Assembly (NCBI RefSeq): GCF_014637725.1
Contig: NZ_BMFC01000003.1
Span: forward strand, 62,001 to 126,000
Length of the DNA stretch: 64,000 nucleotides
Direction of reading: 5' to 3'
Origin: Marivita lacus
GTDB taxonomy: Bacteria > Pseudomonadota > Alphaproteobacteria > Rhodobacterales > Rhodobacteraceae
Shown here: positions 1-64,000 of the stretch, piece by piece
Layout: every line of letters starts with the position of its first letter
Numbering within the stretch: position 1 is the stretch's first letter
The notes under the pieces: model-generated
Told to the model about the DNA's origin: nothing
Databases searched by the model: none
Seen by the model: the letters and a program-made list of their open reading frames with translations, nothing else
Translations under genes and position numbers: made by a program

Positions 1-3000
1 ATCAGGTCGTCGCCTTGCACGCCGTCGATGGTGTCGTTTCCGAGGCCACCCAAGAGCGTGTCGGCGTCGCCGCCACCGCTGATGTTGTCGTCACCCGCAC
101 CGCCCGAGATCGAGTCGTTGCCGGAACCGCCACTCAGCGTTTCGTTGCCGCTGCCGCCAAAGATCGTGTCATTGCCACCCTGACCGTCGAAGATGTTGTC
201 ACCCGAGGTCGATCCTGCGCTGAAGAGGTCATCCCCGGCACCTGCGTCGATGTCAAGCGCGGCGGTTTCAGTGCCAGCCTCAACAGTGTCGTTCCCCGAA
301 CCCAGCCGGACCGCTTCGATCTCCGAATAGGTGATTGTACTCGTGCCGTCGGTGATCGTGCCGGATTCTCCTCCGGTCGTGGTCAAGATCACGTCGACCC
401 CGGTGCTCGCGTTCAGCGTGTCCGCATCGCTGCCGGTGGTCATCGTCTCGCCACCGGTGACGATGGCGTCACTCATCGTCATGACCGAGATCAGGTCCGC
501 ATCGGCCCCACCATCCAGCGTGTCGGTGCCACCCCCGAGCGAGAAAATCTCGTCGTTGCCATCGCCGCCGAGCAGCAGGTCGTTGCCGGTGAAAGCGGCG
601 ACATAGTCGTCACCCGCGCCGCCATCCACCGTGTCGTTGCCGTCGCCGCCGGTCAGGTTGTCATTGCCCGCACCGCCGAGGATGCTGTCATCACCGGTTC
701 CGGTTGACACCGTGTCATCGCCGCCACCCGCTTCGATCACCTCGTTGCCGCCGCCACCGTTCACGATATCGGCCTGATCGGTGAGGATCAGACGCTCGAT
801 CTCGGAGAAGGAGATGACGTCCGTGCTGGCGTCATCGTCGATGGTGCCTGCCTCGCCACCCGAGAAATTGACCGTCACAGATGTTGTGACCGCACTCAGG
901 TCGATCGTGTCGAAATCCGTGCCGGTGGTGATGGTGTCGCCACCGCTGATCGTGTCGTTGCCGAAAGCGTTTGCCAGAAGGAATGTATCGGAATCCTCGC
1001 CGCCGACCAGACTGTCATCGCCCTCGCCACCGGTGATCGTGTCGTTGCCCATCTCGCCAAGAAGGGTGTCATTCCCGGCCCCGCCACTCAGCGTGTCGGT
1101 CCCGCCGCCTCCCCAGATCCGGTCGTCGCCGTCGTCGCCCGACAGGCTGTCGGCGCCGCCATTTCCGAACAGACTGTCATTGCCTGCGCCGCCGCTGATC
1201 GTGTCGTCGCCGATGTCGCCAGATAGTTCATCTGCGCCGGAACTGCCGATAATGGAATCGTCGCCATCGAGACCGGTCAGCGTGACTCCGACGGTCGAGG
1301 CGGAGGCATCCACCGTGTCGGCCTGATTGGTCAGGATGATCTGCTCGATCTCGGAGAAAGTGAGCGCATTGGTGCCGTCCGTGATCGTCCCGGCCTCGTC
1401 GCCGGTATAGGTGACGGTGACGCCGGTCGCGAGCGCGCTCAGGTCGATGGTGTCGAAGTCCGTGCCGGTGGTGACGGTTTCGCCGCCGATGACGGTATCG
1501 TTGCCGATGCCGTTCAGAACGACATAGGTGTCGCGGTCCGCGCCGCCGCTGAAGGTCTGGTTGGTGCCGCCGCGATCCTCGAACCGGTCGTCGCCCGCAT
1601 CGCCGAAGTACTCGGCGAAGGCATTGCCGGTCCCGGACTGGATCGTGTCATTGCCGTCACCGCCATAAAGCGTGGCTGCCTCGGGCCCCGTGGTGCCGTC
1701 GATCAGCAGGTCGTCGCCGGCCTCGCCATAGGCCAGGTCCGGCCCGAGACCTGTGTCGATGGTGTCGTTGCCATCCCCGCCATAGATCGTATCGGCGGCA
1801 GAGCCGCCAAAGATGCTGTCGTTCCCGGTTCCGCCATAGATCAGGTCGGCGCTGTTCCCGCCATCGATGGTATCGTGGCCGAACTGACCGTAGATCGTGT
1901 CTGAACGATCGCCGCCCTCGATGCTGTCGGCCAGCCCTTCTGCGCCATAATTCACCGTCTGGTTTGCGGCACCTTCGATCAGTTCGAGGAAATAGCCGTC
2001 CGTGTCGCGCAGGAGCCAGTTGTGATCTTCGAAGGTGAATTGGACATAAGTTTCGCCCGGCTGGATCGTGGCATAGAATTGGTGAATGCCACTGCCGTCG
2101 ATCCACCACAGCTCGATCGGGCCATCGGCGCTGTTGATGATCGTGAGATTGGTGGCCGTACCATTCGTGACCGACGCGAAATCCGACGGCGTATACCATT
2201 GACCGTCGCCCAGGATGAAGTCGGCGTCGCCGCCGCCCGCGATGCTGTCGCCTCCCTGGCCGCCGTGAATGCTGTCCGCGCCGTCGCCACCGTCGATGGT
2301 GTCGGTGCCTGCGTTGCCGCTCAGCGTGTCGGTGCCGGTTCCGCCCAAGATGCTGTCATCGCCGTCGCCGCCCCAGACGATGTCGTTGCCATCTCCGCCG
2401 TCGACGATGTCATTGCCAGCACCTGCCAGAATCGTGTCGTTGCCGCCAAAGCCGCGGATGACATCGCCATCGCCGAAGGTGCCCTGGACACCAAGCGCGT
2501 CATTGTTGTCAACGAGGTCACCGTTCGGATCGCCGGTATAGCTGGCGTCGATCAGGTCTCCCCCGGCCGATCCGTCCACAAAGCCATCCGGGCTGGGCGA
2601 CGCGACGGTGTTGATCGTGACATAGCCCACATCGGTGACACCATTGGCGTCAGTGACCTCGTATGTGAAGGCCGAGGACATGATGTCGGCGTCAGACAGA
2701 ACGGTCAGCGTGCCGTCCGGGTTGAGCGTCACCTGTTCGCCCGTGCCCAGCGTTACGACGTTCCCGACAACAACATCGGTTCCGTTGATCTTGGTGACCG
2801 TGAGGCCAAGACCCGCCGCGTCGAAATCATTGGCCAGCACGTCGATGACTGCAGAACTGTTCGGGGCGAGCTCGATCTCGTCCGAAAAGGCGAGCGCGAC
2901 CGTCTGCGCACTGTCCGCCGCGATCAGCAGGTTGGAATCGAATGCACCGTCACCACCATCGGCAAGGGCGATCTTGATGGTGTTCTCGACACCGACATTT

Positions 3001-3614
3001 ACCGGTGCCTTGAACGACAGGGTCACGGTGAACCCGTCCATCTCGGTGTTGAAAGGGTCGGTGGCTGCGGGGTTGTCGACGTAGAGGTTCGAATTGACCG
3101 TCGTGTTGACCGTGTCGATCGACACAGTGTCGCCTGTCGGGGTCAGCGGCGTGAAGACGCCGTTCACCCACACGCCCACTGCATCGTTCACACCGCCGTT
3201 CACGAATTCGAGGTATTCCTCGGAGGAGAAGGTGAACTGCATCGTCAGGAAGGCGTTGTCGGGAATGAAGACGGTCTCGAAGACCACCGCGTCGAACGTG
3301 GTATTTCCCGACAGCGCTGTCAGGTCGGCATCTCCTGCGCCGCTGTGGTCTGTGCTTGTCCCCGGCGCGGTATTGGTGTTCGTCGTGCCGTCGGAATTCG
3401 TGTAGTCCGCTACGTTGCCGGTCGAGAAGATGATCCCGGAATCGCCGGGCACCGTGCCGGGCGATGTGGTTTCTCCGCCGGAATAGGTCCCGCTCTGGCC
3501 GACTGCCCCCGTCAGGGTGGACGAAACGATGGTGACGCCATCGCCGAAGATCGTATTCGCAAGGAGTGTTGCGTCGGTGGTCTGCGTGACGGCGAGTTCG
3601 GTTGCTGTGGGCAT
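1..3614 (-). CDS. Large RTX-type calcium-binding secreted protein, C-terminus outside window (partial)
   Basis: The minus-strand frame starting at ATG 3614 stays open to the window edge, giving at least 1204 residues. An AGGAAG sequence lies about 10 bases before the ATG. The first ~232 residues match the neighbouring 746-residue protein and carry the choice-of-anchor L pattern (FSSEEYLEF, VWVNG). An Ig/cadherin-like segment follows (about 240-340, with DVLAND). The rest is glycine/aspartate-rich RTX nonapeptides of GGxGxDxLx type, interrupted by three or more longer beta-type segments with the recurrent TTGTDFDTIDLSA element. RTX repeats bind calcium after type I secretion; the C-terminal secretion signal would lie left of the window. 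No type I exporter genes are present here. Likely role: cell-surface or extracellular adhesin/matrix protein (inference). Confidence 0.85.
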   Translation of the reverse strand, partial: MPTATELAVTQTTDATLLANTIFGDGVTIVSSTLTGAVGQSGTYSGGETTSPGTVPGDSGIIFSTGNVADYTNSDGTTNTNTAPGTSTDHSGAGDADLTALSGNTTFDAVVFETVFIPDNAFLTMQFTFSSEEYLEFVNGGVNDAVGVWVNGVFTPLTPTGDTVSIDTVNTTVNSNLYVDNPAATDPFNTEMDGFTVTLSFKAPVNVGVENTIKIALADGGDGAFDSNLLIAADSAQTVALAFSDEIELAPNSSAVIDVLANDFDAAGLGLTVTKINGTDVVVGNVVTLGTGEQVTLNPDGTLTVLSDADIMSSAFTYEVTDANGVTDVGYVTINTVASPSPDGFVDGSAGGDLIDASYTGDPNGDLVDNNDALGVQGTFGDGDVIRGFGGNDTILAGAGNDIVDGGDGNDIVWGGDGDDSILGGTGTDTLSGNAGTDTIDGGDGADSIHGGQGGDSIAGGGDADFILGDGQWYTPSDFASVTNGTATNLTIINSADGPIELWWIDGSGIHQFYATIQPGETYVQFTFEDHNWLLRDTDGYFLELIEGAANQTVNYGAEGLADSIEGGDRSDTIYGQFGHDTIDGGNSADLIYGGTGNDSIFGGSAADTIYGGDGNDTIDTGLGPDLAYGEAGDDLLIDGTTGPEAATLYGGDGNDTIQSGTGNAFAEYFGDAGDDRFEDRGGTNQTFSGGADRDTYVVLNGIGNDTVIGGETVTTGTDFDTIDLSALATGVTVTYTGDEAGTITDGTNALTFSEIEQIILTNQADTVDASASTVGVTLTGLDGDDSIIGSSGADELSGDIGDDTISGGAGNDSLFGNGGADSLSGDDGDDRIWGGGGTDTLSGGAGNDTLLGEMGNDTITGGEGDDSLVGGEDSDTFLLANAFGNDTISGGDTITTGTDFDTIDLSAVTTSVTVNFSGGEAGTIDDDASTDVISFSEIERLILTDQADIVNGGGGNEVIEAGGGDDTVSTGTGDDSILGGAGNDNLTGGDGNDTVDGGAGDDYVAAFTGNDLLLGGDGNDEIFSLGGGTDTLDGGADADLISVMTMSDAIVTGGETMTTGSDADTLNASTGVDVILTTTGGESGTITDGTSTITYSEIEAVRLGSGNDTVEAGTETAALDIDAGAGDDLFSAGSTSGDNIFDGQGGNDTIFGGSGNETLSGGSGNDSISGGAGDDNISGGGDADTLLGGLGNDTIDGVQGDDL

Positions 3615-3949
3615 GATTTACTTGCTTCCTGCGCAAAGGGTCAGGTCGGGAGTCGTGAAGGGGAGGCCACGGAGGTGGGGCAGGTGCGGTCGCAAACGCA
3701 GGGAAAGCTGCGGCTGCGGCAGTTTGCCGGTGCTTTTGCAAAATGTGGGCCGAACCATGTGAACGCTCCTGGTACCGCGGCAACTCTTGAACGCGCCCAA
3801 ACCCGGGCGAGCCTTCCGTCCGGGTCAGTCACGCACGCAACCACCCCAGATCCCGTGCGTATCCAGAAATTGCGGCCTTATTCCTGAGCGACTGGGGCGA
3901 AGCTGTGGCATTTGCCCGTGTCCGCTGGAAACAACAGCCAGAATAAGGT
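3615..3949. other. Gene-free spacer between the two RTX paralogues
   Basis: These 335 bases separate the stop of the Hint-RTX gene from the start of the larger RTX gene. No convincing reading frame with family similarity was seen on either strand, and no hairpin with a T-run. It presumably holds the promoter and leader of the RTX gene starting at 3614. Open frames crossing it on both strands have arginine/proline-rich shadow composition. Confidence 0.5.
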
Positions 3950-6190
3950 TCATTGTACCGCAGCCAGCGACAATTGCGGTGCGGGCAGGCCTCTGGCCAA
4001 ACGACTGGGGAGAACTGTGCGCCCGGCGCGGGTGCTGAGGCCCTTGAGATGCGCAGGCAAGTCCTGTCGTCCCGCAAAGCCTCGCACGGGTTCGCCATAG
4101 GCGCGGCCGGCCTGCACGTGCCTGAGGTCCGGGAAGAGCGTGAAAATCTCGTCTCTCGCTTCCTGGTGGAGGGCGGCCAGCGCAAGATGTCCGGGAAAGA
4201 AACTCTCGGACGGCGCGCCATTGGCGAAGAGGATCTGATGATCGTCGAACATCAGGTGCAGGTAGGTGACCTGTCGGCACCCCTGCATGATGCGGGCCGT
4301 CCCGCCCTCGAGACCGGCAAGGTGCACAGCGCGCACAAGCCGTTCCTCGCCATCGACTTGAAACAGAACGCCATGCTGCGGCGACACGGTCAGGGGCGCG
4401 TCGCCACCGGTGAGGTCAGCCGACAGCAGGATCGGCCGCAGCTTCCGGTTTTGCGCCAGCGCGACCCTGTCCAGATGCCGCCGCCCGATCCACCGTAGGG
4501 TCTGCACCCCGTTGTCGCGCGTGACGATCCTGTCCCCGGCGCGCAGCGTGTCGATCCTGCGGTCGCCAGTCTCCGTCAGGATGCGCGTGCCCGAGGCGAA
4601 ACAGACGACGCCGGTATTCTCGACGGTGAAGGACGCCTTGGTCCCGGTCGCGCCGACGACCACCAGCCCGCCGCTGCCAAAGCTGGCATTGTCGGAATAA
4701 TCGGCACCACCCACGCCATCGTTAGACTGGTTCAGGATGCCGTCATCGCGGTAATCCGCCGTCAGCTCCCAGATGTCGTCGTAGAAGGCCGACAGGTCGA
4801 TCCGGTCGTTGTTGGTGATGTCGCCATCGCTCAGGGTTCCGGTGTTTCCGACATTGAAATCGCGGATCGTGTCGAGGTCGTCGCCGGGCGCATAGATGAA
4901 TGTGTCATCGCCATCGCCACCGATGAGCGTGTCGTTGCCGGCTCCGCCGTCGATCACATCGTTGTCGGCCCCACCATCCACGATATCGTCTCCAGCCCCG
5001 GCACGGATGGTATCGTTGCCCTGAAAGCCATTGATGACATCTCCGTCACCGGTCGTGCCCTGCACCCCCAGCGCATCATTGTTGTCGACGCGGTCTCCCT
5101 GGGGATCGCCGAGATAGGCAGTGTCAATCAGATCATTGCCGGTCGTGCCATCCACGATGCCGTCCGGATCGGGTACAGCAGCCGTCGTTACGGTGACATA
5201 GCCCACATCGGTGATGCCAAGCCCGTCGGTCACTTCGTAGGTGAAGGTCGATGCGGTCAGGTCGCCATCGGTCAGCACCGTCAGGGTGCCATCGGCGTTC
5301 AGCGTGATTTCTTCGCCCGTTCCGAAGGCGATCGTGTCACCCGGCACGACATCGACGTTGTTGATCTTGGTGACCGTCAAGCCAAGACCCGAGGAATCCG
5401 CGTCATTGGCCAGCACGTCAAGGATCGCCGGGCTGTTCGGGGTCAGTTCGATCTCGTCTGAAAAGGCGATGGCAACGGTCTGAAGGCTGTTCGCCGCGAT
5501 CAGGAAGTTGGAATCGTAGTCCGCGTCGCCGCCATCGGCGAGGCCGATCTTGATGGAATTTTCCACCCCTGCGATCACCGGGGCCTTGAAGGCCATGGTG
5601 ATGGTGAACCCGTCCATCTCGGTGTTGTAGAGGTCTTGGGTGTCTGGGTTGTCGACATAGAGGTTCGAATTGACGGTCGTGTTGACGGTGTCGATCGACA
5701 CCGTGTCGCCGGTAGGCGTCAACTCGACAAGGGTTCCGTTGACCCAGACGCCAATCACGTCGTTGAAGCCATCGTTGACGAACTCGAGGTATTCTTCGGA
5801 CGAGAAGACGAATTGCATTGTCAGGAAGTCGTTGTCCGGGATGAACACGGCCTCGAAGACGACGGAATCGAATGTTTCAACCCCGGCGATTGCGGTGAGC
5901 TGGGCGTCGCCGGGGGTGCTGTAGCCTGTGCCGGTTGCGCCCTGCGTATTCGTGTTGGTGGTGCCATCGGAATTGGTGAAATCCGCAACATTGCCGGTCG
6001 AAAGGATAACCCCCGACTCGCTTGGTGCCACGCCGGGAGATGTCGTCTCTCCGTTCGAGTAGATGCCGGTCTGACCCGCAGAGCCTGTCAGGGTCGAAGA
6101 AACAATCGTGATGCCGGGCCCAAAGATCGTTTCTGCGACAAGGCTCGCATCACTTGTCTGGACGATATCGAGTTCTGTGGCGATTGGCAT
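3950..6190 (-). CDS. Choice-of-anchor L / RTX / Hint domain protein
   Basis: 746 residues. An AGGAG sequence precedes the ATG by about nine bases. Domains in order: choice-of-anchor L domain (about 22-232, with FSSEEYLEF and VGVWVNG-like signature), Ig/cadherin-like segment (about 238-338), a short RTX block (about 386-435, repeats such as GGAGNDTLIGGDGDDTF), then a Hedgehog/intein-type Hint domain beginning at Cys530 (CFASGTRILTETG, LRAGDRIVTRDNG, LRWIGRR, LTVSPQHGVLF). Hint domains of this kind are common at the end of secreted Roseobacter proteins; some self-cleave, but processing here is unproven. Its N-terminal half is nearly the same as that of the adjacent gene, so the pair arose by duplication followed by exchange of the C-terminal part. 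Confidence 0.88.
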   Translation of the reverse strand: MPIATELDIVQTSDASLVAETIFGPGITIVSSTLTGSAGQTGIYSNGETTSPGVAPSESGVILSTGNVADFTNSDGTTNTNTQGATGTGYSTPGDAQLTAIAGVETFDSVVFEAVFIPDNDFLTMQFVFSSEEYLEFVNDGFNDVIGVWVNGTLVELTPTGDTVSIDTVNTTVNSNLYVDNPDTQDLYNTEMDGFTITMAFKAPVIAGVENSIKIGLADGGDADYDSNFLIAANSLQTVAIAFSDEIELTPNSPAILDVLANDADSSGLGLTVTKINNVDVVPGDTIAFGTGEEITLNADGTLTVLTDGDLTASTFTYEVTDGLGITDVGYVTVTTAAVPDPDGIVDGTTGNDLIDTAYLGDPQGDRVDNNDALGVQGTTGDGDVINGFQGNDTIRAGAGDDIVDGGADNDVIDGGAGNDTLIGGDGDDTFIYAPGDDLDTIRDFNVGNTGTLSDGDITNNDRIDLSAFYDDIWELTADYRDDGILNQSNDGVGGADYSDNASFGSGGLVVVGATGTKASFTVENTGVVCFASGTRILTETGDRRIDTLRAGDRIVTRDNGVQTLRWIGRRHLDRVALAQNRKLRPILLSADLTGGDAPLTVSPQHGVLFQVDGEERLVRAVHLAGLEGGTARIMQGCRQVTYLHLMFDDHQILFANGAPSESFFPGHLALAALHQEARDEIFTLFPDLRHVQAGRAYGEPVRGFAGRQDLPAHLKGLSTRAGRTVLPSRLARGLPAPQLSLAAVQ

Positions 6191-6657
6191 GGCTTACGCG
6201 CTCCTGGCACTGGTTAACTGACGGTGATCCGGGGATCAGACGGGCAGGGGCACGGATGGGACGGGCCCCGTGCAGGTGCCGTTCGGGCTGAGGTCTGAAT
6301 TTGCCTGTGACATCGCGCCCTCCCGTTTGATCCCTGCTCGTGCACGATGGAAAACGGTTGGCAGCAGGTCCGGTTTAGGAAGGATCAGCCCGGACTATCT
6401 TTTGCGCGCAGACGCACGCCGATGGCCCCTTGCGTGAATTCCCGTCGTCTTGGTCGAAGGCACAACCTGCGTCGGCCTGACCGACTCGTGCAGGGCCGCA
6501 TGGTACGTCCCGTCCGGGTTCGTCCGGATCACCTGAGAACAAATCGATCTTGTGCCCCGTGGGTCGCGCAGGTCGCCGACATAGAAGCGCGGCCCATAGG
6601 CGGCACGAAAACCCGGTGCCGATTCATCGGACCCTCCGGCGGCCAGCGCGGCGCGCC
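6191..6657. other. Gene-poor region upstream of the Hint-RTX gene
   Basis: 467 bases with no gene I can name. The minus strand holds an open frame (about 6650 down to 6395) of fairly natural composition, including FYVGDLRDPRG and VIRTNPDGTYHAAL. It lacks an ATG outside the neighbouring amidohydrolase gene; the only start candidates are internal, such as a GTG. It may be a short gene or a remnant. The stretch nearest 6191 must carry the promoter and leader of the Hint-RTX gene. Confidence 0.4.
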
Positions 6658-7926
6658 TCAGAGCTTCAGATACGCACCTGCCCAAGCGCAGAGCACCGCG
6701 CAGGCCTGCCCGAAATCGGCGAGATCCATCGCTTCGGCGGGGTTGTGGCTGCCGTTCTCGTTGCGGATGAACACCATCGCAGAGGGCACGCCCTGACCTG
6801 CGAAGGTGGCGCAATCATGCCCGCCGCCCGAAGGCAACTCAAAACTGTCGATGCCACAGGCATGCGCCGCCGCGACAAGGCCCCGCCGCAGCCGCGCATC
6901 CATCGGGGCCGCGGCGGCCTGGGTATAGGGTCCAAGATCGATCCGGACATCCCGCCGCTCTGCGATGTCCCGCGCCTGTTTCTGCAGCCAATGTTCGAAC
7001 AGGGCCAGAACGGTGTCGTCCTGGCTGCGCACATCCAGCGTGAAGCTCAGCAGGCCCGGCACCTTGGTGATGCCGTGGAGCCGGGCATCGGTGGTGAATT
7101 CGCCCAAGGTCAGGACCATGTCCTCGCCCTTGGCTTCGGCCTCCACCCAATAGGTCTCCATCGCGTGGGCCAGTTCGACGCCTGCCAGCACGGCATCGCG
7201 GCGGCTTTGGCGTGGTACACCGCCCGCATGGGTGGTCTCGCCCTCGATGCGGCAGAACCGGTGCCGGATATTGCCCCGGATCGCGGTCACGATGCCGACC
7301 GGGCACCCCGCCTCGATCAGAACCGGCCCCTGTTCGATATGCATCTCGACAAAGGCGCCGATCCGGTTGGGATCAAGCTGCGCGCGGCTGTCGCGGATCG
7401 CCTGCGGATCGCGCCGCGCTTCGGTCATGTGATCGGCCAGTGTGCGCCCGGTGTCGCTGCGCCGCAGCCGATCAGGGGCGTCGGCGGGCAACACCCCGAA
7501 CGCGGCCCGGCTGCCAAGGTAATGCTCGGGGAACCAGATCATCTCTTCGGCGCGGATCGCCATCAGCGTCACGTCGCAGGGTGGCTGTGGCCCGTCCAGC
7601 AAATGCTCCAGCAGCACCAGCCCGCCGATCACCCCCGCGGCACCGTCGAAATTGCCGCCGTGCGGCACGCTGTCCAGATGCGAGCCGGTCATCAGCACCG
7701 GCGCATCGCGGTCCTGTCCCGTCAGCGTGACATACAGATTGCCGACGGCGTCGGTGCGCGTGTCCAGCCCCAGAGCCACGGCCTCGCGCGTGATCATCGC
7801 ATGGGCGGCATCCTCGACCGGGCCAAAGCTCGCGCGCGTCACACCGGGCGCATCCGCGCTCAGGTCGGCCAGTTCGGCAAAGAGCCGCTCGGCACGTGCC
7901 AGCGGGGTTGCAAGGTCGGGGCGCAT
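6658..7926 (-). CDS. M20-family Zn-dependent amidohydrolase (N-carbamoyl amino acid / allantoate hydrolase type)
   Basis: 422 residues, usual family length. It should hydrolyse an N-carbamoyl or related ureido bond in the cytoplasm using two metal ions. Visible motifs: GSHLDSVPHGGNFDG (metal ligands His and Asp), RAEEMIWF around the catalytic/metal Glu pair, HIEQGPVL (metal His plus the family's EQG signature), SGGGHDC and NGSHNPAE near the end. These match the hydantoinase/carbamoylase branch of peptidase family M20 rather than plain aminoacylases. It is last in a minus-strand run behind a racemase-fold gene, an amidase and a PuuE-like hydrolase, with only 2 bases between it and the racemase-fold gene. 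The true substrate (allantoate, beta-ureidopropionate or a carbamoyl amino acid) cannot be told from sequence. Confidence 0.85.
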   Translation of the reverse strand: MRPDLATPLARAERLFAELADLSADAPGVTRASFGPVEDAAHAMITREAVALGLDTRTDAVGNLYVTLTGQDRDAPVLMTGSHLDSVPHGGNFDGAAGVIGGLVLLEHLLDGPQPPCDVTLMAIRAEEMIWFPEHYLGSRAAFGVLPADAPDRLRRSDTGRTLADHMTEARRDPQAIRDSRAQLDPNRIGAFVEMHIEQGPVLIEAGCPVGIVTAIRGNIRHRFCRIEGETTHAGGVPRQSRRDAVLAGVELAHAMETYWVEAEAKGEDMVLTLGEFTTDARLHGITKVPGLLSFTLDVRSQDDTVLALFEHWLQKQARDIAERRDVRIDLGPYTQAAAAPMDARLRRGLVAAAHACGIDSFELPSGGGHDCATFAGQGVPSAMVFIRNENGSHNPAEAMDLADFGQACAVLCAWAGAYLKL

Positions 7927-7928
7927 GC

Positions 7929-8666
7929 TCAGCCTCCCGCGATGACACGGGCAAGGGCAGGGGACAGGCCTGTCGATGGTTTTGCCACTGGACGCGCGAC
8001 GCGGCGGCCATAGGTCGGGGCAAGCCGGACAAGGCCAATGGCTTGTGCCGTTGCCGCTGCGATGGGGTCGACCAACAGTCCCTGCACCTCGGACGCGATA
8101 TCGCTTGCCACGCCGGTCAGCGGTGCGCCGCCAAGGATCACCACATCGGCGCCGTCCCTTGCCGTGGCCTCTTCGACAAGGCCGATCAGGTCTGCCCGCA
8201 GGTCGGTTGCAACCGTGTCGACCGATACGGGTGCGGTTTTGGGGCAGCGCACCCCGGTGAACCGCGCCTCAAGCCCGGTCTGGCGCACGCAATCGCCGTA
8301 CCACCGCGCCATGTGCGGCGAGAAGGTGACGATGGAAAAGCGGTCGCCCAGCATGGCAGCGGTCAGGATCGCCGCCTCGGCCATGCCGACCACGGGCAGG
8401 TCGAACAATTCACGCGCCGCCATCAGTCCAGGATCGCCGAAGGCCGCGATGATGACCGCGTCGACACTGTCATGGTGGTGCGCAATCACGTCCAGCACAT
8501 GCGCCCCGGCGATCTGCGCCTCTGCGCGCGACGAGATATAGGGAAACCCCTGCGCGGCCGTCAGTGCGATGATCTCTGCCGTGTCGCCCGCGATGCCCTG
8601 CGCCACCCGCGCCATCGGCCTTGTCATGGCTTCTGTCATGTTCGGGTTGATCATCAACAACCGCAT
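7929..8666 (-). CDS. Asp/Glu/hydantoin racemase-fold protein lacking both catalytic cysteines
   Basis: 245 residues. The N-terminus MRLLMINPN and the two-domain layout with AAFGDPG and VILGGAPLTG place it in the aspartate/glutamate/hydantoin racemase superfamily. Family racemases use two cysteines, usually in CFGDPG and LGCAGM contexts; here these positions are Ala75 and Gly180. A Cys-based two-base racemisation is therefore unlikely. The start is taken as ATG 8666, which shares one base with the amidase stop (TGATG); a GTG three bases upstream is possible. The paralogue at 17128-17814 has the same losses. Lyase, decarboxylase or binding roles are alternatives. Confidence 0.8.
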   Translation of the reverse strand: MRLLMINPNMTEAMTRPMARVAQGIAGDTAEIIALTAAQGFPYISSRAEAQIAGAHVLDVIAHHHDSVDAVIIAAFGDPGLMAARELFDLPVVGMAEAAILTAAMLGDRFSIVTFSPHMARWYGDCVRQTGLEARFTGVRCPKTAPVSVDTVATDLRADLIGLVEEATARDGADVVILGGAPLTGVASDIASEVQGLLVDPIAAATAQAIGLVRLAPTYGRRVARPVAKPSTGLSPALARVIAGG

Positions 8667-10000
8667 CACGCGATGTCCTTGAGAAGCGGTTCGAGCAGTT
8701 GCGCGGCACCGATCAGCGCCCCGTCACATCCCGCGCCCGCGATCAGTTGCAGGCCGAGCGGAAGCCCGGTCCGGTCCGTGCCACAGGGCAGGGACAGCGC
8801 GGGCACCCCGGCATGGTTGACCTGCGGCGTGAAGGCGGCATGGTCGCGCGGTCCTGCGGGCAGACCGGCGATGGTTTCCGGCGCGGACAGTTCTGCGAGC
8901 CATGCGGGGCAGGGAGTTGTCGGGGTCGCGATGATCCCGTGACGGTCCAGCGCGTCCCGCAGGACAACGCGCATTCGGTGGGAGATCTGGTGGGCAGCGG
9001 CAACCTCCACCCCGGTCAGCGCCAGCCCCGTCTCGATCTGTTTTGCGATCATCGGATCGAAGATCTCGGGCGTGGCGCGCCACGCATCGCCATAGGCCTG
9101 CGCCACCCCCGCGAATTGCAGCGGCAGGATGTCGTGCCCCTTGATCCCGCCCCAGTCAATCGCGGCGGTCTGAACGTCGATCCCTGCCTTGGCCAAGACC
9201 TGCATCACGTCGGCGAAGTTGTCGGCCACGTCCGGTTCGACCACTTGCCCCGTGCCGAAATCGGGACTTGCCGCAAGCGTGAGGGTGGATGGCACCTCCG
9301 CACGCACTCCGGCCAGAACCTCCATCGCCAAGGCGATGTCGCCCATGTCCCGCGCAATCGGGCAGATCACCGAGATGCCCCAGACGGGTTCGACAAAGCT
9401 GGGACCGTAGGGGATCAGGTCATAGGTCGGCTTCATGCCGCAGAGCCCGGTATGCGCCGGTGGCCTGCGGCTCGATCCGCCTGCATCTGTGCCAAGCGCA
9501 AGCGGCACGATACCGGCCGCCACGGCCGCGACCGATCCGCCGGATGATCCGCCCGGCCCCAGCAGGGGATTGACCGGGTTGCGGGTGATCCCGGGATAGG
9601 GCGAGTTGGTGGCACCCTTGCAGGCGAACTCGGCACAGGTCGCGATGCCCAGAACCATCGCCCCGGCCGCGCGCAGGCGGCGCACCGCTTCGGCGTCTTC
9701 CGGGGCGATGTGATCGGCAAAAAGCCGCGAGCCCTGAGAGATCCGCAGGCCTTTGACCCAGATATTGTCCTTGATCAGCACCGGCACCCCGGCGAGAGGC
9801 AGGTCTTCGCCCGCGCCAAGACGCTGCGCCACGTGGTCGGCCTCGGCCTCGAAGCCGGGGTTGAGGAAACAGATCGCGTTGATCGCTGGATTGCGGTCGG
9901 CAGCACGCGCCAGCGTTTCTGCGGCAATAGCGGCGGGTGTGACATCGCCACGGCGTACGGCGGCAGCCAGATCACGGGCGCTCAGGTCAAGTGCGCTCAT
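8666..10000 (-). CDS. Amidase signature family hydrolase
   Basis: 444 residues from ATG 10000, chosen because it forms an ATGA overlap with the stop of the upstream gene; a longer frame adds only nine residues. The amidase-signature Ser-cisSer-Lys triad is visible: Lys in VPVLIKDN, the cis-Ser region in GPGGSSGGS, and the nucleophile region in TDAGGSSRRP. The C-terminal third has the usual LPCG and GLPLGLQLIAG elements. Relatives hydrolyse diverse amides (indoleacetamide, allophanate, acylated amines), so substrate is open. It sits in the ABC-importer operon between the PuuE-like and racemase-fold genes, suggesting it acts on the imported compound or a product of it. Confidence 0.87.
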   Translation of the reverse strand: MSALDLSARDLAAAVRRGDVTPAAIAAETLARAADRNPAINAICFLNPGFEAEADHVAQRLGAGEDLPLAGVPVLIKDNIWVKGLRISQGSRLFADHIAPEDAEAVRRLRAAGAMVLGIATCAEFACKGATNSPYPGITRNPVNPLLGPGGSSGGSVAAVAAGIVPLALGTDAGGSSRRPPAHTGLCGMKPTYDLIPYGPSFVEPVWGISVICPIARDMGDIALAMEVLAGVRAEVPSTLTLAASPDFGTGQVVEPDVADNFADVMQVLAKAGIDVQTAAIDWGGIKGHDILPLQFAGVAQAYGDAWRATPEIFDPMIAKQIETGLALTGVEVAAAHQISHRMRVVLRDALDRHGIIATPTTPCPAWLAELSAPETIAGLPAGPRDHAAFTPQVNHAGVPALSLPCGTDRTGLPLGLQLIAGAGCDGALIGAAQLLEPLLKDIA

Positions 10001-10878
10001 GCCGTGCCTGCCTGTTGCATGGCCCAATGCCGGGCGATGTCCCGGCGCGGTGCGATCCAGACTCCGGGTGTCGCCGCGATATGCGCCAGCACCGTTTCCA
10101 GACCCCCGATGCGCGCCGGTCGGCCGATGATGCGCAGGTGCAGGCCGATGGACATCATCCGCGCCGTCGTAGCGCCCTCGGCATAGAGCCGGTCGAACCC
10201 GGCGATCACGTAATCCGAGAAATCGCGCGCCTGCACGAATCCGCCACCGGGGGAAAAGCGCATGTCATTGGTGTCGAAGGCATAGGGCAGCACCACGTGA
10301 TCACCTTCCATGTAGGGAATGTCGTCGTCATAGGCGTTGCTGTCATAGGCAAAGCCGCCATGTTCGATCAAGAGCGCGCGGGTGTGTGGCGACGTGGCCG
10401 ACCTCGTGTGCCAGCCGACGGGGGCGATGCCTGCGATCTCGGTCAGGGCGGCATGGGTGCGGGCGATCACGGCGCGTTCGCGCCCGGCGTCCCATCCGGC
10501 ATGGGTTTCCCAGCGCCAGCCGTGACACGCCACCTCGTGCCCGCGTTCTACAGCATCGCGGATCAGCCAGGGCGTGCGTTCGGCAGCGCGTCCGCAGGTG
10601 GAGAACGTCGCCGTGACGCCGTACCGTTCGAATGCCTCGACGATGCGCCTGTAGCCTTGTCGCGGGCCATAGCCGAAATGGCTTTCCATGCAGGGATCCG
10701 GCGCGCCCTTGACCTCTTCGACCGCCTCGTAGCGTGCCTCGTTGCGTTCGTCCCCGTCCCCGATGGACAGTTCCGCGCCTTCCTCGACATTGACCACAAA
10801 GGACACCGCCAGACGGGCCTCGTTGGGCCAGCAGGGCGCGGGCTCTGCGCCGAAATATCCCTTCAGATCGCGGCTCAT
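9997..10878 (-). CDS. Polysaccharide deacetylase-fold hydrolase (PuuE-like)
   Basis: 293 residues from ATG 10878, overlapping the permease stop as ATGA. The frame is open further upstream, but that part lies inside the permease gene. Fold motifs include FVVNVEEG near the N-terminus, TFSTCGRAAERTPW, HEVACHGWRWE (metal-type His region) and SIGLHLRIIGRPARI near the end. The CHGWRWE and LHxRIxGRP patterns are those of the PuuE-like branch, whose studied member is a metal-independent allantoinase, rather than true chitin deacetylases. No signal peptide, so probably cytoplasmic. With a carbamoylase-type and an amidase neighbour, ring opening of a cyclic ureide or imide is a reasonable inference. 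Confidence 0.8.
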   Translation of the reverse strand: MSRDLKGYFGAEPAPCWPNEARLAVSFVVNVEEGAELSIGDGDERNEARYEAVEEVKGAPDPCMESHFGYGPRQGYRRIVEAFERYGVTATFSTCGRAAERTPWLIRDAVERGHEVACHGWRWETHAGWDAGRERAVIARTHAALTEIAGIAPVGWHTRSATSPHTRALLIEHGGFAYDSNAYDDDIPYMEGDHVVLPYAFDTNDMRFSPGGGFVQARDFSDYVIAGFDRLYAEGATTARMMSIGLHLRIIGRPARIGGLETVLAHIAATPGVWIAPRRDIARHWAMQQAGTA

Positions 10879-11675
10879 CCCTGGATCATCCGGTTGAGGC
10901 CCACGGTGCGCGACCCGATCACCAGTACGATGACCGCCATCAGGATCAACCCCGAGGAGATGGCCGCAAGTGACGGGTCTGGCTGTTCCTCGAGATATTG
11001 CAGCATCTTGATCGGCAATGTCTTGTTGCGGGCATCGGTCAGGAAGATCGAGATCGGATAATTGTCCATTGACGCAAGAAAGGCAAACAGCCCGCCGGTC
11101 AGATAGGCGGGAGCCAGATTGGGGATCAGCACCTTGAGGATCGCCTTGGGATAAGACAGCCCGAGCGTGCGTGCCGCATCCACCAGCGAGAAATCGAAGC
11201 TCGACATCGACGCCAGCAGGGTGCGCATCACAAAGGGCAGGGTGATCACGATATGGCCCAGAAGCAGCGACCAATAGGCGTCGCGCAATCCGATCTCGCG
11301 GAAGAACTGCAACAGCGCCACACCCACGACAAGCCCCGGCATCATCAGCGGCGACACGGTGAAGGTGGCAATTGCTTCGCGCCCCTGAAACCGGCCCCGC
11401 GCGACCGCGACGGCGGCCAGCGTGCCGAGCACCAGTGAAATGGCAGTGGAGATCAGCGCGAGGTTCAGCGACAGCATCACCGCTTCCCACAGCCCCGACC
11501 GGCGATCGAGCGAGCGGTACCAGCGCAGCGACCATTCGGGCGGCGGCAGCGTGTAGACCGAGGACGAGGTGAAGGACGCCGCGACCGTTACCACGATGGG
11601 CAGCATCAGGAACACCACGCAGCAGATCGCGATGGTCCAGCTGATGGCAAGGCCCAGCCTGTCCGTGCCGGTCAT
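10875..11675 (-). CDS. ABC transporter permease, PotC-type
   Basis: 266 residues with about six hydrophobic segments and the binding-protein-dependent permease EAA-type loop (VDAARTLGLSYPKAILKVLIPNLAP). The sequence fits the polyamine/opine/iron-type importer class PotC/YdcV. ATG 11675 overlaps the stop of the partner permease by four bases, and its own stop overlaps the PuuE-like gene. It should form a heterodimeric channel with the product of 11672-12499, powered by the ATPase at 12499-13587. Confidence 0.9.
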   Translation of the reverse strand: MTGTDRLGLAISWTIAICCVVFLMLPIVVTVAASFTSSSVYTLPPPEWSLRWYRSLDRRSGLWEAVMLSLNLALISTAISLVLGTLAAVAVARGRFQGREAIATFTVSPLMMPGLVVGVALLQFFREIGLRDAYWSLLLGHIVITLPFVMRTLLASMSSFDFSLVDAARTLGLSYPKAILKVLIPNLAPAYLTGGLFAFLASMDNYPISIFLTDARNKTLPIKMLQYLEEQPDPSLAAISSGLILMAVIVLVIGSRTVGLNRMIQG

Positions 11676-12499
11676 GACCGTGCTCCTAGCCGGTTGGCCA
11701 GCCAGCTTGACCCCAGCACGACCGAGACCGCGATGATCAGCAGGATGGACGAAATGGTGGCACCCAAGGCCTCGTTGCGCAGGAAAAGGAAGGATCGCGC
11801 GGTCAGCATCGACAGGGTCTGTTGCCGTTCACCCACGATTAGCGACGGGATGACATACATCGACACCGCCAGAGAAAATACAAAGGCACATCCGGCCACG
11901 ACGCCCGGCAGGCTCAGGGGCAGGGTGACGTTGACGAAGCGAAAGACCGGGGTTGCGCCCAGCGACGCGGCGGCTTCGGGCAGACGGCTGTCCATCTGGC
12001 GCAGCACCGCGTAGATCGGCAGCACCATGAAGGGCAAAAACACGTTCGCCGCCCCGATGATCAGCGCGGTCTCCGTGAACAGCATGCGGATCGGCGCCTC
12101 GGTGATCCCCAGAGACATCAGCAGATCGTTCAGCACGCCGCGGGTGCGAAAGATGATCGACCAGGCAAAGGCCTTGACCACGACGCCGACCGACATCGGC
12201 AGCACCATGGCGACAAGAAAGATCGACAGCCATATTCCGTTGGCGCGCGACATGGCGATGGCGGTCGGATAGGCGATGACCAGGGCAAGCAGGGTGGTCA
12301 GCGCGGCCACCCGCAAGGTGCGCCAGAGCACCGACATGTTGTATTCGTCGCTGAAAAACAGGCGGTATTCCTCAAGCGAAAACTGCCCGTCGATCTGGAA
12401 CGACTTGAGCAACAGCAAAAGCAGCGGCAGCGCGAAGATCACGGCAAGGAATGACAGGCCCGGCAGCGCCAGCAGCCCGATATGGTCGAGCCGCCGCAT
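11672..12499 (-). CDS. ABC transporter permease, PotB-type
   Basis: 275 residues and about six transmembrane segments, beginning with a long hydrophobic helix (LLALPGLSFLAVIFALPLLL). The cytoplasmic coupling loop EAAASLGATPVFRFVNVTLP is clear. It starts at ATG 12499, sharing one base with the stop of the ATPase gene. It is the inner-membrane partner of the PotC-type permease in a four-gene importer of spermidine/putrescine class. Confidence 0.9.
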   Translation of the reverse strand: MRRLDHIGLLALPGLSFLAVIFALPLLLLLLKSFQIDGQFSLEEYRLFFSDEYNMSVLWRTLRVAALTTLLALVIAYPTAIAMSRANGIWLSIFLVAMVLPMSVGVVVKAFAWSIIFRTRGVLNDLLMSLGITEAPIRMLFTETALIIGAANVFLPFMVLPIYAVLRQMDSRLPEAAASLGATPVFRFVNVTLPLSLPGVVAGCAFVFSLAVSMYVIPSLIVGERQQTLSMLTARSFLFLRNEALGATISSILLIIAVSVVLGSSWLANRLGARS

Positions 12500-13587
12500 C
12501 AGTGCGCCGCCTCGTAGACCAGCGTGTCCTTGACCGACCAGCCGAAACTCACATCCTGCCCCCGGTCCATGCCGGTCTGGATGCCCGGCACTTCGCAGAG
12601 CAGCCGGTCCTCGGCGGCATGGCTGACGCCGTGCAACTGGGTTTTCGCGCCCAGAACCATCGCGTCGGCCAGCGTGACTGTGATGGTGTTCTCACCCGCA
12701 CCCTGCTGGATCAGTTCGGGGCGGATGCCGATGGTCACATCCGTGCCGATGCCAAGCGCGCCGGGTGCGCGCACCATTCCGCTGGCCGTGTCGATCTGCA
12801 TCACGTCGCCCTCGACCTGTTTGACGCGGCCGCGCATCCGCGTCGACAGGCCAACGAAATCCATCACGAAGGCCGATTGCGGACGGGCGTAAAGCTCTGA
12901 CGGTGTTGCGAATTGTTCGATTCGGCCCGCATTCATCACCGCGATGCGATCCGACACGCCCATGGCTTCTTCCTGATCATGCGTGACGAAAATCGCGGTC
13001 ATGTTCCGGTCGCGCAATAGCGATTTCAACTCCACCTGCATGGTCTCGCGCAGCTTGCGATCCAGCGCGGAAAACGGTTCGTCAAGCAGCAGCAGCACCG
13101 GATCGACCACCAGCACACGGGCAACCGCCACGCGCTGTTGCTGACCGCCGGACAGCGCGGCCACCGGGCGATCGGCAAAGTCGCTCATCCGCACCAGTTG
13201 CAGTGCCTCGCTGACCTTCGGGGCGATGTCGCCTTTGGGAACGTGGCGCGCCCGCAGGCCGAACGCCACGTTCTCGGCCACCGTCAGGTGCGGGAACAGC
13301 GCGTAGCTCTGGAAAACGACCGAGATGTTGCGGCGATGCGCGGGCACCCGCGTGATGGCGCGTCCGTCCAGCAGGATGTCCCCCGCGTCAGCCGAGGTCA
13401 GTCCTGCAATGATGCGCAGCAATGTGGTCTTGCCGCAGCCGGACGGGCCGAGAAGAGACACGAGTTCTCCTCTCGCCACGCGGAAGTCCATATCGGACAT
13501 CACGGTGGTTCCCTTGAACGCCTTGCCCACTCCGACAACGTCGAGATAGGCGCGTTTGTCCGGCTCCGTCCCTGCGGAGCTTTGCAT
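12499..13587 (-). CDS. ABC transporter ATP-binding protein, PotA-type
   Basis: 362 residues. Walker A GPSGCGKTT is at about 47-55, followed by the Q-loop (VFQSYALFPHLTV), signature LSGGQQQRVA, Walker B VLLLDEPFSALD and the switch His in FVTHDQEEA. The C-terminal ~120 residues form the TOBE-type regulatory domain typical of PotA/FbpC/MalK-like subunits. Only 3 bases separate it from the substrate-binding protein gene upstream, so the two are co-transcribed. Confidence 0.92.
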   Translation of the reverse strand: MQSSAGTEPDKRAYLDVVGVGKAFKGTTVMSDMDFRVARGELVSLLGPSGCGKTTLLRIIAGLTSADAGDILLDGRAITRVPAHRRNISVVFQSYALFPHLTVAENVAFGLRARHVPKGDIAPKVSEALQLVRMSDFADRPVAALSGGQQQRVAVARVLVVDPVLLLLDEPFSALDRKLRETMQVELKSLLRDRNMTAIFVTHDQEEAMGVSDRIAVMNAGRIEQFATPSELYARPQSAFVMDFVGLSTRMRGRVKQVEGDVMQIDTASGMVRAPGALGIGTDVTIGIRPELIQQGAGENTITVTLADAMVLGAKTQLHGVSHAAEDRLLCEVPGIQTGMDRGQDVSFGWSVKDTLVYEAAH

Positions 13588-13590
13588 GGA

Positions 13591-14646
13591 TCAGAGGGCC
13601 ATCAGCTTGTCGAACCGTTCGATCCAGTCGCGTCGGTTTTCTGCGACGAAAGCCCAGTCCGGCGAATAGATCGGCACACCATCGGGAATGATCGCGCCCG
13701 CGGTCACGGTTGTGTTGGCCGGAACCGAAGCCGAGAAGTCCGCGATTGCCGATTGAAGATCTGGGCCAAGCATCTCGTTGACATAGGCCTCCGCCAGTTC
13801 CGGGTTCGGGCCGCCCTTGACAAGACAAATGCCTGAAGGCATTGCAAAAATTCCCTCGGAGGGTGCAGCCAGATCGATCGGCGCTCCCTCGGCCTTGCGC
13901 GGCAGCGCGTAGGACGAGAAACTGCCCGCGAGCATGGTGATTTCACCCTGTTCCAGCAGGTTGAAGGCCTGGCTCATCGTCGTGTAGACCGACAGAAGGT
14001 TCGGCTTGAGCTCTTCCAGCTTGGCGAAGGCCGCGTCGATCTCGTATTGCGCCTCCGAGAAGGGCTTGCCCGACCCGAGCATGGCGGCCATGAACAGCGT
14101 CCACATGCCTTCGGTGTTCTGGAGCGACGGAATGATGATCTGGCCCTTGGCCTCGGGCATCCACAAACTGCTCCAGGACGGCACGCCATCCGGCGCGAAT
14201 TCGGTGTTGTAGGCCACGCCCGCCCAGGGCTGAACGTAGTTGCACCACATCCCGTCCATGTGAATGGCATCGGGTCGCAGATCGGTCATGTTGGGCACCG
14301 CATCGGCGGTGATCGGAGTCAGCAGATCGGCCTCGACCGCCTGGATCATCACCGGATCGTCCATCTGGACCACCGACAGGTAAGGCGCGTCCTTGTTCGA
14401 CGACATCTTCTCGAGGTTCACCGACGACTTGGTGCCTTCGAACAGGATGTCGGCCCCGATGGCCGTTTTCATGTGCGGGATGACGACCGCTTCCATCCAC
14501 GCGGTGTGCGACCCGGCGCAACCGATGACAAGTTCGGTACTTTGTGCGCGCAGGATCGCCGGTGTCGCAAGCGTTCCCAGCGCCGCATAGGCCGAGCCTT
14601 TCAGAACGGATCGGCGGGACAACATGCCCTTGGTCATTCTCTTCAT
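13591..14646 (-). CDS. Periplasmic substrate-binding protein, PotD-type, Tat signal
   Basis: 351 residues. The N-terminus has a twin-arginine signal (LSRRSVLKGSAYAALGTLATPA), so export in folded form is likely. The mature part fits the PotD/extracellular solute-binding protein class that delivers polyamines or other nitrogenous compounds to a PotABC complex. First structural gene of the importer operon. Its upstream region contains a perfect 16-bp palindrome (14683-14698), likely the operator of the GntR regulator encoded next to it. The start at ATG 14646 could also be the ATG nine bases downstream. Confidence 0.87.
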   Translation of the reverse strand: MKRMTKGMLSRRSVLKGSAYAALGTLATPAILRAQSTELVIGCAGSHTAWMEAVVIPHMKTAIGADILFEGTKSSVNLEKMSSNKDAPYLSVVQMDDPVMIQAVEADLLTPITADAVPNMTDLRPDAIHMDGMWCNYVQPWAGVAYNTEFAPDGVPSWSSLWMPEAKGQIIIPSLQNTEGMWTLFMAAMLGSGKPFSEAQYEIDAAFAKLEELKPNLLSVYTTMSQAFNLLEQGEITMLAGSFSSYALPRKAEGAPIDLAAPSEGIFAMPSGICLVKGGPNPELAEAYVNEMLGPDLQSAIADFSASVPANTTVTAGAIIPDGVPIYSPDWAFVAENRRDWIERFDKLMAL

Positions 14647-14682
14647 CGTTCACTTCCCCCAGCAGGATTTTCACTGTCCCAA

Positions 14683-14698
14683 AAATGGCATGCCATTT
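14683..14698. promoter_or_regulatory. 16-bp perfect palindrome, candidate GntR operator
   Basis: AAATGGCATGCCATTT is fully self-complementary and lies 37 bases upstream of the importer's first gene, next to the gene of an FCD-type GntR regulator. FCD regulators commonly bind short palindromes of this size. The assignment to this regulator is inference. Confidence 0.65.
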
Positions 14699-14784
14699 CG
14701 GAAAAGTCCTGATTTTGTTGGGCTTGAGGCAGGTTCACGCATGGTTCTGCCTCAAGTTTAGGCGGTTGGGCAGGGAGGAGGGAA

Positions 14785-15480
14785 TTAATGGGCTGGATCG
14801 AAACCGGCACCGCTCGGGTCGCTCTGACGGCTGAGAACCTCGGCCAAAGTCTCGCCGGTGTGACGCAGGTGAATCTTCCAGATCTCCGCCGCCTTATCGG
14901 GGTCGCGCGACCGAAACGCCTGCATCAGGGTCTCGTGTTCTCCGACCGCTTGTTCGAGCCGGTCGCGGTTCATGATCGCCATGAATCGCCCGCGCCGCGC
15001 CCGCGCGATCAGGCGGCGATGGGTCTCGATGACGATCGGATTGCCGCTTCCGGTGACGATGAAATCGTGGATCAGGGTGTTGGTGTCGAAATAGTCGCTG
15101 ATTCGGTCCGATCGGAACTGGTCCAGCATGGTTCCGTGCAGTTCCTCCAGACGGTGCAGGCCATCCGTCGTGATCGTTTCGGCAAGCCGCTGCGCCGCGA
15201 GGCTTTCGAGGCTGGAGATGACATCGAAAAGATGCACCGCCTCTTCCGGGCCGAACATGGACACCAGCGCACCGCGATGCAGCGTGATCTCGACAAGTCC
15301 GTCCGCCTCGAGCAGTTTCAACGCTTCGCGCACCGGGGTCCGCGACACGTCAAGCTCTGCCGAGAGGCGGCGCTCGACCAGCCGGTCCAGCGGCGCAAAC
15401 TCGCCTTTGACGATCCGGTCGCGCAGGATCGCGGCGATCCGTTCCGCTGTGGCCTTGGAGGTTTCCGAGGGAGTCTGCAT
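14785..15480 (-). CDS. GntR-family transcription regulator, FCD domain
   Basis: 231 residues from ATG 15480; the frame extends upstream to an in-frame ATG at 15531 and a TTG at 15555, so the start is uncertain. The N-terminal winged helix-turn-helix shows LSAELDVSRTPVREALKLLEADGLVE. The C-terminal helical FCD ligand domain has the expected metal/ligand His pattern (HDFIVTGSGN, VGEHETLMQAF, HLRHTGE). It is read in the same direction as the importer operon, which it probably controls in response to the imported compound or a breakdown product. Confidence 0.87.
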   Translation of the reverse strand: MQTPSETSKATAERIAAILRDRIVKGEFAPLDRLVERRLSAELDVSRTPVREALKLLEADGLVEITLHRGALVSMFGPEEAVHLFDVISSLESLAAQRLAETITTDGLHRLEELHGTMLDQFRSDRISDYFDTNTLIHDFIVTGSGNPIVIETHRRLIARARRGRFMAIMNRDRLEQAVGEHETLMQAFRSRDPDKAAEIWKIHLRHTGETLAEVLSRQSDPSGAGFDPAH

Positions 15481-15589
15481 GAAAGGTGACCGCCGGAGGA
15501 CTGGGGTTGAGGCAAGGATGCCCCCGGTCATGCCGCCATCGCGCAGGAAGGTCAATCGCCGCCGTCATGCCGCAGATCGGGGCCGCGCC

Positions 15590-17131
15590 TCAGTGACGCG
15601 ACGATCCCTTGTAGAACGGATCCCGGTCTGCGGTGGTTTGGAGGTAGCCGTCGTAGAACGCCCGCACTGTCGGAAACACCGCCTCGCGCAGCGCATGACG
15701 GTTCAGTTCATCGGCGTCGCGCGGTTTGGCCAGCGCCTCGGCGATCCGGGCCAGAACGGCGTCGCGATCCACCCGCGTGAAGCGGCCATCGTGATAGACG
15801 ACGTCACCTTCGATGAGGACGCTGTGCACATCCTTGGACTTCGCCCGGTGGATCAACGCCACCATCGGCGCGATGTCGGTGTCCTGGTAGGGGTAGGTCG
15901 CGCTGTCGTAATCCAGGACCACCGCATCCATGCGGCAACCGGGGTCCAGGCGTCCGATCCGGGGGCCAAAGGGTGTGGTGCGCGCGCCATGTTCGGTCGC
16001 CATGCGCAGCACATCCCCTGCCGACGGCACCTCTGCCGGATCCATCCCCGGCACCCGGTGCAGGTTCAGCACCATGCGCAGTTCCTGCAGCATGTCCCGG
16101 TCATCGTTGATCCCGGCCTCGTCGATCCCCATGCCGACGGTCATGCCACGGTCAAGCAGGGGCATCAGCGGCAGGGTTCCCGACCGCAGCCGCAGGTTGG
16201 ACGAGCAGTTGTGACAGATGCAGGTGCCGGTTCCCGCGCAGATCTCGATGTCTTCCTCGGTCATCCAGACGCCGTGCCCAAGTGTCATGTGCGGACCGAG
16301 CAGCCCCAGCTTTTCCAGATGCCGCACCGCTGTCGTCCCGGTGCGCCGGGCCGCGTATTCCTTCTGGTAGGCGGTTTCGAGCAGGTGCATGTGCATCGGC
16401 ACACCCGCCGCCACGGATTTCTCCTGCAGCGCCAGCAACCCGTCATCACTCATCCAGTGCAGGTTCGCCGGGGCCAGTTGCACCCGCGCACGCGGCGATG
16501 TTTTCGTGTCGGTAAGCCTGTCGAACAAGGTCAGGAAATCGTTGAACGGCATGGTCAGACGGTGCAGATGCGCGGCCATCTTCTTGGCGGTTTCGGGCGG
16601 CAGCCGGTCACAGAAGGCGGCATCGTCCTCGTAGACAAAGCGGTTCTGCTCGCGCACGCCGTAGGAGTAGGACGCGCGCATCCCGATATCGGCATAGGCG
16701 TCCATCACGGAACTGGCCGAACCGACCACGGCCTCCAGATCGCCCATGGCCCAGCCCTGGATGTGCTGGACGGTCGTCACTCCGGAGGAGATCATCTCGA
16801 ACGCCGAATAAAGCGTGTCGAGATAGGGATCGACCTTGCGGATGGCCAGCCGCGCGGCGAACCACAGTTCCAGCGGCGAATCCGGTGCGCCCAGTTGCAG
16901 CGGCGTCAGCCCGACATGGTGATGCGCGTTGATCAGCCCCGGCATGATCAGGTGAAGCGGATGAGGCGTCACCTTGGCATCGGGATAGGCGGTGATCACC
17001 TGCGCCCGTGGACCCACGGCCAGGATCACACCGTCGTCAAAGGCGATGGCGGCATCGTCCAGCATCTGGATATCGCCATCCCGCGACGTGCCGGTGACGA
17101 TCCATTTCGCGGTGATGATCTGCGTGCTCAT
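15590..17131 (-). CDS. Metal-dependent amidohydrolase (8-oxoguanine deaminase/TrzN-like class)
   Basis: 513 residues. Amidohydrolase superfamily landmarks: MPGLINAHHHVGLTP (metal HxH), MHMHLLET (metal His and acid/base region), GHGVWMTEEDIEI (second His), and GMGIDEAGINDDRD (metal/catalytic Asp). These fit mononuclear-metal deaminases and chlorohydrolases such as 8-oxoguanine deaminase, SsnA and triazine hydrolases. The enzyme should hydrolyse an imine, amidine or amide on a ring in the cytoplasm. ATG 17131 overlaps the racemase-fold gene stop by four bases. It is the last gene of a TRAP operon, so its substrate is likely a small anionic heterocycle or amide. Confidence 0.85.
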   Translation of the reverse strand: MSTQIITAKWIVTGTSRDGDIQMLDDAAIAFDDGVILAVGPRAQVITAYPDAKVTPHPLHLIMPGLINAHHHVGLTPLQLGAPDSPLELWFAARLAIRKVDPYLDTLYSAFEMISSGVTTVQHIQGWAMGDLEAVVGSASSVMDAYADIGMRASYSYGVREQNRFVYEDDAAFCDRLPPETAKKMAAHLHRLTMPFNDFLTLFDRLTDTKTSPRARVQLAPANLHWMSDDGLLALQEKSVAAGVPMHMHLLETAYQKEYAARRTGTTAVRHLEKLGLLGPHMTLGHGVWMTEEDIEICAGTGTCICHNCSSNLRLRSGTLPLMPLLDRGMTVGMGIDEAGINDDRDMLQELRMVLNLHRVPGMDPAEVPSAGDVLRMATEHGARTTPFGPRIGRLDPGCRMDAVVLDYDSATYPYQDTDIAPMVALIHRAKSKDVHSVLIEGDVVYHDGRFTRVDRDAVLARIAEALAKPRDADELNRHALREAVFPTVRAFYDGYLQTTADRDPFYKGSSRH

Positions 17132-17814
17132 GACTTGCCTCCCCCGACCTGCCGCGCGGGTCCGCTGTGCAGGATGCGCGCCCGGATTTGCCCAACCGCT
17201 TCAACTGTGCCGTCGATGATCGGGACCGGGCAGAGCGGCGCGATCCGCGCGGCAAGGCCCGCCAGCGGGCCACCCCCCATGACGATGCAGGCCGCCCCGT
17301 CCGTGACGCAGGCGTGGCACAGGTCGAGCAGAGACGCGAAGCGGTCGTCGGCTACATGGGCCGGATCGCCCAGCAGCGGTTCGGGATAGGCGGCAACCCG
17401 CATCAGGTGATCGCCAACACCATGCTCGAAGGCCTTGTCCCGCAGCGGTGGTGCAACTTCGGGCGCAAAGGTCACGATGGCAAAGGGGCCACCGACACGG
17501 CGCACGGTCTCGAACGCCGCTTCGGCAATGCCGATCACCGGAATGTCGGGCCAGAGCGCACGCACCTCGGGTGACCCGGTGTCCCCGAACGAGGCCAGAA
17601 CGATCCCGTCGGGCAGATGGTCCTGTGCCCGGATGGTCTCGATCACGCCGCGCGTGGCCTCAGCCCCGTCCTCGGGCGTGACAATCAGTTGCGGGCCAAA
17701 CGCCGCCGAAAGGGTTGTGACATGCTCACCCACACGTGCCGCACTCTGCGCGGCTTGCGCGATCCGGTCTGTGATGCCCTGCGACGTGTTCGGATTGACG
17801 ACCAGCAGGCGCAT
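17128..17814 (-). CDS. Asp/Glu racemase-fold protein without catalytic cysteines (second copy)
   Basis: 228 residues beginning MRLLVVNPN, like the copy at 7929-8666. The two positions that are catalytic Cys in known family racemases are Ser75 (LASFGDTG) and Gly181 (VMGGGPLAG). It starts at ATG 17814, sharing one base with the stop of the TRAP large permease (TGATG). Its place beside another C-N hydrolase and importer repeats the arrangement of the first copy with a different transporter. This suggests a shared chemistry on two related substrates. Confidence 0.8.
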   Translation of the reverse strand: MRLLVVNPNTSQGITDRIAQAAQSAARVGEHVTTLSAAFGPQLIVTPEDGAEATRGVIETIRAQDHLPDGIVLASFGDTGSPEVRALWPDIPVIGIAEAAFETVRRVGGPFAIVTFAPEVAPPLRDKAFEHGVGDHLMRVAAYPEPLLGDPAHVADDRFASLLDLCHACVTDGAACIVMGGGPLAGLAARIAPLCPVPIIDGTVEAVGQIRARILHSGPARQVGGGKS

Positions 17815-19100
17815 CAGACCAGCACCGAGGGCAGCCAGAGCGAAATCGCCGGGAACAGGTTGACGAGGATCAGCGCGACCAGCATCGCCCCGATGAACGC
17901 GAGCATCGACGGAATGATCTTGGCAATCGAGATCTTGGCGATGGCGCAGGTAATGAGAACCACTGACGCCACCGGCGGGGTCTGTTGCCCGATGCCCAGA
18001 TTGATCGTCAGGATCAGCCCGAAATGCACCCGGTCGATGCCCAACTGGTCCGCCAGCGGCAAAAAGATCGGCACCAGCATCAGGATGGCGGGTGTGCCGT
18101 GAATGATCGTCCCGGCCAACAGGAAGAACACGTTGATCGTCAGCAGCACCACCCAGTAGTTGTCGGAAATGCCCAGAATGGCCTGCGCGATGTCCTGCGG
18201 GATGCGCTGGTTGGTCAGGTACCAGCCCAGCAGGGTCGAGGTCGCCACGATGAACATCAGCATCGCCGAGCGCTTGCCCGCTACCCGCAGCGTGTCGATC
18301 AGCGTGCCCATCTTGACCGTCCGGTAGACAAGCCCCGCCAGCACGATGGACCAGAACGCCGCGATGGCGCCCGCTTCGGTCGCGGTGAAGATGCCGCCGA
18401 GGATGCCGACAAGAATGAGGATCGGCAGGGTCAGCGGGATCGCCGCGTCCTTGCCGGTTTCGGCAACCCGCTTGAGCGAGAACTCACCCTCGGTCGGATA
18501 GCCGCGCTTGACCGAGATGATGTAGGCGGTAGCCATCAGCAGCGCGCAGACCATGATGCCCGGCAGGATGCCCGCCGCGAACAGTTCCGCGATCGAGGCA
18601 TTGGCGACATAGGCATAGAGGATCAGGTTCAGCGAGGGGGGCACGATGATGGCCATCGTGGCTGATGTCGATGTGACCGCCGCCGCGAACGCAGCCGGGT
18701 AGCCGCGCTTGCGCATCTGCGGGATCATCACCGACCCGATGGCGGCCGCGTCCGATGTCGCCGTGCCCGAGATCTCGGAAAAGAACAGCGATGTCAGGAT
18801 GTTGACATGCGCCAACCCGCCCCGGATATGGCCCACGAGCGATGAGGCAAAGGCGATCAGCTTTTCCGCGATCTTGCCCTGGTTCATGATTTCCCCGGCG
18901 ATCATGAACAGCAAGGCGGCCACGAGCAGGTAGTTGTTCGCCCCGCCGAACGGGATCAGCCCGATGATCTGCGGCACCACAGCCGGATCGAGCAGGATCA
19001 TCGTGGCGGCGGTTATCCCAAGCACGAAGGCAATGGGCAGCCCTGCGATCAGCAGCACGAGAAGCAGGATCAGGATCATCCAGCCGGGATCAAGGAACAT
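17814..19100 (-). CDS. TRAP transporter large permease (DctM family)
   Basis: 428 residues and about twelve transmembrane segments. The DctM signature region is visible (GEIMNQGKIAEKLIAFASSL, GGLAHVNILTSLFFSEISG, ATSDAAAIGSVMIPQM) with a proline-rich SLNLILYAY-like loop. It catalyses Na-coupled uptake of a substrate handed over by the DctP protein at 19632-20603. One-base overlap (TGATG) with the small permease gene upstream. Confidence 0.93.
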   Translation of the reverse strand: MFLDPGWMILILLLVLLIAGLPIAFVLGITAATMILLDPAVVPQIIGLIPFGGANNYLLVAALLFMIAGEIMNQGKIAEKLIAFASSLVGHIRGGLAHVNILTSLFFSEISGTATSDAAAIGSVMIPQMRKRGYPAAFAAAVTSTSATMAIIVPPSLNLILYAYVANASIAELFAAGILPGIMVCALLMATAYIISVKRGYPTEGEFSLKRVAETGKDAAIPLTLPILILVGILGGIFTATEAGAIAAFWSIVLAGLVYRTVKMGTLIDTLRVAGKRSAMLMFIVATSTLLGWYLTNQRIPQDIAQAILGISDNYWVVLLTINVFFLLAGTIIHGTPAILMLVPIFLPLADQLGIDRVHFGLILTINLGIGQQTPPVASVVLITCAIAKISIAKIIPSMLAFIGAMLVALILVNLFPAISLWLPSVLV

Positions 19101-19621
19101 CAGGCGTCACTTTCGGGAAGAAGGTCATCAGGCGCGATACGCCCGGTCGCGACGCCCACAAGGCGCACCGCGCAGAAAATCGTGATGAGCACGCCGCCCG
19201 CGGCCATAGAGCCGCGAAACAGCACCATCGGCAGTTCGATCGAAATCAGCGTCCGCGATCCGAAGCTCAGCGCGGCAATGCCGCCATACCACGCCATCAG
19301 CGCGCCGAACGCGCCCATCAGGATCAGGTTCACACAGGTGACGGCTCGCTTCACGCCCATGGGAAACACCCGCAGAACAGCATCAAACCCAAGATGCTCG
19401 TTGGTGCGGGTCAGGTAAGCCGCGCCGATAAAGGTCAGCGCCGCAAGGATATGCGCAGGCAGCTCCTCGCCCCAGGACACGCTGTCGTTCAGAACGAACC
19501 GGGCGAAGACCGCCCAGTTCAACAGGATCAGAAGAAGCCCCGACATGGCAACCACAAGCGCGTCCAGCACGGCTGTTGTCCAGCGGTCGAGCAGGTCGAT
19601 CAGGTGCTCCAGTCGGTCCAT
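19100..19621 (-). CDS. TRAP transporter small permease (DctQ family)
   Basis: 173 residues with four hydrophobic helices and the DctQ-type segment WGEELPAHILAALTFIGAAYL. The start at ATG 19621 is preferred over a frame extending into the dctP gene, because an AAGGT sequence precedes it and it leaves a 10-base gap after dctP. It pairs with the DctM protein in the inner membrane. Confidence 0.88.
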   Translation of the reverse strand: MDRLEHLIDLLDRWTTAVLDALVVAMSGLLLILLNWAVFARFVLNDSVSWGEELPAHILAALTFIGAAYLTRTNEHLGFDAVLRVFPMGVKRAVTCVNLILMGAFGALMAWYGGIAALSFGSRTLISIELPMVLFRGSMAAGGVLITIFCAVRLVGVATGRIAPDDLLPESDA

Positions 19622-19631
19622 CTTGCGTACC

Positions 19632-20603
19632 TTATTCGATGCCAAGGGCGGCTTTGGTCGCGGCGATCATGTCTGCACCGATCACGTCCACGAAGGTCGG
19701 GCTTTCGTAAAGCGGGGCCGCTGCGGCCTGGAAGGCGGCAAAGTCGATCTCGTTCACGGCAATCTTGTCCGACAGCGCGGCGATGGTCTCGGTGTCGGTT
19801 GTCTCGCCCCACTCGAAGCTCCACGGGGCCACGTCCTGTGCGACGCTCATGACCGTGTCTTTCAGCGCGGGATCAAGACCGGCAAGGAAGGTTTCGCTGA
19901 ACACGAGGAAGGTCGGCAGGTAGACGTGGTTGGACAGCGACATGTAGTCCTGCACTTCGTAGAGCTTGGCCGTGTCCACGACGTTGGCGGGGTTTTCCTG
20001 CCCGTCGATGGTGCCCTGATCGAGCGCGGAATAGACCTCGCCAAAGGACAGCGGCGTGGCGTTCGCGCCCAGCGTGTTGAACATCTCGACGCGCTGCTTG
20101 CTGGTGGGGGTGCGGATCTTCAGCCCCTCGAGGTCGGCTGGCACCACGATCGGGCGCACATCGTTGGTGATCTGGCGGAACCCGTTGTCCCACATCGCGG
20201 CAAGCACCATGCCGGTGCCGTCAAACCCTTCGGCCAGCATCTCGCCCGCCGGGCTGGCGGCAAAGGCCTGAACCGCGGCTCGGTCCTCGAAAAGGTAAGG
20301 CAGGTCGAAAATGGCACTGCGGCTGTTGATCTGCGCCACCGCAGAGGCCGACAGCGAGGCCTGATGCGTGCCCAGCGACAGACCCTGAAGCACATCCTCT
20401 TCCTTGCCGAGGGTGCTGCCCATGAAAATCTGAACGTCGATTTCGCCCGGAGCGGCTGCTTCGAGGCGGGTTTCGTATTCCTGCAGGAACACGTGGGCGA
20501 ACGTTCCTTCGGGCAGGGACGAATTGATCTGAAGCACGGTTTGCGCCGAGGCGACAGCGGGCAGGGCGGCGATGGTCGCTGCAAACAGCAGATGTTTGGT
20601 CAT
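19632..20603 (-). CDS. TRAP transporter substrate-binding protein (DctP family)
   Basis: 323 residues with a Sec signal peptide (LLFAATIAALPAVASAQ). DctP features: LGTHQASLSASAVAQINSRS, the arginine-bearing LKIRTPTSKQ segment that in this family contacts the substrate carboxylate, and GEVYSALDQGTIDGQENP. The ligand is therefore probably a carboxylate-bearing compound. First structural gene after the 193-base regulatory gap containing two RpiR-like inverted repeats. Confidence 0.92.
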   Translation of the reverse strand: MTKHLLFAATIAALPAVASAQTVLQINSSLPEGTFAHVFLQEYETRLEAAAPGEIDVQIFMGSTLGKEEDVLQGLSLGTHQASLSASAVAQINSRSAIFDLPYLFEDRAAVQAFAASPAGEMLAEGFDGTGMVLAAMWDNGFRQITNDVRPIVVPADLEGLKIRTPTSKQRVEMFNTLGANATPLSFGEVYSALDQGTIDGQENPANVVDTAKLYEVQDYMSLSNHVYLPTFLVFSETFLAGLDPALKDTVMSVAQDVAPWSFEWGETTDTETIAALSDKIAVNEIDFAAFQAAAAPLYESPTFVDVIGADMIAATKAALGIE

Positions 20604-20649
20604 GGTCCGATTCTCCTAACTAAAGACATGGTGGAAACTTGCTGATCGT

Positions 20650-20694
20650 GAAAATGATTTTTCTCAGTTATCGCATACAAGAAATAATGTTTTC
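20650..20694. promoter_or_regulatory. Paired GAAA-N6-TTTC sites, candidate RpiR operators
   Basis: Two related inverted repeats, GAAAATGATTTTTC (20650-20663) and GAAATAATGTTTTC (20681-20694), start 31 bases apart (about three helical turns) just upstream of the TRAP operon and downstream of the RpiR-family gene. MurR/RpiR regulators often bind GAAA/TTTC-type palindromes. This local AT-rich patch stands out from the GC-rich surroundings. Confidence 0.6.
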
Positions 20695-20796
20695 TCGCAT
20701 GCGCAAGGGAATTCGCCTGCTATTGCCTGAAATTTAGGCAACGATCCGGGTACTCCGTGTGCAAATTGCCCGGTGATGAATCGCTGATCTGACGGG

Positions 20797-21642
20797 TTAC
20801 AGCTCGGACAGCCGGTCGTGCATGTCTTCGATATCGCCCATCCGCTGCCGCCCGAACGACCCCGACATCTCCAAGGTGCGCGCGGCGATCAGGTTGCAGA
20901 CGGCCATCACGCTCACATGGTTCAGAAGCGGTCCCGACGATGTCGTGTCGCAGGTGATGTGCCAGCGGGCGGGCAGGGCCTCCATCGATTGCACATCGCC
21001 GATCAACGCCACCTGTGCGCCCGACTCGACCGCCGTGTCCGCCAGCGACCAGGCCAGCTTGGGGTTGCGCCGCAGCAACAGGATCACGGCGACGTCCTCG
21101 GGTTCGAAGGTCGCCGCGGATTCGGCCAGCGTTTCTCCCGGATGGGGCAGGACCGACACGTTGGGCACCACCTGCTTGATCTGCCAGCCAAGATAGCTGG
21201 CCAGCGGATAGCCCGCGCGAAACCCCGCGATCCAGACGCGCCGCGCGCTGTGCAGCGCATGGGCCAGCGCGTCGATCTCGTCGGGCGCGAACCCGGCATA
21301 GGTGGCATCGAGGTTCAGGCGCGATTGCTCGGAATGGCGTGCTGCCGTGCTGATCGTGTCGTCCGGCCCGGTGCCGAACCGCAGCAACGCAGAGCCGGTG
21401 CGCCCTTCGTCCCGCACCGCCTTGCGCGCCTCGTCAAAAGACGCATAGCCCAGCTTGCGCACGAAACGCGACACCGTGGCGTTGGACACATCGGCCAGTG
21501 CTGCAATCTCGGACGCGGAATACCCGGCCATGTCGCCGGGAAAATCCAGCACCGCTTCGGCCAGTCGGCGTTCGGTCGGGTGCAGATCGGGCAGGATGGC
21601 CCGGACGCGGGACATGAAGGTTCTGGCAGGGCGCTGTTTCAT
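20797..21642 (-). CDS. MurR/RpiR-family regulator with SIS domain
   Basis: 281 residues. The N-terminal HTH_6-type domain has ASEIAALADVSNATVSRFVRKLGYASFDEARK. The C-terminal half is a SIS sugar-isomerase-like ligand domain (RRVWIAGFRAGYPLASYLGWQIKQ, EDVAVILLLRR). It lies directly upstream of, and in the same direction as, the TRAP-racemase-amidohydrolase genes and is the best candidate for their control through the repeats at 20650-20694. RpiR proteins usually sense phosphosugars, but in alphaproteobacteria several sit beside non-sugar catabolic genes. Confidence 0.87.
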   Translation of the reverse strand: MKQRPARTFMSRVRAILPDLHPTERRLAEAVLDFPGDMAGYSASEIAALADVSNATVSRFVRKLGYASFDEARKAVRDEGRTGSALLRFGTGPDDTISTAARHSEQSRLNLDATYAGFAPDEIDALAHALHSARRVWIAGFRAGYPLASYLGWQIKQVVPNVSVLPHPGETLAESAATFEPEDVAVILLLRRNPKLAWSLADTAVESGAQVALIGDVQSMEALPARWHITCDTTSSGPLLNHVSVMAVCNLIAARTLEMSGSFGRQRMGDIEDMHDRLSEL

Positions 21643-21712
21643 CCCTGCAAAGTGCTTTTCTTGAAGCCAGAGGTAAAGTGCGTTCTTCGGCAGATCGCCC
21701 GGCGGGAAAAGC

Positions 21713-22636
21713 CTAGTTTATGAGGTCGCCCGCCGACACCGCCTCGATCACCAGCGCGCCGCGATGCGACACCACCCGCGCCGCAAGCCGTGCAGCCCTC
21801 TCGACCGCCTGATCCAGCGATGTGCCGATGATGCGGCTGGCCAGAAACCCCGCGTTGAATGAATCCCCGGCAGCGGTGGTGTCCACCGCGTCCGTCACCG
21901 GCTCGGGATGGTGGCGACTGGTCCTGCCCCCGTGCAGCATCACGATCTCGCCGGGCCCGTTCTTGACCACAACAGTCTGTGCGCCTGCATGCGCATAGCG
22001 TTCCGCCGTGTCCAGCGGTGTCGCGTCGCCGAACCACGTCGCCTCGTCCTCGTGCGAGGGCAGGACGATGTCGCTCAGGCGCGCGGCCTGCATGATCGCG
22101 TCGGTCATGGTGCTCGCATCTGGCCACAGCTTGGGGCGCAGGTTGGGATCGAACACCACCGCGCCGCCTGCGCTGCGGAACTGCTCCAACGCACCCAGGA
22201 GCGTGACGCGATCCGCGTCGGGCAGGATCGCCAGCGTGATCCCCGAGACGTAGGCAATGTCAGCCCCGCGCAGCGCAGTGTCGATGTCCTGACCCGACTG
22301 CGCCAAAGTGCGGGCGGCACTTTGACTGCGCCAATAGCTGAAGCTGCGTTCACCGTCCTGCAACTGGATCATGTACAGCCCCGGCGTCCGGTCGGCCCGG
22401 CGCAGGATCGACGCAGTGCCGATGGTTTCGCGGTCCAGATAGGCCAGCATCTGGTCCGACACGGCATCGGTGCCGACGGCGGTGAAATAATCGACCTGCG
22501 CGCGGTCTTTCAGCAGCTTGGCCAGATACCAAGCGGTGTTCAATGTGTCGCCTGCAAACCCCATGCGATAGGTGCCGGCCTCCGCAAGCGGGGCCATCTC
22601 GACCATGCATTCCCCGATCGCGACGATCCGCGTCAC
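21713..22636 (-). CDS. kdgK: 2-keto-3-deoxygluconate kinase (PfkB family)
   Basis: 307 residues; ribokinase/PfkB sugar kinase. The N-terminal GECMVEM, the FDPNLRPKLW motif characteristic of KDG kinases, and the C-terminal DTTAAGDSFNAGFLA with the catalytic Asp and anion hole are clear. It phosphorylates KDG to KDPG, the shared product of both hexuronate branches encoded to the right. The gene starts with GTG at 22636, overlapping the stop of the regulator gene as GTGA. No KDPG aldolase gene is in the window. Confidence 0.92.
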   Translation of the reverse strand: MTRIVAIGECMVEMAPLAEAGTYRMGFAGDTLNTAWYLAKLLKDRAQVDYFTAVGTDAVSDQMLAYLDRETIGTASILRRADRTPGLYMIQLQDGERSFSYWRSQSAARTLAQSGQDIDTALRGADIAYVSGITLAILPDADRVTLLGALEQFRSAGGAVVFDPNLRPKLWPDASTMTDAIMQAARLSDIVLPSHEDEATWFGDATPLDTAERYAHAGAQTVVVKNGPGEIVMLHGGRTSRHHPEPVTDAVDTTAAGDSFNAGFLASRIIGTSLDQAVERAARLAARVVSHRGALVIEAVSAGDLIN

Positions 22637-23358
22637 CGGGGGCTGTCCGTGAACCAGTTGTGATTGACCGCCTTGATCTCTTCGATCTGCACGAGGATTC
22701 GCGACAGGTGTTTGTCGATGGCATCGGCGGCGGCGTCCGCATCGCGCGACGATATCGCGTCGAGGATCGCGATATGTTCCCCGAGCGCGTGGTTCTGCGT
22801 GGAGGTGTCGAGGGTCAGCATGCGCACGCGGTCCATGTGGCCCTTGTTCTCGCTGATCACGTCCCAGACATAATCCACACCCGACTGCACGCAGATCTCG
22901 CGGTGGAACGCATCGTCGAGCGCATGGAACCTGGTTCGGTTGTTGTCGGAAATCGCGGCTTTCTGCTGCTCGATCAGCGCGGACAGGGCGCGCAGCCCGT
23001 CATCCGTGATGACCCCGCAGGCGGTGCGCCCCGTGTGGATCTCCAGCGCCAGACGAATGAACCGCGCGCGCATGACCGCCTCTTCGGAGATCAGGCTGAC
23101 CATCGTGCCGCTCTGCGGGCGGATCTGCAGGAACCCCAGATTGGCCAGCCGCTTGAACGCCTCGCGCACGGGCTGGCGGGACACGCCCATTTTCGCCGCG
23201 ACCTCGGCTTCCGATATCTTGGTCTCGGGCGGCAGTTCGAGCGACAGGATGCGGTCGTGCAGAACCTTGAACACCTGATCCGCGATGGTCGGTTGGAACT
23301 GTTGCCGAAGTTGCGGCAGCGGCAGGGGAGCCGATTTTTTCTGGGCGGACATGTCCAC
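22633..23358 (-). CDS. GntR-family regulator of uronate genes, FCD domain
   Basis: 241 residues. The winged helix is seen in AEVAAKMGVSRQPVREAFKRLANLGFLQI and the FCD domain in the remainder (FHREICVQSGVDYVWDVI, HIAILDAISSRD). A GTG start at 23358 has GAGGAAGG eight bases upstream; an ATG two codons later is an alternative. It is divergent from uxaC, with two identical 15-bp sites in the gap, so it probably represses both directions and responds to a uronate intermediate (UxuR/ExuR-like role, inferred). Confidence 0.87.
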   Translation of the reverse strand: MDMSAQKKSAPLPLPQLRQQFQPTIADQVFKVLHDRILSLELPPETKISEAEVAAKMGVSRQPVREAFKRLANLGFLQIRPQSGTMVSLISEEAVMRARFIRLALEIHTGRTACGVITDDGLRALSALIEQQKAAISDNNRTRFHALDDAFHREICVQSGVDYVWDVISENKGHMDRVRMLTLDTSTQNHALGEHIAILDAISSRDADAAADAIDKHLSRILVQIEEIKAVNHNWFTDSPR

Positions 23359-23422
23359 GGTCTGGGCCTTCCTCTGCGCATCACCTGTTCCGCATCATAG
23401 CACAAATCGCGCAGGGATTTGC

Positions 23423-23471
23423 AACTAGGATATTAGTTGACGTGTCAGAATTGCTTAACTAGGATATTAGT
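23423..23471. promoter_or_regulatory. Two identical 15-bp operator-like repeats in the gntR-uxaC gap
   Basis: AACTAGGATATTAGT occurs exactly at 23423-23437 and again at 23457-23471, 34 bases apart. The first copy is the core of an 18-bp inverted repeat (CAACTA-N6-TAGTTG); the second keeps the inner ACTA/TAGT arms. Position between divergent uronate genes and the palindromic form fit binding of the adjacent FCD-type GntR protein. Confidence 0.75.
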
Positions 23472-23519
23472 CATTAGCGGAGTCGGCTTGCCAAACCCGC
23501 TGAGACCAAGGGGGGATGA

Positions 23520-24926
23520 ATGGCACTACTGGATGACAACCGGCTCTTTGCGCCCGATCCCGGTCTGCGGACCCTGGCACGCGCGCTTTACGACACGGTG
23601 CGCGATCTGCCGATCATCAGCCCGCATGGCCATACCGACCCGCAATGGTATGCCGAGAACGCGCCGTTCCCCGATCCCGCGCGTCTGTTCGTGACGCCCG
23701 ACCACTACGTCTTCCGTATGCTGCATTCGCAGGGCATCGCGCTCGAAGCGCTCGGTGTGCCACGCGCCGATGGGGGAGAGACCGAACAGGACCCGCGCAA
23801 GATCTGGCGTTTGTTCGCGTCGAATTATCACCTGTTCCGGGGTACCCCCTCGCGGATCTGGGTCGATCACGCGTTGCAAGAGGTTTTCGGCATCACGGAG
23901 CGTCTGACCGCCGCCAGCGCCGATGCGATCTACGACCAGATCAACGATTGTCTGAAACAGGACGCGTTCCGCCCCCGCGCATTGTTCGAGCGGTTCAATA
24001 TCGAGGCGATCTCGACCACCGAAAGCGCCATCGATGATCTCAAATGGCACCGGATGATCCGCGACAGCGGCTGGACCGGCAAGGTCGTCACGGCCTACCG
24101 CCCCGATGCCGTGGTCGATCCCGAATTTCCGGGCTTTGCCGCCAATGTCGAAAAGATGGGCGAGATGGCCGCAGAGGATGCCACGACGTGGCAGGGCTAT
24201 CTGGCCGCGCATCGCAACCGGCGGGCCTATTTCATGGAATTCGGCGCCACCTCGTCGGATCATGGCCATCCCACTGCGCGCACTGAAGACCTGCCGCAGG
24301 ACGTGGCGGCGGCGCTGTTCGACAAGGCCTTGCGCGGTGCCTGCACCGATGACGAGGCGGATGCCTTTCGCGGGCACATGCTGACCGAGATGGCCCGCAT
24401 GAGCCTTGACGACGGGCTTGTGTTGCAAATCCATCCCGGCGCCGCGCGCAACCATTCCGACGCAATCATGGCGCGGTTCGGACGCGACAAGGGATACGAC
24501 ATTCCCACGCGTACCGATTACGTGCATGCGCTGCGTCCGTTGCTGAACGCGGTGGGCGAACGCCCGGATCTTACGATCATCCTCTTCACGCTGGACGAGA
24601 CTTCTTATGCACGCGAATTGGCACCCCTTGCGGGTGTCTACCCGGCGCTGAAACTGGGGCCGCCCTGGTGGTTCCATGACAGCTACGAAGGCATGATGCG
24701 GTTCCGCGAAATGGCGACCGAAACCGCTGGGTTCTACAACACGGTCGGGTTCAACGACGACACCCGTGCCTTCTGCTCCATCCCCGCGCGTCACGACGTG
24801 GCGCGGCGGGTCGATTGCGCGTTCCTTGCCAACCTGATCGCCACGGGTCGGCTGGCAGAGGACGAAGCATTCGAGGTCGCAACCGACCTCGCATACCGGC
24901 TTGCAAAGCAGGCTTACCGGCTCTGA
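23520..24926 (+). CDS. uxaC: Uronate isomerase
   Basis: 468 residues, full family length. It interconverts D-glucuronate and D-fructuronate, and D-galacturonate and D-tagaturonate, in the cytoplasm. It belongs to the amidohydrolase fold: metal site [10 protein letters not shown] near residue 35, [14 protein letters not shown], and the conserved [13 protein letters not shown] and GFNDDTRAF segments. The start has a GGGGGA sequence just before it. First gene of a long rightward uronate cluster. Confidence 0.95.
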
Positions 24927-24949
24927 GAGCCATTTTCTGGGAGGAAACC

Positions 24950-25930
24950 ATGAATTACGTCAAAACACTCGGAGCGACCTTGCTGGCAAGCGTCGCTTTC
25001 ATATCGGCCGTGTCGGCCTGCGAAGTGACGCTCCGGTCGTCGGACACCCATCCCGAGGGCTACCCGACCGTTGTCGCAGTCCAGAAGATGGGCGAGATGC
25101 TGGAAGAGCGCACAGACGGGCGTCTTTGCATCGAAGTGTTCCATTCGGCCCAGCTGGGGCAGGAAAAAGATACCATCGAACAGACCCAGTTCGGCGTCAT
25201 CGACATGAACCGCGTCTCGCTTGGACCGTTCAACAACATCATCGAAAAAACCCAGGTGCCGTCGCTGCCGTTCATCTTCCGCTCGGTCGACCACATGCAC
25301 AAGGTCATGGACGGCCCTGTCGGTCAGCAGATCCTTGATGCGTTCAGCGATCATGACCTTGTCGGTCTGGCCTTCTACGATGGCGGCTCGCGCAGCTTCT
25401 ACAACTCGCAGAAACCGATCCGGTCGATCGAGGATCTGGCGGGCATGAAGTTCCGCGTGATGCAGTCGGACATCTTTGTCGACATGGTCTCTGCTCTGGG
25501 CGCGAACGCCACCCCGATGCCTTACGGAGAGGTCTATTCCTCGATCCAGACCGGCGTCATCGACGGGGCCGAGAACAACTGGCCGTCTTATGACAGCTCG
25601 GGCCATTTCGAGGTTGCTGGCTACTACACGCTGAACGAGCACCTGATCGTGCCCGAGGTTCTGGTCATGGCGAAAGCCAGCTTTGACAAGCTGTCGCCCG
25701 AGGATCAGGACATCGTCCGTCAGGCGGCCCGCGACTCCGTTTCAGTCATGCGCGAGTTGTGGCAGGAGCGTGAAAAAGTGTCCGAAGATCGCGTGCGCGC
25801 GGCGGGTGTCGAGATCATCACCGATATCGACAAGACCCCGTTCATCGAAGCCATGGTGCCGGTCTACCAGAAATACGTGACCTCGCCCAAGCTTCAGCAG
25901 ATGGTCGCGGACATTCAGGCAACTGAATAA
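24950..25930 (+). CDS. TRAP transporter substrate-binding protein (DctP family), probably uronate-specific
   Basis: 326 residues from ATG 24950, which has a GGGAGGAAA ribosome site. Signal peptide: [14 protein letters not shown]. DctP landmarks are [20 protein letters not shown] (with the ligand Arg) and [20 protein letters not shown]. Gene context (uxaC, kdgF, kduI, uxuAB) makes glucuronate, galacturonate or an unsaturated uronate the likely ligand. A strong stem-loop follows the stop codon. Confidence 0.92.
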
Positions 25931-25940
25931 TCCCATCTCT

Positions 25941-25969
25941 CCGCCCCACGGCGCACAGTCGTGGGGCGG
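25941..25969 (+). repeat. Intercistronic stem-loop between dctP and dctQ
   Basis: A perfect 10-bp GC-rich stem (CCGCCCCACG / CGTGGGGCGG) with a 9-base loop lies 10 bases after the dctP stop. There is no T-run after it, so it is more likely an mRNA-stabilising or processing element that raises binding-protein levels over the membrane subunits than a full terminator. Confidence 0.6.
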
Positions 25970-25998
25970 GCACTCTTCCAAGGATGGGCAGGCCTGAC

Positions 25999-26511
25999 AT
26001 GATGAAAACGATAGCGCTTCTGACGGGGCGTCTGGCGCGGGTCGCGCTGTGGGTCGCGGGGATCGGGCTGGTCCTGATGACCGTTCTGATCGCGGCGCAG
26101 GTGTTCTGGCGCTACGTGCTGAACGACAGCCTCGTCTGGACCGAGCCCGCTTCGGTCATGATCATGGGGTGGTTCATTTTTCTGGGCGCCGCAGTCGGCA
26201 TCCGCGAAGGCTATCACCTGTCCTTCGATGTGCTGCTCTACGTCGTCCCGCAGCGGATCAAGCTGGTGCTGCACACGCTTTCCGATCTGGCCGTCGCGGG
26301 CTTTGGCGTCGGGATGATCTGGTATGGCTGGCAACTGGCCGAGCGCACCGCCGGGAACAAGCTGCCGAGTCTCGGAATTTCAGGTGCGTTCGATTTCGCC
26401 CCGATTGTCGCGGGCGGTGTCCTGATCGTGCTTTTTTCAACTGAACGTATCGCGCGCCGCGCTGCCGGTCTTCCGACCGCGCGCTTTGGCGAAGAGGCAG
26501 AGATCGACTGA
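25999..26511 (+). CDS. TRAP transporter small permease (DctQ family)
   Basis: 170 residues from ATG 25999; an in-frame ATG at 25984 adds five residues and cannot be excluded. Four membrane helices with the DctQ core FWRYVLNDSLVWTEPASVMIM and VGIREGYHLSFD. Its stop shares one base with the start of dctM (TGATG). Works with 26511-27791 and the binding protein at 24950-25930. Confidence 0.9.
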   Translation: MMKTIALLTGRLARVALWVAGIGLVLMTVLIAAQVFWRYVLNDSLVWTEPASVMIMGWFIFLGAAVGIREGYHLSFDVLLYVVPQRIKLVLHTLSDLAVAGFGVGMIWYGWQLAERTAGNKLPSLGISGAFDFAPIVAGGVLIVLFSTERIARRAAGLPTARFGEEAEID

Positions 26512-27791
26512 TGGAACTTTATGTCCTCTTCGGAACCTTCACGTTCCTGCTGCTGATCGGCACGCCCGTCGCGTTCTGCCTCGGCGTGTCCAGCTTTGCC
26601 ACCATCGCCTATCTTGGCCTGCCGCCGGTGGTGGTGTTCCAGCGGCTCAATTCCGGGGTGTCGGTCTTTGCACTGATGGCGATCCCGTTCTTCATCTACG
26701 CGGGCGACCTGATGGTGCGCGGCGACATTGCCCGACGTCTGGTGGCGCTGGCCGGCGGGTTCGTCGGCCATCTGCGCGGTGGGTTGGGGCAGGTCAACGT
26801 TCTGTCCTCGGTGATGTTCGGCGGCGTGTCGGGATCGGCTGCGGCGGATGCCAGCGCTGTCGGTGGCCTGATGGTGCCGCAGATGAAAGAGCGTGGCTAT
26901 GACACGGATTACGCGGTTAACATCACCGTTGTGAGTTCGATCATCGCGCTGCTTTTGCCGCCGTCGCACAACATGATCATCTATTCGATCGCGGCGGGTG
27001 GGCGCATTTCCATTGCCGACCTGTTCACCGCCGGGATCATTCCGGGCTTCCTGCTGGCCGGTCTGCTGATGGTGGCTGCGTGGGGAATGGCGGTGCGCAA
27101 GGGGTATCCGACCCAGCCGTTCCAGGGCGTGCGCATGCTGGGCACCCTGTTCGTGTCGGCAGCACCCGGTCTGATCCTCGTGGCGATCATCTTTGGCGGC
27201 GTGCGGTCGGGCATTTTCACCGCCTCCGAGTCCTCGAATATCGCGGTGGTCTATGCGCTGCTGGTGACGTTCTTTGTCTATCGCAGCCTGAGCTGGAGCG
27301 ATTTCATCGAAGCCACCTTTGCTGCCGTCCGGACGACCGCGATGGTGCTGTTGGTGATCGGCTGTGCGGCGGCCTTCGGCTGGCTGCTGGCCTATACGCG
27401 CGTGCCCGCGTCGATGGTCGCGCTCTTGCAGGGCGTGTCGGACAACCCGATCGTCATCCTGCTGCTCTTGAACCTCGTCCTGCTGCTCCTTGGCACGTTC
27501 ATGGACATGTCGCCGCTCATTGTCATCACAACCCCGATCTTTCTGCCGGTCGCCACGGCCTTCGGCGTCGATCCGGTGCATTTCGGGGTGATCCTGATCC
27601 TCAACCTCGGAATCGGTCTGTGTACGCCGCCGGTGGGGGCGGTGTTGTTCGTGGGCTGTGCGGTGGGGCGGATTCCGGTCTGGGATGCGGTGCGCACCAT
27701 CTGGCCCTTCTACGGCGCGGCGTTGGTGACGCTGATGCTCGTGACCTACATTCCGGCGCTGTCGCTCTGGCTGCCGTCGCTGTTCAGGTGA
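26511..27791 (+). CDS. TRAP transporter large permease (DctM family)
   Basis: 426 residues and about twelve helices. The family core is clear: LMVRGDIARRLVALAGGFVG, LRGGLGQVNVLSSVMFGGVS, GSAAADASAVGGLMVPQM, and late MSPLIVITTPIFLPVA and LNLGIGLCTPPVG. It forms the Na-driven channel of the uronate TRAP system with the small permease upstream. Confidence 0.93.
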   Translation: MELYVLFGTFTFLLLIGTPVAFCLGVSSFATIAYLGLPPVVVFQRLNSGVSVFALMAIPFFIYAGDLMVRGDIARRLVALAGGFVGHLRGGLGQVNVLSSVMFGGVSGSAAADASAVGGLMVPQMKERGYDTDYAVNITVVSSIIALLLPPSHNMIIYSIAAGGRISIADLFTAGIIPGFLLAGLLMVAAWGMAVRKGYPTQPFQGVRMLGTLFVSAAPGLILVAIIFGGVRSGIFTASESSNIAVVYALLVTFFVYRSLSWSDFIEATFAAVRTTAMVLLVIGCAAAFGWLLAYTRVPASMVALLQGVSDNPIVILLLLNLVLLLLGTFMDMSPLIVITTPIFLPVATAFGVDPVHFGVILILNLGIGLCTPPVGAVLFVGCAVGRIPVWDAVRTIWPFYGAALVTLMLVTYIPALSLWLPSLFR

Positions 27792-27799
27792 GGAAAGAC

Positions 27800-28105
27800 A
27801 TGACCTATCCCGTGGTGCCAACCGATCCGGGTGTGACCCGGCAAGTGCTGGCCGAAAACCCGGACCTGATGGTGGTGGCCTTCCGGTTTGAAGAGGGTGC
27901 GGAGGGCAAGCTGCACGATCATCCACACGTGCAGTCGACCTATGTCGAATCCGGGCGCTTCACGTTTATCGTGGGGGATGTGGAGCACGACCTCGGCCCC
28001 GGCGACAGTGTCGTGATCCCGTCCGGGGCTTGCCACGGCTGCCGCTGCCGCGAAGCAGGCACGCTGATCGACACCTTCACGCCACGCCGCGACGATTTTC
28101 TCTGA
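27800..28105 (+). CDS. kdgF: Cupin protein, KdgF-type unsaturated uronate hydrolase
   Basis: 101 residues, a single cupin domain; ATG 27800 has AGGAAAG before it. Metal-type residues are His39, His41, Gln45 and His79, and the C-terminus DTFTPRRDDFL has the Asp-Phe-Arg pattern seen in KdgF proteins. KdgF speeds ring opening of 4,5-unsaturated monouronates released by pectate or alginate lyases to 5-keto-4-deoxyuronate. The next gene, kduI, encodes the enzyme that uses this product, which supports the call over a generic cupin. Confidence 0.8.
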   Translation: MTYPVVPTDPGVTRQVLAENPDLMVVAFRFEEGAEGKLHDHPHVQSTYVESGRFTFIVGDVEHDLGPGDSVVIPSGACHGCRCREAGTLIDTFTPRRDDFL

Positions 28106-28123
28106 CCCGAAAGGCCTGACACC

Positions 28124-28948
28124 ATGCTCAAGACCCAAACCCGCCACGCCATCGACCCGGCCACGGCCAAGACGCTCGACACCGATCAGCTGCGGGATCA
28201 TTTCCATGTCGGGGGGCTGTTCGCGGAGGGCGAGATCAACCTTGTCTACTCGCACTACGACCGTCTGATTCTTGGCTCTGCGGTGCCAGCGGGCGGCACT
28301 CTGGTGCTGGATCAGGTCAAGGAGGCGGGCACGCCATCGCTCTTGGACCGGCGCGAGATGGGGGTGCTGAACATCGGCGACGCGGGCACTGTCAGCGTCG
28401 CGGGCGAAACCTACGAGATCGGCAGTGGCGAGGTTCTTTATATCGGCATGGGGTCTGGCCCGGTAACATTCGGCGGCAACGGGCGGTTTTACGTGCTGTC
28501 TGCCCCGGCGCATCATACCTATCCGACGCGACTGATCAAACTGTCTGAAGCCCGCCGCGTCGAGCTGGGCGCACGCGAAACCGCCAATGAGCGGGTCATC
28601 ATCCAGTTCCTGCATCCCGAAGTGTGCCAAAGCTGCCAGCTTCTGATGGGCTACACGCAATTTGCCGAAGGGTCGGTCTGGAACACGATGCCTGCCCATC
28701 TGCATGACCGTCGGATGGAGGCCTATCTCTATTTCCAGCTGCCCGAGAACCAGCGCGTGTTCCACCTGATGGGCGAGCCGTCGCAGACCCGGCACATCGT
28801 CATGGCCAATGAAGAGGCGGTGATCTCGCCGCCCTGGTCGATCCATGCGGGTGCAGGCACCGCGTCCTATACCTTTTGCTGGGCGATGGCGGGCGATAAT
28901 GTCGATTTCACCGACATGGACATGGTGGCGATGGAGGATCTTAGGTGA
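28124..28948 (+). CDS. kduI: 5-dehydro-4-deoxy-D-glucuronate isomerase
   Basis: 274 residues, usual length. It converts 5-keto-4-deoxyuronate to 3-deoxy-D-glycero-2,5-hexodiulosonate. The family signatures LPENQRVFHLMGEPSQTRH and the C-terminal cupin metal site (PAHLHDRRMEAYLYF, His/Glu ligands) are plain. It lies between kdgF and kduD, whose starts it nearly touches, in the order of the unsaturated uronate pathway. Confidence 0.95.
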   Translation: MLKTQTRHAIDPATAKTLDTDQLRDHFHVGGLFAEGEINLVYSHYDRLILGSAVPAGGTLVLDQVKEAGTPSLLDRREMGVLNIGDAGTVSVAGETYEIGSGEVLYIGMGSGPVTFGGNGRFYVLSAPAHHTYPTRLIKLSEARRVELGARETANERVIIQFLHPEVCQSCQLLMGYTQFAEGSVWNTMPAHLHDRRMEAYLYFQLPENQRVFHLMGEPSQTRHIVMANEEAVISPPWSIHAGAGTASYTFCWAMAGDNVDFTDMDMVAMEDLR

Positions 28949-29685
28949 GCATGTTTTCCCTTTCGGGGCGCCGCGCGCTGGTGACCGGCGCCAATACCGG
29001 CATCGGGCAGGCCATTGCCGTCGGACTGGCAGAGGCCGGGGCCGAGGTGATCTGTGCCGGGCGGCGCAGCTGTGACGAGACCGTGGAGGCGATCACGCAG
29101 GCCGGGGGAAGCGCGTCGTCGGTGCTGGTCGATTTCGCCGATCCGATGGCGGGGCAGGGGCTGTTCGGGGATGCGCCGATCGACATCCTCGTGAACAATG
29201 CGGGCATCATCCGCCGCGCCGATGCGCTCGAATTCTCCGAGGCCGATTGGGACGCGGTGATGGACGTGAACCTCAAGGCGCTGTTCTTCACAACGCAGGC
29301 CTTTGCCAAGGCGGTGATGGCGCGAGAGGGTACGGGGGCCGTGGTCAATATCGCGTCGCTGCTGTCGTTTCAGGGCGGCATCCGCGTGCCATCCTACACG
29401 GCGTCGAAACATGGCGTGGCAGGGCTGACCAAGCTTCTGGCAAACGAATGGGCCGCCAAGGGGATCAACGTGAACGCGGTCGCGCCCGGCTATATCGAGA
29501 CCAACAACACCGAGGCGTTGCGCAACGACCCGGAACGTAATCAGGCGATCCTCGACCGTATCCCGGCAGGCCGATGGGGTCAGGCCGAGGACATCGCGGG
29601 GGCTGCGGTCTATCTTTCCAGCCCGGCCGCAAAATACGTGCATGGTGCGGTGCTCAATGTCGATGGAGGCTGGCTTGCCCGCTGA
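28945..29685 (+). CDS. kduD: 2-dehydro-3-deoxy-D-gluconate 5-dehydrogenase (SDR family)
   Basis: 246 residues; classical short-chain dehydrogenase with TGANTGIG cofactor loop, NNAG, and the YTASK catalytic pair. It reduces 3-deoxy-hexodiulosonate to 2-keto-3-deoxygluconate using NADH. The start is taken as GTG 28945, which overlaps the kduI stop (GTGA) and has GGAGGA seven bases upstream; ATG 28951 is an alternative. The product feeds KdgK encoded at 21713-22636. Confidence 0.93.
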   Translation: MSMFSLSGRRALVTGANTGIGQAIAVGLAEAGAEVICAGRRSCDETVEAITQAGGSASSVLVDFADPMAGQGLFGDAPIDILVNNAGIIRRADALEFSEADWDAVMDVNLKALFFTTQAFAKAVMAREGTGAVVNIASLLSFQGGIRVPSYTASKHGVAGLTKLLANEWAAKGINVNAVAPGYIETNNTEALRNDPERNQAILDRIPAGRWGQAEDIAGAAVYLSSPAAKYVHGAVLNVDGGWLAR

Positions 29686-31087
29686 CACCGCTCAAGGCCC
29701 CAGGACGGGGATCGTGCATCTGGGCCTTGGCGCGTTTTTTCGCGGCTTCGGATGTGTGTTCGTGGCCGACGCGATGGCGGCGTCGGGTGGTGACTGGGGC
29801 ATCACAGGCGTGTCCCTGCGCAGCCCGGACACGCGCGATGCGCTGCAGGGGCAGGGCTGGGGCTATACATCCGTCACGCTTGCGCCTGAAGGCGAGCAGA
29901 CGCGCTGGATCGATGTTCTGAACGACGTGCTGGTCGCGCCCGAAGACCCCGACGCGGTGCTTGACGCGATGGCGGACCCGGCGGTTCGGATCGTCAGCCT
30001 GACGGTCACGGAAAAGGGCTATTGCCACAACCCGTCCACCGGCGCGCTGAACACCGATCATCCCGACATCCAGCACGACCTTGCCCATGATCTGCCGATG
30101 TCCGCTCCCGGCTTTCTGGTGCGTGCTCTGGCGCGTCGTCGCGCGGCGGGGAACGCGCCCTTTACCGTGCTGACCTGTGACAACCTTCCGGAAAATGGCC
30201 GTCTGGTGCGCGGTCTGGTGCTGGAGTTTGCGCAGCGACTGGACCCCACGCTGGCCGACTGGATCGCCACCGAAGGGCGGTTCCCATCGACGATGGTGGA
30301 CCGCATCACGCCGGCCACCACCGAGGCCGACATTGCCCGCGTTGCCCAACTGACAGGCCATGTCGATGCAGCGCCAGTGATGCACGAACCCTTTGCCCAA
30401 TGGGTGATCGAGGATGATTTCGTCGGCGGCGCGCGGCCTGATTTCGCGGCAGCAGGTGTCGAGATGGTGCAGGACGTGACCGCGCATGAGCACATGAAGC
30501 TGCGCATGCTCAACGGCACCCATTCGGCGCTGGCCTATACCGGCTATCTTGCCGGGCACGAGACCATTGCCGACACCGTCGCGGACCCTGTCTTTGCGTC
30601 TTATGTCCGCCAGCTCTGGTCCGAGATCATGCCCGCCGTGCAGGCGCCAGAAGGTGTGAGCCTGACCGACTATGCCGATGCGCTGTTCGACCGGTACGCC
30701 AATCCCCGCATCCGCCACAGGACATGGCAGATCGCGATGGATGGCAGCCAGAAACTGCCGCAGCGCATTCTGGGCAGCCTTGAGGCCAATGTCGCGGGCG
30801 GGCACGCCTCTCCGGCGCTGTGCCTCGCCGTGGCTTCTTGGATGCGCTATGTCGGCGGTGTCGATGAACATGGACGGGCGATTGACGTGCGGGATCCGAT
30901 GGCGGAGCGTTTGCGCGCCGTGTCCGACAGCGCCGATACGCCCGAGGGCAAGGTGGCTGCATTGTTGGGAGTTCGGGACGTGTTTCCTGCGGATCTGGCC
31001 GCCGCGCTAAAAACGCCGGTCACGATCGCCGCGACGCGATTGTGGAAAGACGGCACCCGCGCCGCGATCACACAGGTGCTTGCATGA
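29675..31087 (+). CDS. uxuB: Mannitol dehydrogenase-family oxidoreductase, fructuronate reductase
   Basis: About 470 residues. It reduces D-fructuronate to D-mannonate with NADH. Seen: N-terminal Rossmann start IVHLGLGAFFRGF, LTVTEKGYCHNP, VLTCDNLPENG, the active-site region ahead of HEHMKLRMLNGTHSALAY with the family Lys, and QKLPQRILGSLEAN. Start is uncertain: a TTG at 29675 is best placed behind a GGAGG inside the end of kduD, while an ATG at 29663 lacks such a site. No separate tagaturonate reductase is encoded nearby, so this enzyme may serve both branches. Confidence 0.88.
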   Translation: MPADTAQGPRTGIVHLGLGAFFRGFGCVFVADAMAASGGDWGITGVSLRSPDTRDALQGQGWGYTSVTLAPEGEQTRWIDVLNDVLVAPEDPDAVLDAMADPAVRIVSLTVTEKGYCHNPSTGALNTDHPDIQHDLAHDLPMSAPGFLVRALARRRAAGNAPFTVLTCDNLPENGRLVRGLVLEFAQRLDPTLADWIATEGRFPSTMVDRITPATTEADIARVAQLTGHVDAAPVMHEPFAQWVIEDDFVGGARPDFAAAGVEMVQDVTAHEHMKLRMLNGTHSALAYTGYLAGHETIADTVADPVFASYVRQLWSEIMPAVQAPEGVSLTDYADALFDRYANPRIRHRTWQIAMDGSQKLPQRILGSLEANVAGGHASPALCLAVASWMRYVGGVDEHGRAIDVRDPMAERLRAVSDSADTPEGKVAALLGVRDVFPADLAAALKTPVTIAATRLWKDGTRAAITQVLA

Positions 31088-32256
31088 TCGAGACATGGCG
31101 CTGGTACGGCGAGTTCGACCCGATCACGCTGGCCGAAGTGGCGCAGACCGGGGCGTCGGGCATCGTCACCGCATTGCACGCCATCCCCTATGGCGAGATC
31201 TGGTCCTCCGAGGCAGTCGCAGCACGCAAAAGTGCCGTGGAGGCTGCGGGCTTTGTCTGGTCCGTTGTCGAAAGCCTGCCGGTGCATGAGCGCATCAAGA
31301 CAGGCGACGGCGATCTGTCGGGGCTTTTCGCGAATTACCGCCAGTCGATGGCCAATCTGGCCGCGCAGGGCATCCGGACGATCTGCTACAATTTCATGCC
31401 GCTGCTGGACTGGACTCGCACCGATCTGGCTGCCCCGGTCGCAGGCGGTGCCACCTGCCTGCGGTTCGAGGCGACCCATATGGCCGCGTTCGAGATTCAC
31501 ATGCTGGGGCGTCAGGCCGCCGAGGACGACTACAGCGACGAGGTGCGTGTGCGTGCTGCCGCGTGGTTCCAACAGGCGACAGAGACTGAGCGTGACAAGT
31601 TGCTGTCCTCGATCATGGCGGGGATGCCTGGCGCGTTCGACCGCTACGACATTCCGGGCCTGCGCAAGGCCCTTGCAGGCTATGACGGGATCGACCGCGA
31701 TGCCCTGCGCGCCAATTACGCGCGGTTCCTGTCCGAGGTGGTTCCGGCGGCAGAGGATCTGGGCATCCGGCTCTGCGTGCATCCCGACGATCCGCCCCGC
31801 GACATTCTTGGTCTGCCGCGCATCGTCTCGACCGGCGCCGATCTGGACTGGATTCTGACCGCGCAGGACAGCCCGGCCAATGGCGTGACGCTGTGTTCCG
31901 GCTCGCTTGGCGCACATCCCGGCAATGACGTTCCGGCGATTGCCGCACAGGTCGCCGGGCGGATCCATTTCGCCCATCTGCGCAATGTCCGCAAGGAACC
32001 GGACGGGTCGTTCGAGGAAGCGGCGCATCTTGAAGGGGACACGGACATGGTGGCGCTCTTGCGGGTTCTGCTGGGTGAAGAGGCGCGGCGGCGGGCCGCG
32101 GGCCGTGCGGATGACGCGATCCCGTTTCGTCCCGATCACGGGCATCACATGCTGAGCGATCACGACCGTGACTTCGTGCCGGGCTATCCGCTGATCGGTC
32201 GTCTGCGCGGTCTGGCGGAATTGCGCGGCGTGATCCGGGGGATCGGTCATGTCTGA
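31084..32256 (+). CDS. uxuA: Mannonate dehydratase
   Basis: 390 residues from ATG 31084, overlapping the uxuB stop as ATGA. It dehydrates D-mannonate to 2-keto-3-deoxygluconate. TIM-barrel landmarks: ETWRWYGEFDPITL at the N-terminus, TICYNFMPLLDWTRTDL, LCVHPDDPPRDILGLPRI with metal His, LCSGSLGAHP (metal Cys region), HFAHLRNV, and RPDHGHHMLSD near the end. All of these are family hallmarks. Confidence 0.95.
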   Translation: MIETWRWYGEFDPITLAEVAQTGASGIVTALHAIPYGEIWSSEAVAARKSAVEAAGFVWSVVESLPVHERIKTGDGDLSGLFANYRQSMANLAAQGIRTICYNFMPLLDWTRTDLAAPVAGGATCLRFEATHMAAFEIHMLGRQAAEDDYSDEVRVRAAAWFQQATETERDKLLSSIMAGMPGAFDRYDIPGLRKALAGYDGIDRDALRANYARFLSEVVPAAEDLGIRLCVHPDDPPRDILGLPRIVSTGADLDWILTAQDSPANGVTLCSGSLGAHPGNDVPAIAAQVAGRIHFAHLRNVRKEPDGSFEEAAHLEGDTDMVALLRVLLGEEARRRAAGRADDAIPFRPDHGHHMLSDHDRDFVPGYPLIGRLRGLAELRGVIRGIGHV

Positions 32257-33772
32257 TCCGCTGGTCTTGCATCCATCTGACAACGTGGCAGTCCTCTGTG
32301 CGCGGGCGCAGGCGGGCGAGGATCCGTTGCGTCTTGGCGTGCCGCTGGCAGCGCCCCTCTCGGCGGGTCACAAGATCGCCCGTCAGACCATTGCCGCAGG
32401 TGATCCGGTTCTCAAGTTCGGCCAGTTCATCGGCAGGGCCACCGCCGACATCGCGGCGGGCGCCCATGTCCATACCGCCAATTGCGAGTTCGACAACCCG
32501 GAACAGGCCTATGCCATCGGTGCCGATCTGGCAGCGGCACAGGCGGCGATCCCGGTGGTCGCGCCTGTGACCTTCGACGGCTATCTGCGCGCGGACGGGC
32601 GTGTCGGCACCCGCAACTACATCGCGCTTCTGGCGACGGTGAACTGTTCGGCCACGGTGATCCGCCGTGCCGCGTCAGAGATCGAGTCCAGCGGCCTGCT
32701 GGACGCGTATGACAATATCGACGGCATCGTGGCTCTGGCCCATGGCACCGGCTGCGGCATGGCGGGCAGCGGCGCGGGATTCGAGATCCTCGACCGGGTG
32801 CTCTGGGGCCATGCGACCCATCCAAATGTGGGTGCGGCGGTCTTTGTCGGTCTGGGCTGCGAGGTGATGCAGATCGCGCGGATGCAATCTCATTTCGGCA
32901 CGACCGGCACCGACCGGCTGCACGCGCTGACCATACAGGACACTGGCGGCACCCTTGCGACCATCGACGCCATCAAGGCACATGTCGCGGGCATCCTGCG
33001 CGATGTGAACGCCGCACGGCGCAGTGCGCAGCCGATGTCGGCGCTGCGGGTGGCGTTGCAATGCGGCGGGTCGGACGGGTTTTCCAGCATCACCGCCAAC
33101 CCGGCGCTTGGCGTGGCCAGCGACCTGATCGTGGGGCAGGGCGGCACCGCGATCCTGTCCGAGACGCCCGAGATTTACGGCGCCGAACAATTGCTCCTGC
33201 GGCGTGCTGCCTCTGGCGCGGTGGCCGAGAAGCTGATCGCGCAGATCAAGTGGTGGGAGCGCTATACCGCGCAGAACGGCGGTTCGCTCGACAACAACCC
33301 AAGCCCGGGCAACAAGCAGGGTGGCATCACCACCATTCTGGAGAAATCGCTGGGCGCTGCGGCCAAGGGGGGTGCGACCCCGCTGACCGCTGTCTACGAG
33401 TATGCAGAACCGGTGACAGAGCCGGGTCTCGTGTTCATGGACACGCCCGGATATGATCCGGTCTCGGTGACGGGCCAGATCGCGGGCGGTGCGCAGATTG
33501 TTGTTTTCACCACAGGGCGGGGATCGGCCTTTGGATCGAAACCCGCGCCGACGATCAAGCTCGCCACCTCGGACCGGCTGTTCGCGCAGATGCCCGACGA
33601 CATGGATCTCAACTCCGGCGATATCCTGTCGCGGGGCGTCGGCATCGCCGAGAAAGGCTGCGAGATTTTCGACCTGATCCGCGCCACCGCCTCGGGTCAG
33701 CCGACCAAGTCCGAAGCGCTTGGCCTTGGCGATCACGAATTTGTCCCATGGCAGATCGGCGCGGTGATGTAG
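32249..33772 (+). CDS. uxaA: Altronate dehydratase
   Basis: 507 residues, containing both parts of the family: an N-terminal SAF-type domain (about 1-100) and the C-terminal catalytic domain (TFDGYLRADGRVGTRNYIAL, HGTGCGM, GLGCEVMQ, CGGSDGFSSITANPALG, MDLNSGDIL). It dehydrates D-altronate to 2-keto-3-deoxygluconate in galacturonate breakdown. Overlaps uxuA by eight bases. It gives this operon the galacturonate end-step although no uxaB is present. Confidence 0.93.
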   Translation: MSDPLVLHPSDNVAVLCARAQAGEDPLRLGVPLAAPLSAGHKIARQTIAAGDPVLKFGQFIGRATADIAAGAHVHTANCEFDNPEQAYAIGADLAAAQAAIPVVAPVTFDGYLRADGRVGTRNYIALLATVNCSATVIRRAASEIESSGLLDAYDNIDGIVALAHGTGCGMAGSGAGFEILDRVLWGHATHPNVGAAVFVGLGCEVMQIARMQSHFGTTGTDRLHALTIQDTGGTLATIDAIKAHVAGILRDVNAARRSAQPMSALRVALQCGGSDGFSSITANPALGVASDLIVGQGGTAILSETPEIYGAEQLLLRRAASGAVAEKLIAQIKWWERYTAQNGGSLDNNPSPGNKQGGITTILEKSLGAAAKGGATPLTAVYEYAEPVTEPGLVFMDTPGYDPVSVTGQIAGGAQIVVFTTGRGSAFGSKPAPTIKLATSDRLFAQMPDDMDLNSGDILSRGVGIAEKGCEIFDLIRATASGQPTKSEALGLGDHEFVPWQIGAVM

Positions 33773-33832
33773 GGCGCGCGCGAGCTACGCTAGCGGCTTG
33801 TCTCGGCCCGCGATTGGCCGCATCTTCGCGCC

Positions 33833-35701
33833 ATGATGCAGATCATGGAACATCGCCGACATGTCGGCAGACGGCCTTTCGCAGTCGCGTTGATCGCGGG
33901 GGGCGTGGCGCTTGTGCTGGCGGCGCTGGCGCTGCTCTTTCCGGTGCTCGAACGGATGTATCTGGGCCAGCTTGGCACCCGCGAGGCTCCGACCCTCACC
34001 CTTGCGGTCGAGGGCCTCAACGGATCGCTGCGCCGGTTCGAGGCGCTGCCCGGCCTGATCGCGGAACGCCCCGATCTGGTGCAGGCGCTGCGCGACCCCT
34101 CCGATGCCGACCTGATTGCGCGGGTGAATGACGATCTGCACCGCACCGCCGAAGACGTCGGCCTGTCGGATATCTTCGTCATCGACTTCTCGGGACTGAC
34201 CATCGCGGCCAGCAACCACTGGAAAGACCTGTCCTTCGTCGGCCAGAACTTCGCCTACCGTCCCTATTTCACCCTCGCCCTTGCCGGGGATCAGGGCCGG
34301 TTCTTCGCGCTGGGCACCACGTCGGGGGAACGCGGCTATTTCTTTGCCGAAGCGGTGCGCGACGGGTCCGAGATCATCGGGGTGCTGGCGGTCAAGTTCA
34401 CCGTCGACGACTTTGAAGAGGCGTGGCGCGACGGCAGCAACAAGCTCATCGTTCTGGACGATGCGGGGGTGATCTTCATGGCCAGCCGGCCAGCGTGGCA
34501 GTTCCGGTCGCTGGTGCCGCTCAGCCCCGAGGCGCGCGCGGCCATCGAAGAAACCAAGAAATACCCGATGGACGCGCTGGTACCGCTTCAAGCCGTGCAA
34601 GCGCCGTTCGACGACAGGTTCCGGCAGGTGGCGATCACCGATGAGGCCGGCACAACAGAGCGTTTCATCGTGCAGAGCCAGACCATTCCCGAAGCCGGAT
34701 GGGACGTGCTGCTGCTGACGCCCGCGGAACAGGCGTGGACCCGCGCGATGGGCACCGTTGCGCTCTCGGCGCTGCTGCTCTTGCTGGTCGGGCTGATCGC
34801 GACCGTCGTGATCCAGCGGCGCATGCAGTTGCAGGAACGCATCCGCGCCGCGCTGTCGATGCAGGAAGAACTCGAACACCGGGTCAGCCAGCGCACGGCG
34901 GAACTCAAGGCGGCCAACCATCTCATCATGCAGGAGGTCGAGGAACGGCGCGCTGCGGAAAACCGTCTGCGCCGGACCCAGACCGAATTGATCCAGGCGG
35001 GCAAGCTGGCGGCCTTGGGCCAGATGGCGGCGGCACTCAGCCATGAATTCAACCAGCCGCTTGCCGCGGTCAAATCCTTTGCCCGCAATGCCGCCGCCTA
35101 TCTTGACCGGGGAGAGTCGGAAAAGGTGCGCCAGAATGTCGGAATGATCGACGACATGGTCGACCGGCTGGCCGCCATCTCGACCCATCTGCGCAACTTT
35201 GCCCGCCGTCCGGGGGAAAAGACCGAACCCGTGCTGCTGAACCGGGCTCTGGATACGGCGCTGGTCATTCTGGAGCCCAAGCTGCGCGCCACCGGGTGCC
35301 GGGTCAGCCACGAGATCGGTTGCGGCGACATCTGGGTTCTGGGCGGGCAGGTGCGGCTGCAACAGGTCTTCGTCAATCTGCTCAGCAACGCGGTGGATGC
35401 GATGGGCGATGTGCCCGACCCGGTGATCGACCTGACGCTTGTGCAGGAGGACAGCGAGATCCATGTCCGCGTCCGGGATCGCGGCACCGGCATGACCGAG
35501 GCCGAGATTGCCCAGCTTTTCGATCCGTTCTTCACCACCAAGGAGCCGGGCAAGGGGCTTGGGCTGGGGCTGTCGATCTCCTACAACATCGTGCGCGATT
35601 TCGGCGGCACGCTAGGCGGGCGCAATCATCCCGAGGGAGGTGCGGTGTTCAGCGTGACTTTGAAGCTGGCCGAGGCCCCGTCACTGGCGGCAGCGGAATG
35701 A
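33833..35701 (+). CDS. dctB: Membrane sensor histidine kinase, DctB type
   Basis: 622 residues. N-terminal membrane helix (about 18-38), a periplasmic double-PAS-like sensor (about 40-300; SDIFVIDFSGLTIAASNHWKD, GQNFAYRPYF), a second helix near 305-325, a short coiled coil (QRTAELKAANHL), then the HisKA box ALSHEFNQPLAAVKSF with the phosphorylated His404, and an ATPase domain (NLLSNAVDAM, RDRGTGM, GKGLGLGLSIS). The periplasmic part matches the C4-dicarboxylate sensor DctB. It overlaps the response regulator by ATGA and precedes a TAXI-TRAP importer, so it may sense that importer's substrate rather than succinate. Confidence 0.87.
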   Translation: MMQIMEHRRHVGRRPFAVALIAGGVALVLAALALLFPVLERMYLGQLGTREAPTLTLAVEGLNGSLRRFEALPGLIAERPDLVQALRDPSDADLIARVNDDLHRTAEDVGLSDIFVIDFSGLTIAASNHWKDLSFVGQNFAYRPYFTLALAGDQGRFFALGTTSGERGYFFAEAVRDGSEIIGVLAVKFTVDDFEEAWRDGSNKLIVLDDAGVIFMASRPAWQFRSLVPLSPEARAAIEETKKYPMDALVPLQAVQAPFDDRFRQVAITDEAGTTERFIVQSQTIPEAGWDVLLLTPAEQAWTRAMGTVALSALLLLLVGLIATVVIQRRMQLQERIRAALSMQEELEHRVSQRTAELKAANHLIMQEVEERRAAENRLRRTQTELIQAGKLAALGQMAAALSHEFNQPLAAVKSFARNAAAYLDRGESEKVRQNVGMIDDMVDRLAAISTHLRNFARRPGEKTEPVLLNRALDTALVILEPKLRATGCRVSHEIGCGDIWVLGGQVRLQQVFVNLLSNAVDAMGDVPDPVIDLTLVQEDSEIHVRVRDRGTGMTEAEIAQLFDPFFTTKEPGKGLGLGLSISYNIVRDFGGTLGGRNHPEGGAVFSVTLKLAEAPSLAAAE

Positions 35702-37041
35702 GCGACACCGGCCCGGTCCTGTTTGTCGACGACGAGGAACCGCTGCGCATCGCGGCGCAGCAGACGCTTGAACTGGCCGACCTTGATTGCCGCTGTTTTG
35801 ATCGCGCGGCCCCGGCGCTGAGCGTGATCGGCCCCGACTATCCCGGCATTCTTGTCACCGATATCCGCATGCCCGGCATGGACGGCACCGAACTGATGCG
35901 CGCCGCGCTTCAGAAAGACCCCGAGTTTCCGGTGATCCTTGTCACCGGGCATGGCGATCTGGAACTGGCCGTCGCCATGATGCGGGACGGGGCGTATGAT
36001 TTCATCGAAAAGCCCTATGCCCCTGAACGGCTGGTCGATGCGGTGCGCCGCGCGCTCGAGATGCGGCGGTTGACCGTCGACAATCGCCGTCTGCGCAGGG
36101 ACATGGCTCCGCTCATCGGCATCAAGGACGGGTTGCGTGGCTTCAGCCCCGAGATGGAGACCGTCCGCAAACAGATCCGTGCGGTTGCCGTCAGCGATGC
36201 CGATGTGCTGATCGTCGGAGACACGGGTACGGGCAAGGGGCTTGCCGCGCAGGCGTTGCACGCGGCCAGCAAGCGGGCGGACCGTCCCTTTGTGGCGATC
36301 AACTGCGCAGCCCTTCCTGCCGACATGATCGAAAGCGAGCTGTTCGGCCATGAACCCGGTGCTTTTGCGGGGGCAACGCGGGCACGGGCGGGCAAGTTCG
36401 AACACGCGCGGCGCGGCACGGTGTTTCTGGACGAGATCGACAGCCTGCCATTGGCGCTGCAGGCCAAGCTGTTGCACGCCGTGGAAACCCGGTCGATCAA
36501 CCGTCTGGGGTCGCATGACCGGATCGATCTCGATGTAAGGTTCATCGCTGCCTCGAAATCCGATCTCGAAGCGGCAGCGGCGCGGGGGGTGTTTCGCGGA
36601 GACCTGCTCTACCGTCTGAACGTGGTGACGATCCGGATGCCCGCGCTTGCGGCGCGGCGGCAGGACATCCCAATGCTGTTCCTGACCTTCGTGGCACAAA
36701 TGGCCGACCGTTACGGCCAGCCGGTGCCGCAGATGCCGGGAGCGGTTCTGGACGCGGTCGCAGCGCGCGACTGGCCCGGCAATGCCCGCGAATTGCGCAA
36801 CGCCGCTGAACGCTACGTGCTGGGCCTTCCCGACGCGGCGGATCAGGCGGCACCAACCGCCGGGACGCTGGTCGAGCGGGTCGCCGAACATGAACGCGCA
36901 CTGATCGCGGCCAGCCTTGCGGCCAATGCGGGGCGGCTCAAGGACACTTACGAGGCGCTGGGAATTTCCCGCAAAGCGCTCTACGAGAAGATGCAGCGCT
37001 ACGGGCTGGAGCGCGAGTCCTTCACCGACCCCGAGGCCTAG
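35698..37041 (+). CDS. dctD: Response regulator of NtrC/DctD type with altered GAFTGA loop
   Basis: 447 residues. The receiver domain has phosphorylatable Asp55 (LVTDIRMPGMDG) and Lys106. The AAA+ domain has Walker A GDTGTGKG (174-181) and Walker B VFLDEIDS. The sigma-54 contact loop reads GAFAGA (221-226) instead of GAFTGA. The C-terminus is a Fis-type helix-turn-helix (LGISRKALYEKMQRYGL). Family role: phosphorylated by DctB, then activates a transporter promoter. The Thr to Ala change raises doubt that it works with sigma-54 in the usual manner. Confidence 0.87.
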   Translation: MSDTGPVLFVDDEEPLRIAAQQTLELADLDCRCFDRAAPALSVIGPDYPGILVTDIRMPGMDGTELMRAALQKDPEFPVILVTGHGDLELAVAMMRDGAYDFIEKPYAPERLVDAVRRALEMRRLTVDNRRLRRDMAPLIGIKDGLRGFSPEMETVRKQIRAVAVSDADVLIVGDTGTGKGLAAQALHAASKRADRPFVAINCAALPADMIESELFGHEPGAFAGATRARAGKFEHARRGTVFLDEIDSLPLALQAKLLHAVETRSINRLGSHDRIDLDVRFIAASKSDLEAAAARGVFRGDLLYRLNVVTIRMPALAARRQDIPMLFLTFVAQMADRYGQPVPQMPGAVLDAVAARDWPGNARELRNAAERYVLGLPDAADQAAPTAGTLVERVAEHERALIAASLAANAGRLKDTYEALGISRKALYEKMQRYGLERESFTDPEA

Positions 37042-37266
37042 GCGGCAAGATCACGGGGCCACAGGCGGCGCATGTGTCGCGCGGCACCCACGATTGACCG
37101 TATTTGTCCCCCCGGTGACCCATTGGCGTAAAAAATTGCGTCCTGCCCAAGGTGTTGGCGGTAACGGCGCTAGGTAAAGTGCCATGCCTTGTGGTTCCTG
37201 ACGTGCGACCCGGCGCAGACACAACAGCCGGGCAAGACACATCATGTATGCGTTCGGGAGGAACCA

Positions 37267-38256
37267 ATGCAGAAGATCACAGCACTTACCCTGGCAGTCA
37301 CCTGTGCCGTCACCGGTCAGGCCTATGCCGAAAGCCATGTTGACCGCACCGACTGGCCTTCGAGCTTTTCCGTCGGCACCGCGTCGCAGGGCGGCACCTT
37401 CTTTGCCTATGGCGCAGGTTGGGCGAACCTTGTCGCAGACGAGCTGGGCGTGTCCGGCAGCGGCGAAGTCACCGGCGGCCCGATGCAGAACATGGCGCTG
37501 GTGCATACCGGCGACGCGCAGTTCGGCATGACCACGATGGGCCCGGCGGCAGAATCGCTCAACGGCACCAACCCGATTGCGCCGGGTCTTCAGATGACCA
37601 ACGCCTGCGCCATGTTCCCGATGTACCAGACCCCGTTCTCGGTCACCACACTGGCATCGTCCGGCATCACGTCGATCGCGGATATTCCGGCGGGCGCGCG
37701 CATCGGCTTTGGCCCTGCGGGTTCGACCTCGGACACCTATTTCCCCGCGATGATGGAAGCGCTTGGGGTCGAGTTCGAGCGCCGCAACGGCGGCTGGGGC
37801 GACCTTGGCGGTCAGCTTCAGGACGGGTTGCTGGACGTGATCGCGTTTGCGGCCGGTGTTCCGGTTCCGGCGGTGTCGCAGCTCGAGGTGCAGACCGACG
37901 TCAACATCATCGAATTCACCGCAGAAGAGCAGGCCAAGATCATCGAAGCCTTCCCGGTTGCGGGATTCGAGATCGACGCAGGCACCTACACCACGCTCGA
38001 AGCACCTGCGCGCTCGGTGGCGATGTGGAACTTCGCCATCGCGAATTGCGATCTGCCGGCCAGCTTCGTGAATGCGGCTGTCGATGTGGTGATGTCGGAT
38101 AACGCGCGGATGGTGAACATCCACCGTGCCGCGACCGAAACGCTGCCCGAGCATTGGGACAAGAACACTGTCATGAAATGGCACCCCGGTGCGGCCCAGT
38201 GGTTCAAGGACAACGCGGGCGCGGACATTCCGGACAGCATGATCCACGGCATGTAA
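37267..38256 (+). CDS. TAXI-family TRAP substrate-binding protein
   Basis: 329 residues from ATG 37267, with GGGAGGAA as ribosome site. Signal peptide: LTLAVTCAVTGQAYA. The TAXI pattern is present: SVGTASQGGTFFAYGAGWANLV, VTGGPMQNMALVHTGDAQFGM and a long C-terminal half with RIGFGPAGSTSDTYFPAMM. TAXI proteins deliver substrates to fused 4TM-12TM TRAP permeases such as the one encoded next. Ligand unknown (glutamate and other organic acids are known for relatives). A strong terminator follows the gene. Confidence 0.9.
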   Translation: MQKITALTLAVTCAVTGQAYAESHVDRTDWPSSFSVGTASQGGTFFAYGAGWANLVADELGVSGSGEVTGGPMQNMALVHTGDAQFGMTTMGPAAESLNGTNPIAPGLQMTNACAMFPMYQTPFSVTTLASSGITSIADIPAGARIGFGPAGSTSDTYFPAMMEALGVEFERRNGGWGDLGGQLQDGLLDVIAFAAGVPVPAVSQLEVQTDVNIIEFTAEEQAKIIEAFPVAGFEIDAGTYTTLEAPARSVAMWNFAIANCDLPASFVNAAVDVVMSDNARMVNIHRAATETLPEHWDKNTVMKWHPGAAQWFKDNAGADIPDSMIHGM

Positions 38257-38264
38257 GCCATGCC

Positions 38265-38303
38265 GGAGCGGCGCATCCCGAAAGGCTGCGCCGCTCCCTT
38301 TTT
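38265..38303 (+). terminator. Rho-independent terminator between TAXI binding protein and permease
   Basis: An 11-bp perfect stem (GGAGCGGCGCA / TGCGCCGCTCC) with an 11-base loop is followed by C and five T. Placed between binding-protein and permease genes, partial read-through would give excess binding protein. Confidence 0.85.
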
Positions 38304-38407
38304 CGCATCCCGCGCGTGACCCCTGTCGCGCCCCCGAGGATGCGGGTTTCACTCTAGACATGAAGCGCCAAAGCGACAGCCAAGGCGGCTTTGCCAGGGA
38401 GGTGGCA

Positions 38408-40675
38408 ATGGTTCAGGAGTCAACACAGGCCGATCAGGCCGTGATCGCAGAAGGCGTCGATGACGAACCGGTCGAAGACAACCGGCGTCTGTTCAGCGGC
38501 TGGCGGATGCAGGCCGTGGCCGGGTTTGCTGCGTTCTATGCGCTGTTCCACATGGCCGCGCTGAACGGGGTGTCGATCTCGGATTACACCGGGATCACTG
38601 TGCCTTTGCTGCCGCAATTCCCGATGGAAACCTGGAATTTCCGCGTCGTCCATATCGCGGGCGCGCTGGCGCTTGGCTTTGTCGTCTACAACGCGATGCT
38701 GTTTTCCGACAGCGACGACGACGCGCAGGGTGGCATCTGGGGCAAGATTGCCTATGTGCTCTTTCTGCCCGCGCTTCTTGCGCTGGGCACCGGGCTGTAT
38801 TTCGCGCGCCTGATCGCCTCGGGCACCCTGCCGGAAATGGGCGGTCTGACCACCTGGCCCGCCTTTGCAGGCACGCCGATCTACAGCCAGGAGATCTGGT
38901 ATTTCGGTGTTCCGCTCTTGGTGGCAACGGGCGGCGGGATCGTTCTTGGCTGGCTGGAAAAGGCACCGCGTGACCGGTTCCGGGTGTCGGATGTCCTGCT
39001 GGCCCTTTGCGGCATCGCTGTCGCGATCTACCTGATCGCCATTTACGGCACCGCTGCGCGCAACTCGGTCGGCACGCCGTTTGTGCCGATTGGTGTGGCC
39101 TTCGCGGCAACGGCAGGCTCTGCGCTGATCCTCGAATTGACGCGACGCGTGGCCGGTCTGGCGCTTGTGATCATCACGGGTATTTTCCTGCTCTACACAT
39201 TTGTGGCGCATCTGTTGCCGGGCATTCTTGCCGTGCAAAGCGCCTATAGCTGGCAGCGGTTCTTTGGCCATGTCTATTCGGATGCCGGTATCCTCGGGCC
39301 AACGACAGCTGTGTCCTCGACCTATATCATCCTCTTCATCATCTTCGCGGCCTTCCTGCAGGCGTCAAAGGTGGGCGACTACTTCGTCAACTTTGCCTTC
39401 GCCGCCGCCGGTCGGGCCCGCGGTGGCCCGGCAAAAGTGGCGATCTTTGCCTCTGGTCTCATGGGCATGATCAACGGCACCTCGGCGGGCAACGTGGTGG
39501 CGACCGGATCGCTGACCATCCCGCTGATGAAGAAGGTCGGCTACCGTTCCACCACTGCGGGCGCGGTCGAAGCCGCTGCCTCGACCGGTGGTCAGATCAT
39601 GCCGCCAATCATGGGGGCAGGTGCTTTCATCATGGCCGAGATCACCGGCATTCCGTATCAAGAGATCGCCATTGCAGCGATCATCCCGGCGATCCTGTAC
39701 TTCGTGTCGGTCTACTTCATGGTCGATTTCGAAGCGGCAAAGCTCGGCATGCGCGGGATGCGCGAGGACGAGCTGCCGAAGTTCAACAAGCTTGTGCGTC
39801 AGGTCTACCTGTTCATTCCGATCATCATCCTGATCGTGGCACTTTTCATGGGCTATTCGGTGATCCGAGCGGGGACACTCGCGACGATGGCCGCGGCCAT
39901 CGTCAGTTGGCTGACGCCTTTCCCGATGACCTTGCGCGGCATTGCCAAGGCGTTCGAGCTGGCGGGGATCATGTCGATCCAGATCATCGCGGTCTGCGCC
40001 TGTGCGGGCATCATCGTTGGGGTCATCAGCCTGACGGGGGTCGGCGCTCGCTTTTCCGCGGTGCTGCTGGATCTTGCAGGTGTGAGCCAGCTTCTGGCGC
40101 TGTTCTTTGCCATGTGCATCGCGATCCTTTTGGGGATGGGCATGCCGACCACGGCGGCCTATGCCGTTGCCGCATCGGTTGTCGCGCCGGGTCTTGTGCA
40201 GCTTGGCATCCCGACGCTGACCGCGCATTTCTTCGTGTTCTACTTTGCGGTTCTGTCGGCCATCACACCCCCCGTGGCGCTGGCCAGCTATGCGGCGGCG
40301 GGGATCTCGGGCGCGAACCCGATGCAGACCTCGGTGGCGTCGTTCAAGATGGGCATCGCGGCCTTCATCGTGCCGTTCATGTTCTTCTACAACGGGTCGC
40401 TTCTGATGGACGGCACCTGGGTCGAGGTCATCCGGGCGGGTGTCACGGCAACCTTCGGCGTGTTCCTTCTGTCTGGCGCGGTGCAGGGCTGGTTCATGGG
40501 CCAACGCGCGGCATGGTTCATTCGGTTGGGTCTGTTGGCGGCGGCGCTTCTGATGATCGAGGGCGGTCTGGTGACCGATCTGGTCGGCATCGGTGCAGCC
40601 GTGGCGGCGTGGCTGGTACAAAGGCTGTTCCAGCCTGATCCCAACGCCACCATCGCGGTGCGCGGCGCGGATTGA
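38408..40675 (+). CDS. TRAP transporter fused permease (4TM/12TM, TAXI type)
   Basis: 755 residues from ATG 38408, which has GGGAGG upstream; a longer frame from 38360 lacks one. The first part carries DctQ-like helices, the second the DctM-like core (YFVNFAFAAAGRARGGPAKVAIFASGLMGMINGTS, AGNVVATGSLTIPLMKKVGY, EAAASTGGQIMPPIMGAGAF, GMGMPTTAAYAVAA, ITPPVALASYAAAGISGANP). It works with the TAXI protein at 37267-38256. The N-terminal ~45 residues are acidic and cytoplasmic. Confidence 0.92.
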   Translation: MVQESTQADQAVIAEGVDDEPVEDNRRLFSGWRMQAVAGFAAFYALFHMAALNGVSISDYTGITVPLLPQFPMETWNFRVVHIAGALALGFVVYNAMLFSDSDDDAQGGIWGKIAYVLFLPALLALGTGLYFARLIASGTLPEMGGLTTWPAFAGTPIYSQEIWYFGVPLLVATGGGIVLGWLEKAPRDRFRVSDVLLALCGIAVAIYLIAIYGTAARNSVGTPFVPIGVAFAATAGSALILELTRRVAGLALVIITGIFLLYTFVAHLLPGILAVQSAYSWQRFFGHVYSDAGILGPTTAVSSTYIILFIIFAAFLQASKVGDYFVNFAFAAAGRARGGPAKVAIFASGLMGMINGTSAGNVVATGSLTIPLMKKVGYRSTTAGAVEAAASTGGQIMPPIMGAGAFIMAEITGIPYQEIAIAAIIPAILYFVSVYFMVDFEAAKLGMRGMREDELPKFNKLVRQVYLFIPIIILIVALFMGYSVIRAGTLATMAAAIVSWLTPFPMTLRGIAKAFELAGIMSIQIIAVCACAGIIVGVISLTGVGARFSAVLLDLAGVSQLLALFFAMCIAILLGMGMPTTAAYAVAASVVAPGLVQLGIPTLTAHFFVFYFAVLSAITPPVALASYAAAGISGANPMQTSVASFKMGIAAFIVPFMFFYNGSLLMDGTWVEVIRAGVTATFGVFLLSGAVQGWFMGQRAAWFIRLGLLAAALLMIEGGLVTDLVGIGAAVAAWLVQRLFQPDPNATIAVRGAD

Positions 40676-40685
40676 GCCTCACAAC

Positions 40686-40720
40686 GGGGGCGGCCTGACG
40701 GGGCCGCCCCCAATCATTTT
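40686..40720 (+). terminator. Rho-independent terminator after the TAXI permease
   Basis: A perfect 10-bp stem (GGGGGCGGCC / GGCCGCCCCC) with a 6-base loop lies 10 bases after the permease stop and is followed by AATCATTTT. It separates the operon from the convergent gene at 40754. Confidence 0.85.
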
Positions 40721-40753
40721 CCGGCCCGGTATTGTGACACGGGCAGGGCGGGA

Positions 40754-41134
40754 TCAGCGGTCGTCCAGCACCTTGCGCGCGACGCGAAAACATTCGAGCG
40801 CCTGCGGCACACCGCAATAGATGCCCACCACATGGATGATCGCGCGAATCTCTTCAGGGCTGACACCGTTGTTCAGGGCCCCCCGACAGTGGGTTTCCCA
40901 TTCGTGCATCTTGCCCAAGGCACCGATCATCGCGAGGTTCATCATCGACCGCGTCTTGGGCTCGATCACGTCATCGCCCCAGCCAAAGCCCCAGCACCAG
41001 GCGGTCATCGCCTCCTGAAACGGGCGGGTGAAGTCATCGGCGGCGGCGAGGTTCTGTTCCACGTAGTCTGCGCCCAGCGTGGCCTTGCGCTGTTCCAGTC
41101 CTTTCAGGAACAGGTCTTCGTCGAATGCGCTCAT
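40754..41134 (-). CDS. Carboxymuconolactone decarboxylase-family protein
   Basis: 126 residues. It has the CMD-domain helices and family elements KTRSMMNLAMIGALGKMHEWETHCRG and GVSPEEIRAIIHVVGIYCGVP, as in PcaC-like 4-carboxymuconolactone decarboxylases. The AhpD-type CxxC pair is not present, so it is closer to the PcaC-like branch. It stands alone, convergent with the TAXI operon, so no pathway can be assigned. Confidence 0.82.
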   Translation of the reverse strand: MSAFDEDLFLKGLEQRKATLGADYVEQNLAAADDFTRPFQEAMTAWCWGFGWGDDVIEPKTRSMMNLAMIGALGKMHEWETHCRGALNNGVSPEEIRAIIHVVGIYCGVPQALECFRVARKVLDDR

Positions 41135-41385
41135 CTGAGCCTCCCTTTTGGTGTCGCGTCATCCAGTTGACCCGGCCACCTCATGCGGCCGCGGGTCAGT
41201 CGACATCCTTGTGCCCCATTTGTATTTGGGTTGATATACGGGTGTCACATGGCCGGGTTAGGGCAATCGGGCTGCACCGAGTCGGGCTGATCGACCAAAA
41301 CGCGGCCTTCTTGAAGGCGCGCCGTGCAAGCCGGGACCCATCCCGCGATACATCAAAGGACGGCCCTGCCGAAGACGCGACACAG

Positions 41386-41949
41386 ATGCCATCGCTCAAG
41401 AACATCGCGGCCGATCTGCCGCCGGTCCAAAAGACCCGCCGGGTCTTTGATGGCAGTTTCATGGTCCTGTTGGTGCTGACCCTGGCTGGCGGTGTCGCGG
41501 TGGGGGTGGTGTCGGGCTGGGCACGTGTCGGGCAGATCCTGATCGAGACTTTCGAGTTCATCGCGATGCTTGCCCCCAAGATCGGCGCGGGCATCTTCAT
41601 CGCGGCAACCCTGCCGATCCTGCTGCCGCGCGAGCGTGTCGGGCGGTTGATCGGTCGGGAGAGCGGTGTTCGCGGGCTTGTGGTGGCTGCTGCCTGTGGC
41701 GCGGCCTTGCCGGGCGGGCCGATGATGACCTTTCCGCTCGCGGCGGGTCTTGGCGTGGCGGGGGCCGATCTGGGGGCGATGGTGGCCTTCATCTCGGGCT
41801 GGAGCCTGCTCGGGCTGAACCGCACCTTGATCTGGGAATTCTCGTTCCTGCCTTCGGACCTCGTCTGGACGCGCTACTTGCTCAGCCTGCCGATGCCAGT
41901 CTTGCTGGGACTTGCGGCGCGCGCCGTGATGCAGAGGCGGCTGGCATGA
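41386..41949 (+). CDS. Permease half, N-terminal (YraQ/ArsP-like)
   Basis: 187 residues, about four to five hydrophobic helices. The motif CGAALPGGPMMTFPLAAGL resembles the central motif of the COG0701 permease family (YraQ/ArsP type), which normally repeats within one longer chain. Here the second half is a separate gene that overlaps by ATGA. The start is uncertain: ATG 41386 has no good ribosome site and an in-frame TTG lies near 41311. Transport substrate unknown; arsenical or heavy-metal efflux is only one possibility. Confidence 0.7.
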   Translation: MPSLKNIAADLPPVQKTRRVFDGSFMVLLVLTLAGGVAVGVVSGWARVGQILIETFEFIAMLAPKIGAGIFIAATLPILLPRERVGRLIGRESGVRGLVVAAACGAALPGGPMMTFPLAAGLGVAGADLGAMVAFISGWSLLGLNRTLIWEFSFLPSDLVWTRYLLSLPMPVLLGLAARAVMQRRLA

Positions 41950-42431
41950 ATATCCTGATCGGCACGGTTCTGATCGGCTCTGGTGCCATATGGCTCTGGT
42001 GGCAATTGCCCAACGATGCATGGCGCTCGGCATCCTACCGCGCGTCTCTGGACACGTTCCTGTTCACCGCGCCCCGCGTGATCGTGGCGCTCTTGGGTGC
42101 TGGCTTTTTCGCCGAACTCCTGCCCGAGGACGAGGTGCGACAGCTCTTGGGGGCAGAGGCGGGGATCGCGGGTATCCTTCTGGCCATCGCGCTGGGTCCT
42201 CTGACACCCGGCGGCGCGTTCGTCAGCTTTGCCATCGGTGCTGCGGCGCTCAAGGCGGGCGCCTCTCCGGTTGCGGCGATTGCCTATGTCACCTCGTGGT
42301 CGCTGTTTTCCACCACCAAGATCTTTGCCTACGAGTTGTCCTTCATGGGGCGTCAGGCCACGCTGACGCGCATCCTTGTCAGCCTTCCGGTGCCATTCGT
42401 CATTGCCGCGATGGCGTCTCTGACTGGATGA
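41946..42431 (+). CDS. Permease half, C-terminal (YraQ/ArsP-like)
   Basis: 161 residues with about four hydrophobic helices. LGPLTPGGAFVSFAIGAAALKAG mirrors the PGGPMMTFPLAAGL motif of the preceding half, as expected for the two inverted or repeated halves of one permease. AYVTSWSLFSTTKIFAYELSFMG parallels AFISGWSLLGLNRTLIWEFSFLP of the first gene. The parallel motifs show the two genes are related to each other as well as coupled. Confidence 0.7.
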   Translation: MNILIGTVLIGSGAIWLWWQLPNDAWRSASYRASLDTFLFTAPRVIVALLGAGFFAELLPEDEVRQLLGAEAGIAGILLAIALGPLTPGGAFVSFAIGAAALKAGASPVAAIAYVTSWSLFSTTKIFAYELSFMGRQATLTRILVSLPVPFVIAAMASLTG

Positions 42432-42632
42432 GGGCAGGTGTCAGATTCTGCTGAAGCACGTGTTGCAAGACATAGCTGCGCGGCACTTTTCAATCAGAGC
42501 GATTTTCTGTGCGACACACATGCTTTTTGCGTGTGGAAAACAGACTGATTTTCGCTTTTAGACCAGTGGGATATGCTTTTGTGCGATGGTGTTCACGAAT
42601 TGGTGATGTATCGTCGCAAAAAGGACGGTGGT

Positions 42633-43823
42633 ATGAGAATTCGCGCTGCACAATCGGTATCCGGGGATGTTTCGGGCGGGTTGGCCGACATCGCTTCAAC
42701 TCTCGGGCTCAGCCAGTCGGGTGCGCCTGATTTCGTGGCTTTGCATTTTGCAGTCGGTCTTGACGCAGCACATCTGCGCGACGAGGCGATATCGGTGATC
42801 GGCGCGGCTGCGCTGCATGGCGGGTCGTCCTGTCTGGGCATCATGGGGCCTTTGGGCGTCGATATCGGCGGCGCGGGTCTGGGGGCCTTTGCGATCTGGG
42901 ATGCCGAAGGCAGCTACGGGACCAGTTCCGCCGATCTGGGCGCGGATGCCGACGCGGCAGCCCGTAGCGCGGTCACCGCAGCGCTGGCGCAGGCAGGGCG
43001 ACCGGGCGAAGTCCCCGAGCTGATCTGGCTGACCGTCGCACCCGGACGCGAAGAGGATGTCATCAACGGTCTGCGCGCTGTTGTCGGGTCGGAAACGCTG
43101 ATCGTCGGCGGCAGTTCGGCGGACAATGACGTGAGCGGCCAGTGGGCCCAGTTCGGCCCCGAGGCGGTGCATTCGGACGGGATGGTCGTGTCGGTGCTGT
43201 TTCCGTCCACGCCCGTCGCCTCTGTCTATCAGAGCGGCTATGCGCCGACTGCACACCAGGGCATCGTGACGGGTGTCGAGGGCCGTCGCCTGTACGAGAT
43301 CGACAATCGCGCGGCTGCCGAGGTTCTCAACGAATGGAGCGCGGGTGCCGTCCCGATGGCCGACACGGAACCCAGATTCATCCTTGCTGAATCGACGCTC
43401 TGGCCGCTTGGCCGGGTGGCGCAGCAGGTGGCAGGAGTGCCCTTTCACCTGTTGGCGCATCCTGCGGTTGCGCATCCCGACGGTGCGGTCGATCTCTTTG
43501 CCGCCGTAGCGCAAGGCGATCAGATCTGGCAGATGCACGGGACTGCGGACAGCCTTGTGGCCCGCGCCGGGCGCGTGGCCGAGCAGGCAAGAAAGAACCT
43601 GGCAGGGGACATCGCAGGCGCGCTGGTTGTCTATTGCGGTGGCTGCATGCTGGCCGTACGGGACCGCATGACCGAAGTGTCCGCCGGGATCGAGGCACAG
43701 CTTGGCGACACACCATGGCTTGGCATCTTTACCTTCGGAGAGCAGGGCTCACCCGTGGGCGACGGACCGAGGCACGGCAACCTCATGATTTCCTGCACGG
43801 TATTCGGTAGCCAGGACCCGTGA
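42633..43823 (+). CDS. FIST-domain sensor protein (possibly NosP-like)
   Basis: 396 residues from ATG 42633, preceded by AAGGACGG. FIST N domain about 15-215 (VALHFAVGLDAAHLRDEA, LIVGGSSADNDVSG, SDGMVVSVLF) and FIST C about 235-390 (RRLYEIDNRAAAEVLNEW, YCGGCMLAVRDRM, GIFTFGEQGSPVGDG). FIST domains bind small ligands; in NosP proteins of several proteobacteria they bind haem and sense nitric oxide and are encoded beside hybrid kinases. The next gene here is such a kinase. Haem binding is not shown by sequence, so the NosP role is inference. Confidence 0.82.
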   Translation: MRIRAAQSVSGDVSGGLADIASTLGLSQSGAPDFVALHFAVGLDAAHLRDEAISVIGAAALHGGSSCLGIMGPLGVDIGGAGLGAFAIWDAEGSYGTSSADLGADADAAARSAVTAALAQAGRPGEVPELIWLTVAPGREEDVINGLRAVVGSETLIVGGSSADNDVSGQWAQFGPEAVHSDGMVVSVLFPSTPVASVYQSGYAPTAHQGIVTGVEGRRLYEIDNRAAAEVLNEWSAGAVPMADTEPRFILAESTLWPLGRVAQQVAGVPFHLLAHPAVAHPDGAVDLFAAVAQGDQIWQMHGTADSLVARAGRVAEQARKNLAGDIAGALVVYCGGCMLAVRDRMTEVSAGIEAQLGDTPWLGIFTFGEQGSPVGDGPRHGNLMISCTVFGSQDP

Positions 43824-43974
43824 CAAACAACTATTGATATCTGCGGTGACACCAAATACACGCGAGGTCTTGAGTTGTCAGATCGGCCGAAGATAGAGGG
43901 TTCGATTCTCTGTTTGCGAGTTTCAAGAGGCGTATTGGCCAGGCCATTGCCGGTTTTTCACGCGGACCCGGGTC

Positions 43975-46900
43975 ATGAATAATGAATCTCGAGACGCAAT
44001 GATCCCTCATAGCCTGTACGAGCGCGAAAAGCAGGTGCGTCTTGAAGCCGAAGCGCTTCTGGAAGCGAAGAAGCAGGAAATCTCAGAGATGAACCATCGG
44101 CTCATGGCCGAAGCAGAGTCCGTACGCGCAGCGCTTGCAGACACCGAAGCCGCCCGGCTGCGCGAATCCGCGGTTCTGAAAGAACGGTCGATCCTGTCCG
44201 AGGCGCTGAAGGCGCTGACGGGCAAGTCCGGCGCGGATGAGGCGATGCAGTGCCTGTTGACCGTGCTCCGGCGCGAGATCGGCGGGCGTGACTGCTTTTT
44301 CGTGCAGGCCGAAGGTGATCACACCGTCATTGCGGCCTCTGCGGACAGCGCCCATGTCGGCCATGCGCTGCCTTTGCCCGCCGCGATGATCGACAGGCCC
44401 AGACGGATGGCACGAATAACCTCGCTGCTCGCGGGCTATTCATGGCCGGGCGGCACGGAGTGTCTTGCCTCCATGTTGATCGTGCCGCTTGAAATAGGGA
44501 ACGAAAAGGCCGGTGCCTTCGTTTTGGCGTGCCTGCAGAGCGCGTGCTATTCGGCGGGTGATCTGCGGACATTGGAGCAAGTCGCCCGGCTGGCCGCGCA
44601 GGCACTGCTCGCACTTCGAGAGGCTCGCCGCAACGCGCTTCTGGTCGCGCTGGTCGAGGGCAAGTCGCTTGAAACATCCGAAGCGGTTCTGGATGCGCCG
44701 CTCGAGGCGGTGCACAGGGCGTTTTCACGCCTGACCGACATGCAGGGACAGGTCGTCGGTATCCTTGACAACCTGCTGGGCGCGTCATTGCAGGACGCGG
44801 ACGCGGCGATAGATACGGCGCTGGCCCGGATGGGCGAATTGACCGAAAGCGACCGGGTCTACGTGTACCGCCTGCGGTCCTCCGGCGATTTCATCGACAA
44901 CACTCACCTCTGGTGCGCGCCCGACGTGGCGCCAGCGCTTGAGATTCCCAAAGAGTACCCGGCCCACATGTTCGACAACGTCCGCGCCAGCTTTGACGCG
45001 GGTAAAGAAGTGTTGATCTCCGACGTCTCCGCAATGCCGGATGACGCACCTGAGAAGCAACTGTTGCGTGATCATGGCGTGCGGTCGCACCTTACGGTTC
45101 CGATGGTGGAAAATGGTGCGCTTCGGGCGCTTGTCAGTTTCGACTCGATCCGCACCCAGCGCAATTACCTGCCCGGTGAGGTGCATCTGATCCGATCGGT
45201 GGCCAAGGTCATCCTGTCGGTGTTGGCGCGCCGGGATGCCGAGGAAAAGCTGGTGCAGGCAAATGCCGAAGCATTGTCGCAGCAGAAGCGTCTCAAGGCA
45301 GTTCTGTCCGCGATGCCGGACCTGATCGTGGAACTGGACCGCGATGGGCGTCTCGTGTCGCTGCATTCGGCCAGCGTTGTGGTGCCCGATGGGGTGTTCG
45401 AGGCCGCGTTCAATCGCACGCCCGAAGAAAGACTTTCGCCAGAGTATGCGAAAGGCCTGCGCGACTTGATGGCCGAACTCGACGCAGGGGCGCAGGTTGT
45501 CCGAAGCACCTTCGAGATGTCCATCACGGCGCCGACACGGCAATGGTGGCAGATGACAGCCTCTGCCATCGGTGATCAGGGCTATGTCCTGGCGATGCGC
45601 GACATCACCGAGGCGCGGGAGAAGTCGCTGGAAATCGAACGGCTTTCGGAAATCGCGCGCCGGACCACCAACCTAGTTGTTTTGACCGACGCGGAACGCC
45701 GTATCGAATGGGTGAACGACGCATTCGTAGACACGACCGGTTGGACGCTGGAAGACGTGAAGGGCAAAAAACCTGGCGAATTCCTGCAAAGCGAAGGGAC
45801 GGACCCCCAGACCGTCACGGCGATACGCGACGCTCTGGACAACGAAAAGGCAGTTCAGGTGGAAATTCTGAACCGGTCCCGGACCGGCCGGGAGTATTGG
45901 CTGTCGCTTGATATTCATCCTTTGCATGATGCAGCGGGCGAATTGGAAGGCTTCCTGGCGCTCGAAGTCGATATCACCGACAAGCGCAAACAAGCCGAGT
46001 CTCTGCGCCGCGCGGCAGCTGAAGCCGCACTGGCGCGGGCCAACCTCGAAAAGGCGGTCGAGGCATTGCAGGACGGGTTCGTTCTTTATGATGCCGACGA
46101 TTGCCTCGTGATCTGCAACAGCCGATTCCGCGAGATCTATGCGCTGTCGGAACCGGCCCTCGTGACCGGGGCCAGCTTTGAAAGCATCGTGCGCTACGGG
46201 TTGGCGGTTGGTGAATATCCTTCAGCCATTGGGCGCGAAGAGGAATTTCTGGCTGAACGTCTGCGTCAGCATGCGCAACCCGACCGCGAAACCGAACAGA
46301 AGCTCAGCGACGGAACTTGGCTGCGCGTTTTCGAAAAATCCATGCCCGACGGGGGACGCGTCGAACTGCGCGTCGATATCACGGAACTCAAGCTGGCAGA
46401 GCGGCGCGCGCTGGCGGACAAGGCTGCCGCGATGGCCGCCAGCCGGGACGGGATCGCGATCACCGACCACAAGGGGCTGTTCAACTATACCAACCGCGCG
46501 CATCTCGAGATGTTCGGCTACGCCTCCGAAAAGGAGCTTCTGGGGCAAAGCTGGTCCATGCTCTATGGCCCCGAAGAGGCGGAATGGATGGAGGCCAACG
46601 TGATGCCCGCGGTGATGCGGGATGGTGGCTGGTCGGGAGAGATCGTCGGTTTGGCCAAGTATGGCGCTCCAGTTTACCAGGATGTCTCCCTGACTCTGAA
46701 AGACGATGGCGGTCTGCTGTGCATCACGCGGGACATCTCGGTGCGGAATCGAGAACGTGCCGAACGCGACCGCTTGCTGAACGAACTGCAGCTTGCCCAA
46801 CGCCGCGAGATCATCGGACAGATCGCGGCGGGACTTGCGCATGACTTCAACAACCTGCTGGCCATCATCTCGGGCGGGGCGTCGCTGATCGTGGAGCAGG

Positions 46901-47940
46901 CTGAAGACCGGGGTGCAGAAGCGGTCGGTGCATCACGTATTCTCGCGGCATCGGATCAGGCTGCGGGGCTGGTGAAGCGGCTCCTGACCCTCGGGGCACG
47001 TCAATCGGCACGCATCGATCTGGACATGCGGCGACCGGTGCAGGAGGCGGCAGAGCTTGTCCGGTCCAGCCTGCGCGTCCCCATGCGCCTTGCACTGAAT
47101 CTGCCCGACACGCCCGTCGATGCGCAGGCGGACCCGACGGATGTTCTGCAGCTGCTTCTGAACCTCGCGATCAACGCGCGCGATGCGATGGCTTCGCAGT
47201 CCGGAACGATCTCGATCCGGTTGGTTGCAGCCGAAGAGCCTGCACCGACAGACCCAATCGTCGTCGGGCGCATCAATCCTGCGCGGCGCTATGCCCGCCT
47301 GACCGTCGAGGACAATGGCCCCGGAATGCCGCCAGAGGTCGCCGCGAAAATCCTGACGCCCTATTACAGCACCAAGGGCGAGATGGGCACCGGGCTTGGC
47401 CTTGCTGTCGTGTCGTCGGTGATCGAGGACAACGGCGGAGCCATGAGCCTGACCACCGAGCCGGGAAAAGGCACGAGGTTCGATGTATACTGGCCCGTCA
47501 GTGCCGGTCAGGAAGCTGCCGTTGCCTCTGTGCCGAATGACGAACTGACCGGGCGGCTGGACGGGCGCATGATCCTCGTGGTCGATGACCAACCCGAGGT
47601 GCTGGACGTGATCACCGCCTATCTCGAAGCTGCCGGTGCCGAGGTCGCGGCCACCACGTACCCGGCGGATGTGCTCGAGGCGCTGCGCGATGACCCGACC
47701 CACTGGGACCTGCTGGTGACCGATTTCGACATGCCTGACATGGACGGTGCCGACCTGGCCGAAGCGGCCAAAAACATCGTGCCGGACTTGCCGATCATTC
47801 TTGTCACGGCTCTCGCCCGCGAGGCGGGGCGGACCGGTCCGCTGTTTACCGGAGTTCTGTCGAAACCTATCGATCGCAAATCACTTGTGTTACAATGCGA
47901 GATGTCTCTTCTTCGGTCGGAAAGCGACCAGAAAGATTAG
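43975..47940 (+). CDS. Hybrid sensor histidine kinase with GAF, PAS and receiver domains
   Basis: 1321 residues, no membrane helix, so cytoplasmic. Domains: N-terminal coiled coil (about 10-70), GAF-like (about 80-215), a second GAF (about 255-415; TESDRVYVYRL), about four PAS modules (about 430-545, 555-680, 690-805, 815-930), HisKA with phosphorylated His956 (GLAHDFNNLLAII), ATPase (NLAINARDAM, EDNGPGMPP, GTGLGLAVV), and a C-terminal receiver with Asp1250 (LLVTDFDMPDMDG). It probably takes a signal from the FIST protein and passes phosphate to the LuxR-type regulator encoded 3 bases downstream. Confidence 0.9.
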   Translation: MNNESRDAMIPHSLYEREKQVRLEAEALLEAKKQEISEMNHRLMAEAESVRAALADTEAARLRESAVLKERSILSEALKALTGKSGADEAMQCLLTVLRREIGGRDCFFVQAEGDHTVIAASADSAHVGHALPLPAAMIDRPRRMARITSLLAGYSWPGGTECLASMLIVPLEIGNEKAGAFVLACLQSACYSAGDLRTLEQVARLAAQALLALREARRNALLVALVEGKSLETSEAVLDAPLEAVHRAFSRLTDMQGQVVGILDNLLGASLQDADAAIDTALARMGELTESDRVYVYRLRSSGDFIDNTHLWCAPDVAPALEIPKEYPAHMFDNVRASFDAGKEVLISDVSAMPDDAPEKQLLRDHGVRSHLTVPMVENGALRALVSFDSIRTQRNYLPGEVHLIRSVAKVILSVLARRDAEEKLVQANAEALSQQKRLKAVLSAMPDLIVELDRDGRLVSLHSASVVVPDGVFEAAFNRTPEERLSPEYAKGLRDLMAELDAGAQVVRSTFEMSITAPTRQWWQMTASAIGDQGYVLAMRDITEAREKSLEIERLSEIARRTTNLVVLTDAERRIEWVNDAFVDTTGWTLEDVKGKKPGEFLQSEGTDPQTVTAIRDALDNEKAVQVEILNRSRTGREYWLSLDIHPLHDAAGELEGFLALEVDITDKRKQAESLRRAAAEAALARANLEKAVEALQDGFVLYDADDCLVICNSRFREIYALSEPALVTGASFESIVRYGLAVGEYPSAIGREEEFLAERLRQHAQPDRETEQKLSDGTWLRVFEKSMPDGGRVELRVDITELKLAERRALADKAAAMAASRDGIAITDHKGLFNYTNRAHLEMFGYASEKELLGQSWSMLYGPEEAEWMEANVMPAVMRDGGWSGEIVGLAKYGAPVYQDVSLTLKDDGGLLCITRDISVRNRERAERDRLLNELQLAQRREIIGQIAAGLAHDFNNLLAIISGGASLIVEQAEDRGAEAVGASRILAASDQAAGLVKRLLTLGARQSARIDLDMRRPVQEAAELVRSSLRVPMRLALNLPDTPVDAQADPTDVLQLLLNLAINARDAMASQSGTISIRLVAAEEPAPTDPIVVGRINPARRYARLTVEDNGPGMPPEVAAKILTPYYSTKGEMGTGLGLAVVSSVIEDNGGAMSLTTEPGKGTRFDVYWPVSAGQEAAVASVPNDELTGRLDGRMILVVDDQPEVLDVITAYLEAAGAEVAATTYPADVLEALRDDPTHWDLLVTDFDMPDMDGADLAEAAKNIVPDLPIILVTALAREAGRTGPLFTGVLSKPIDRKSLVLQCEMSLLRSESDQKD

Positions 47941-47943
47941 GCT

Positions 47944-48558
47944 ATGCGTGTCTTGATTGCGGACGATCAGAAAATGCTGCGCGATGTGTTCGACGCGATG
48001 CTGTCGCGCGACAACATCACCGTTGCGCTGGCTCCGGATCTGGATGCGGCGCTTGTCGAAGTGGACAAGGGCGATCCGTTCGATTTGATCCTGCTGGACT
48101 ACCACATGCCGGGCATGGACGGTCTGGACGGTTTGCGCCGCGCCTTGGACGCCGGCAAGGGGGCTGCGGTTGCGCTGATGTCCGGCAACCTGCCGCAGCA
48201 GATCGTGCAGGACGCGCTGCGTCTGGGCGCAGCCGGGTTCATGCCCAAGAAACTGTCGCCGAAAACCTATGTGCAGGCCATTCGCGCCATGGCCGCCGGG
48301 GAACGGCTGAACCTGCAGGACGATTGGAGCAGTTTCGAGGTCGGGACATCTGATCCGACCGCCGAACACCGTCTGACATCGCGTGAACTGCTGGTGCTGC
48401 AACAGCTCGACAGCGGCAAATCGCTGCCCGAGATCGCCCTGGCGCTTGGCCTCAAGGACGTGACGGTGAATTTCGTGGTCAAGACGCTCTGCCGCAAGTT
48501 CGACGCGCGCGATCAGGCCGATGCTGTGGTGATCGCGCGTCAGGCCGGAGTGATCTGA
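47944..48558 (+). CDS. Response regulator, receiver plus LuxR-type helix-turn-helix
   Basis: 204 residues. Receiver domain with acidic pair in IADDQKML, phosphorylated Asp52 (LLDYHMPGMDG) and Lys near 104 (GFMPKKLS). The C-terminal HTH is of NarL/LuxR type (LTSRELLVLQQLDSGKSLPEIALALGLKDVTVNFVVKTL). It follows the hybrid kinase with three bases between, so it is the natural output of that system. No target operator was recognised. Confidence 0.9.
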   Translation: MRVLIADDQKMLRDVFDAMLSRDNITVALAPDLDAALVEVDKGDPFDLILLDYHMPGMDGLDGLRRALDAGKGAAVALMSGNLPQQIVQDALRLGAAGFMPKKLSPKTYVQAIRAMAAGERLNLQDDWSSFEVGTSDPTAEHRLTSRELLVLQQLDSGKSLPEIALALGLKDVTVNFVVKTLCRKFDARDQADAVVIARQAGVI

Positions 48559-48711
48559 CAGTCCGCTGTCCCGACCCGAAACCTTCCTGCGTTGCCCGTA
48601 AATTGGCCGTTTTCAGAGGAACCGGCCTATTCAATGGGCATCTGACTGCACAGGGCTTTGCACGATCAGCAACGTCTTGCCTGACATCACTCTCCTGCGA
48701 TTTGGTGGAGT
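48559..48711. other. Spacer upstream of the guanidine riboswitch
   Basis: Non-coding, between the response regulator stop and the aptamer. It should contain the promoter of the guanidine operon. I see no confident -35/-10 pair and no T-rich hairpin. Confidence 0.4.
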
Positions 48712-48822
48712 TGCAGGATGTCTAGGGTTCCGCATGTTGTGCATGGTCCGGTCCGAGAGATATCGCTGTTCGGTCAATCCCGAACAGTACACGGCGGGGC
48801 AAAATCCCGGGAGGCTACTGCG
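48712..48822 (+). ncRNA. Guanidine-I (ykkC) riboswitch aptamer
   Basis: The conserved ykkC core is present in order: CTAGGGTTCCG (48722-48732), GGTCCGAGAG (48750-48759), ACACGGCGGGG (48790-48800) and CAAAATCCCGGGAGG (48800-48814). The closing P1 helix can form between GCAG (48713-48716) and CTGC (48818-48821). A perfect 8-bp P3 hairpin, CTGTTCGG/CCGAACAG, lies at 48766-48787. This RNA class binds free guanidinium and switches on guanidine export or breakdown genes. Downstream genes are an importer and a GdmH-type hydrolase, matching the ligand. Confidence 0.93.
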
Positions 48823-48827
48823 CTGGT

Positions 48828-48872
48828 TTGACCCGCGCTCCGCTCATGCCCTCCTCGCGGTCAATCCATTTT
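48828..48872 (+). terminator. Candidate terminator of the riboswitch expression platform
   Basis: TTGACCCGCG (48828-48837) can pair with CGCGGTCAA (48856-48864), one bulged base, followed by TCCATTTT. It lies between the aptamer and the first gene, as expected for a guanidine-I switch in which ligand binding prevents termination. The loop also holds CCTCC, which might pair with the ribosome site. The mechanism is inferred. Confidence 0.6.
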
Positions 48873-48896
48873 GTAGATGATTGATGGGGACCGAAG

Positions 48897-49943
48897 ATGA
48901 ACAAGCTTGTATCCACAACTGCCCTGGCTCTGTGCCTTGCTACCAGCGCCGTCGCCCAGGAAAAAACCGATTTCCGTGTCGCGTGGTCGATCTATGTCGG
49001 CTGGATGCCGTGGGGTTATCTCGAAGACAGCGGCATCATGGACAAATGGGCCGACACATACGGGATCGATGTCGAGATCGTGCAGATCAACGACTATATC
49101 GAGTCGATCAACCAATACACCGCCGGCCAGTTCGACGGCGTGTCCGCCACCAATATGGACACGCTGTCGATCCCGTCAGGCGGAGGTGTCGACACCACCG
49201 CCCTGATCGTGGGCGATTATTCCAACGGCAATGACGCGGTGATTATCAAGGGCGAGGGCGACCTGACCACGCTTGCGGGCAAGCCGGTGAACCTCGTGGA
49301 GTTGTCCGTGTCGCATTACCTGCTGGCGCGGGGGCTCGACAGCGTGGGCCTGTCAGAGGCCGATTTGGCCGGGGTGATCAACACCTCGGATGCCGACATG
49401 ATCGCGGCCTTTGCAACCAGTGATGTCGAAGCGGTGGTGACATGGAATCCTCTGGTGTCGTCCATTCTGGAAACGCCGGGGGCCAACGCGGTCTTCGACA
49501 GTTCGGACATCCCCGGAGAGATCATCGACCTGATGGTGGTGAACACTGAAACGCTTGCCGCGAACCCGGATTTCGGCAAGGCGCTTGTTGGCGCATGGTA
49601 CGAGGTCATGGGCCTGATGGCTGCGGGCGACGAGGCTGTCCTGACCGCCATGGCCGACGCCTCGGGCACCGATCTCGCGGGCTACAAGGCGCAGTTGGAC
49701 TCGACCGAGATGTTCTACGATCCCGCCGCCGCCGTCGCCTTCACCGAAAGCGCGGAGCTGCCGCAGACCATGGTGAATGTCGCGGAGTTCCTGTTCGACA
49801 AGGGCATTCTGGGCGAAGGCGCGCCCTCGGCGGATTTCGTCGGTGTCGCCTATCCGGACGGGACGGTCACCGGGGACGCCAACAACGTGCGCTTCCGCTT
49901 TGACACGACCTACATGCAAATGGCCGCCGACGGCAGCCTTTAA
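48897..49943 (+). CDS. Guanidine ABC importer substrate-binding protein
   Basis: 348 residues with a Sec signal peptide (LVSTTALALCLATSAVAQ). The body (WSIYVGWMPWGYLEDSGIMDKWADTY, QFDGVSATNMDTLSIP) fits the NrtA/SsuA/TauA-like class, and specifically the branch often labelled urea-carboxylase-associated, which sits under ykkC riboswitches. Acidic and aromatic residues are plentiful, fitting a cationic ligand. ATG 48897 lies behind GGGGA just after the riboswitch. Ligand is inferred to be guanidinium. Confidence 0.85.
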   Translation: MNKLVSTTALALCLATSAVAQEKTDFRVAWSIYVGWMPWGYLEDSGIMDKWADTYGIDVEIVQINDYIESINQYTAGQFDGVSATNMDTLSIPSGGGVDTTALIVGDYSNGNDAVIIKGEGDLTTLAGKPVNLVELSVSHYLLARGLDSVGLSEADLAGVINTSDADMIAAFATSDVEAVVTWNPLVSSILETPGANAVFDSSDIPGEIIDLMVVNTETLAANPDFGKALVGAWYEVMGLMAAGDEAVLTAMADASGTDLAGYKAQLDSTEMFYDPAAAVAFTESAELPQTMVNVAEFLFDKGILGEGAPSADFVGVAYPDGTVTGDANNVRFRFDTTYMQMAADGSL

Positions 49944-49981
49944 GGACCACACCGTCACGCCCGCGCGTGGCGGTGCCCCCG

Positions 49982-50794
49982 ATGCGTCTGATCAACATAA
50001 AACCCGGCCCCGCGCTCGCGCTGTTTCTTGTCCTGCTGCCCTTTGCAGCGGTGCTGATCGCCTATGCAGTGGGCTCCGACATCCGCCTGACGGCAAACCC
50101 GTCGGACAAGCTGTTGCCCGCGCCGGGCACGGTGGGCGACTCGATGATGCGGCTGCTCACCGAAGGCGATAGACGCACGGGCCGCATCCTCTTCTGGTAC
50201 GACACATGGGCCAGCCTGCAACGGCTCTGGCTGGGTATCGCGATCTCGGCCAGCGTCGGGCTGGTGATCGGCCTGCTGATCGGGCTGTTTCCGCTGATGC
50301 GCAGCCTGCTCGCGCAATTCGTGGCGGTGCTGTCGATGATCCCGCCGTTGGCGTTGTTGCCGATCCTGTTCATCGTGTTCGGGCTGGGAGAGCTGTCCAA
50401 GGTCGTGTTGATCGTGGTGGGCACCCTGCCGTTCATCATCCGCGACCTGAGCCAGCGCACGGTCGAAATTCCGCAGGAACTGCTGGTCAAGGCGCAGACC
50501 CTTGGTGCGTCAAGCTGGGTCATCGCGATCCGCGTGGCGCTGCCGCAGGTCATGCCGCGCCTCATCCAGGCGGTGCGCCTGTCACTGGGCCCAGCGTGGC
50601 TGTTCCTGATTGCCGCCGAGGCCATCGCGTCTGATCTGGGGCTGGGCTACCGCATTTTCCTGGTGCGCCGTTACCTCGCGATGGATGTGATCCTGACCTA
50701 CGTGATCTGGATCACGCTGCTTGCCTTCGCCATGGATTGGCTGCTGCGCCGCGCCTCGCGCCGGTTCTTCCCCTGGGCGGAGGAGGGGCTGTGA
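49982..50794 (+). CDS. Guanidine ABC importer permease
   Basis: 270 residues from ATG 49982. About six hydrophobic helices; the permease coupling loop is EIPQELLVKAQTLGASSWVIAIRVALPQVMP, as in nitrate/sulfonate/taurine permeases. The N-terminus reads MRLINIKPGP and is followed by a first helix. Its stop overlaps the GTG start of the ATPase gene (GTGA). Confidence 0.88.
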   Translation: MRLINIKPGPALALFLVLLPFAAVLIAYAVGSDIRLTANPSDKLLPAPGTVGDSMMRLLTEGDRRTGRILFWYDTWASLQRLWLGIAISASVGLVIGLLIGLFPLMRSLLAQFVAVLSMIPPLALLPILFIVFGLGELSKVVLIVVGTLPFIIRDLSQRTVEIPQELLVKAQTLGASSWVIAIRVALPQVMPRLIQAVRLSLGPAWLFLIAAEAIASDLGLGYRIFLVRRYLAMDVILTYVIWITLLAFAMDWLLRRASRRFFPWAEEGL

Positions 50795-51558
50795 GCTTTG
50801 TCACCGTCCGTGACCTGTTCCAGACCTATGGCAGCCGTCCGATCATCGAACGGGTGAATGTCGACGTGGCCGAGGGCGAATTCATCTCGATCGTGGGCGC
50901 GTCGGGCTGTGGCAAATCCACCTTCCTGCGGCTGCTTCTGGCGCAGGAACGTCCCACCCGTGGCGAGATCCGCATCGACGGCGCAGAGCCTGCGCGCGAA
51001 CCGGGGCTGGACCGGGGCATCGTGTTCCAGCGGTATTCCGTCTTCCCGCACATGACCGTGCGCGACAACATCGTGGCGGGCGAAAGCTTTCGCGCGGGCT
51101 GGGGTCGCTTTTTTGGCGACGCGGCGAGGGCGGCGCGTGACCGCGCGGACGAGACGCTCGCACGGATCGGACTGGATCATGTCGCCGACAATTACCCCGC
51201 CACGCTCTCGGGTGGCATGCAGCAGCGCCTTGCCATTGCGCAGGCGCTGGCTGCGAAACCCCGCGTCCTGCTGCTTGATGAGCCGTTTGGCGCTCTTGAC
51301 CCCGGCACGCGGCTGTCGATGCACGGTTTCCTGCAGGACTTGCGCGCCGAGACAGGCATGACCGTGTTCATGGTCACCCATGACCTCGAAGAGGCGTTCA
51401 AGCTGGGCGACCGCGTTCTGGTCTTCGACAAGCCGCGCTGGGATCCGCACGATCCGTCCCGTTACGGCGCGACCATCACCTACGATTTCGATGCCCGCGA
51501 TGGCGGCATCCCGTTTCAGACCCTGAAGGAGAACATCCATGTTCCAGAGCCGCACTGA
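50791..51558 (+). CDS. Guanidine ABC importer ATP-binding protein
   Basis: 255 residues from GTG 50791, with GGAGGAGGGG just upstream. Walker A GASGCGKST, Q-loop VFQRYSVFPHMTV, signature LSGGMQQRLA, Walker B VLLLDEPFGALD, switch His in MVTHDLEEA: a complete SsuB/TauB-like ATPase. The last 20 bases overlap the start of the hydrolase gene. Confidence 0.9.
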   Translation: MSFVTVRDLFQTYGSRPIIERVNVDVAEGEFISIVGASGCGKSTFLRLLLAQERPTRGEIRIDGAEPAREPGLDRGIVFQRYSVFPHMTVRDNIVAGESFRAGWGRFFGDAARAARDRADETLARIGLDHVADNYPATLSGGMQQRLAIAQALAAKPRVLLLDEPFGALDPGTRLSMHGFLQDLRAETGMTVFMVTHDLEEAFKLGDRVLVFDKPRWDPHDPSRYGATITYDFDARDGGIPFQTLKENIHVPEPH

Positions 51559-52783
51559 CCGGTCCCGGTCGCACCATCCGGCAGACCACCGCCGCACCGA
51601 GGCGCGCCATCACCATCCCGACCTGACCAAGCTGCGTGGCTGGAAGGCGATGCATGACGAGGCGGGCATCCCCGGCAGCGGCTGGGAGCAAGAGCGCAAA
51701 TGGGCGCTGCGCATGGGGCTGACGGGTGCCGACAGCATCGAGGACAAATCCATCCCCACCTTCGCGCGCGGGGAACTGCCGCATTACGCAGGCATCAACA
51801 CGTTTCTCAAGGCGCCTTACGCCGAGGACGTGACCGAGGTGGGGGATTACGACGCCACCGTGCTGGGCATCCCCTTTGACGGTGGCACGACCTACCGCGC
51901 GGGCACGCGGTTCGGCCCGCAAGGTGTGCGCAAGATCAGCGCGCTGTATACGCCCTACAACTACGAAATGGCGGTCGATCTGCGCGAACAGATGACGCTC
52001 TGCGATGCAGGCGACGTGTTCACGATCCCAGCCAACATCGAAAAGACCTTTGATCAGATCAGCCGCGCGGTCAGTCATGTGGCCTCTTCGGGCAGCCTGC
52101 CTATCATGATCGGCGGCGACCATTCCATCGGCTTTCCCTGCGTGCGCGGCATTGCGGAGTGCACCTCCAAGAAGATCGGCATCGTGCATTTCGACCGCCA
52201 TGCCGACATCCAGGAGAAGGACCTCGATGAGCGGATGCACACGACGCCGTGGTTCCATTCGACCAACCTGCCCAACGTGCCCGCCAAGAACCTTGTGCAG
52301 GTCGGGATTGGTGGCTGGCAGGTGCCGCGCGAGGCGGTAAAGGTGGCGCGTGAGCGCGAGACCAACATCATCACCATGGGCGACATGGAAAAGATGGGCA
52401 TCGACCGCACCGCCGAAATGGCGCTGGAAATGGCATGGGACGGGGTGGACATGGTCTACATGTCCTTCGACATCGACAGCATCGACTGCGGCTTTGTGCC
52501 CGGTACGGGCTGGCCCGAACCCGGCGGGTTCCTGCCGCGAGAGGCGCTGGCGCTGGCCTCCAAGGTCGCGGCCGAGGGCATCTGCGGGATGGAACTGGTC
52601 GAGGTGGCTCCGCCCTACGACCAGTCCGAGATCACCGCCCTCATGGGTACCCGCGTGATCGTCGATGTGCTGGGCAGCCTTGTGGCCTCCGGCAACCTTG
52701 GCAAGCACAAGCGCCATATCGACAAGCCCGTAACGATCCCCCATGGCGAATTCGAAGGAAAGCGGTGGTCCAATGCCACATGA
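51539..52783 (+). CDS. gdmH: GdmH-type guanidine hydrolase (arginase/agmatinase superfamily)
   Basis: 414 residues; AAGGAG lies before ATG 51539. It should hydrolyse guanidine to urea and ammonia. Metal ligands of the ureohydrolase fold are complete: His195 (GGDHS), Asp219, His221 and Asp223 (FDRHAD), Asp311 and Asp313 (SFDIDSID). The long N-terminal extension before the core (~100 residues) and the GFVPGTGWPEPGG segment fit the guanidine hydrolase branch, which uses nickel, rather than Mn agmatinases. Its first 26 residues contain six His. Riboswitch and importer upstream support the substrate. Agmatinase or another ureohydrolase remains possible without assay. Confidence 0.85.
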   Translation: MFQSRTDRSRSHHPADHRRTEARHHHPDLTKLRGWKAMHDEAGIPGSGWEQERKWALRMGLTGADSIEDKSIPTFARGELPHYAGINTFLKAPYAEDVTEVGDYDATVLGIPFDGGTTYRAGTRFGPQGVRKISALYTPYNYEMAVDLREQMTLCDAGDVFTIPANIEKTFDQISRAVSHVASSGSLPIMIGGDHSIGFPCVRGIAECTSKKIGIVHFDRHADIQEKDLDERMHTTPWFHSTNLPNVPAKNLVQVGIGGWQVPREAVKVARERETNIITMGDMEKMGIDRTAEMALEMAWDGVDMVYMSFDIDSIDCGFVPGTGWPEPGGFLPREALALASKVAAEGICGMELVEVAPPYDQSEITALMGTRVIVDVLGSLVASGNLGKHKRHIDKPVTIPHGEFEGKRWSNAT

Positions 52784-53201
52784 TATCGTGAACGGCCATA
52801 TCGGCCACAACCACAGCCACGGCGACCATCTGCACAGCCATATGCCCGATGCGGACCGGGCAGAGGAGTTGCAGGTACTCACCGCGCAATTCATCGATGG
52901 CTTCGTCAGTGCCAAGGACAAGATGTCCTATCTGCGGCTGGCCGGTGTGCCGCTGGAAATCGAAGCCCCCGAAGGCGGGCCGTCGATGAAGCTGGTGGAT
53001 GTCCAGTTGACGACCGAATGGCAGGTCGGCACGGCGTCGCCCTCGTTCGGGTCGCAGGAACTGTCCTATCTGCCCTATCCCGGCGACATGGTGACGGAGC
53101 GGACGAATATGGGCTTTGTTTATGTCTCGTTGCGGGCCAAGCACGTGACCGACCTGCGCGCGTTTCTCAAGCACCACCCCGCCGCGCGCGACGTGTCCTG
53201 A
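52773..53201 (+). CDS. His-rich small protein coupled to the guanidine hydrolase, candidate metal carrier
   Basis: 142 residues from ATG 52773, overlapping the hydrolase stop by 11 bases and preceded by AAGGAAAG. The first 23 residues contain eight His (positions 3, 9, 12, 14, 16, 19, 21, 23), a pattern typical of nickel or zinc storage tails. The rest (about 25-142) is a compact domain I do not recognise, with AEELQVLTAQFIDGFVSAKD and a beta-rich centre. Because the hydrolase class needs nickel and known operons include HypA/HypB-like maturation factors absent here, a role in metal delivery is a testable inference. Confidence 0.75.
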   Translation: MPHDIVNGHIGHNHSHGDHLHSHMPDADRAEELQVLTAQFIDGFVSAKDKMSYLRLAGVPLEIEAPEGGPSMKLVDVQLTTEWQVGTASPSFGSQELSYLPYPGDMVTERTNMGFVYVSLRAKHVTDLRAFLKHHPAARDVS

Positions 53202-53213
53202 GGGCAGGGCGCG

Positions 53214-53705
53214 TCACGCCTCCAGACGCTCGAGATCCATCGGAGTGCGCGGCTTGGCCTCCGGGTCGCTGTCCAGAACCGCGTGCATCCGTTCCATGAC
53301 GCGATAGAAAATGGCCAGCTCGTCAGGGCTGACCGCATCGGTCAGCTGCCGTTCGAGGCGCGTGGCCTCGGGGATGATGTCCGCCAGCGCCCGCCGCCCG
53401 GCCGTGGTCAGCGAGATCGACACCAGCCGCCCGTCGCCGGACCCAGCCGTCTTTGCGACCAGACCTTCGGCCTCGAGCCGCGTCACCGCGCGGCTGACCC
53501 GTGGTTTTTCCAGACTGACGCAGGTGTGGATGTCCCGGATCGACACCGCGCCGCAGCGCAGCAGGTGTACCAGAACGCGCCATTCGGCCACCGCCAGACC
53601 ATGGGTGCGCCCGTATTCGACCGCAAGCCGTCGGCTGACCCGTTCCGTCAGCACGGCAAGCCGGTAGGGCAGGAAGGTCGACAGCTGAAAATCGTCGGGC
53701 GTCAT
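53214..53705 (-). CDS. MarR-family transcription regulator
   Basis: 163 residues from ATG 53705. Winged helix core: LAVAEWRVLVHLLRCGAVSIRDIHTCVSLEKPRVSRAVTRLEAEGLV, then the wing GSGDGRLVSISLTTAGRRAL. It is divergent from the homogentisate operon and its gene ends 12 bases after the guanidine operon, convergently. It most likely controls the homogentisate genes, using an aromatic acid as ligand, via the palindrome at 53726-53736. Confidence 0.87.
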   Translation of the reverse strand: MTPDDFQLSTFLPYRLAVLTERVSRRLAVEYGRTHGLAVAEWRVLVHLLRCGAVSIRDIHTCVSLEKPRVSRAVTRLEAEGLVAKTAGSGDGRLVSISLTTAGRRALADIIPEATRLERQLTDAVSPDELAIFYRVMERMHAVLDSDPEAKPRTPMDLERLEA

Positions 53706-53725
53706 GGCGGGGTCCAAACTCGTTG

Positions 53726-53736
53726 CATTTGAAATG
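53726..53736. promoter_or_regulatory. CATTT-G-AAATG palindrome, candidate MarR operator
   Basis: Perfect 5-bp arms around one central base, in the 115-base gap between the MarR gene and the divergent homogentisate operon. It is short, so the assignment rests mainly on position. Confidence 0.45.
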
Positions 53737-53820
53737 ATATTGACTTTCGCTCTCTTGGCAACGACTAATGACCTGCCCTCGGGTGCCATGCACCGGGGAA
53801 CCTAGGGGAGAGACGCACAC

Positions 53821-54765
53821 ATGGCCTTTGCATCGCAGGGTGACACCGCTGAAAAGCAGATTTCCTTTACCGAGATCGGTGACGGGCTTTATGCCTTCAC
53901 CGCCGAAGGAGACCCGAATTCCGGTGTGATCATCGGCGACGACTCGGTCATGATCGTCGAGGCGCAGGCCACGCCGCGTCTCGCGCAAAAGGTGATCGAT
54001 TGCGTGCGCAGCGTCACCGAAAAGCCGATTTCCCATGTGGTCCTGACCCATTACCACGCGGTGCGCGTGCTGGGTGCCAGCGCCTTTGACGCCGATCAGA
54101 TCATCATGTCCGACGCCGCGCGCGGCATGGTGGTCGAGCGGGGGCAGGAAGACTGGGACAGCGAATTCCAGCGCTTCCCGCGCCTGTTCGAGGGCCACGA
54201 AAGCATTCCCGGTCTGACATGGCCCACCACCACCTTCAGCGACAGCATGACGGTCTATCTTGGCAAGCGGAAGGTCGAGATCAAGCAGATCGGCCGCGCG
54301 CACACGGCGGGGGACAGCGTGATCTGGGTGCCGGACAGTCAGACCATGTTCACCGGCGATATCGTCGAATATCACTCCGCCTGTTACTGCGGTGACGGCC
54401 ATTTCGAGGAGTGGGGCAGCACGCTCGATGCGGTCAAGGCCTATGATCCGCAAAGCATTGCACCGGGGCGCGGCGATGCGCTGATCGGACGCGATATGGT
54501 GGACGCAGCACTGGCCAACACCCGCGACTTTGTCGACAGCACCTACAACGCGGTCAAGCCGATTGCCGCCAAGGGGGGAACCCTCAAGGAAGCATGGGAC
54601 GCCGTGCGCGCCGCCTGCGATCCGAAATTCAAGGATTACGCCATCTACGAACACTGCCTGCCGTTCAACGTGGCCCGCGCCTATGATGAAGCGCGCGGGA
54701 TCGTGCACCCGCGCATCTGGACGGCAGAACGCGATCTGGAAATGTGGGCGCAACTGCAAGGCTGA
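53821..54765 (+). CDS. Metallo-beta-lactamase-fold protein with degenerate metal motif
   Basis: 314 residues. The MBL fold is seen in VMIVEAQATP, VVLTHYHAVRVLGAS, QIGRAHTAGDSVIWV and MFTGDIVEY. The canonical HxHxDH motif is changed: His77 and His79 remain, but the Asp and second His positions are Val81 and Arg82, so one metal site is incomplete. First gene of the homogentisate operon. It could be a thioesterase or lactonase-like hydrolase acting with one metal, or a non-catalytic relative. Confidence 0.82.
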   Translation: MAFASQGDTAEKQISFTEIGDGLYAFTAEGDPNSGVIIGDDSVMIVEAQATPRLAQKVIDCVRSVTEKPISHVVLTHYHAVRVLGASAFDADQIIMSDAARGMVVERGQEDWDSEFQRFPRLFEGHESIPGLTWPTTTFSDSMTVYLGKRKVEIKQIGRAHTAGDSVIWVPDSQTMFTGDIVEYHSACYCGDGHFEEWGSTLDAVKAYDPQSIAPGRGDALIGRDMVDAALANTRDFVDSTYNAVKPIAAKGGTLKEAWDAVRAACDPKFKDYAIYEHCLPFNVARAYDEARGIVHPRIWTAERDLEMWAQLQG

Positions 54766-54793
54766 GACCGAGCGACGGGGGAGGAGACCCATC

Positions 54794-56407
54794 ATGCCGC
54801 TGGATGACCGCTATCAACTGGCGTTCACGCTGTATCCCTATACGCGCAGCACCGATCAGGGCGCGTCCGTGCCGGTGCGGCACCCGGTGGTTGTCATGGG
54901 GGGCGGCCCGGTCGGCATCGCCACGGCGCTTGATCTCGGGTTGCAGGGCATTCCCGTTGTCCTGCTTGATGATCACGAAGGGGTCGGGCAGGGGTCGCGG
55001 GCGATCTGTTTTGCGAAACGTACGCTCGAGATCGCCCATCGGTACGGCTGCGGCCAGCCGATGCTGGACAAGGGCGTGGTCTGGAACCTGGGCAAGGTGT
55101 TTCACGACGACCGGCAGGTGTTCGAGTTCAACCTGCTGCCGGAACAGGGCCACCGCTATCCGGCCTTCATCAACCTGCAACAGCCTTATTTCGAACGCTT
55201 CCTCGTGGACCGCGTGCGCGAGGCGCAGGCCCAAGGCGCGCCGATTGACCTGCGGGGCAAGAACCGCGTCGATACGGTCGAGGTCAAGGACGACCATGTC
55301 ATCCTCGACATCACCACACCTGACGGTCCCTACCGGATCGCGGCGGATTGGCTGATCGGCTGCGACGGCGCGTCCAGCCCGCTGCGCAAGATGATGGGGC
55401 TCGATTTCGAAGGCCGGGTGTTCGAGGACAATTTCCTGATCGCCGACATCACGATGAAGGCGGATTTCCCGACCGAACGCTGGTTCTGGTTCGAGCCGCA
55501 TTTCAAATCCGGCGACAGCGCGCTCTTGCACAAGCAGCCGGACGGCGTGTGGCGGATCGACTTCCAGCTGGGCTGGGACATCGACCGCACCGAAGAACTG
55601 AAAGAGGAAAATGTCCGCCGCCGTCTCGACGCGATGCTCGGCCCGGATGTGGACTACGAACTGGTCTGGACCTCGATCTACCGGTTCCAGTGCCGCCGGA
55701 TGAAAACCTTTCGCAAGGGTCGGGTGATCTTTGCCGGGGACGCGGCGCACCAGGTCTCGCCCTTTGGGGCGCGCGGGGCGAATTCCGGCATTCAGGACGT
55801 GGACAATCTGGGCTGGAAACTGGGTCTGGTCCTGAATGGAACGGCACCCGAGGCGTTGCTGGACAGCTACGATCTTGAGCGTCGGCACGGCGCGGACGAA
55901 AACATCCTCAACTCGTCCCGTTCGACCGATTTCATCACGCCGAAATCCCGCATCAGCCACGTGTTCCGCAACGCGGTGCTCGATCTGGCGGAACACCACG
56001 CCTTTGCCCGACCGCTGGTCAATTCCGGGCGGCTCTCTGTGCCCTGCGTCTATGACGGCCTGCCGTTGAACACGCCCGACGCCCTGCCGTATGGCCCGTC
56101 CCGCACCCGCCCCGGCGCGCCTTGCCCTGATGCGCCTTTGGGGCAGGGGTTCCTGCTGGACCATCTGGGCGGTGATTTCGTGCTGCTTGGGGTGGGCGTC
56201 GATGTGCCGGATACGCTCTCTGCCCACGGATTGGTGCTGCGCGGCCTGTCCGTGCCTGCGGCAGGCGACATCAGGGGCCGCTATCTGGGCGACGCGCCCG
56301 GTGCCGTCTACCTGATCCGGCCCGACCAGCATGTGGCGGCGCGCTGGCCCACCTTCGACGAGGCGGCGGTGCGGGCCGCACTTGCCACCGCGATTGCAAA
56401 GGACTGA
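54794..56407 (+). CDS. FAD-dependent aromatic monooxygenase (MhpA/PheA-like)
   Basis: 537 residues from ATG 54794. FAD motifs of class A flavin hydroxylases: VVMGGGPVGIATALDLGLQG (dinucleotide loop), ADWLIGCDGASSPLR (DG motif), and GRVIFAGDAAHQVSPFGARGANSGIQDVDNLGWKL (second FAD motif). It hydroxylates a phenolic acid with NAD(P)H and oxygen. Located just before hmgA, it probably makes homogentisate, for example from a hydroxyphenylacetate; no 4-hydroxyphenylpyruvate dioxygenase gene is in this operon. Substrate is inferred. Confidence 0.85.
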   Translation: MPLDDRYQLAFTLYPYTRSTDQGASVPVRHPVVVMGGGPVGIATALDLGLQGIPVVLLDDHEGVGQGSRAICFAKRTLEIAHRYGCGQPMLDKGVVWNLGKVFHDDRQVFEFNLLPEQGHRYPAFINLQQPYFERFLVDRVREAQAQGAPIDLRGKNRVDTVEVKDDHVILDITTPDGPYRIAADWLIGCDGASSPLRKMMGLDFEGRVFEDNFLIADITMKADFPTERWFWFEPHFKSGDSALLHKQPDGVWRIDFQLGWDIDRTEELKEENVRRRLDAMLGPDVDYELVWTSIYRFQCRRMKTFRKGRVIFAGDAAHQVSPFGARGANSGIQDVDNLGWKLGLVLNGTAPEALLDSYDLERRHGADENILNSSRSTDFITPKSRISHVFRNAVLDLAEHHAFARPLVNSGRLSVPCVYDGLPLNTPDALPYGPSRTRPGAPCPDAPLGQGFLLDHLGGDFVLLGVGVDVPDTLSAHGLVLRGLSVPAAGDIRGRYLGDAPGAVYLIRPDQHVAARWPTFDEAAVRAALATAIAKD

Positions 56408-56411
56408 CGCC

Positions 56412-56609
56412 ATGGCGCTCAACACCGCCCCCAACATTCCCGATCCCGATGGGTTCTATGCCGAATTGCTCGACGCCCATGACGGGCTGAGCGATGATGA
56501 CAGCATCGCGTTCAACGCCCGTTTGATCCTCATTCTTGCCAACCATATCGGCGACCGCGCGGTGCTGACCGAAGCGTTGGCCGCCGTATCGAAAGGAGAC
56601 ACGCGATGA
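56412..56609 (+). CDS. DUF2783-family small protein
   Basis: 65 residues. [38 protein letters not shown] matches the DUF2783 pattern of small proteins regularly found between the FAD monooxygenase and hmgA in alphaproteobacteria. Overlaps hmgA by four bases. Function unknown; a partner or stabiliser of the monooxygenase is only a guess from conserved position. Confidence 0.8.
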
Positions 56610-57955
56610 ATGCTCCGAACACCTCCGGCCTCATTCAGGCCAATGGCAGCCTGACCGAGCCCGGCTACATGCCCGGCTGGGCCAATGATTTCGAGACCGA
56701 GGCACTGCCCGACGCCCTGCCGCGTGGCATGAACAGCCCACAGAAATGCAATTACGGCCTTTACGGCGAACAGCTGTCCGGCACCGCCTTTACCGCCAAC
56801 CCGCCCGAACGCACCTGGAGCTACCGCATCCGGCCCTCGGTCAAGCATTCGGCGCGCTATGCGCGGATCGATCTGCCCTATTGGAAAAGCGCGCCCAACG
56901 TCGTGGACAACGTGACCTCCTTGGGCCAGTACCGCTGGGACGCGATCCCGCATTCCGGTGAGCATCTGACATGGCTGACCGGCATGCGGACCATGACCAC
57001 GGCGGGTGACGTGAACATCCAGGTTGGCATGGCCAGCCATGTCTACCTTGTCACCCAAAGCATGAAGGACGCCTATTTCTTCAGTGCCGACAGCGAGTTG
57101 CTGGTCGTTCCTCAAGAGGGGCGGCTGCGTTTCGCCACGGAACTGGGCATCATTGACGTCGAGCCCAAGGAGATCGCCATCCTTCCGCGCGGCCTTGTCT
57201 ACCGGGTCGAAGTGCTGGACGGTCCGTGCCGGGGCTTTGTCTGCGAAAACTACGGGCAGAAATTCGAACTGCCAGCCCGTGGCCCGATCGGGGCCAACTG
57301 CATGGCCAATCCGCGCGATTTCAAGGTGCCCGTTGCCGCCTTCGAGGACCGCGAGGTGCCGTCGACGCTGACGGTCAAGTGGTGCGGGCAGTTCCATGAA
57401 ACGCAGATCGGGCAAAGCCCGCTCGACGTGGTGGCGTGGCATGGCAATTACGCGCCGTACAAGTATGATTTGCGGACCTATTGTCCGGTCGGCGCGATCC
57501 TGTTCGACCATCCCGATCCGTCGATCTTTACCGTCCTCACTGCGCCCTCGGGTGTGCCCGGCACGGCGAATATCGACTTCGTGCTGTTCCGCGAACGGTG
57601 GCTGGTGGCGGAAAACACCTTCCGTCCGCCGTGGTATCACAAGAACATCATGTCCGAACTGATGGGCAACATCTACGGCCAGTATGACGCCAAACCGCAG
57701 GGGTTTGTCCCCGGCGGCATGAGCCTGCACAACATGATGCTGCCGCATGGCCCGGACCGCGAGGCATTCGAGAAAGCGTCGAATGCCAATCTGGGGCCGG
57801 ACAAGCTCGACCGCACCATGTCCTTCATGTTCGAGACGAGGTTTCCGCAGCATCTGACTGAATTTGCAGGAAAAGAGGCGCCGTTGCAGGACGACTACAT
57901 CGACTGCTGGGACAGCCTTGAGAAGAAATTCGACGGCACTCCGGGGAAGAAGTGA
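56606..57955 (+). CDS. hmgA: Homogentisate 1,2-dioxygenase
   Basis: 449 residues, full length. It opens the homogentisate ring to maleylacetoacetate using non-haem Fe(II). The family segments [55 protein letters not shown]-like ([22 protein letters not shown], iron ligands His and Glu) and [15 protein letters not shown] (iron His) are all present. Its stop overlaps the next gene's start region. Confidence 0.96.
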
Positions 57956-57957
57956 CC

Positions 57958-59208
57958 ATGGCCCTGCGTCGTTCCTGGCTGGACAGCGCCAATGCGCCGG
58001 ACTGCGATTTCCCGCTGAACAACCTGCCCTTTGGAGTGTTTTCCGTGGGTGACAGCGATCTGCGCTGCGGTGTTGCCATCGGCGACAGGATCGTCGATGC
58101 GACCGGGCTCGAGGCGGCGGGCCTCCTGCGCGCCGATCCGCAGGCGGATGTGCTGGACGCGCCCTTTTGGAACGACTTCATGGAACTGGGCCCCGCCGCA
58201 TGGTCCCGCTACCGTGCCGCGCTGACCGCGATGCTGGCCGAAGGCGCGGACGAGGCCCTGCAGGATCACATCATCACCCATTCCGTGCAGATGACGCGGG
58301 CGGCGCTGCATATGCCCTTCCGGGTCAGCGAATACACTGATTTCTACTCTGGGCGGCATCACGCCACCAATGTGGGCACGATGTTTCGAGGTGCCGAAAA
58401 CGCGCTGCCGCCGAACTGGCTGCATATTCCCATCGGCTATAACGGTCGGGCGTCCTCGGTCGTGGTTTCTGGCACGCCAGTGACGCGACCGCACGGCCAG
58501 ATCAAGGGGCAGGACGACGCCGCGCCGCGCTTTGCACCCTCGGCCCGGTTCGACATCGAGCTTGAGATCGGCGCAATCGTCGGGCAGGCGTCGGACGGCC
58601 TCATCAGCGTCGCGCAGGCCTTCGACAACATCTTCGGCTATGTCGTGCTGAACGACTGGTCCGCCCGCGACATTCAGGCGTGGGAATACCAGCCGCTCGG
58701 CCCGTTTCAGGCCAAGGCAACGGCGACGACGATCAGCCCGTGGATCGTCACCGCCGAAGCGCTGGTGCCGTTTCGCACAAGCACGCCCGCACGGGAAACA
58801 CCGTTGCTGGACTACCTCACCGAACCCGGCCCGATGCTCTATGATATCACGCTCGAGGTCGGGCTGACGCCTGAGCAGGGCACCGAGACCGTCATCACCC
58901 GCACCAACTACGCCGAGATGTATTACTCCGCCGCGCAGCAACTGGCGCATCACACAAGCTCTGGCTGCCCGATGCGGGTAGGGGATCTGTTGGGGTCCGG
59001 CACCATCTCGGGACCGGAAAAGCACAATCGCGGCTCTTTGCTGGAACTCAGCTGGGGCGGGACAGAGCCGCTGACATTGGACAGCGGCGGGACCCGTAGC
59101 TTTGTCGAGGACGGAGACACTCTGACCCTGCGCGGTCATGCGCAGGGCGATGGGTATCGCGTTGGCTTCGGGGCTTGCACAGGGACCGTGCTTCCGGCGC
59201 GGCGGTAA
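57958..59208 (+). CDS. fahA: Fumarylacetoacetase
   Basis: 416 residues from ATG 57958; a GTG two codons upstream overlaps the hmgA stop and is possible. It cleaves fumarylacetoacetate to fumarate and acetoacetate. Seen: SWLDSANAPDCDFPLNNLPFGVF at the start, YTDFYSGRHHATNVGTMFRG (catalytic His and metal Asp), FDIELEIGAIVG (metal Glu pair), GYVVLNDWSARDIQAWEYQPLGPF (Asp and Lys region). No maleylacetoacetate isomerase gene is in the window, so that step must be encoded elsewhere or by a glutathione transferase. Confidence 0.95.
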   Translation: MALRRSWLDSANAPDCDFPLNNLPFGVFSVGDSDLRCGVAIGDRIVDATGLEAAGLLRADPQADVLDAPFWNDFMELGPAAWSRYRAALTAMLAEGADEALQDHIITHSVQMTRAALHMPFRVSEYTDFYSGRHHATNVGTMFRGAENALPPNWLHIPIGYNGRASSVVVSGTPVTRPHGQIKGQDDAAPRFAPSARFDIELEIGAIVGQASDGLISVAQAFDNIFGYVVLNDWSARDIQAWEYQPLGPFQAKATATTISPWIVTAEALVPFRTSTPARETPLLDYLTEPGPMLYDITLEVGLTPEQGTETVITRTNYAEMYYSAAQQLAHHTSSGCPMRVGDLLGSGTISGPEKHNRGSLLELSWGGTEPLTLDSGGTRSFVEDGDTLTLRGHAQGDGYRVGFGACTGTVLPARR

Positions 59209-59220
59209 GGGAACCCTTCC

Positions 59221-61149
59221 ATGACCGTCACCGTGCAGACCCTTGGCCGCGTCGCCATCGTCACCATCGACAATCCGCCGGTCAACGCCGCGTCGCAGGC
59301 GGTGCGTGCGGGGCTGGTTGACGCCGTGGCGCAGACCGAGGCGGATGCCACAATCGACGCCGTGGTCCTGACCTGCGCCGGGCGCACCTTCGTGGCAGGG
59401 GCCGATGTGCGCGAATTCGATTTGCCCCCTGTCGCACCGCATCTGCCCGACGTCATCGCGGCGATCGAGGCGGCGTCAAAGCCGTGGATCGCGGCGCTTC
59501 ATGGCTCGGCACTGGGCGGCGGGCTGGAGCTTGCGATGGGCTGTCACCACCGCATCGCAGAAGCGTCGGCGCGCATGGGCCTGCCCGAAGTGACGCTTGG
59601 CCTTGTGCCGGGGGCGGGGGGCACCGTGCGCCTGCCGCGTCTTGTGGGGGCGGAACTGGCGCTGACCATGATCGCGGGCGGCAAGCCGATCAGCGCACAA
59701 GAGGCGCTGGATGCCGGATTGATCGACGCGATTGCGCAGGGCGATCTGGTGCAGAAGGCCTGCGATCTGGCCGCCGCCGGTGTCGACCTGCGTCCGACCC
59801 TCGTCAAGCTGGTGATCGGCAAGAGTGACGCAACCCGGTTCGACCGGATCGCATCCGACATGCGCCGCAAGGCGCGCGGGCAGGTGTCCGTGCCTGCCGC
59901 CATCGACGCGCTTGAGCGTGGGTTGACCCTGCCTGCCACCGAGGCGCTGGCCGCCGAACGCGCCACGTTCCTGTCGCTCAAGACCAGCGAACAGGCCCGC
60001 GCCCTGCGCCATATCTTCTTTGCCGAACGGGCGGCGCTGTCCGATCCGCGCACAAAGGCAACACCCCGGCCGATTGCACGGATCGGCGTGATCGGCGGCG
60101 GCACGATGGGGGCGGGGATCGCATCGCTCTGCCTGATGCGCGGCCTCACCGTCACATTGATCGAACGCGATGCGTCCAGCCTCGATGCGGGGTCCGCCCG
60201 TGTCCGGTCCACCCTGGAGAGCAGCGCGAAACGCGGCCTGCTGGTCGATCTCGACGCCACCTTCGCGCGGTTCGATGCCGCCACCGATGACAGCGCTCTG
60301 GCGGATGTGGACCTCGTGATCGAAGCGGTGTTCGAGGAGATGGAGGTCAAGAAGCAGGTGTTTCGCAGGCTCGATGCCGTGACGCGCCCAGATGCGATCC
60401 TCGCCACCAACACCTCCTATCTGGACGTGACCGAGATCGCCGCGGGCCTGCGTGATCCGTCCCGCGCCATTGGGCTGCATTTCTTTTCGCCCGCCCATAT
60501 CATGAAGCTGCTGGAAATCGTGCTGCCCGCGAGTGTGGCGGATGACGTGGTGGCGACCGCCGCGCGGCTGTCGAAAACCCTTGGCAAGATCGGTGTCTTT
60601 TCCGGGGTCTGCGACGGCTTCATCGGTAACCGCATCATGTCGGCCTACCGGACCGAGGCGGACCGGCTGCTGATCGACGGGGCCAGCCCCGAACAGGTCG
60701 ATGCCGCGATGCGCGACTACGGCTTCCCGATGGGCGTGTTCGAGATGCAGGATCTCGCCGGGCTGGACATCGCATGGGCCATGCGCAAGCGCCGTCTGGC
60801 CCAAGGGCTGTCGGGCGAAGGCGATATCCGGATCGCGGACCGTCTGTGCGAACAGGGCCGGTTTGGCCGCAAGACCGATGCGGGCTGGTATGATTTCACG
60901 GATGGCAAGGCCACGCCCTCGGACGCGGTTACGGCGATCATCGTCGAAGAGCGGCAGGCCATGGGCGTCGCCGATGCGGTGTTTGAGACCAAGGACGTGA
61001 TGACCCGCATACTTGGGGCAATGGTGCAGGAGGCGGAGGCGGTTCTGGCCGAAGGCATCGCCAGTTCCGCCGCCGATATCGACGTGGTGATGGTCAACGG
61101 CTACGGCTTCCCGCGCTGGAAAGGCGGGCCGCTTTTTACCGTCCGGTAA
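59221..61149 (+). CDS. FadJ/FadB-like enoyl-CoA hydratase / 3-hydroxyacyl-CoA dehydrogenase, short C-terminus
   Basis: 642 residues. N-terminal hydratase/isomerase domain (ALHGSALGGGLELAMGCHHRIA, LGLVPGAGGTVRLPR with both catalytic Glu regions), then the NAD-binding domain (IGVIGGGTMGAGIASL) and dehydrogenase domain (FFSPAHIMKLLEIV, GFIGNRIM). Relatives continue for about 50-60 residues after the VNGYGFPRWKGGP motif; this one stops eight residues beyond its start, at TAA 61147. It is likely still active in most functions, with the last helical segment missing. It handles acyl-CoA linked to the aromatic or acetoacetate products. Confidence 0.87.
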   Translation: MTVTVQTLGRVAIVTIDNPPVNAASQAVRAGLVDAVAQTEADATIDAVVLTCAGRTFVAGADVREFDLPPVAPHLPDVIAAIEAASKPWIAALHGSALGGGLELAMGCHHRIAEASARMGLPEVTLGLVPGAGGTVRLPRLVGAELALTMIAGGKPISAQEALDAGLIDAIAQGDLVQKACDLAAAGVDLRPTLVKLVIGKSDATRFDRIASDMRRKARGQVSVPAAIDALERGLTLPATEALAAERATFLSLKTSEQARALRHIFFAERAALSDPRTKATPRPIARIGVIGGGTMGAGIASLCLMRGLTVTLIERDASSLDAGSARVRSTLESSAKRGLLVDLDATFARFDAATDDSALADVDLVIEAVFEEMEVKKQVFRRLDAVTRPDAILATNTSYLDVTEIAAGLRDPSRAIGLHFFSPAHIMKLLEIVLPASVADDVVATAARLSKTLGKIGVFSGVCDGFIGNRIMSAYRTEADRLLIDGASPEQVDAAMRDYGFPMGVFEMQDLAGLDIAWAMRKRRLAQGLSGEGDIRIADRLCEQGRFGRKTDAGWYDFTDGKATPSDAVTAIIVEERQAMGVADAVFETKDVMTRILGAMVQEAEAVLAEGIASSAADIDVVMVNGYGFPRWKGGPLFTVR

Positions 61150-61273
61150 AATCTGAACGCGCGGGCCAAACAGCCGGGCACGGGTCCTGACCACCGGCCC
61201 TCAAGTTCCTGTCGACCGGCGCAGCCTGTTCGACTATCACAGGCTGCGCCGACATCAGCGGGAAAGAGACCTC

Positions 61274-61813
61274 ATGCACCCCCAATCCGTTCCTGACGCC
61301 ATGTTCCATACGCGCGTGCGCAATGACGCGCTTGGCGGGCCGAACCCGTTCGAGTGGAAGCAACTGACCTCTGAGGACGTGTTCGCCGGCAAGCGGATCG
61401 TTCTGTTCGGGGTGCCGGGCGCCTTCACCCCCGCCTGTTCCGAAAGCCACTTGCCGGGCTATGAGCAGCATTACGACGCGTTCCGTGATCTTGGGATCGA
61501 CGCGGTGCTGTGCGTTTCGGTCAACGACGCCTTCGTGATGCACCAATGGGCGCTGTCGCGGCAGGTCGAGAAGGTCACGATGTTGCCCGATGGCAACGGT
61601 GAGTTCACCCGCAAGATGGGCATGCTGGTCGACCGCAGCAGCAATGGCATGGGCCTGCGCAGCTGGCGCTATGCGATGTATGTCAACGACCGGGTGATCG
61701 AGCAGGTGTTCAGCGAACCGGGGTTCAAGGACAACCCGCCGGGGGTGCCGCTTGATGTGTCGGGAGCCGAGACCATGCTGGAGTATCTGCGCGGGCTCTC
61801 TGCCGCAGCCTAG
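61274..61813 (+). CDS. Peroxiredoxin, Prx5/redoxin type
   Basis: 179 residues. The peroxidatic Cys lies in VPGAFTPACSESHLPGY, the hallmark of the Prx5 subfamily, with SWRYAMYVNDRVIEQVF later. No second conserved resolving Cys in the usual place, so probably 1-Cys type or glutaredoxin-dependent. It removes hydroperoxides in the cytoplasm. Its stop codon shares the bases CTAG with the stop of the convergent RidA-like gene. Confidence 0.9.
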   Translation: MHPQSVPDAMFHTRVRNDALGGPNPFEWKQLTSEDVFAGKRIVLFGVPGAFTPACSESHLPGYEQHYDAFRDLGIDAVLCVSVNDAFVMHQWALSRQVEKVTMLPDGNGEFTRKMGMLVDRSSNGMGLRSWRYAMYVNDRVIEQVFSEPGFKDNPPGVPLDVSGAETMLEYLRGLSAAA

Positions 61814-62289
61814 TCATCCCTGAGGCGGACAATGGCATCCACCTCGACCGCCGCATTGCCGGGCAGGCCAGCGACACCGACAGCGGTTCTGGCGTGCCAG
61901 CCCGCCTCGCCGAAACAGGCGATGAACAGTTCGGTGGCACCGTTGATGACCTGCGGGCTGGCACCAAAGCCGGGCACGCAGTTCACGAAGCCCCCCAGCC
62001 GCAAGACACAGGACACGCGGTCCAGATCGCCGTCGCACGCCTCCTTGAGCCGGTAGAGCAGATTCAGCGCGCAAATCTGGGCCGCCTTCTGCGCCTCTGC
62101 GATGGCGTCGGCCGTATCCGCGACGGGTCCGACATGGGTGACCGCGCCGCCCCATTCGCAGATCTGACCGGACAGGTAGACCACCGATCCGTCCCTTCGA
62201 TAGGGAAGGAACTGGCCACGCGGGGTCCAGTCCGGGGGCAGGGCAAGGCCCATGTCATGCAGGCTTGTTTCAGCTTGGGATACCATCAT
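61810..62289 (-). CDS. RidA (YjgF/YER057c/UK114) family protein
   Basis: 159 residues, from ATG 62289 (a second ATG follows at once). Segments FLPYRRDGSVVYLSGQICEWGG, QICALNLLYRLKEACDGDLDRVSCVLRLGGFVNC and EVDAIVRL match the atypical, longer RidA-like class. Such proteins hydrolyse reactive enamine/imine intermediates or act in related roles; the Arg that typical RidA uses near the C-terminus is not in the standard place, so deaminase activity is uncertain. Confidence 0.82.
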   Translation of the reverse strand: MMVSQAETSLHDMGLALPPDWTPRGQFLPYRRDGSVVYLSGQICEWGGAVTHVGPVADTADAIAEAQKAAQICALNLLYRLKEACDGDLDRVSCVLRLGGFVNCVPGFGASPQVINGATELFIACFGEAGWHARTAVGVAGLPGNAAVEVDAIVRLRDD

Positions 62290-62460
62290 GCGGAATACTA
62301 GCGTGTTTGTGATGCCCGAGCCAGAGAGCACAGCGCGTCCGTGAACCTGGCATCTGTTTCTTTCCGCTTGGAATTTGGGCAGATCGGGCAGCCTCACGCA
62401 TGCGACGCTGACCGAAACGCCAAACTTGCGAGCAAATGGGCATCGGCCTAATGATGGCTC

Positions 62461-63570
62461 ATGCAGGTGCTCGATTTTTCTCACGACCCGTGGCTTGTTC
62501 TCGCCTCGCTTCTGGTGGCGATGATGGCTGGCTTTACCGGGCTCTCGCTGTCCCGCGGATTGTCGACACGCAGCGTGACCTATCAGAAAGTGCTGATCGT
62601 GCTGTCGGCCATTTCGCTGGGGGGCGGCATCTGGTCGATGCACTTCGTGGCGATGCTGGGTCTGCAATTGCCGATCCTGTTCTACTATGACGCGGTCATC
62701 ACGCTGGCGTCGGCACTTGTGGCCATTCTGGTTGTCGGGGTGGCGCTGCTCATCCTGCATTTCTGGAAACGCACGCGGTATACGCTGGTCCTGTCGGGAA
62801 TGATCGTCGGGCTGGGGGTGGTGGCGATGCACTACCTCGGGATGTCGGCGATGCAGCTTTGCAAGGCGGTCTACACGCCCATGGGGATCGCGTTTGCGAC
62901 GGTGGCGTCCTGCCTGCTCTGCGTGATCGCCTTTGCCGTGGCGTATGGCAGGCGCACGCAGCGCAACATCGTGATCGGCACGGTGATCTTTGGCTTTGCG
63001 GTGTTCGCGGTGCATTTCGCGGCCATCGCCGGGACCAGCTTTGTTGCCGTCGAGACACAGACCGAGGTTGGCCCGCTCATCAGCAACGAGATGATGGCGA
63101 TTGGCGTGGTGCTGACCAGCTTCGTGCTCTGTGGCGCGTTCCTGCTGAGCGGTGTGACATTTCTGGCACCTCCGGAACCCGAGGCGGTCGCGGGAGCTGT
63201 TGCCGAAATGCCAGACGTCATCGTGATCCCAACAGCCTCCAAACGGCAGATCCCCTACCAGAAGGATGGGCAGACGCGGTTTGTCGATCCGGCCTCGGTG
63301 GCGGTGATCCGGGCCGAGGGGCATTACACGCATCTCTATACAAGGGACGAGCAGTTATTCTGTGCCTGGTCGATCACCGAGGCCGAGAAGCGGCTGACAC
63401 CCGGGCCGTTCATCCGCACGCATCGCAGCTACCTGATCAACCCCGAACACGTATCCGGCTTCGAACGGATGAAGGACAACGGCGTGTGCTATTTCGAGAC
63501 CGCCAATCTGGGCAAGGTCCCCGTGAGTCGATCCCGCCTCAAACCCGTGCGGGACTCCCTCGGACTGTGA
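62461..63570 (+). CDS. coxC: MHYT-domain membrane sensor with LytTR DNA-binding domain (CoxC-like)
   Basis: 369 residues. About seven hydrophobic helices (about 10-235) with MHYT-type motifs WSMHFVAM, AMHYLGM and VHFAA, thought to bind metal or gas ligands. A C-terminal LytTR domain follows (about 270-369: IRAEGHYTHLYTRDEQLFCAWSI, FIRTHRSYLIN, VPVSRSRLKPVRDSL). This membrane-bound MHYT-LytTR arrangement is that of CoxC/CoxH in CO-oxidising Oligotropha, and a coxM-like gene follows 135 bases downstream. Thus a CO-responsive regulator is likely (inference). Confidence 0.85.
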   Translation: MQVLDFSHDPWLVLASLLVAMMAGFTGLSLSRGLSTRSVTYQKVLIVLSAISLGGGIWSMHFVAMLGLQLPILFYYDAVITLASALVAILVVGVALLILHFWKRTRYTLVLSGMIVGLGVVAMHYLGMSAMQLCKAVYTPMGIAFATVASCLLCVIAFAVAYGRRTQRNIVIGTVIFGFAVFAVHFAAIAGTSFVAVETQTEVGPLISNEMMAIGVVLTSFVLCGAFLLSGVTFLAPPEPEAVAGAVAEMPDVIVIPTASKRQIPYQKDGQTRFVDPASVAVIRAEGHYTHLYTRDEQLFCAWSITEAEKRLTPGPFIRTHRSYLINPEHVSGFERMKDNGVCYFETANLGKVPVSRSRLKPVRDSLGL

Positions 63571-63573
63571 TGT

Positions 63574-63606
63574 TTCGCATTTCGTGAAATGCGTTCGCAT
63601 TTCGTG
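63574..63606 (+). promoter_or_regulatory. Direct repeats with LytTR spacing upstream of coxM
   Basis: TTCGCATTTCGTG occurs exactly at 63574-63586 and 63594-63606, 20 bases apart (two helical turns), the usual arrangement for LytTR-family binding sites. The first copy also forms an inverted repeat GCATTTC-GT-GAAATGC (63578-63593). It begins four bases after the MHYT-LytTR gene and about 100 bases before coxM. Confidence 0.65.
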
Positions 63607-63705
63607 CAGAAAGCTTCTCTTTCCGGGGAAATTCTGGTGCGACGGCGTGCCACTGCATACGACCTTCTGCCGACATAATCAGAGCGCGGTAGGGGAGGAC
63701 CAGCA

Positions 63706-64000
63706 ATGATACCAGCGGCGTTCGAATATCATCGACCAACGAACATGGACGATGTTATCGCCCTTTTGACCAAACACGGTGATGACGCCCGCGTCATGGC
63801 CGGGGGCCACAGCCTCATCCCGATGATGAAGCTCAGGATGGCGGAGATACCGCACCTGATCGACCTTCAGGACATCGGCGGCTTGCAGGACATCACCATC
63901 CACGGACAGCGCGTGACGCTGGGTGCGATGGTCACGCAGCATGAACTGATCAACCACGCAGCCCTGACCGAGGTCGCACCGATCCTGCGCGAAACCGCGC
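63706..64000 (+). CDS. coxM: Carbon monoxide dehydrogenase medium (FAD) subunit, partial
   Basis: The first 98 residues are in the window; the gene continues past the right edge. ATG 63706 has AGGGGAGG upstream. The FAD-binding signature AGGHSLIPMMKLRM and LIDLQDIGGL, TLGAMVTQHEL match CoxM of aerobic molybdenum CO dehydrogenases and related xanthine-dehydrogenase-type FAD subunits. The CoxC-like neighbour favours CO dehydrogenase. Whether coxS and coxL follow cannot be seen, so form I/form II cannot be judged. Confidence 0.85.
   Translation, partial: MIPAAFEYHRPTNMDDVIALLTKHGDDARVMAGGHSLIPMMKLRMAEIPHLIDLQDIGGLQDITIHGQRVTLGAMVTQHELINHAALTEVAPILRETA

Follow-up and report, generated by a model that had tools for sequence, protein, structure and literature searches.

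In Synechocystis sp. PCC 6803, the GdmH operon (sll1077 and its neighbours) combines a Guanidine-I riboswitch and an ABC importer with the guanidinase GdmH, and shares all three with the operon from Marivita lacus described here (PMC8390497, PMC12186494). It is accompanied by hypA and hypB (PMC8390497, PMC12186494), which often lie within GdmH operons (PMC8390497). Likewise, MefH/DmgH is a nickel ureohydrolase with dedicated accessory genes, the activation of which depended on HypA/HypB; this system differs from the M. lacus operon by featuring HypA and HypB, two ureohydrolase subunits and a HupE homologue downstream (PMC11399263). The comammox bacterium Nitrospira inopinata also possesses a GdmH orthologue and a Guanidine-I riboswitch, with no nickel chaperones nearby, but uses an APC-type permease where the M. 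lacus operon encodes an ABC importer (PMC11410670). Nickel loading of this comammox guanidinase, for which no chaperone is known, was called unclear (PMC11410670).

The stretch of DNA analysed here as a whole, referred to as the window, comprises 64 kb of the M. lacus genome. In contrast to Synechocystis, neither hypA nor hypB was found in this genome; downstream of GdmH lies the gene of a His-tailed protein unrelated to them. With a probability of about 0.6, this fifth protein of the alphaproteobacterial GdmH operon is a nickel-delivery or maturation factor dedicated to GdmH, replacing HypA/HypB. Its gene would be a concrete candidate for guanidinase nickel loading where chaperones were not found, and occurs in a group with many named, cultured strains. 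Moreover, the system would suggest that several alphaproteobacterial families draw nitrogen from free guanidine.

The guanidine operon of Marivita lacus

In the window, one operon on the forward strand unites the riboswitch, the three genes of an ABC importer, the gene of a GdmH-type guanidinase and the His-tailed gene (Table 1). The original prediction had described a complete guanidine-use operon, and the Guanidine-I aptamer, the importer, the GdmH-type hydrolase and the small His-rich gene were all recovered. Its description of genes running in one direction with overlaps held for the direction and for the junctions ATPase/hydrolase (20 nt) and hydrolase/His-rich gene (11 nt), whereas the binding-protein and permease genes are separated by a short gap. 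A chance arrangement is excluded because the gene order is kept in relatives; the arrangement was seen at every readable alphaproteobacterial GdmH locus in the samples taken and is thus no one-off.

Table 1. Features of the guanidine operon, with positions in the window and the evidence for each assignment.
Feature	Position	Strand	Evidence
Guanidine-I (ykkC) riboswitch aptamer	48711..48815	+	Rfam RF00442, 83.1 bits (gathering score 63), E 2.5e-13
Possible expression platform (tentative): G+C-rich hairpin, then TTTTG	48824..48868	+	own script; -15.6 kcal/mol
Periplasmic substrate-binding protein, presumed guanidine binder	48897..49943	+	NCBIfam TIGR03427, 526.1 bits (cut-off 333.9)
ABC importer permease	49967..50794	+	BPD_transp_1, PF00528, 68.8 bits; ATG 49982 a possible start
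ABC importer ATPase	50791..51558	+	ABC_tran, PF00005, 122 bits
GdmH-type guanidinase, ureohydrolase family	51539..52783	+	PF00491 Arginase, 253 bits; 7esr/7oi1, 549 bits; 9fek, 541 bits
HHHPD motif near the hydrolase N terminus (residues 24-28)	51608..51622	+	HHP[DNST] conserved among GdmH loci
His-tailed partner protein, 142 aa, proposed GdmH maturation/nickel-delivery factor	52773..53201	+	pairing with GdmH; no family match

Membership of the aptamer in the riboswitch family is established: it is the sole Rfam match at the gathering threshold within the window, and its score bears out the good conservation claimed for it. A covariance model built from 12 such aptamers, including that of the window, matched 78 of 80 related loci; a strict regular expression, also tried as an aptamer test, recovered 27/80 only and was judged too strict because of this difference. 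From its family, the riboswitch would be expected to respond to guanidinium. The hairpin behind it may act as expression platform, with the same criterion finding some hairpin in only 5/15 other loci tested and a standard terminator scan not listing the hairpin of the window. All three importer genes that had been announced matched their families. The longest reading frame of the ATPase begins at 50737; translation more probably starts at a GTG at 50791 that overlaps the permease stop.

Judged by its sequence, the hydrolase is a GdmH orthologue. Among solved chains, the scores of the two characterised guanidinases (Table 1) compare with 167 bits for the next ureohydrolase. The full set of metal ligands and the GdmH-type PGTGWPEPGG region that had been described for it are both in place, the six ligands being, as we assign them, H195, D219, H221, D223, D311 and D313. 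Guanidinases were defined by Thr, His and Trp at positions 105, 222 and 313 of the N. inopinata enzyme (PMC11410670), and T118, H234 and W325 of the M. lacus enzyme, read from the alignment with solved relatives, provide this signature. Agmatinase or another ureohydrolase activity was considered and set aside, since the best relatives and the signature residues point to guanidinase. Guanidine is the predicted substrate and nickel the presumed metal. The enzyme side of guanidine use, as originally proposed, was corroborated by these nearest relatives together with a urease alpha subunit above its cut-off, which is encoded elsewhere in the same genome, away from the operon, so that guanidine could go all the way to ammonia. 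Urease alpha exceeded its cut-off in 32 of 33 GdmH genomes, with the match in the 33rd being cut by a contig end.

The His-tailed partner protein and its distribution

The partner corresponds to the different small His-rich protein predicted for the operon. Its start at MPHD is backed by relatives (the listed reading frame begins at 52743); the tail, some 23 residues long and containing 8 His, is followed by a helix/strand core. No match over a cut-off was obtained in Pfam and NCBIfam; this included the UreE family and the GTPase domains of HypB and UreG. The idea of a HypA in disguise was dropped, with no PF01155 match and an hhalign probability of 0.7% against 8 HypA sequences. A structural model of the partner (mean pLDDT 75.8, tail disordered) found no match in the PDB by Foldseek at E 0.001, and no solved fold significantly resembles the core. 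The missing link to metallochaperones by sequence or fold was counted against a maturation factor. A chance reading frame was considered and rejected in view of an identity of 55-96% among 74 copies. The family appears undescribed on these comparisons, and no such guanidinase-linked His-rich protein was recognisable in titles and abstract beginnings of the literature; Funck et al. (2022) may already show it.

A variable His-rich tail is a common feature of nickel chaperones, UreE and HypB among them, and in UreE a His-rich stretch is attached to a core as in the partner. In 82 Rhodobacteraceae copies, 5 to 26 tail His were counted, and among 15 divergent copies 11 had at least 7, with few left in the other four (L138 1, L134 3, L135 4, L139 5). 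A His-rich tail is therefore not universal to the family, being nearly lost in L134, L135 and L138, and because the count runs from 1 to 26, the core domain is regarded as the conserved part of the partner. Across 60 copies, this core holds no conserved His or Cys, and D49 is its sole invariant acidic residue. The near-loss of the tail in a few orthologues and the core without conserved His or Cys were also counted against a maturation role.

A search with GdmH as query gave 80 loci, 79 of which carried the partner, always on the same strand and in 54 cases overlapping the GdmH stop; the single partner-less locus stops at a contig edge. Within the Alphaproteobacteria, the partner follows GdmH in 32/33 GdmH genomes from 11 families, and in the 33rd the contig ends. 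Even sampling at class level found it in 11/11 genomes with GdmH versus 2/374 without, and at phylum level in 7/7 versus 1/391 (Fisher 1e-19 and 3e-14, a statistic that ignores relatedness), the exceptions without GdmH (2 and 1, respectively) being incomplete copies. In a genus sample, GdmH and the partner occurred in the same 4 of 17 genomes. In one genome (G854), the riboswitch and the core of the partner are retained, while GdmH was looked for and not found, an observation likewise counted against a maturation factor. No partner lies beside GdmH at four actinobacterial loci. The N. inopinata guanidinase, for which no chaperone is known, showed activity despite incomplete loading (PMC11410670); because of this enzyme and the four actinobacterial loci, GdmH in general does not need the partner.

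The hypA/hypB pair had been noted as absent from the operon, and a search of the whole genome extended this: HypA gave no match at E 0.001, and both matches to HypB stayed below the cut-off. One of the latter (66.5 bits) adjoins urease alpha and is probably UreG. Over the 33 GdmH genomes, HypA exceeded its cut-off in 11 and HypB in 10, no such match lying on the GdmH contig at a distance of 40 kb or less, and 21 genomes had no HypA match at all. A variant of the GdmH-type system in which another small protein replaces hypA/hypB, as originally suggested, is supported by these data.

Possible maturation of GdmH and rival explanations

In the proposed mechanism, guanidinium would bind the Guanidine-I riboswitch and switch on the operon, the ABC importer would take guanidine into the cell, GdmH would split it into urea and ammonia, and the urease encoded elsewhere would complete the breakdown. 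The partner would stand in for the cyanobacterial HypA/HypB pair, its core domain docking on GdmH and its flexible His-rich tail gathering nickel and passing it to the active site. Nickel binding by the tail, docking and transfer are all predictions of this model, as is a requirement of GdmH for the partner. HypB, termed naturally His-rich (PMC11399263), shares with the partner a His-rich stretch on a core, and the partner is without a family match.

The partner might instead belong permanently to the GdmH structure as a subunit or stabiliser, in a role like that of the second subunit that MefH needs in metformin hydrolase (PMC11399263), with the His tail being secondary. Its pairing and overlap with GdmH and a conservation residing in the core would suit such a role, but this is unlikely, since the N. 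inopinata guanidinase forms a homohexamer similar to GdmH of Synechocystis (PMC11410670) and a mere subunit would not need the His-rich tail found in most copies. Still less probable is a loading of GdmH by UreE/UreG or free metal, with the partner serving another part of guanidine use, e.g., the importer or urea/guanidine sensing. Urease alpha with the probable UreG beside it is encoded in the genome and N. inopinata copes without a known chaperone (PMC11410670); nevertheless, the partner tracks the enzyme gene, as in G150 (locus L100), where riboswitch, GdmH and partner are present and the 15 kb examined gave no match to the binding protein or permease of this importer. An equally improbable buffer for nickel or another metal, induced with the operon to protect the cell or store metal without contacting GdmH, would agree with the variable His-rich tail and a core lacking conserved metal-site residues, but one would not predict a storage protein to stay linked to a single enzyme gene over 11 families or to keep its core while losing its tail.

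Beyond a maturation factor dedicated to GdmH, the partner could tentatively represent a new class of metal insertion, i.e., a single, GTPase-free, His-tailed protein which loads a ureohydrolase with nickel via HHPD docking, has evolved independently of HypA/HypB and UreE/UreG, and is used by GdmH throughout the Alphaproteobacteria; this wider reading is possible but rather doubtful. The N-terminal HHPD stretch of GdmH as docking site is a guess from co-occurrence. Searched alone, the first 60 residues of M. lacus GdmH, including HHHPD, matched no solved chain. The motif HHP[DNST] was present in 119/124 GdmH loci (some genomes counted twice), the misses being the four actinobacterial loci and L008, a locus truncated within the gene.

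Operon, riboswitch and hydrolase

Operons of this kind are already known. The predicted Guanidine-I aptamer at its head was recovered as the sole Rfam match over the gathering threshold in the whole window, and 81 bases after it a run of five + strand genes begins, encoding a substrate-binding protein (TIGR03427, 526 bits), a permease, an ATPase, a hydrolase of the arginase family and a His-tailed protein of 142 residues, hereafter the partner. The co-directional run of the original prediction thus stands, its last two genes overlapping by 11 nt. Likewise, the proposed GdmH-type, arginase-fold enzyme was borne out at sequence level, as the six metal ligands are all present in the hydrolase, together with the Thr/His/Trp signature that PMC11410670 demands of guanidinases. 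Synechocystis GdmH (7esr/7oi1) and the N. inopinata guanidinase (9fek) head its PDB matches with 549 and 541 bits, followed by proclavaminate amidinohydrolase with 167 bits.

From this likeness, guanidine would be the substrate and nickel the metal of the enzyme. The urea formed should be usable by the cell because urease alpha is encoded in the same genome; it exceeded the cut-off there and in 31 of the 32 other GdmH genomes, the last match being cut by a contig end. Simple motifs for the signature match 115 of 124 GdmH loci, the other nine being one cut locus (L008), four actinobacterial loci and four alphaproteobacterial ones in which one motif varies or is missed.

A GdmH-query search of genome contigs supplied the best 80 of 574 relatives, mostly Rhodobacteraceae by record titles. 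In these, a control covariance model trained on 12 aptamers detected the riboswitch in 78 (one cut), missing it in L029, where the upstream part is absent from the sequence, and in L055. Detection in the other loci reached 30 of 39, 11 of these loci having been in the training set; the misses include a GdmH-less locus, three actinobacterial and five alphaproteobacterial loci (one at a contig end). Rfam, applied to 19 of the 39, lists the riboswitch in 11. A hairpin with a T-run is a tentative candidate for the expression platform; by the same criterion, such a hairpin is present in no more than 5 of the 15 further loci compared. Directly 3' of the aptamer lies a short GCGC hairpin, recognisable on visual inspection in several relatives too, which would compete with the T-run hairpin.

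Features of the operon, its surroundings and related loci (L-handles denote loci in relatives)
Feature	Position	Strand	Remark
Sensor-kinase-like and response-regulator genes	43975-48558		
Guanidine-I aptamer	48711-48815		Rfam, 83.1 bits
GCGC hairpin	48821-48842		
Hairpin with T-run	48824-48868		possible expression platform
GdmH gene	51539-52783	+	
GdmH N-terminal region	51539-51652		start site at issue
Same region in a relative	L109:5001-5112		
Partner gene	52773-53201	+	
Downstream genes	53214-59208		
Rubrobacter plasmid locus	L111:5840-13209		
Partner copy with second or displaced His-rich stretch	L006:1414-1896	-	
Partner copy with second or displaced His-rich stretch	L187, around 6640-7032		

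Pairing of the partner with GdmH

Its sequences mark the partner as a genuine and conserved family, of which no description was found in the searchable literature. Among the best 80 of 574 relatives it follows GdmH in 79 loci, overlapping it in 54 and lying more than 100 nt apart in eight; the 80th ends at a contig edge. Of 398 genomes sampled evenly across the phylum, seven had GdmH, with the partner adjoining in the same seven, and one further genome (G294, locus L101) had only a 34-residue partner remnant. For the class (385 genomes), the partner accompanied GdmH in 11 of 11, and an incomplete copy occurred in 2 of the 374 genomes without GdmH. GdmH was found in 15 of 120 genomes of the family, and both genes together in the same 4 of 17 of the genus. 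Pooled, these counts, which are not phylogenetically independent and partly overlap with the 80 loci (L031 and G529 are seemingly one contig), cover 11 families and 33 distinct GdmH genomes, 32 of which have the partner downstream of GdmH (after about 590 nt in G033); the locus of the 33rd, G529, is cut.

Of the two incomplete copies, that in G636 (L188) is a fragment. In G854 (L187) a whole partner core has beside it a riboswitch and, in a different frame, the initial part of the binding protein; this looks like an operon that has lost its middle. Four actinobacterial GdmH loci on plasmid records gave no match to the partner, nor to the binding protein or permease of this importer. In one of the four (L111), on a Rubrobacter plasmid, a Guanidine-I riboswitch and GdmH are accompanied by a sodium:solute symporter, a different transporter type, and by formamidase and urease.

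Besides the operon genes, no gene family recurs in more than 8 of 114 loci (crude gene finding, top 25 clusters), and the riboswitch with its five genes therefore behaves like an independent module set in changing surroundings. Here, what the sequence suggests to be a hybrid sensor-kinase-like protein of 1321 residues and a response regulator lie directly upstream of the riboswitch. Downstream are a MarR-type regulator (-), a metallo-beta-lactamase-fold hydrolase and an FAD monooxygenase, followed by genes which we take to resemble homogentisate dioxygenase and fumarylacetoacetase.

Likely role of the partner

According to PMC8390497, hypA and hypB are often present in GdmH operons, and related nickel enzymes depend on HypA/HypB (PMC11399263). 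For comammox, PMC11410670 reports no HypA/HypB and calls nickel loading unclear. The noted absence of this pair from the operon held in genome-wide searches: no HypA turned up in the genome of the window, which is 99.98% complete, by a search positive in 7 of 14 control genomes, and HypB gave just two weaker matches, one adjoining urease and probably UreG. HypA exceeded the cut-off in 11 of 33 GdmH genomes and fell below it in one more, which leaves 21 in which no HypA usable by GdmH was seen; HypB exceeded its cut-off in 10, all also with HypA. The copies over the cut-off lie on other contigs than GdmH or at least 43 kb off (43 kb in G011).

The small protein claimed to replace the pair is indeed a different one, as no Pfam or NCBIfam family fitted when 74 and 27 members were scanned, which yielded only scattered matches of 1-3 members each (best 0.0049, Zip, probably owed to the His tail). 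Most likely, with a probability of about 0.6, the partner would be a GdmH-dedicated nickel-delivery or maturation protein. Conservation of the core alongside a variable tail would be expected if the core recognised GdmH and the tail only gathered metal. The tail, which precedes the core, has between 5 and 26 His in the 82 of 85 Rhodobacteraceae copies with a recognisable tail end and 1 to 25 in 15 further, mostly divergent copies. In 60 aligned copies the core keeps F40, G43, D49, L74, G86, P90, Y99, P103 and Y117 invariant and has no conserved His or Cys. The main rival, a structural subunit, is considered unlikely. An AlphaFold2 model (mean pLDDT 75.8, tail disordered) places helices at 26-46 and 50-56 and main strands at 72-85, 107-118 and 123-127; Foldseek found no PDB match for it at E 0.001. 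Some copies carry a second or displaced C-terminal His-rich stretch, as if the tail were movable.

N-terminal stretch of GdmH

Near its N-terminus, GdmH of Alphaproteobacteria carries a stretch that ends with HHP(D/N/S), here HHHPD at residues 24-28, which is a possible docking site for the partner. The motif occurs in 119 of 124 GdmH loci (some genomes counted twice), the five others being the four partnerless actinobacterial loci and one cut inside the gene; because the partnerless set is four loci of one distant phylum, the co-occurrence is suggestive only. It is retained where the partner's tail is nearly gone (L134, L135, L138). In the public annotation of a relative, NZ_CP139692.1, GdmH begins at residue 38 of the frame and lacks this stretch, whose conservation suggests that the upstream start is correct.
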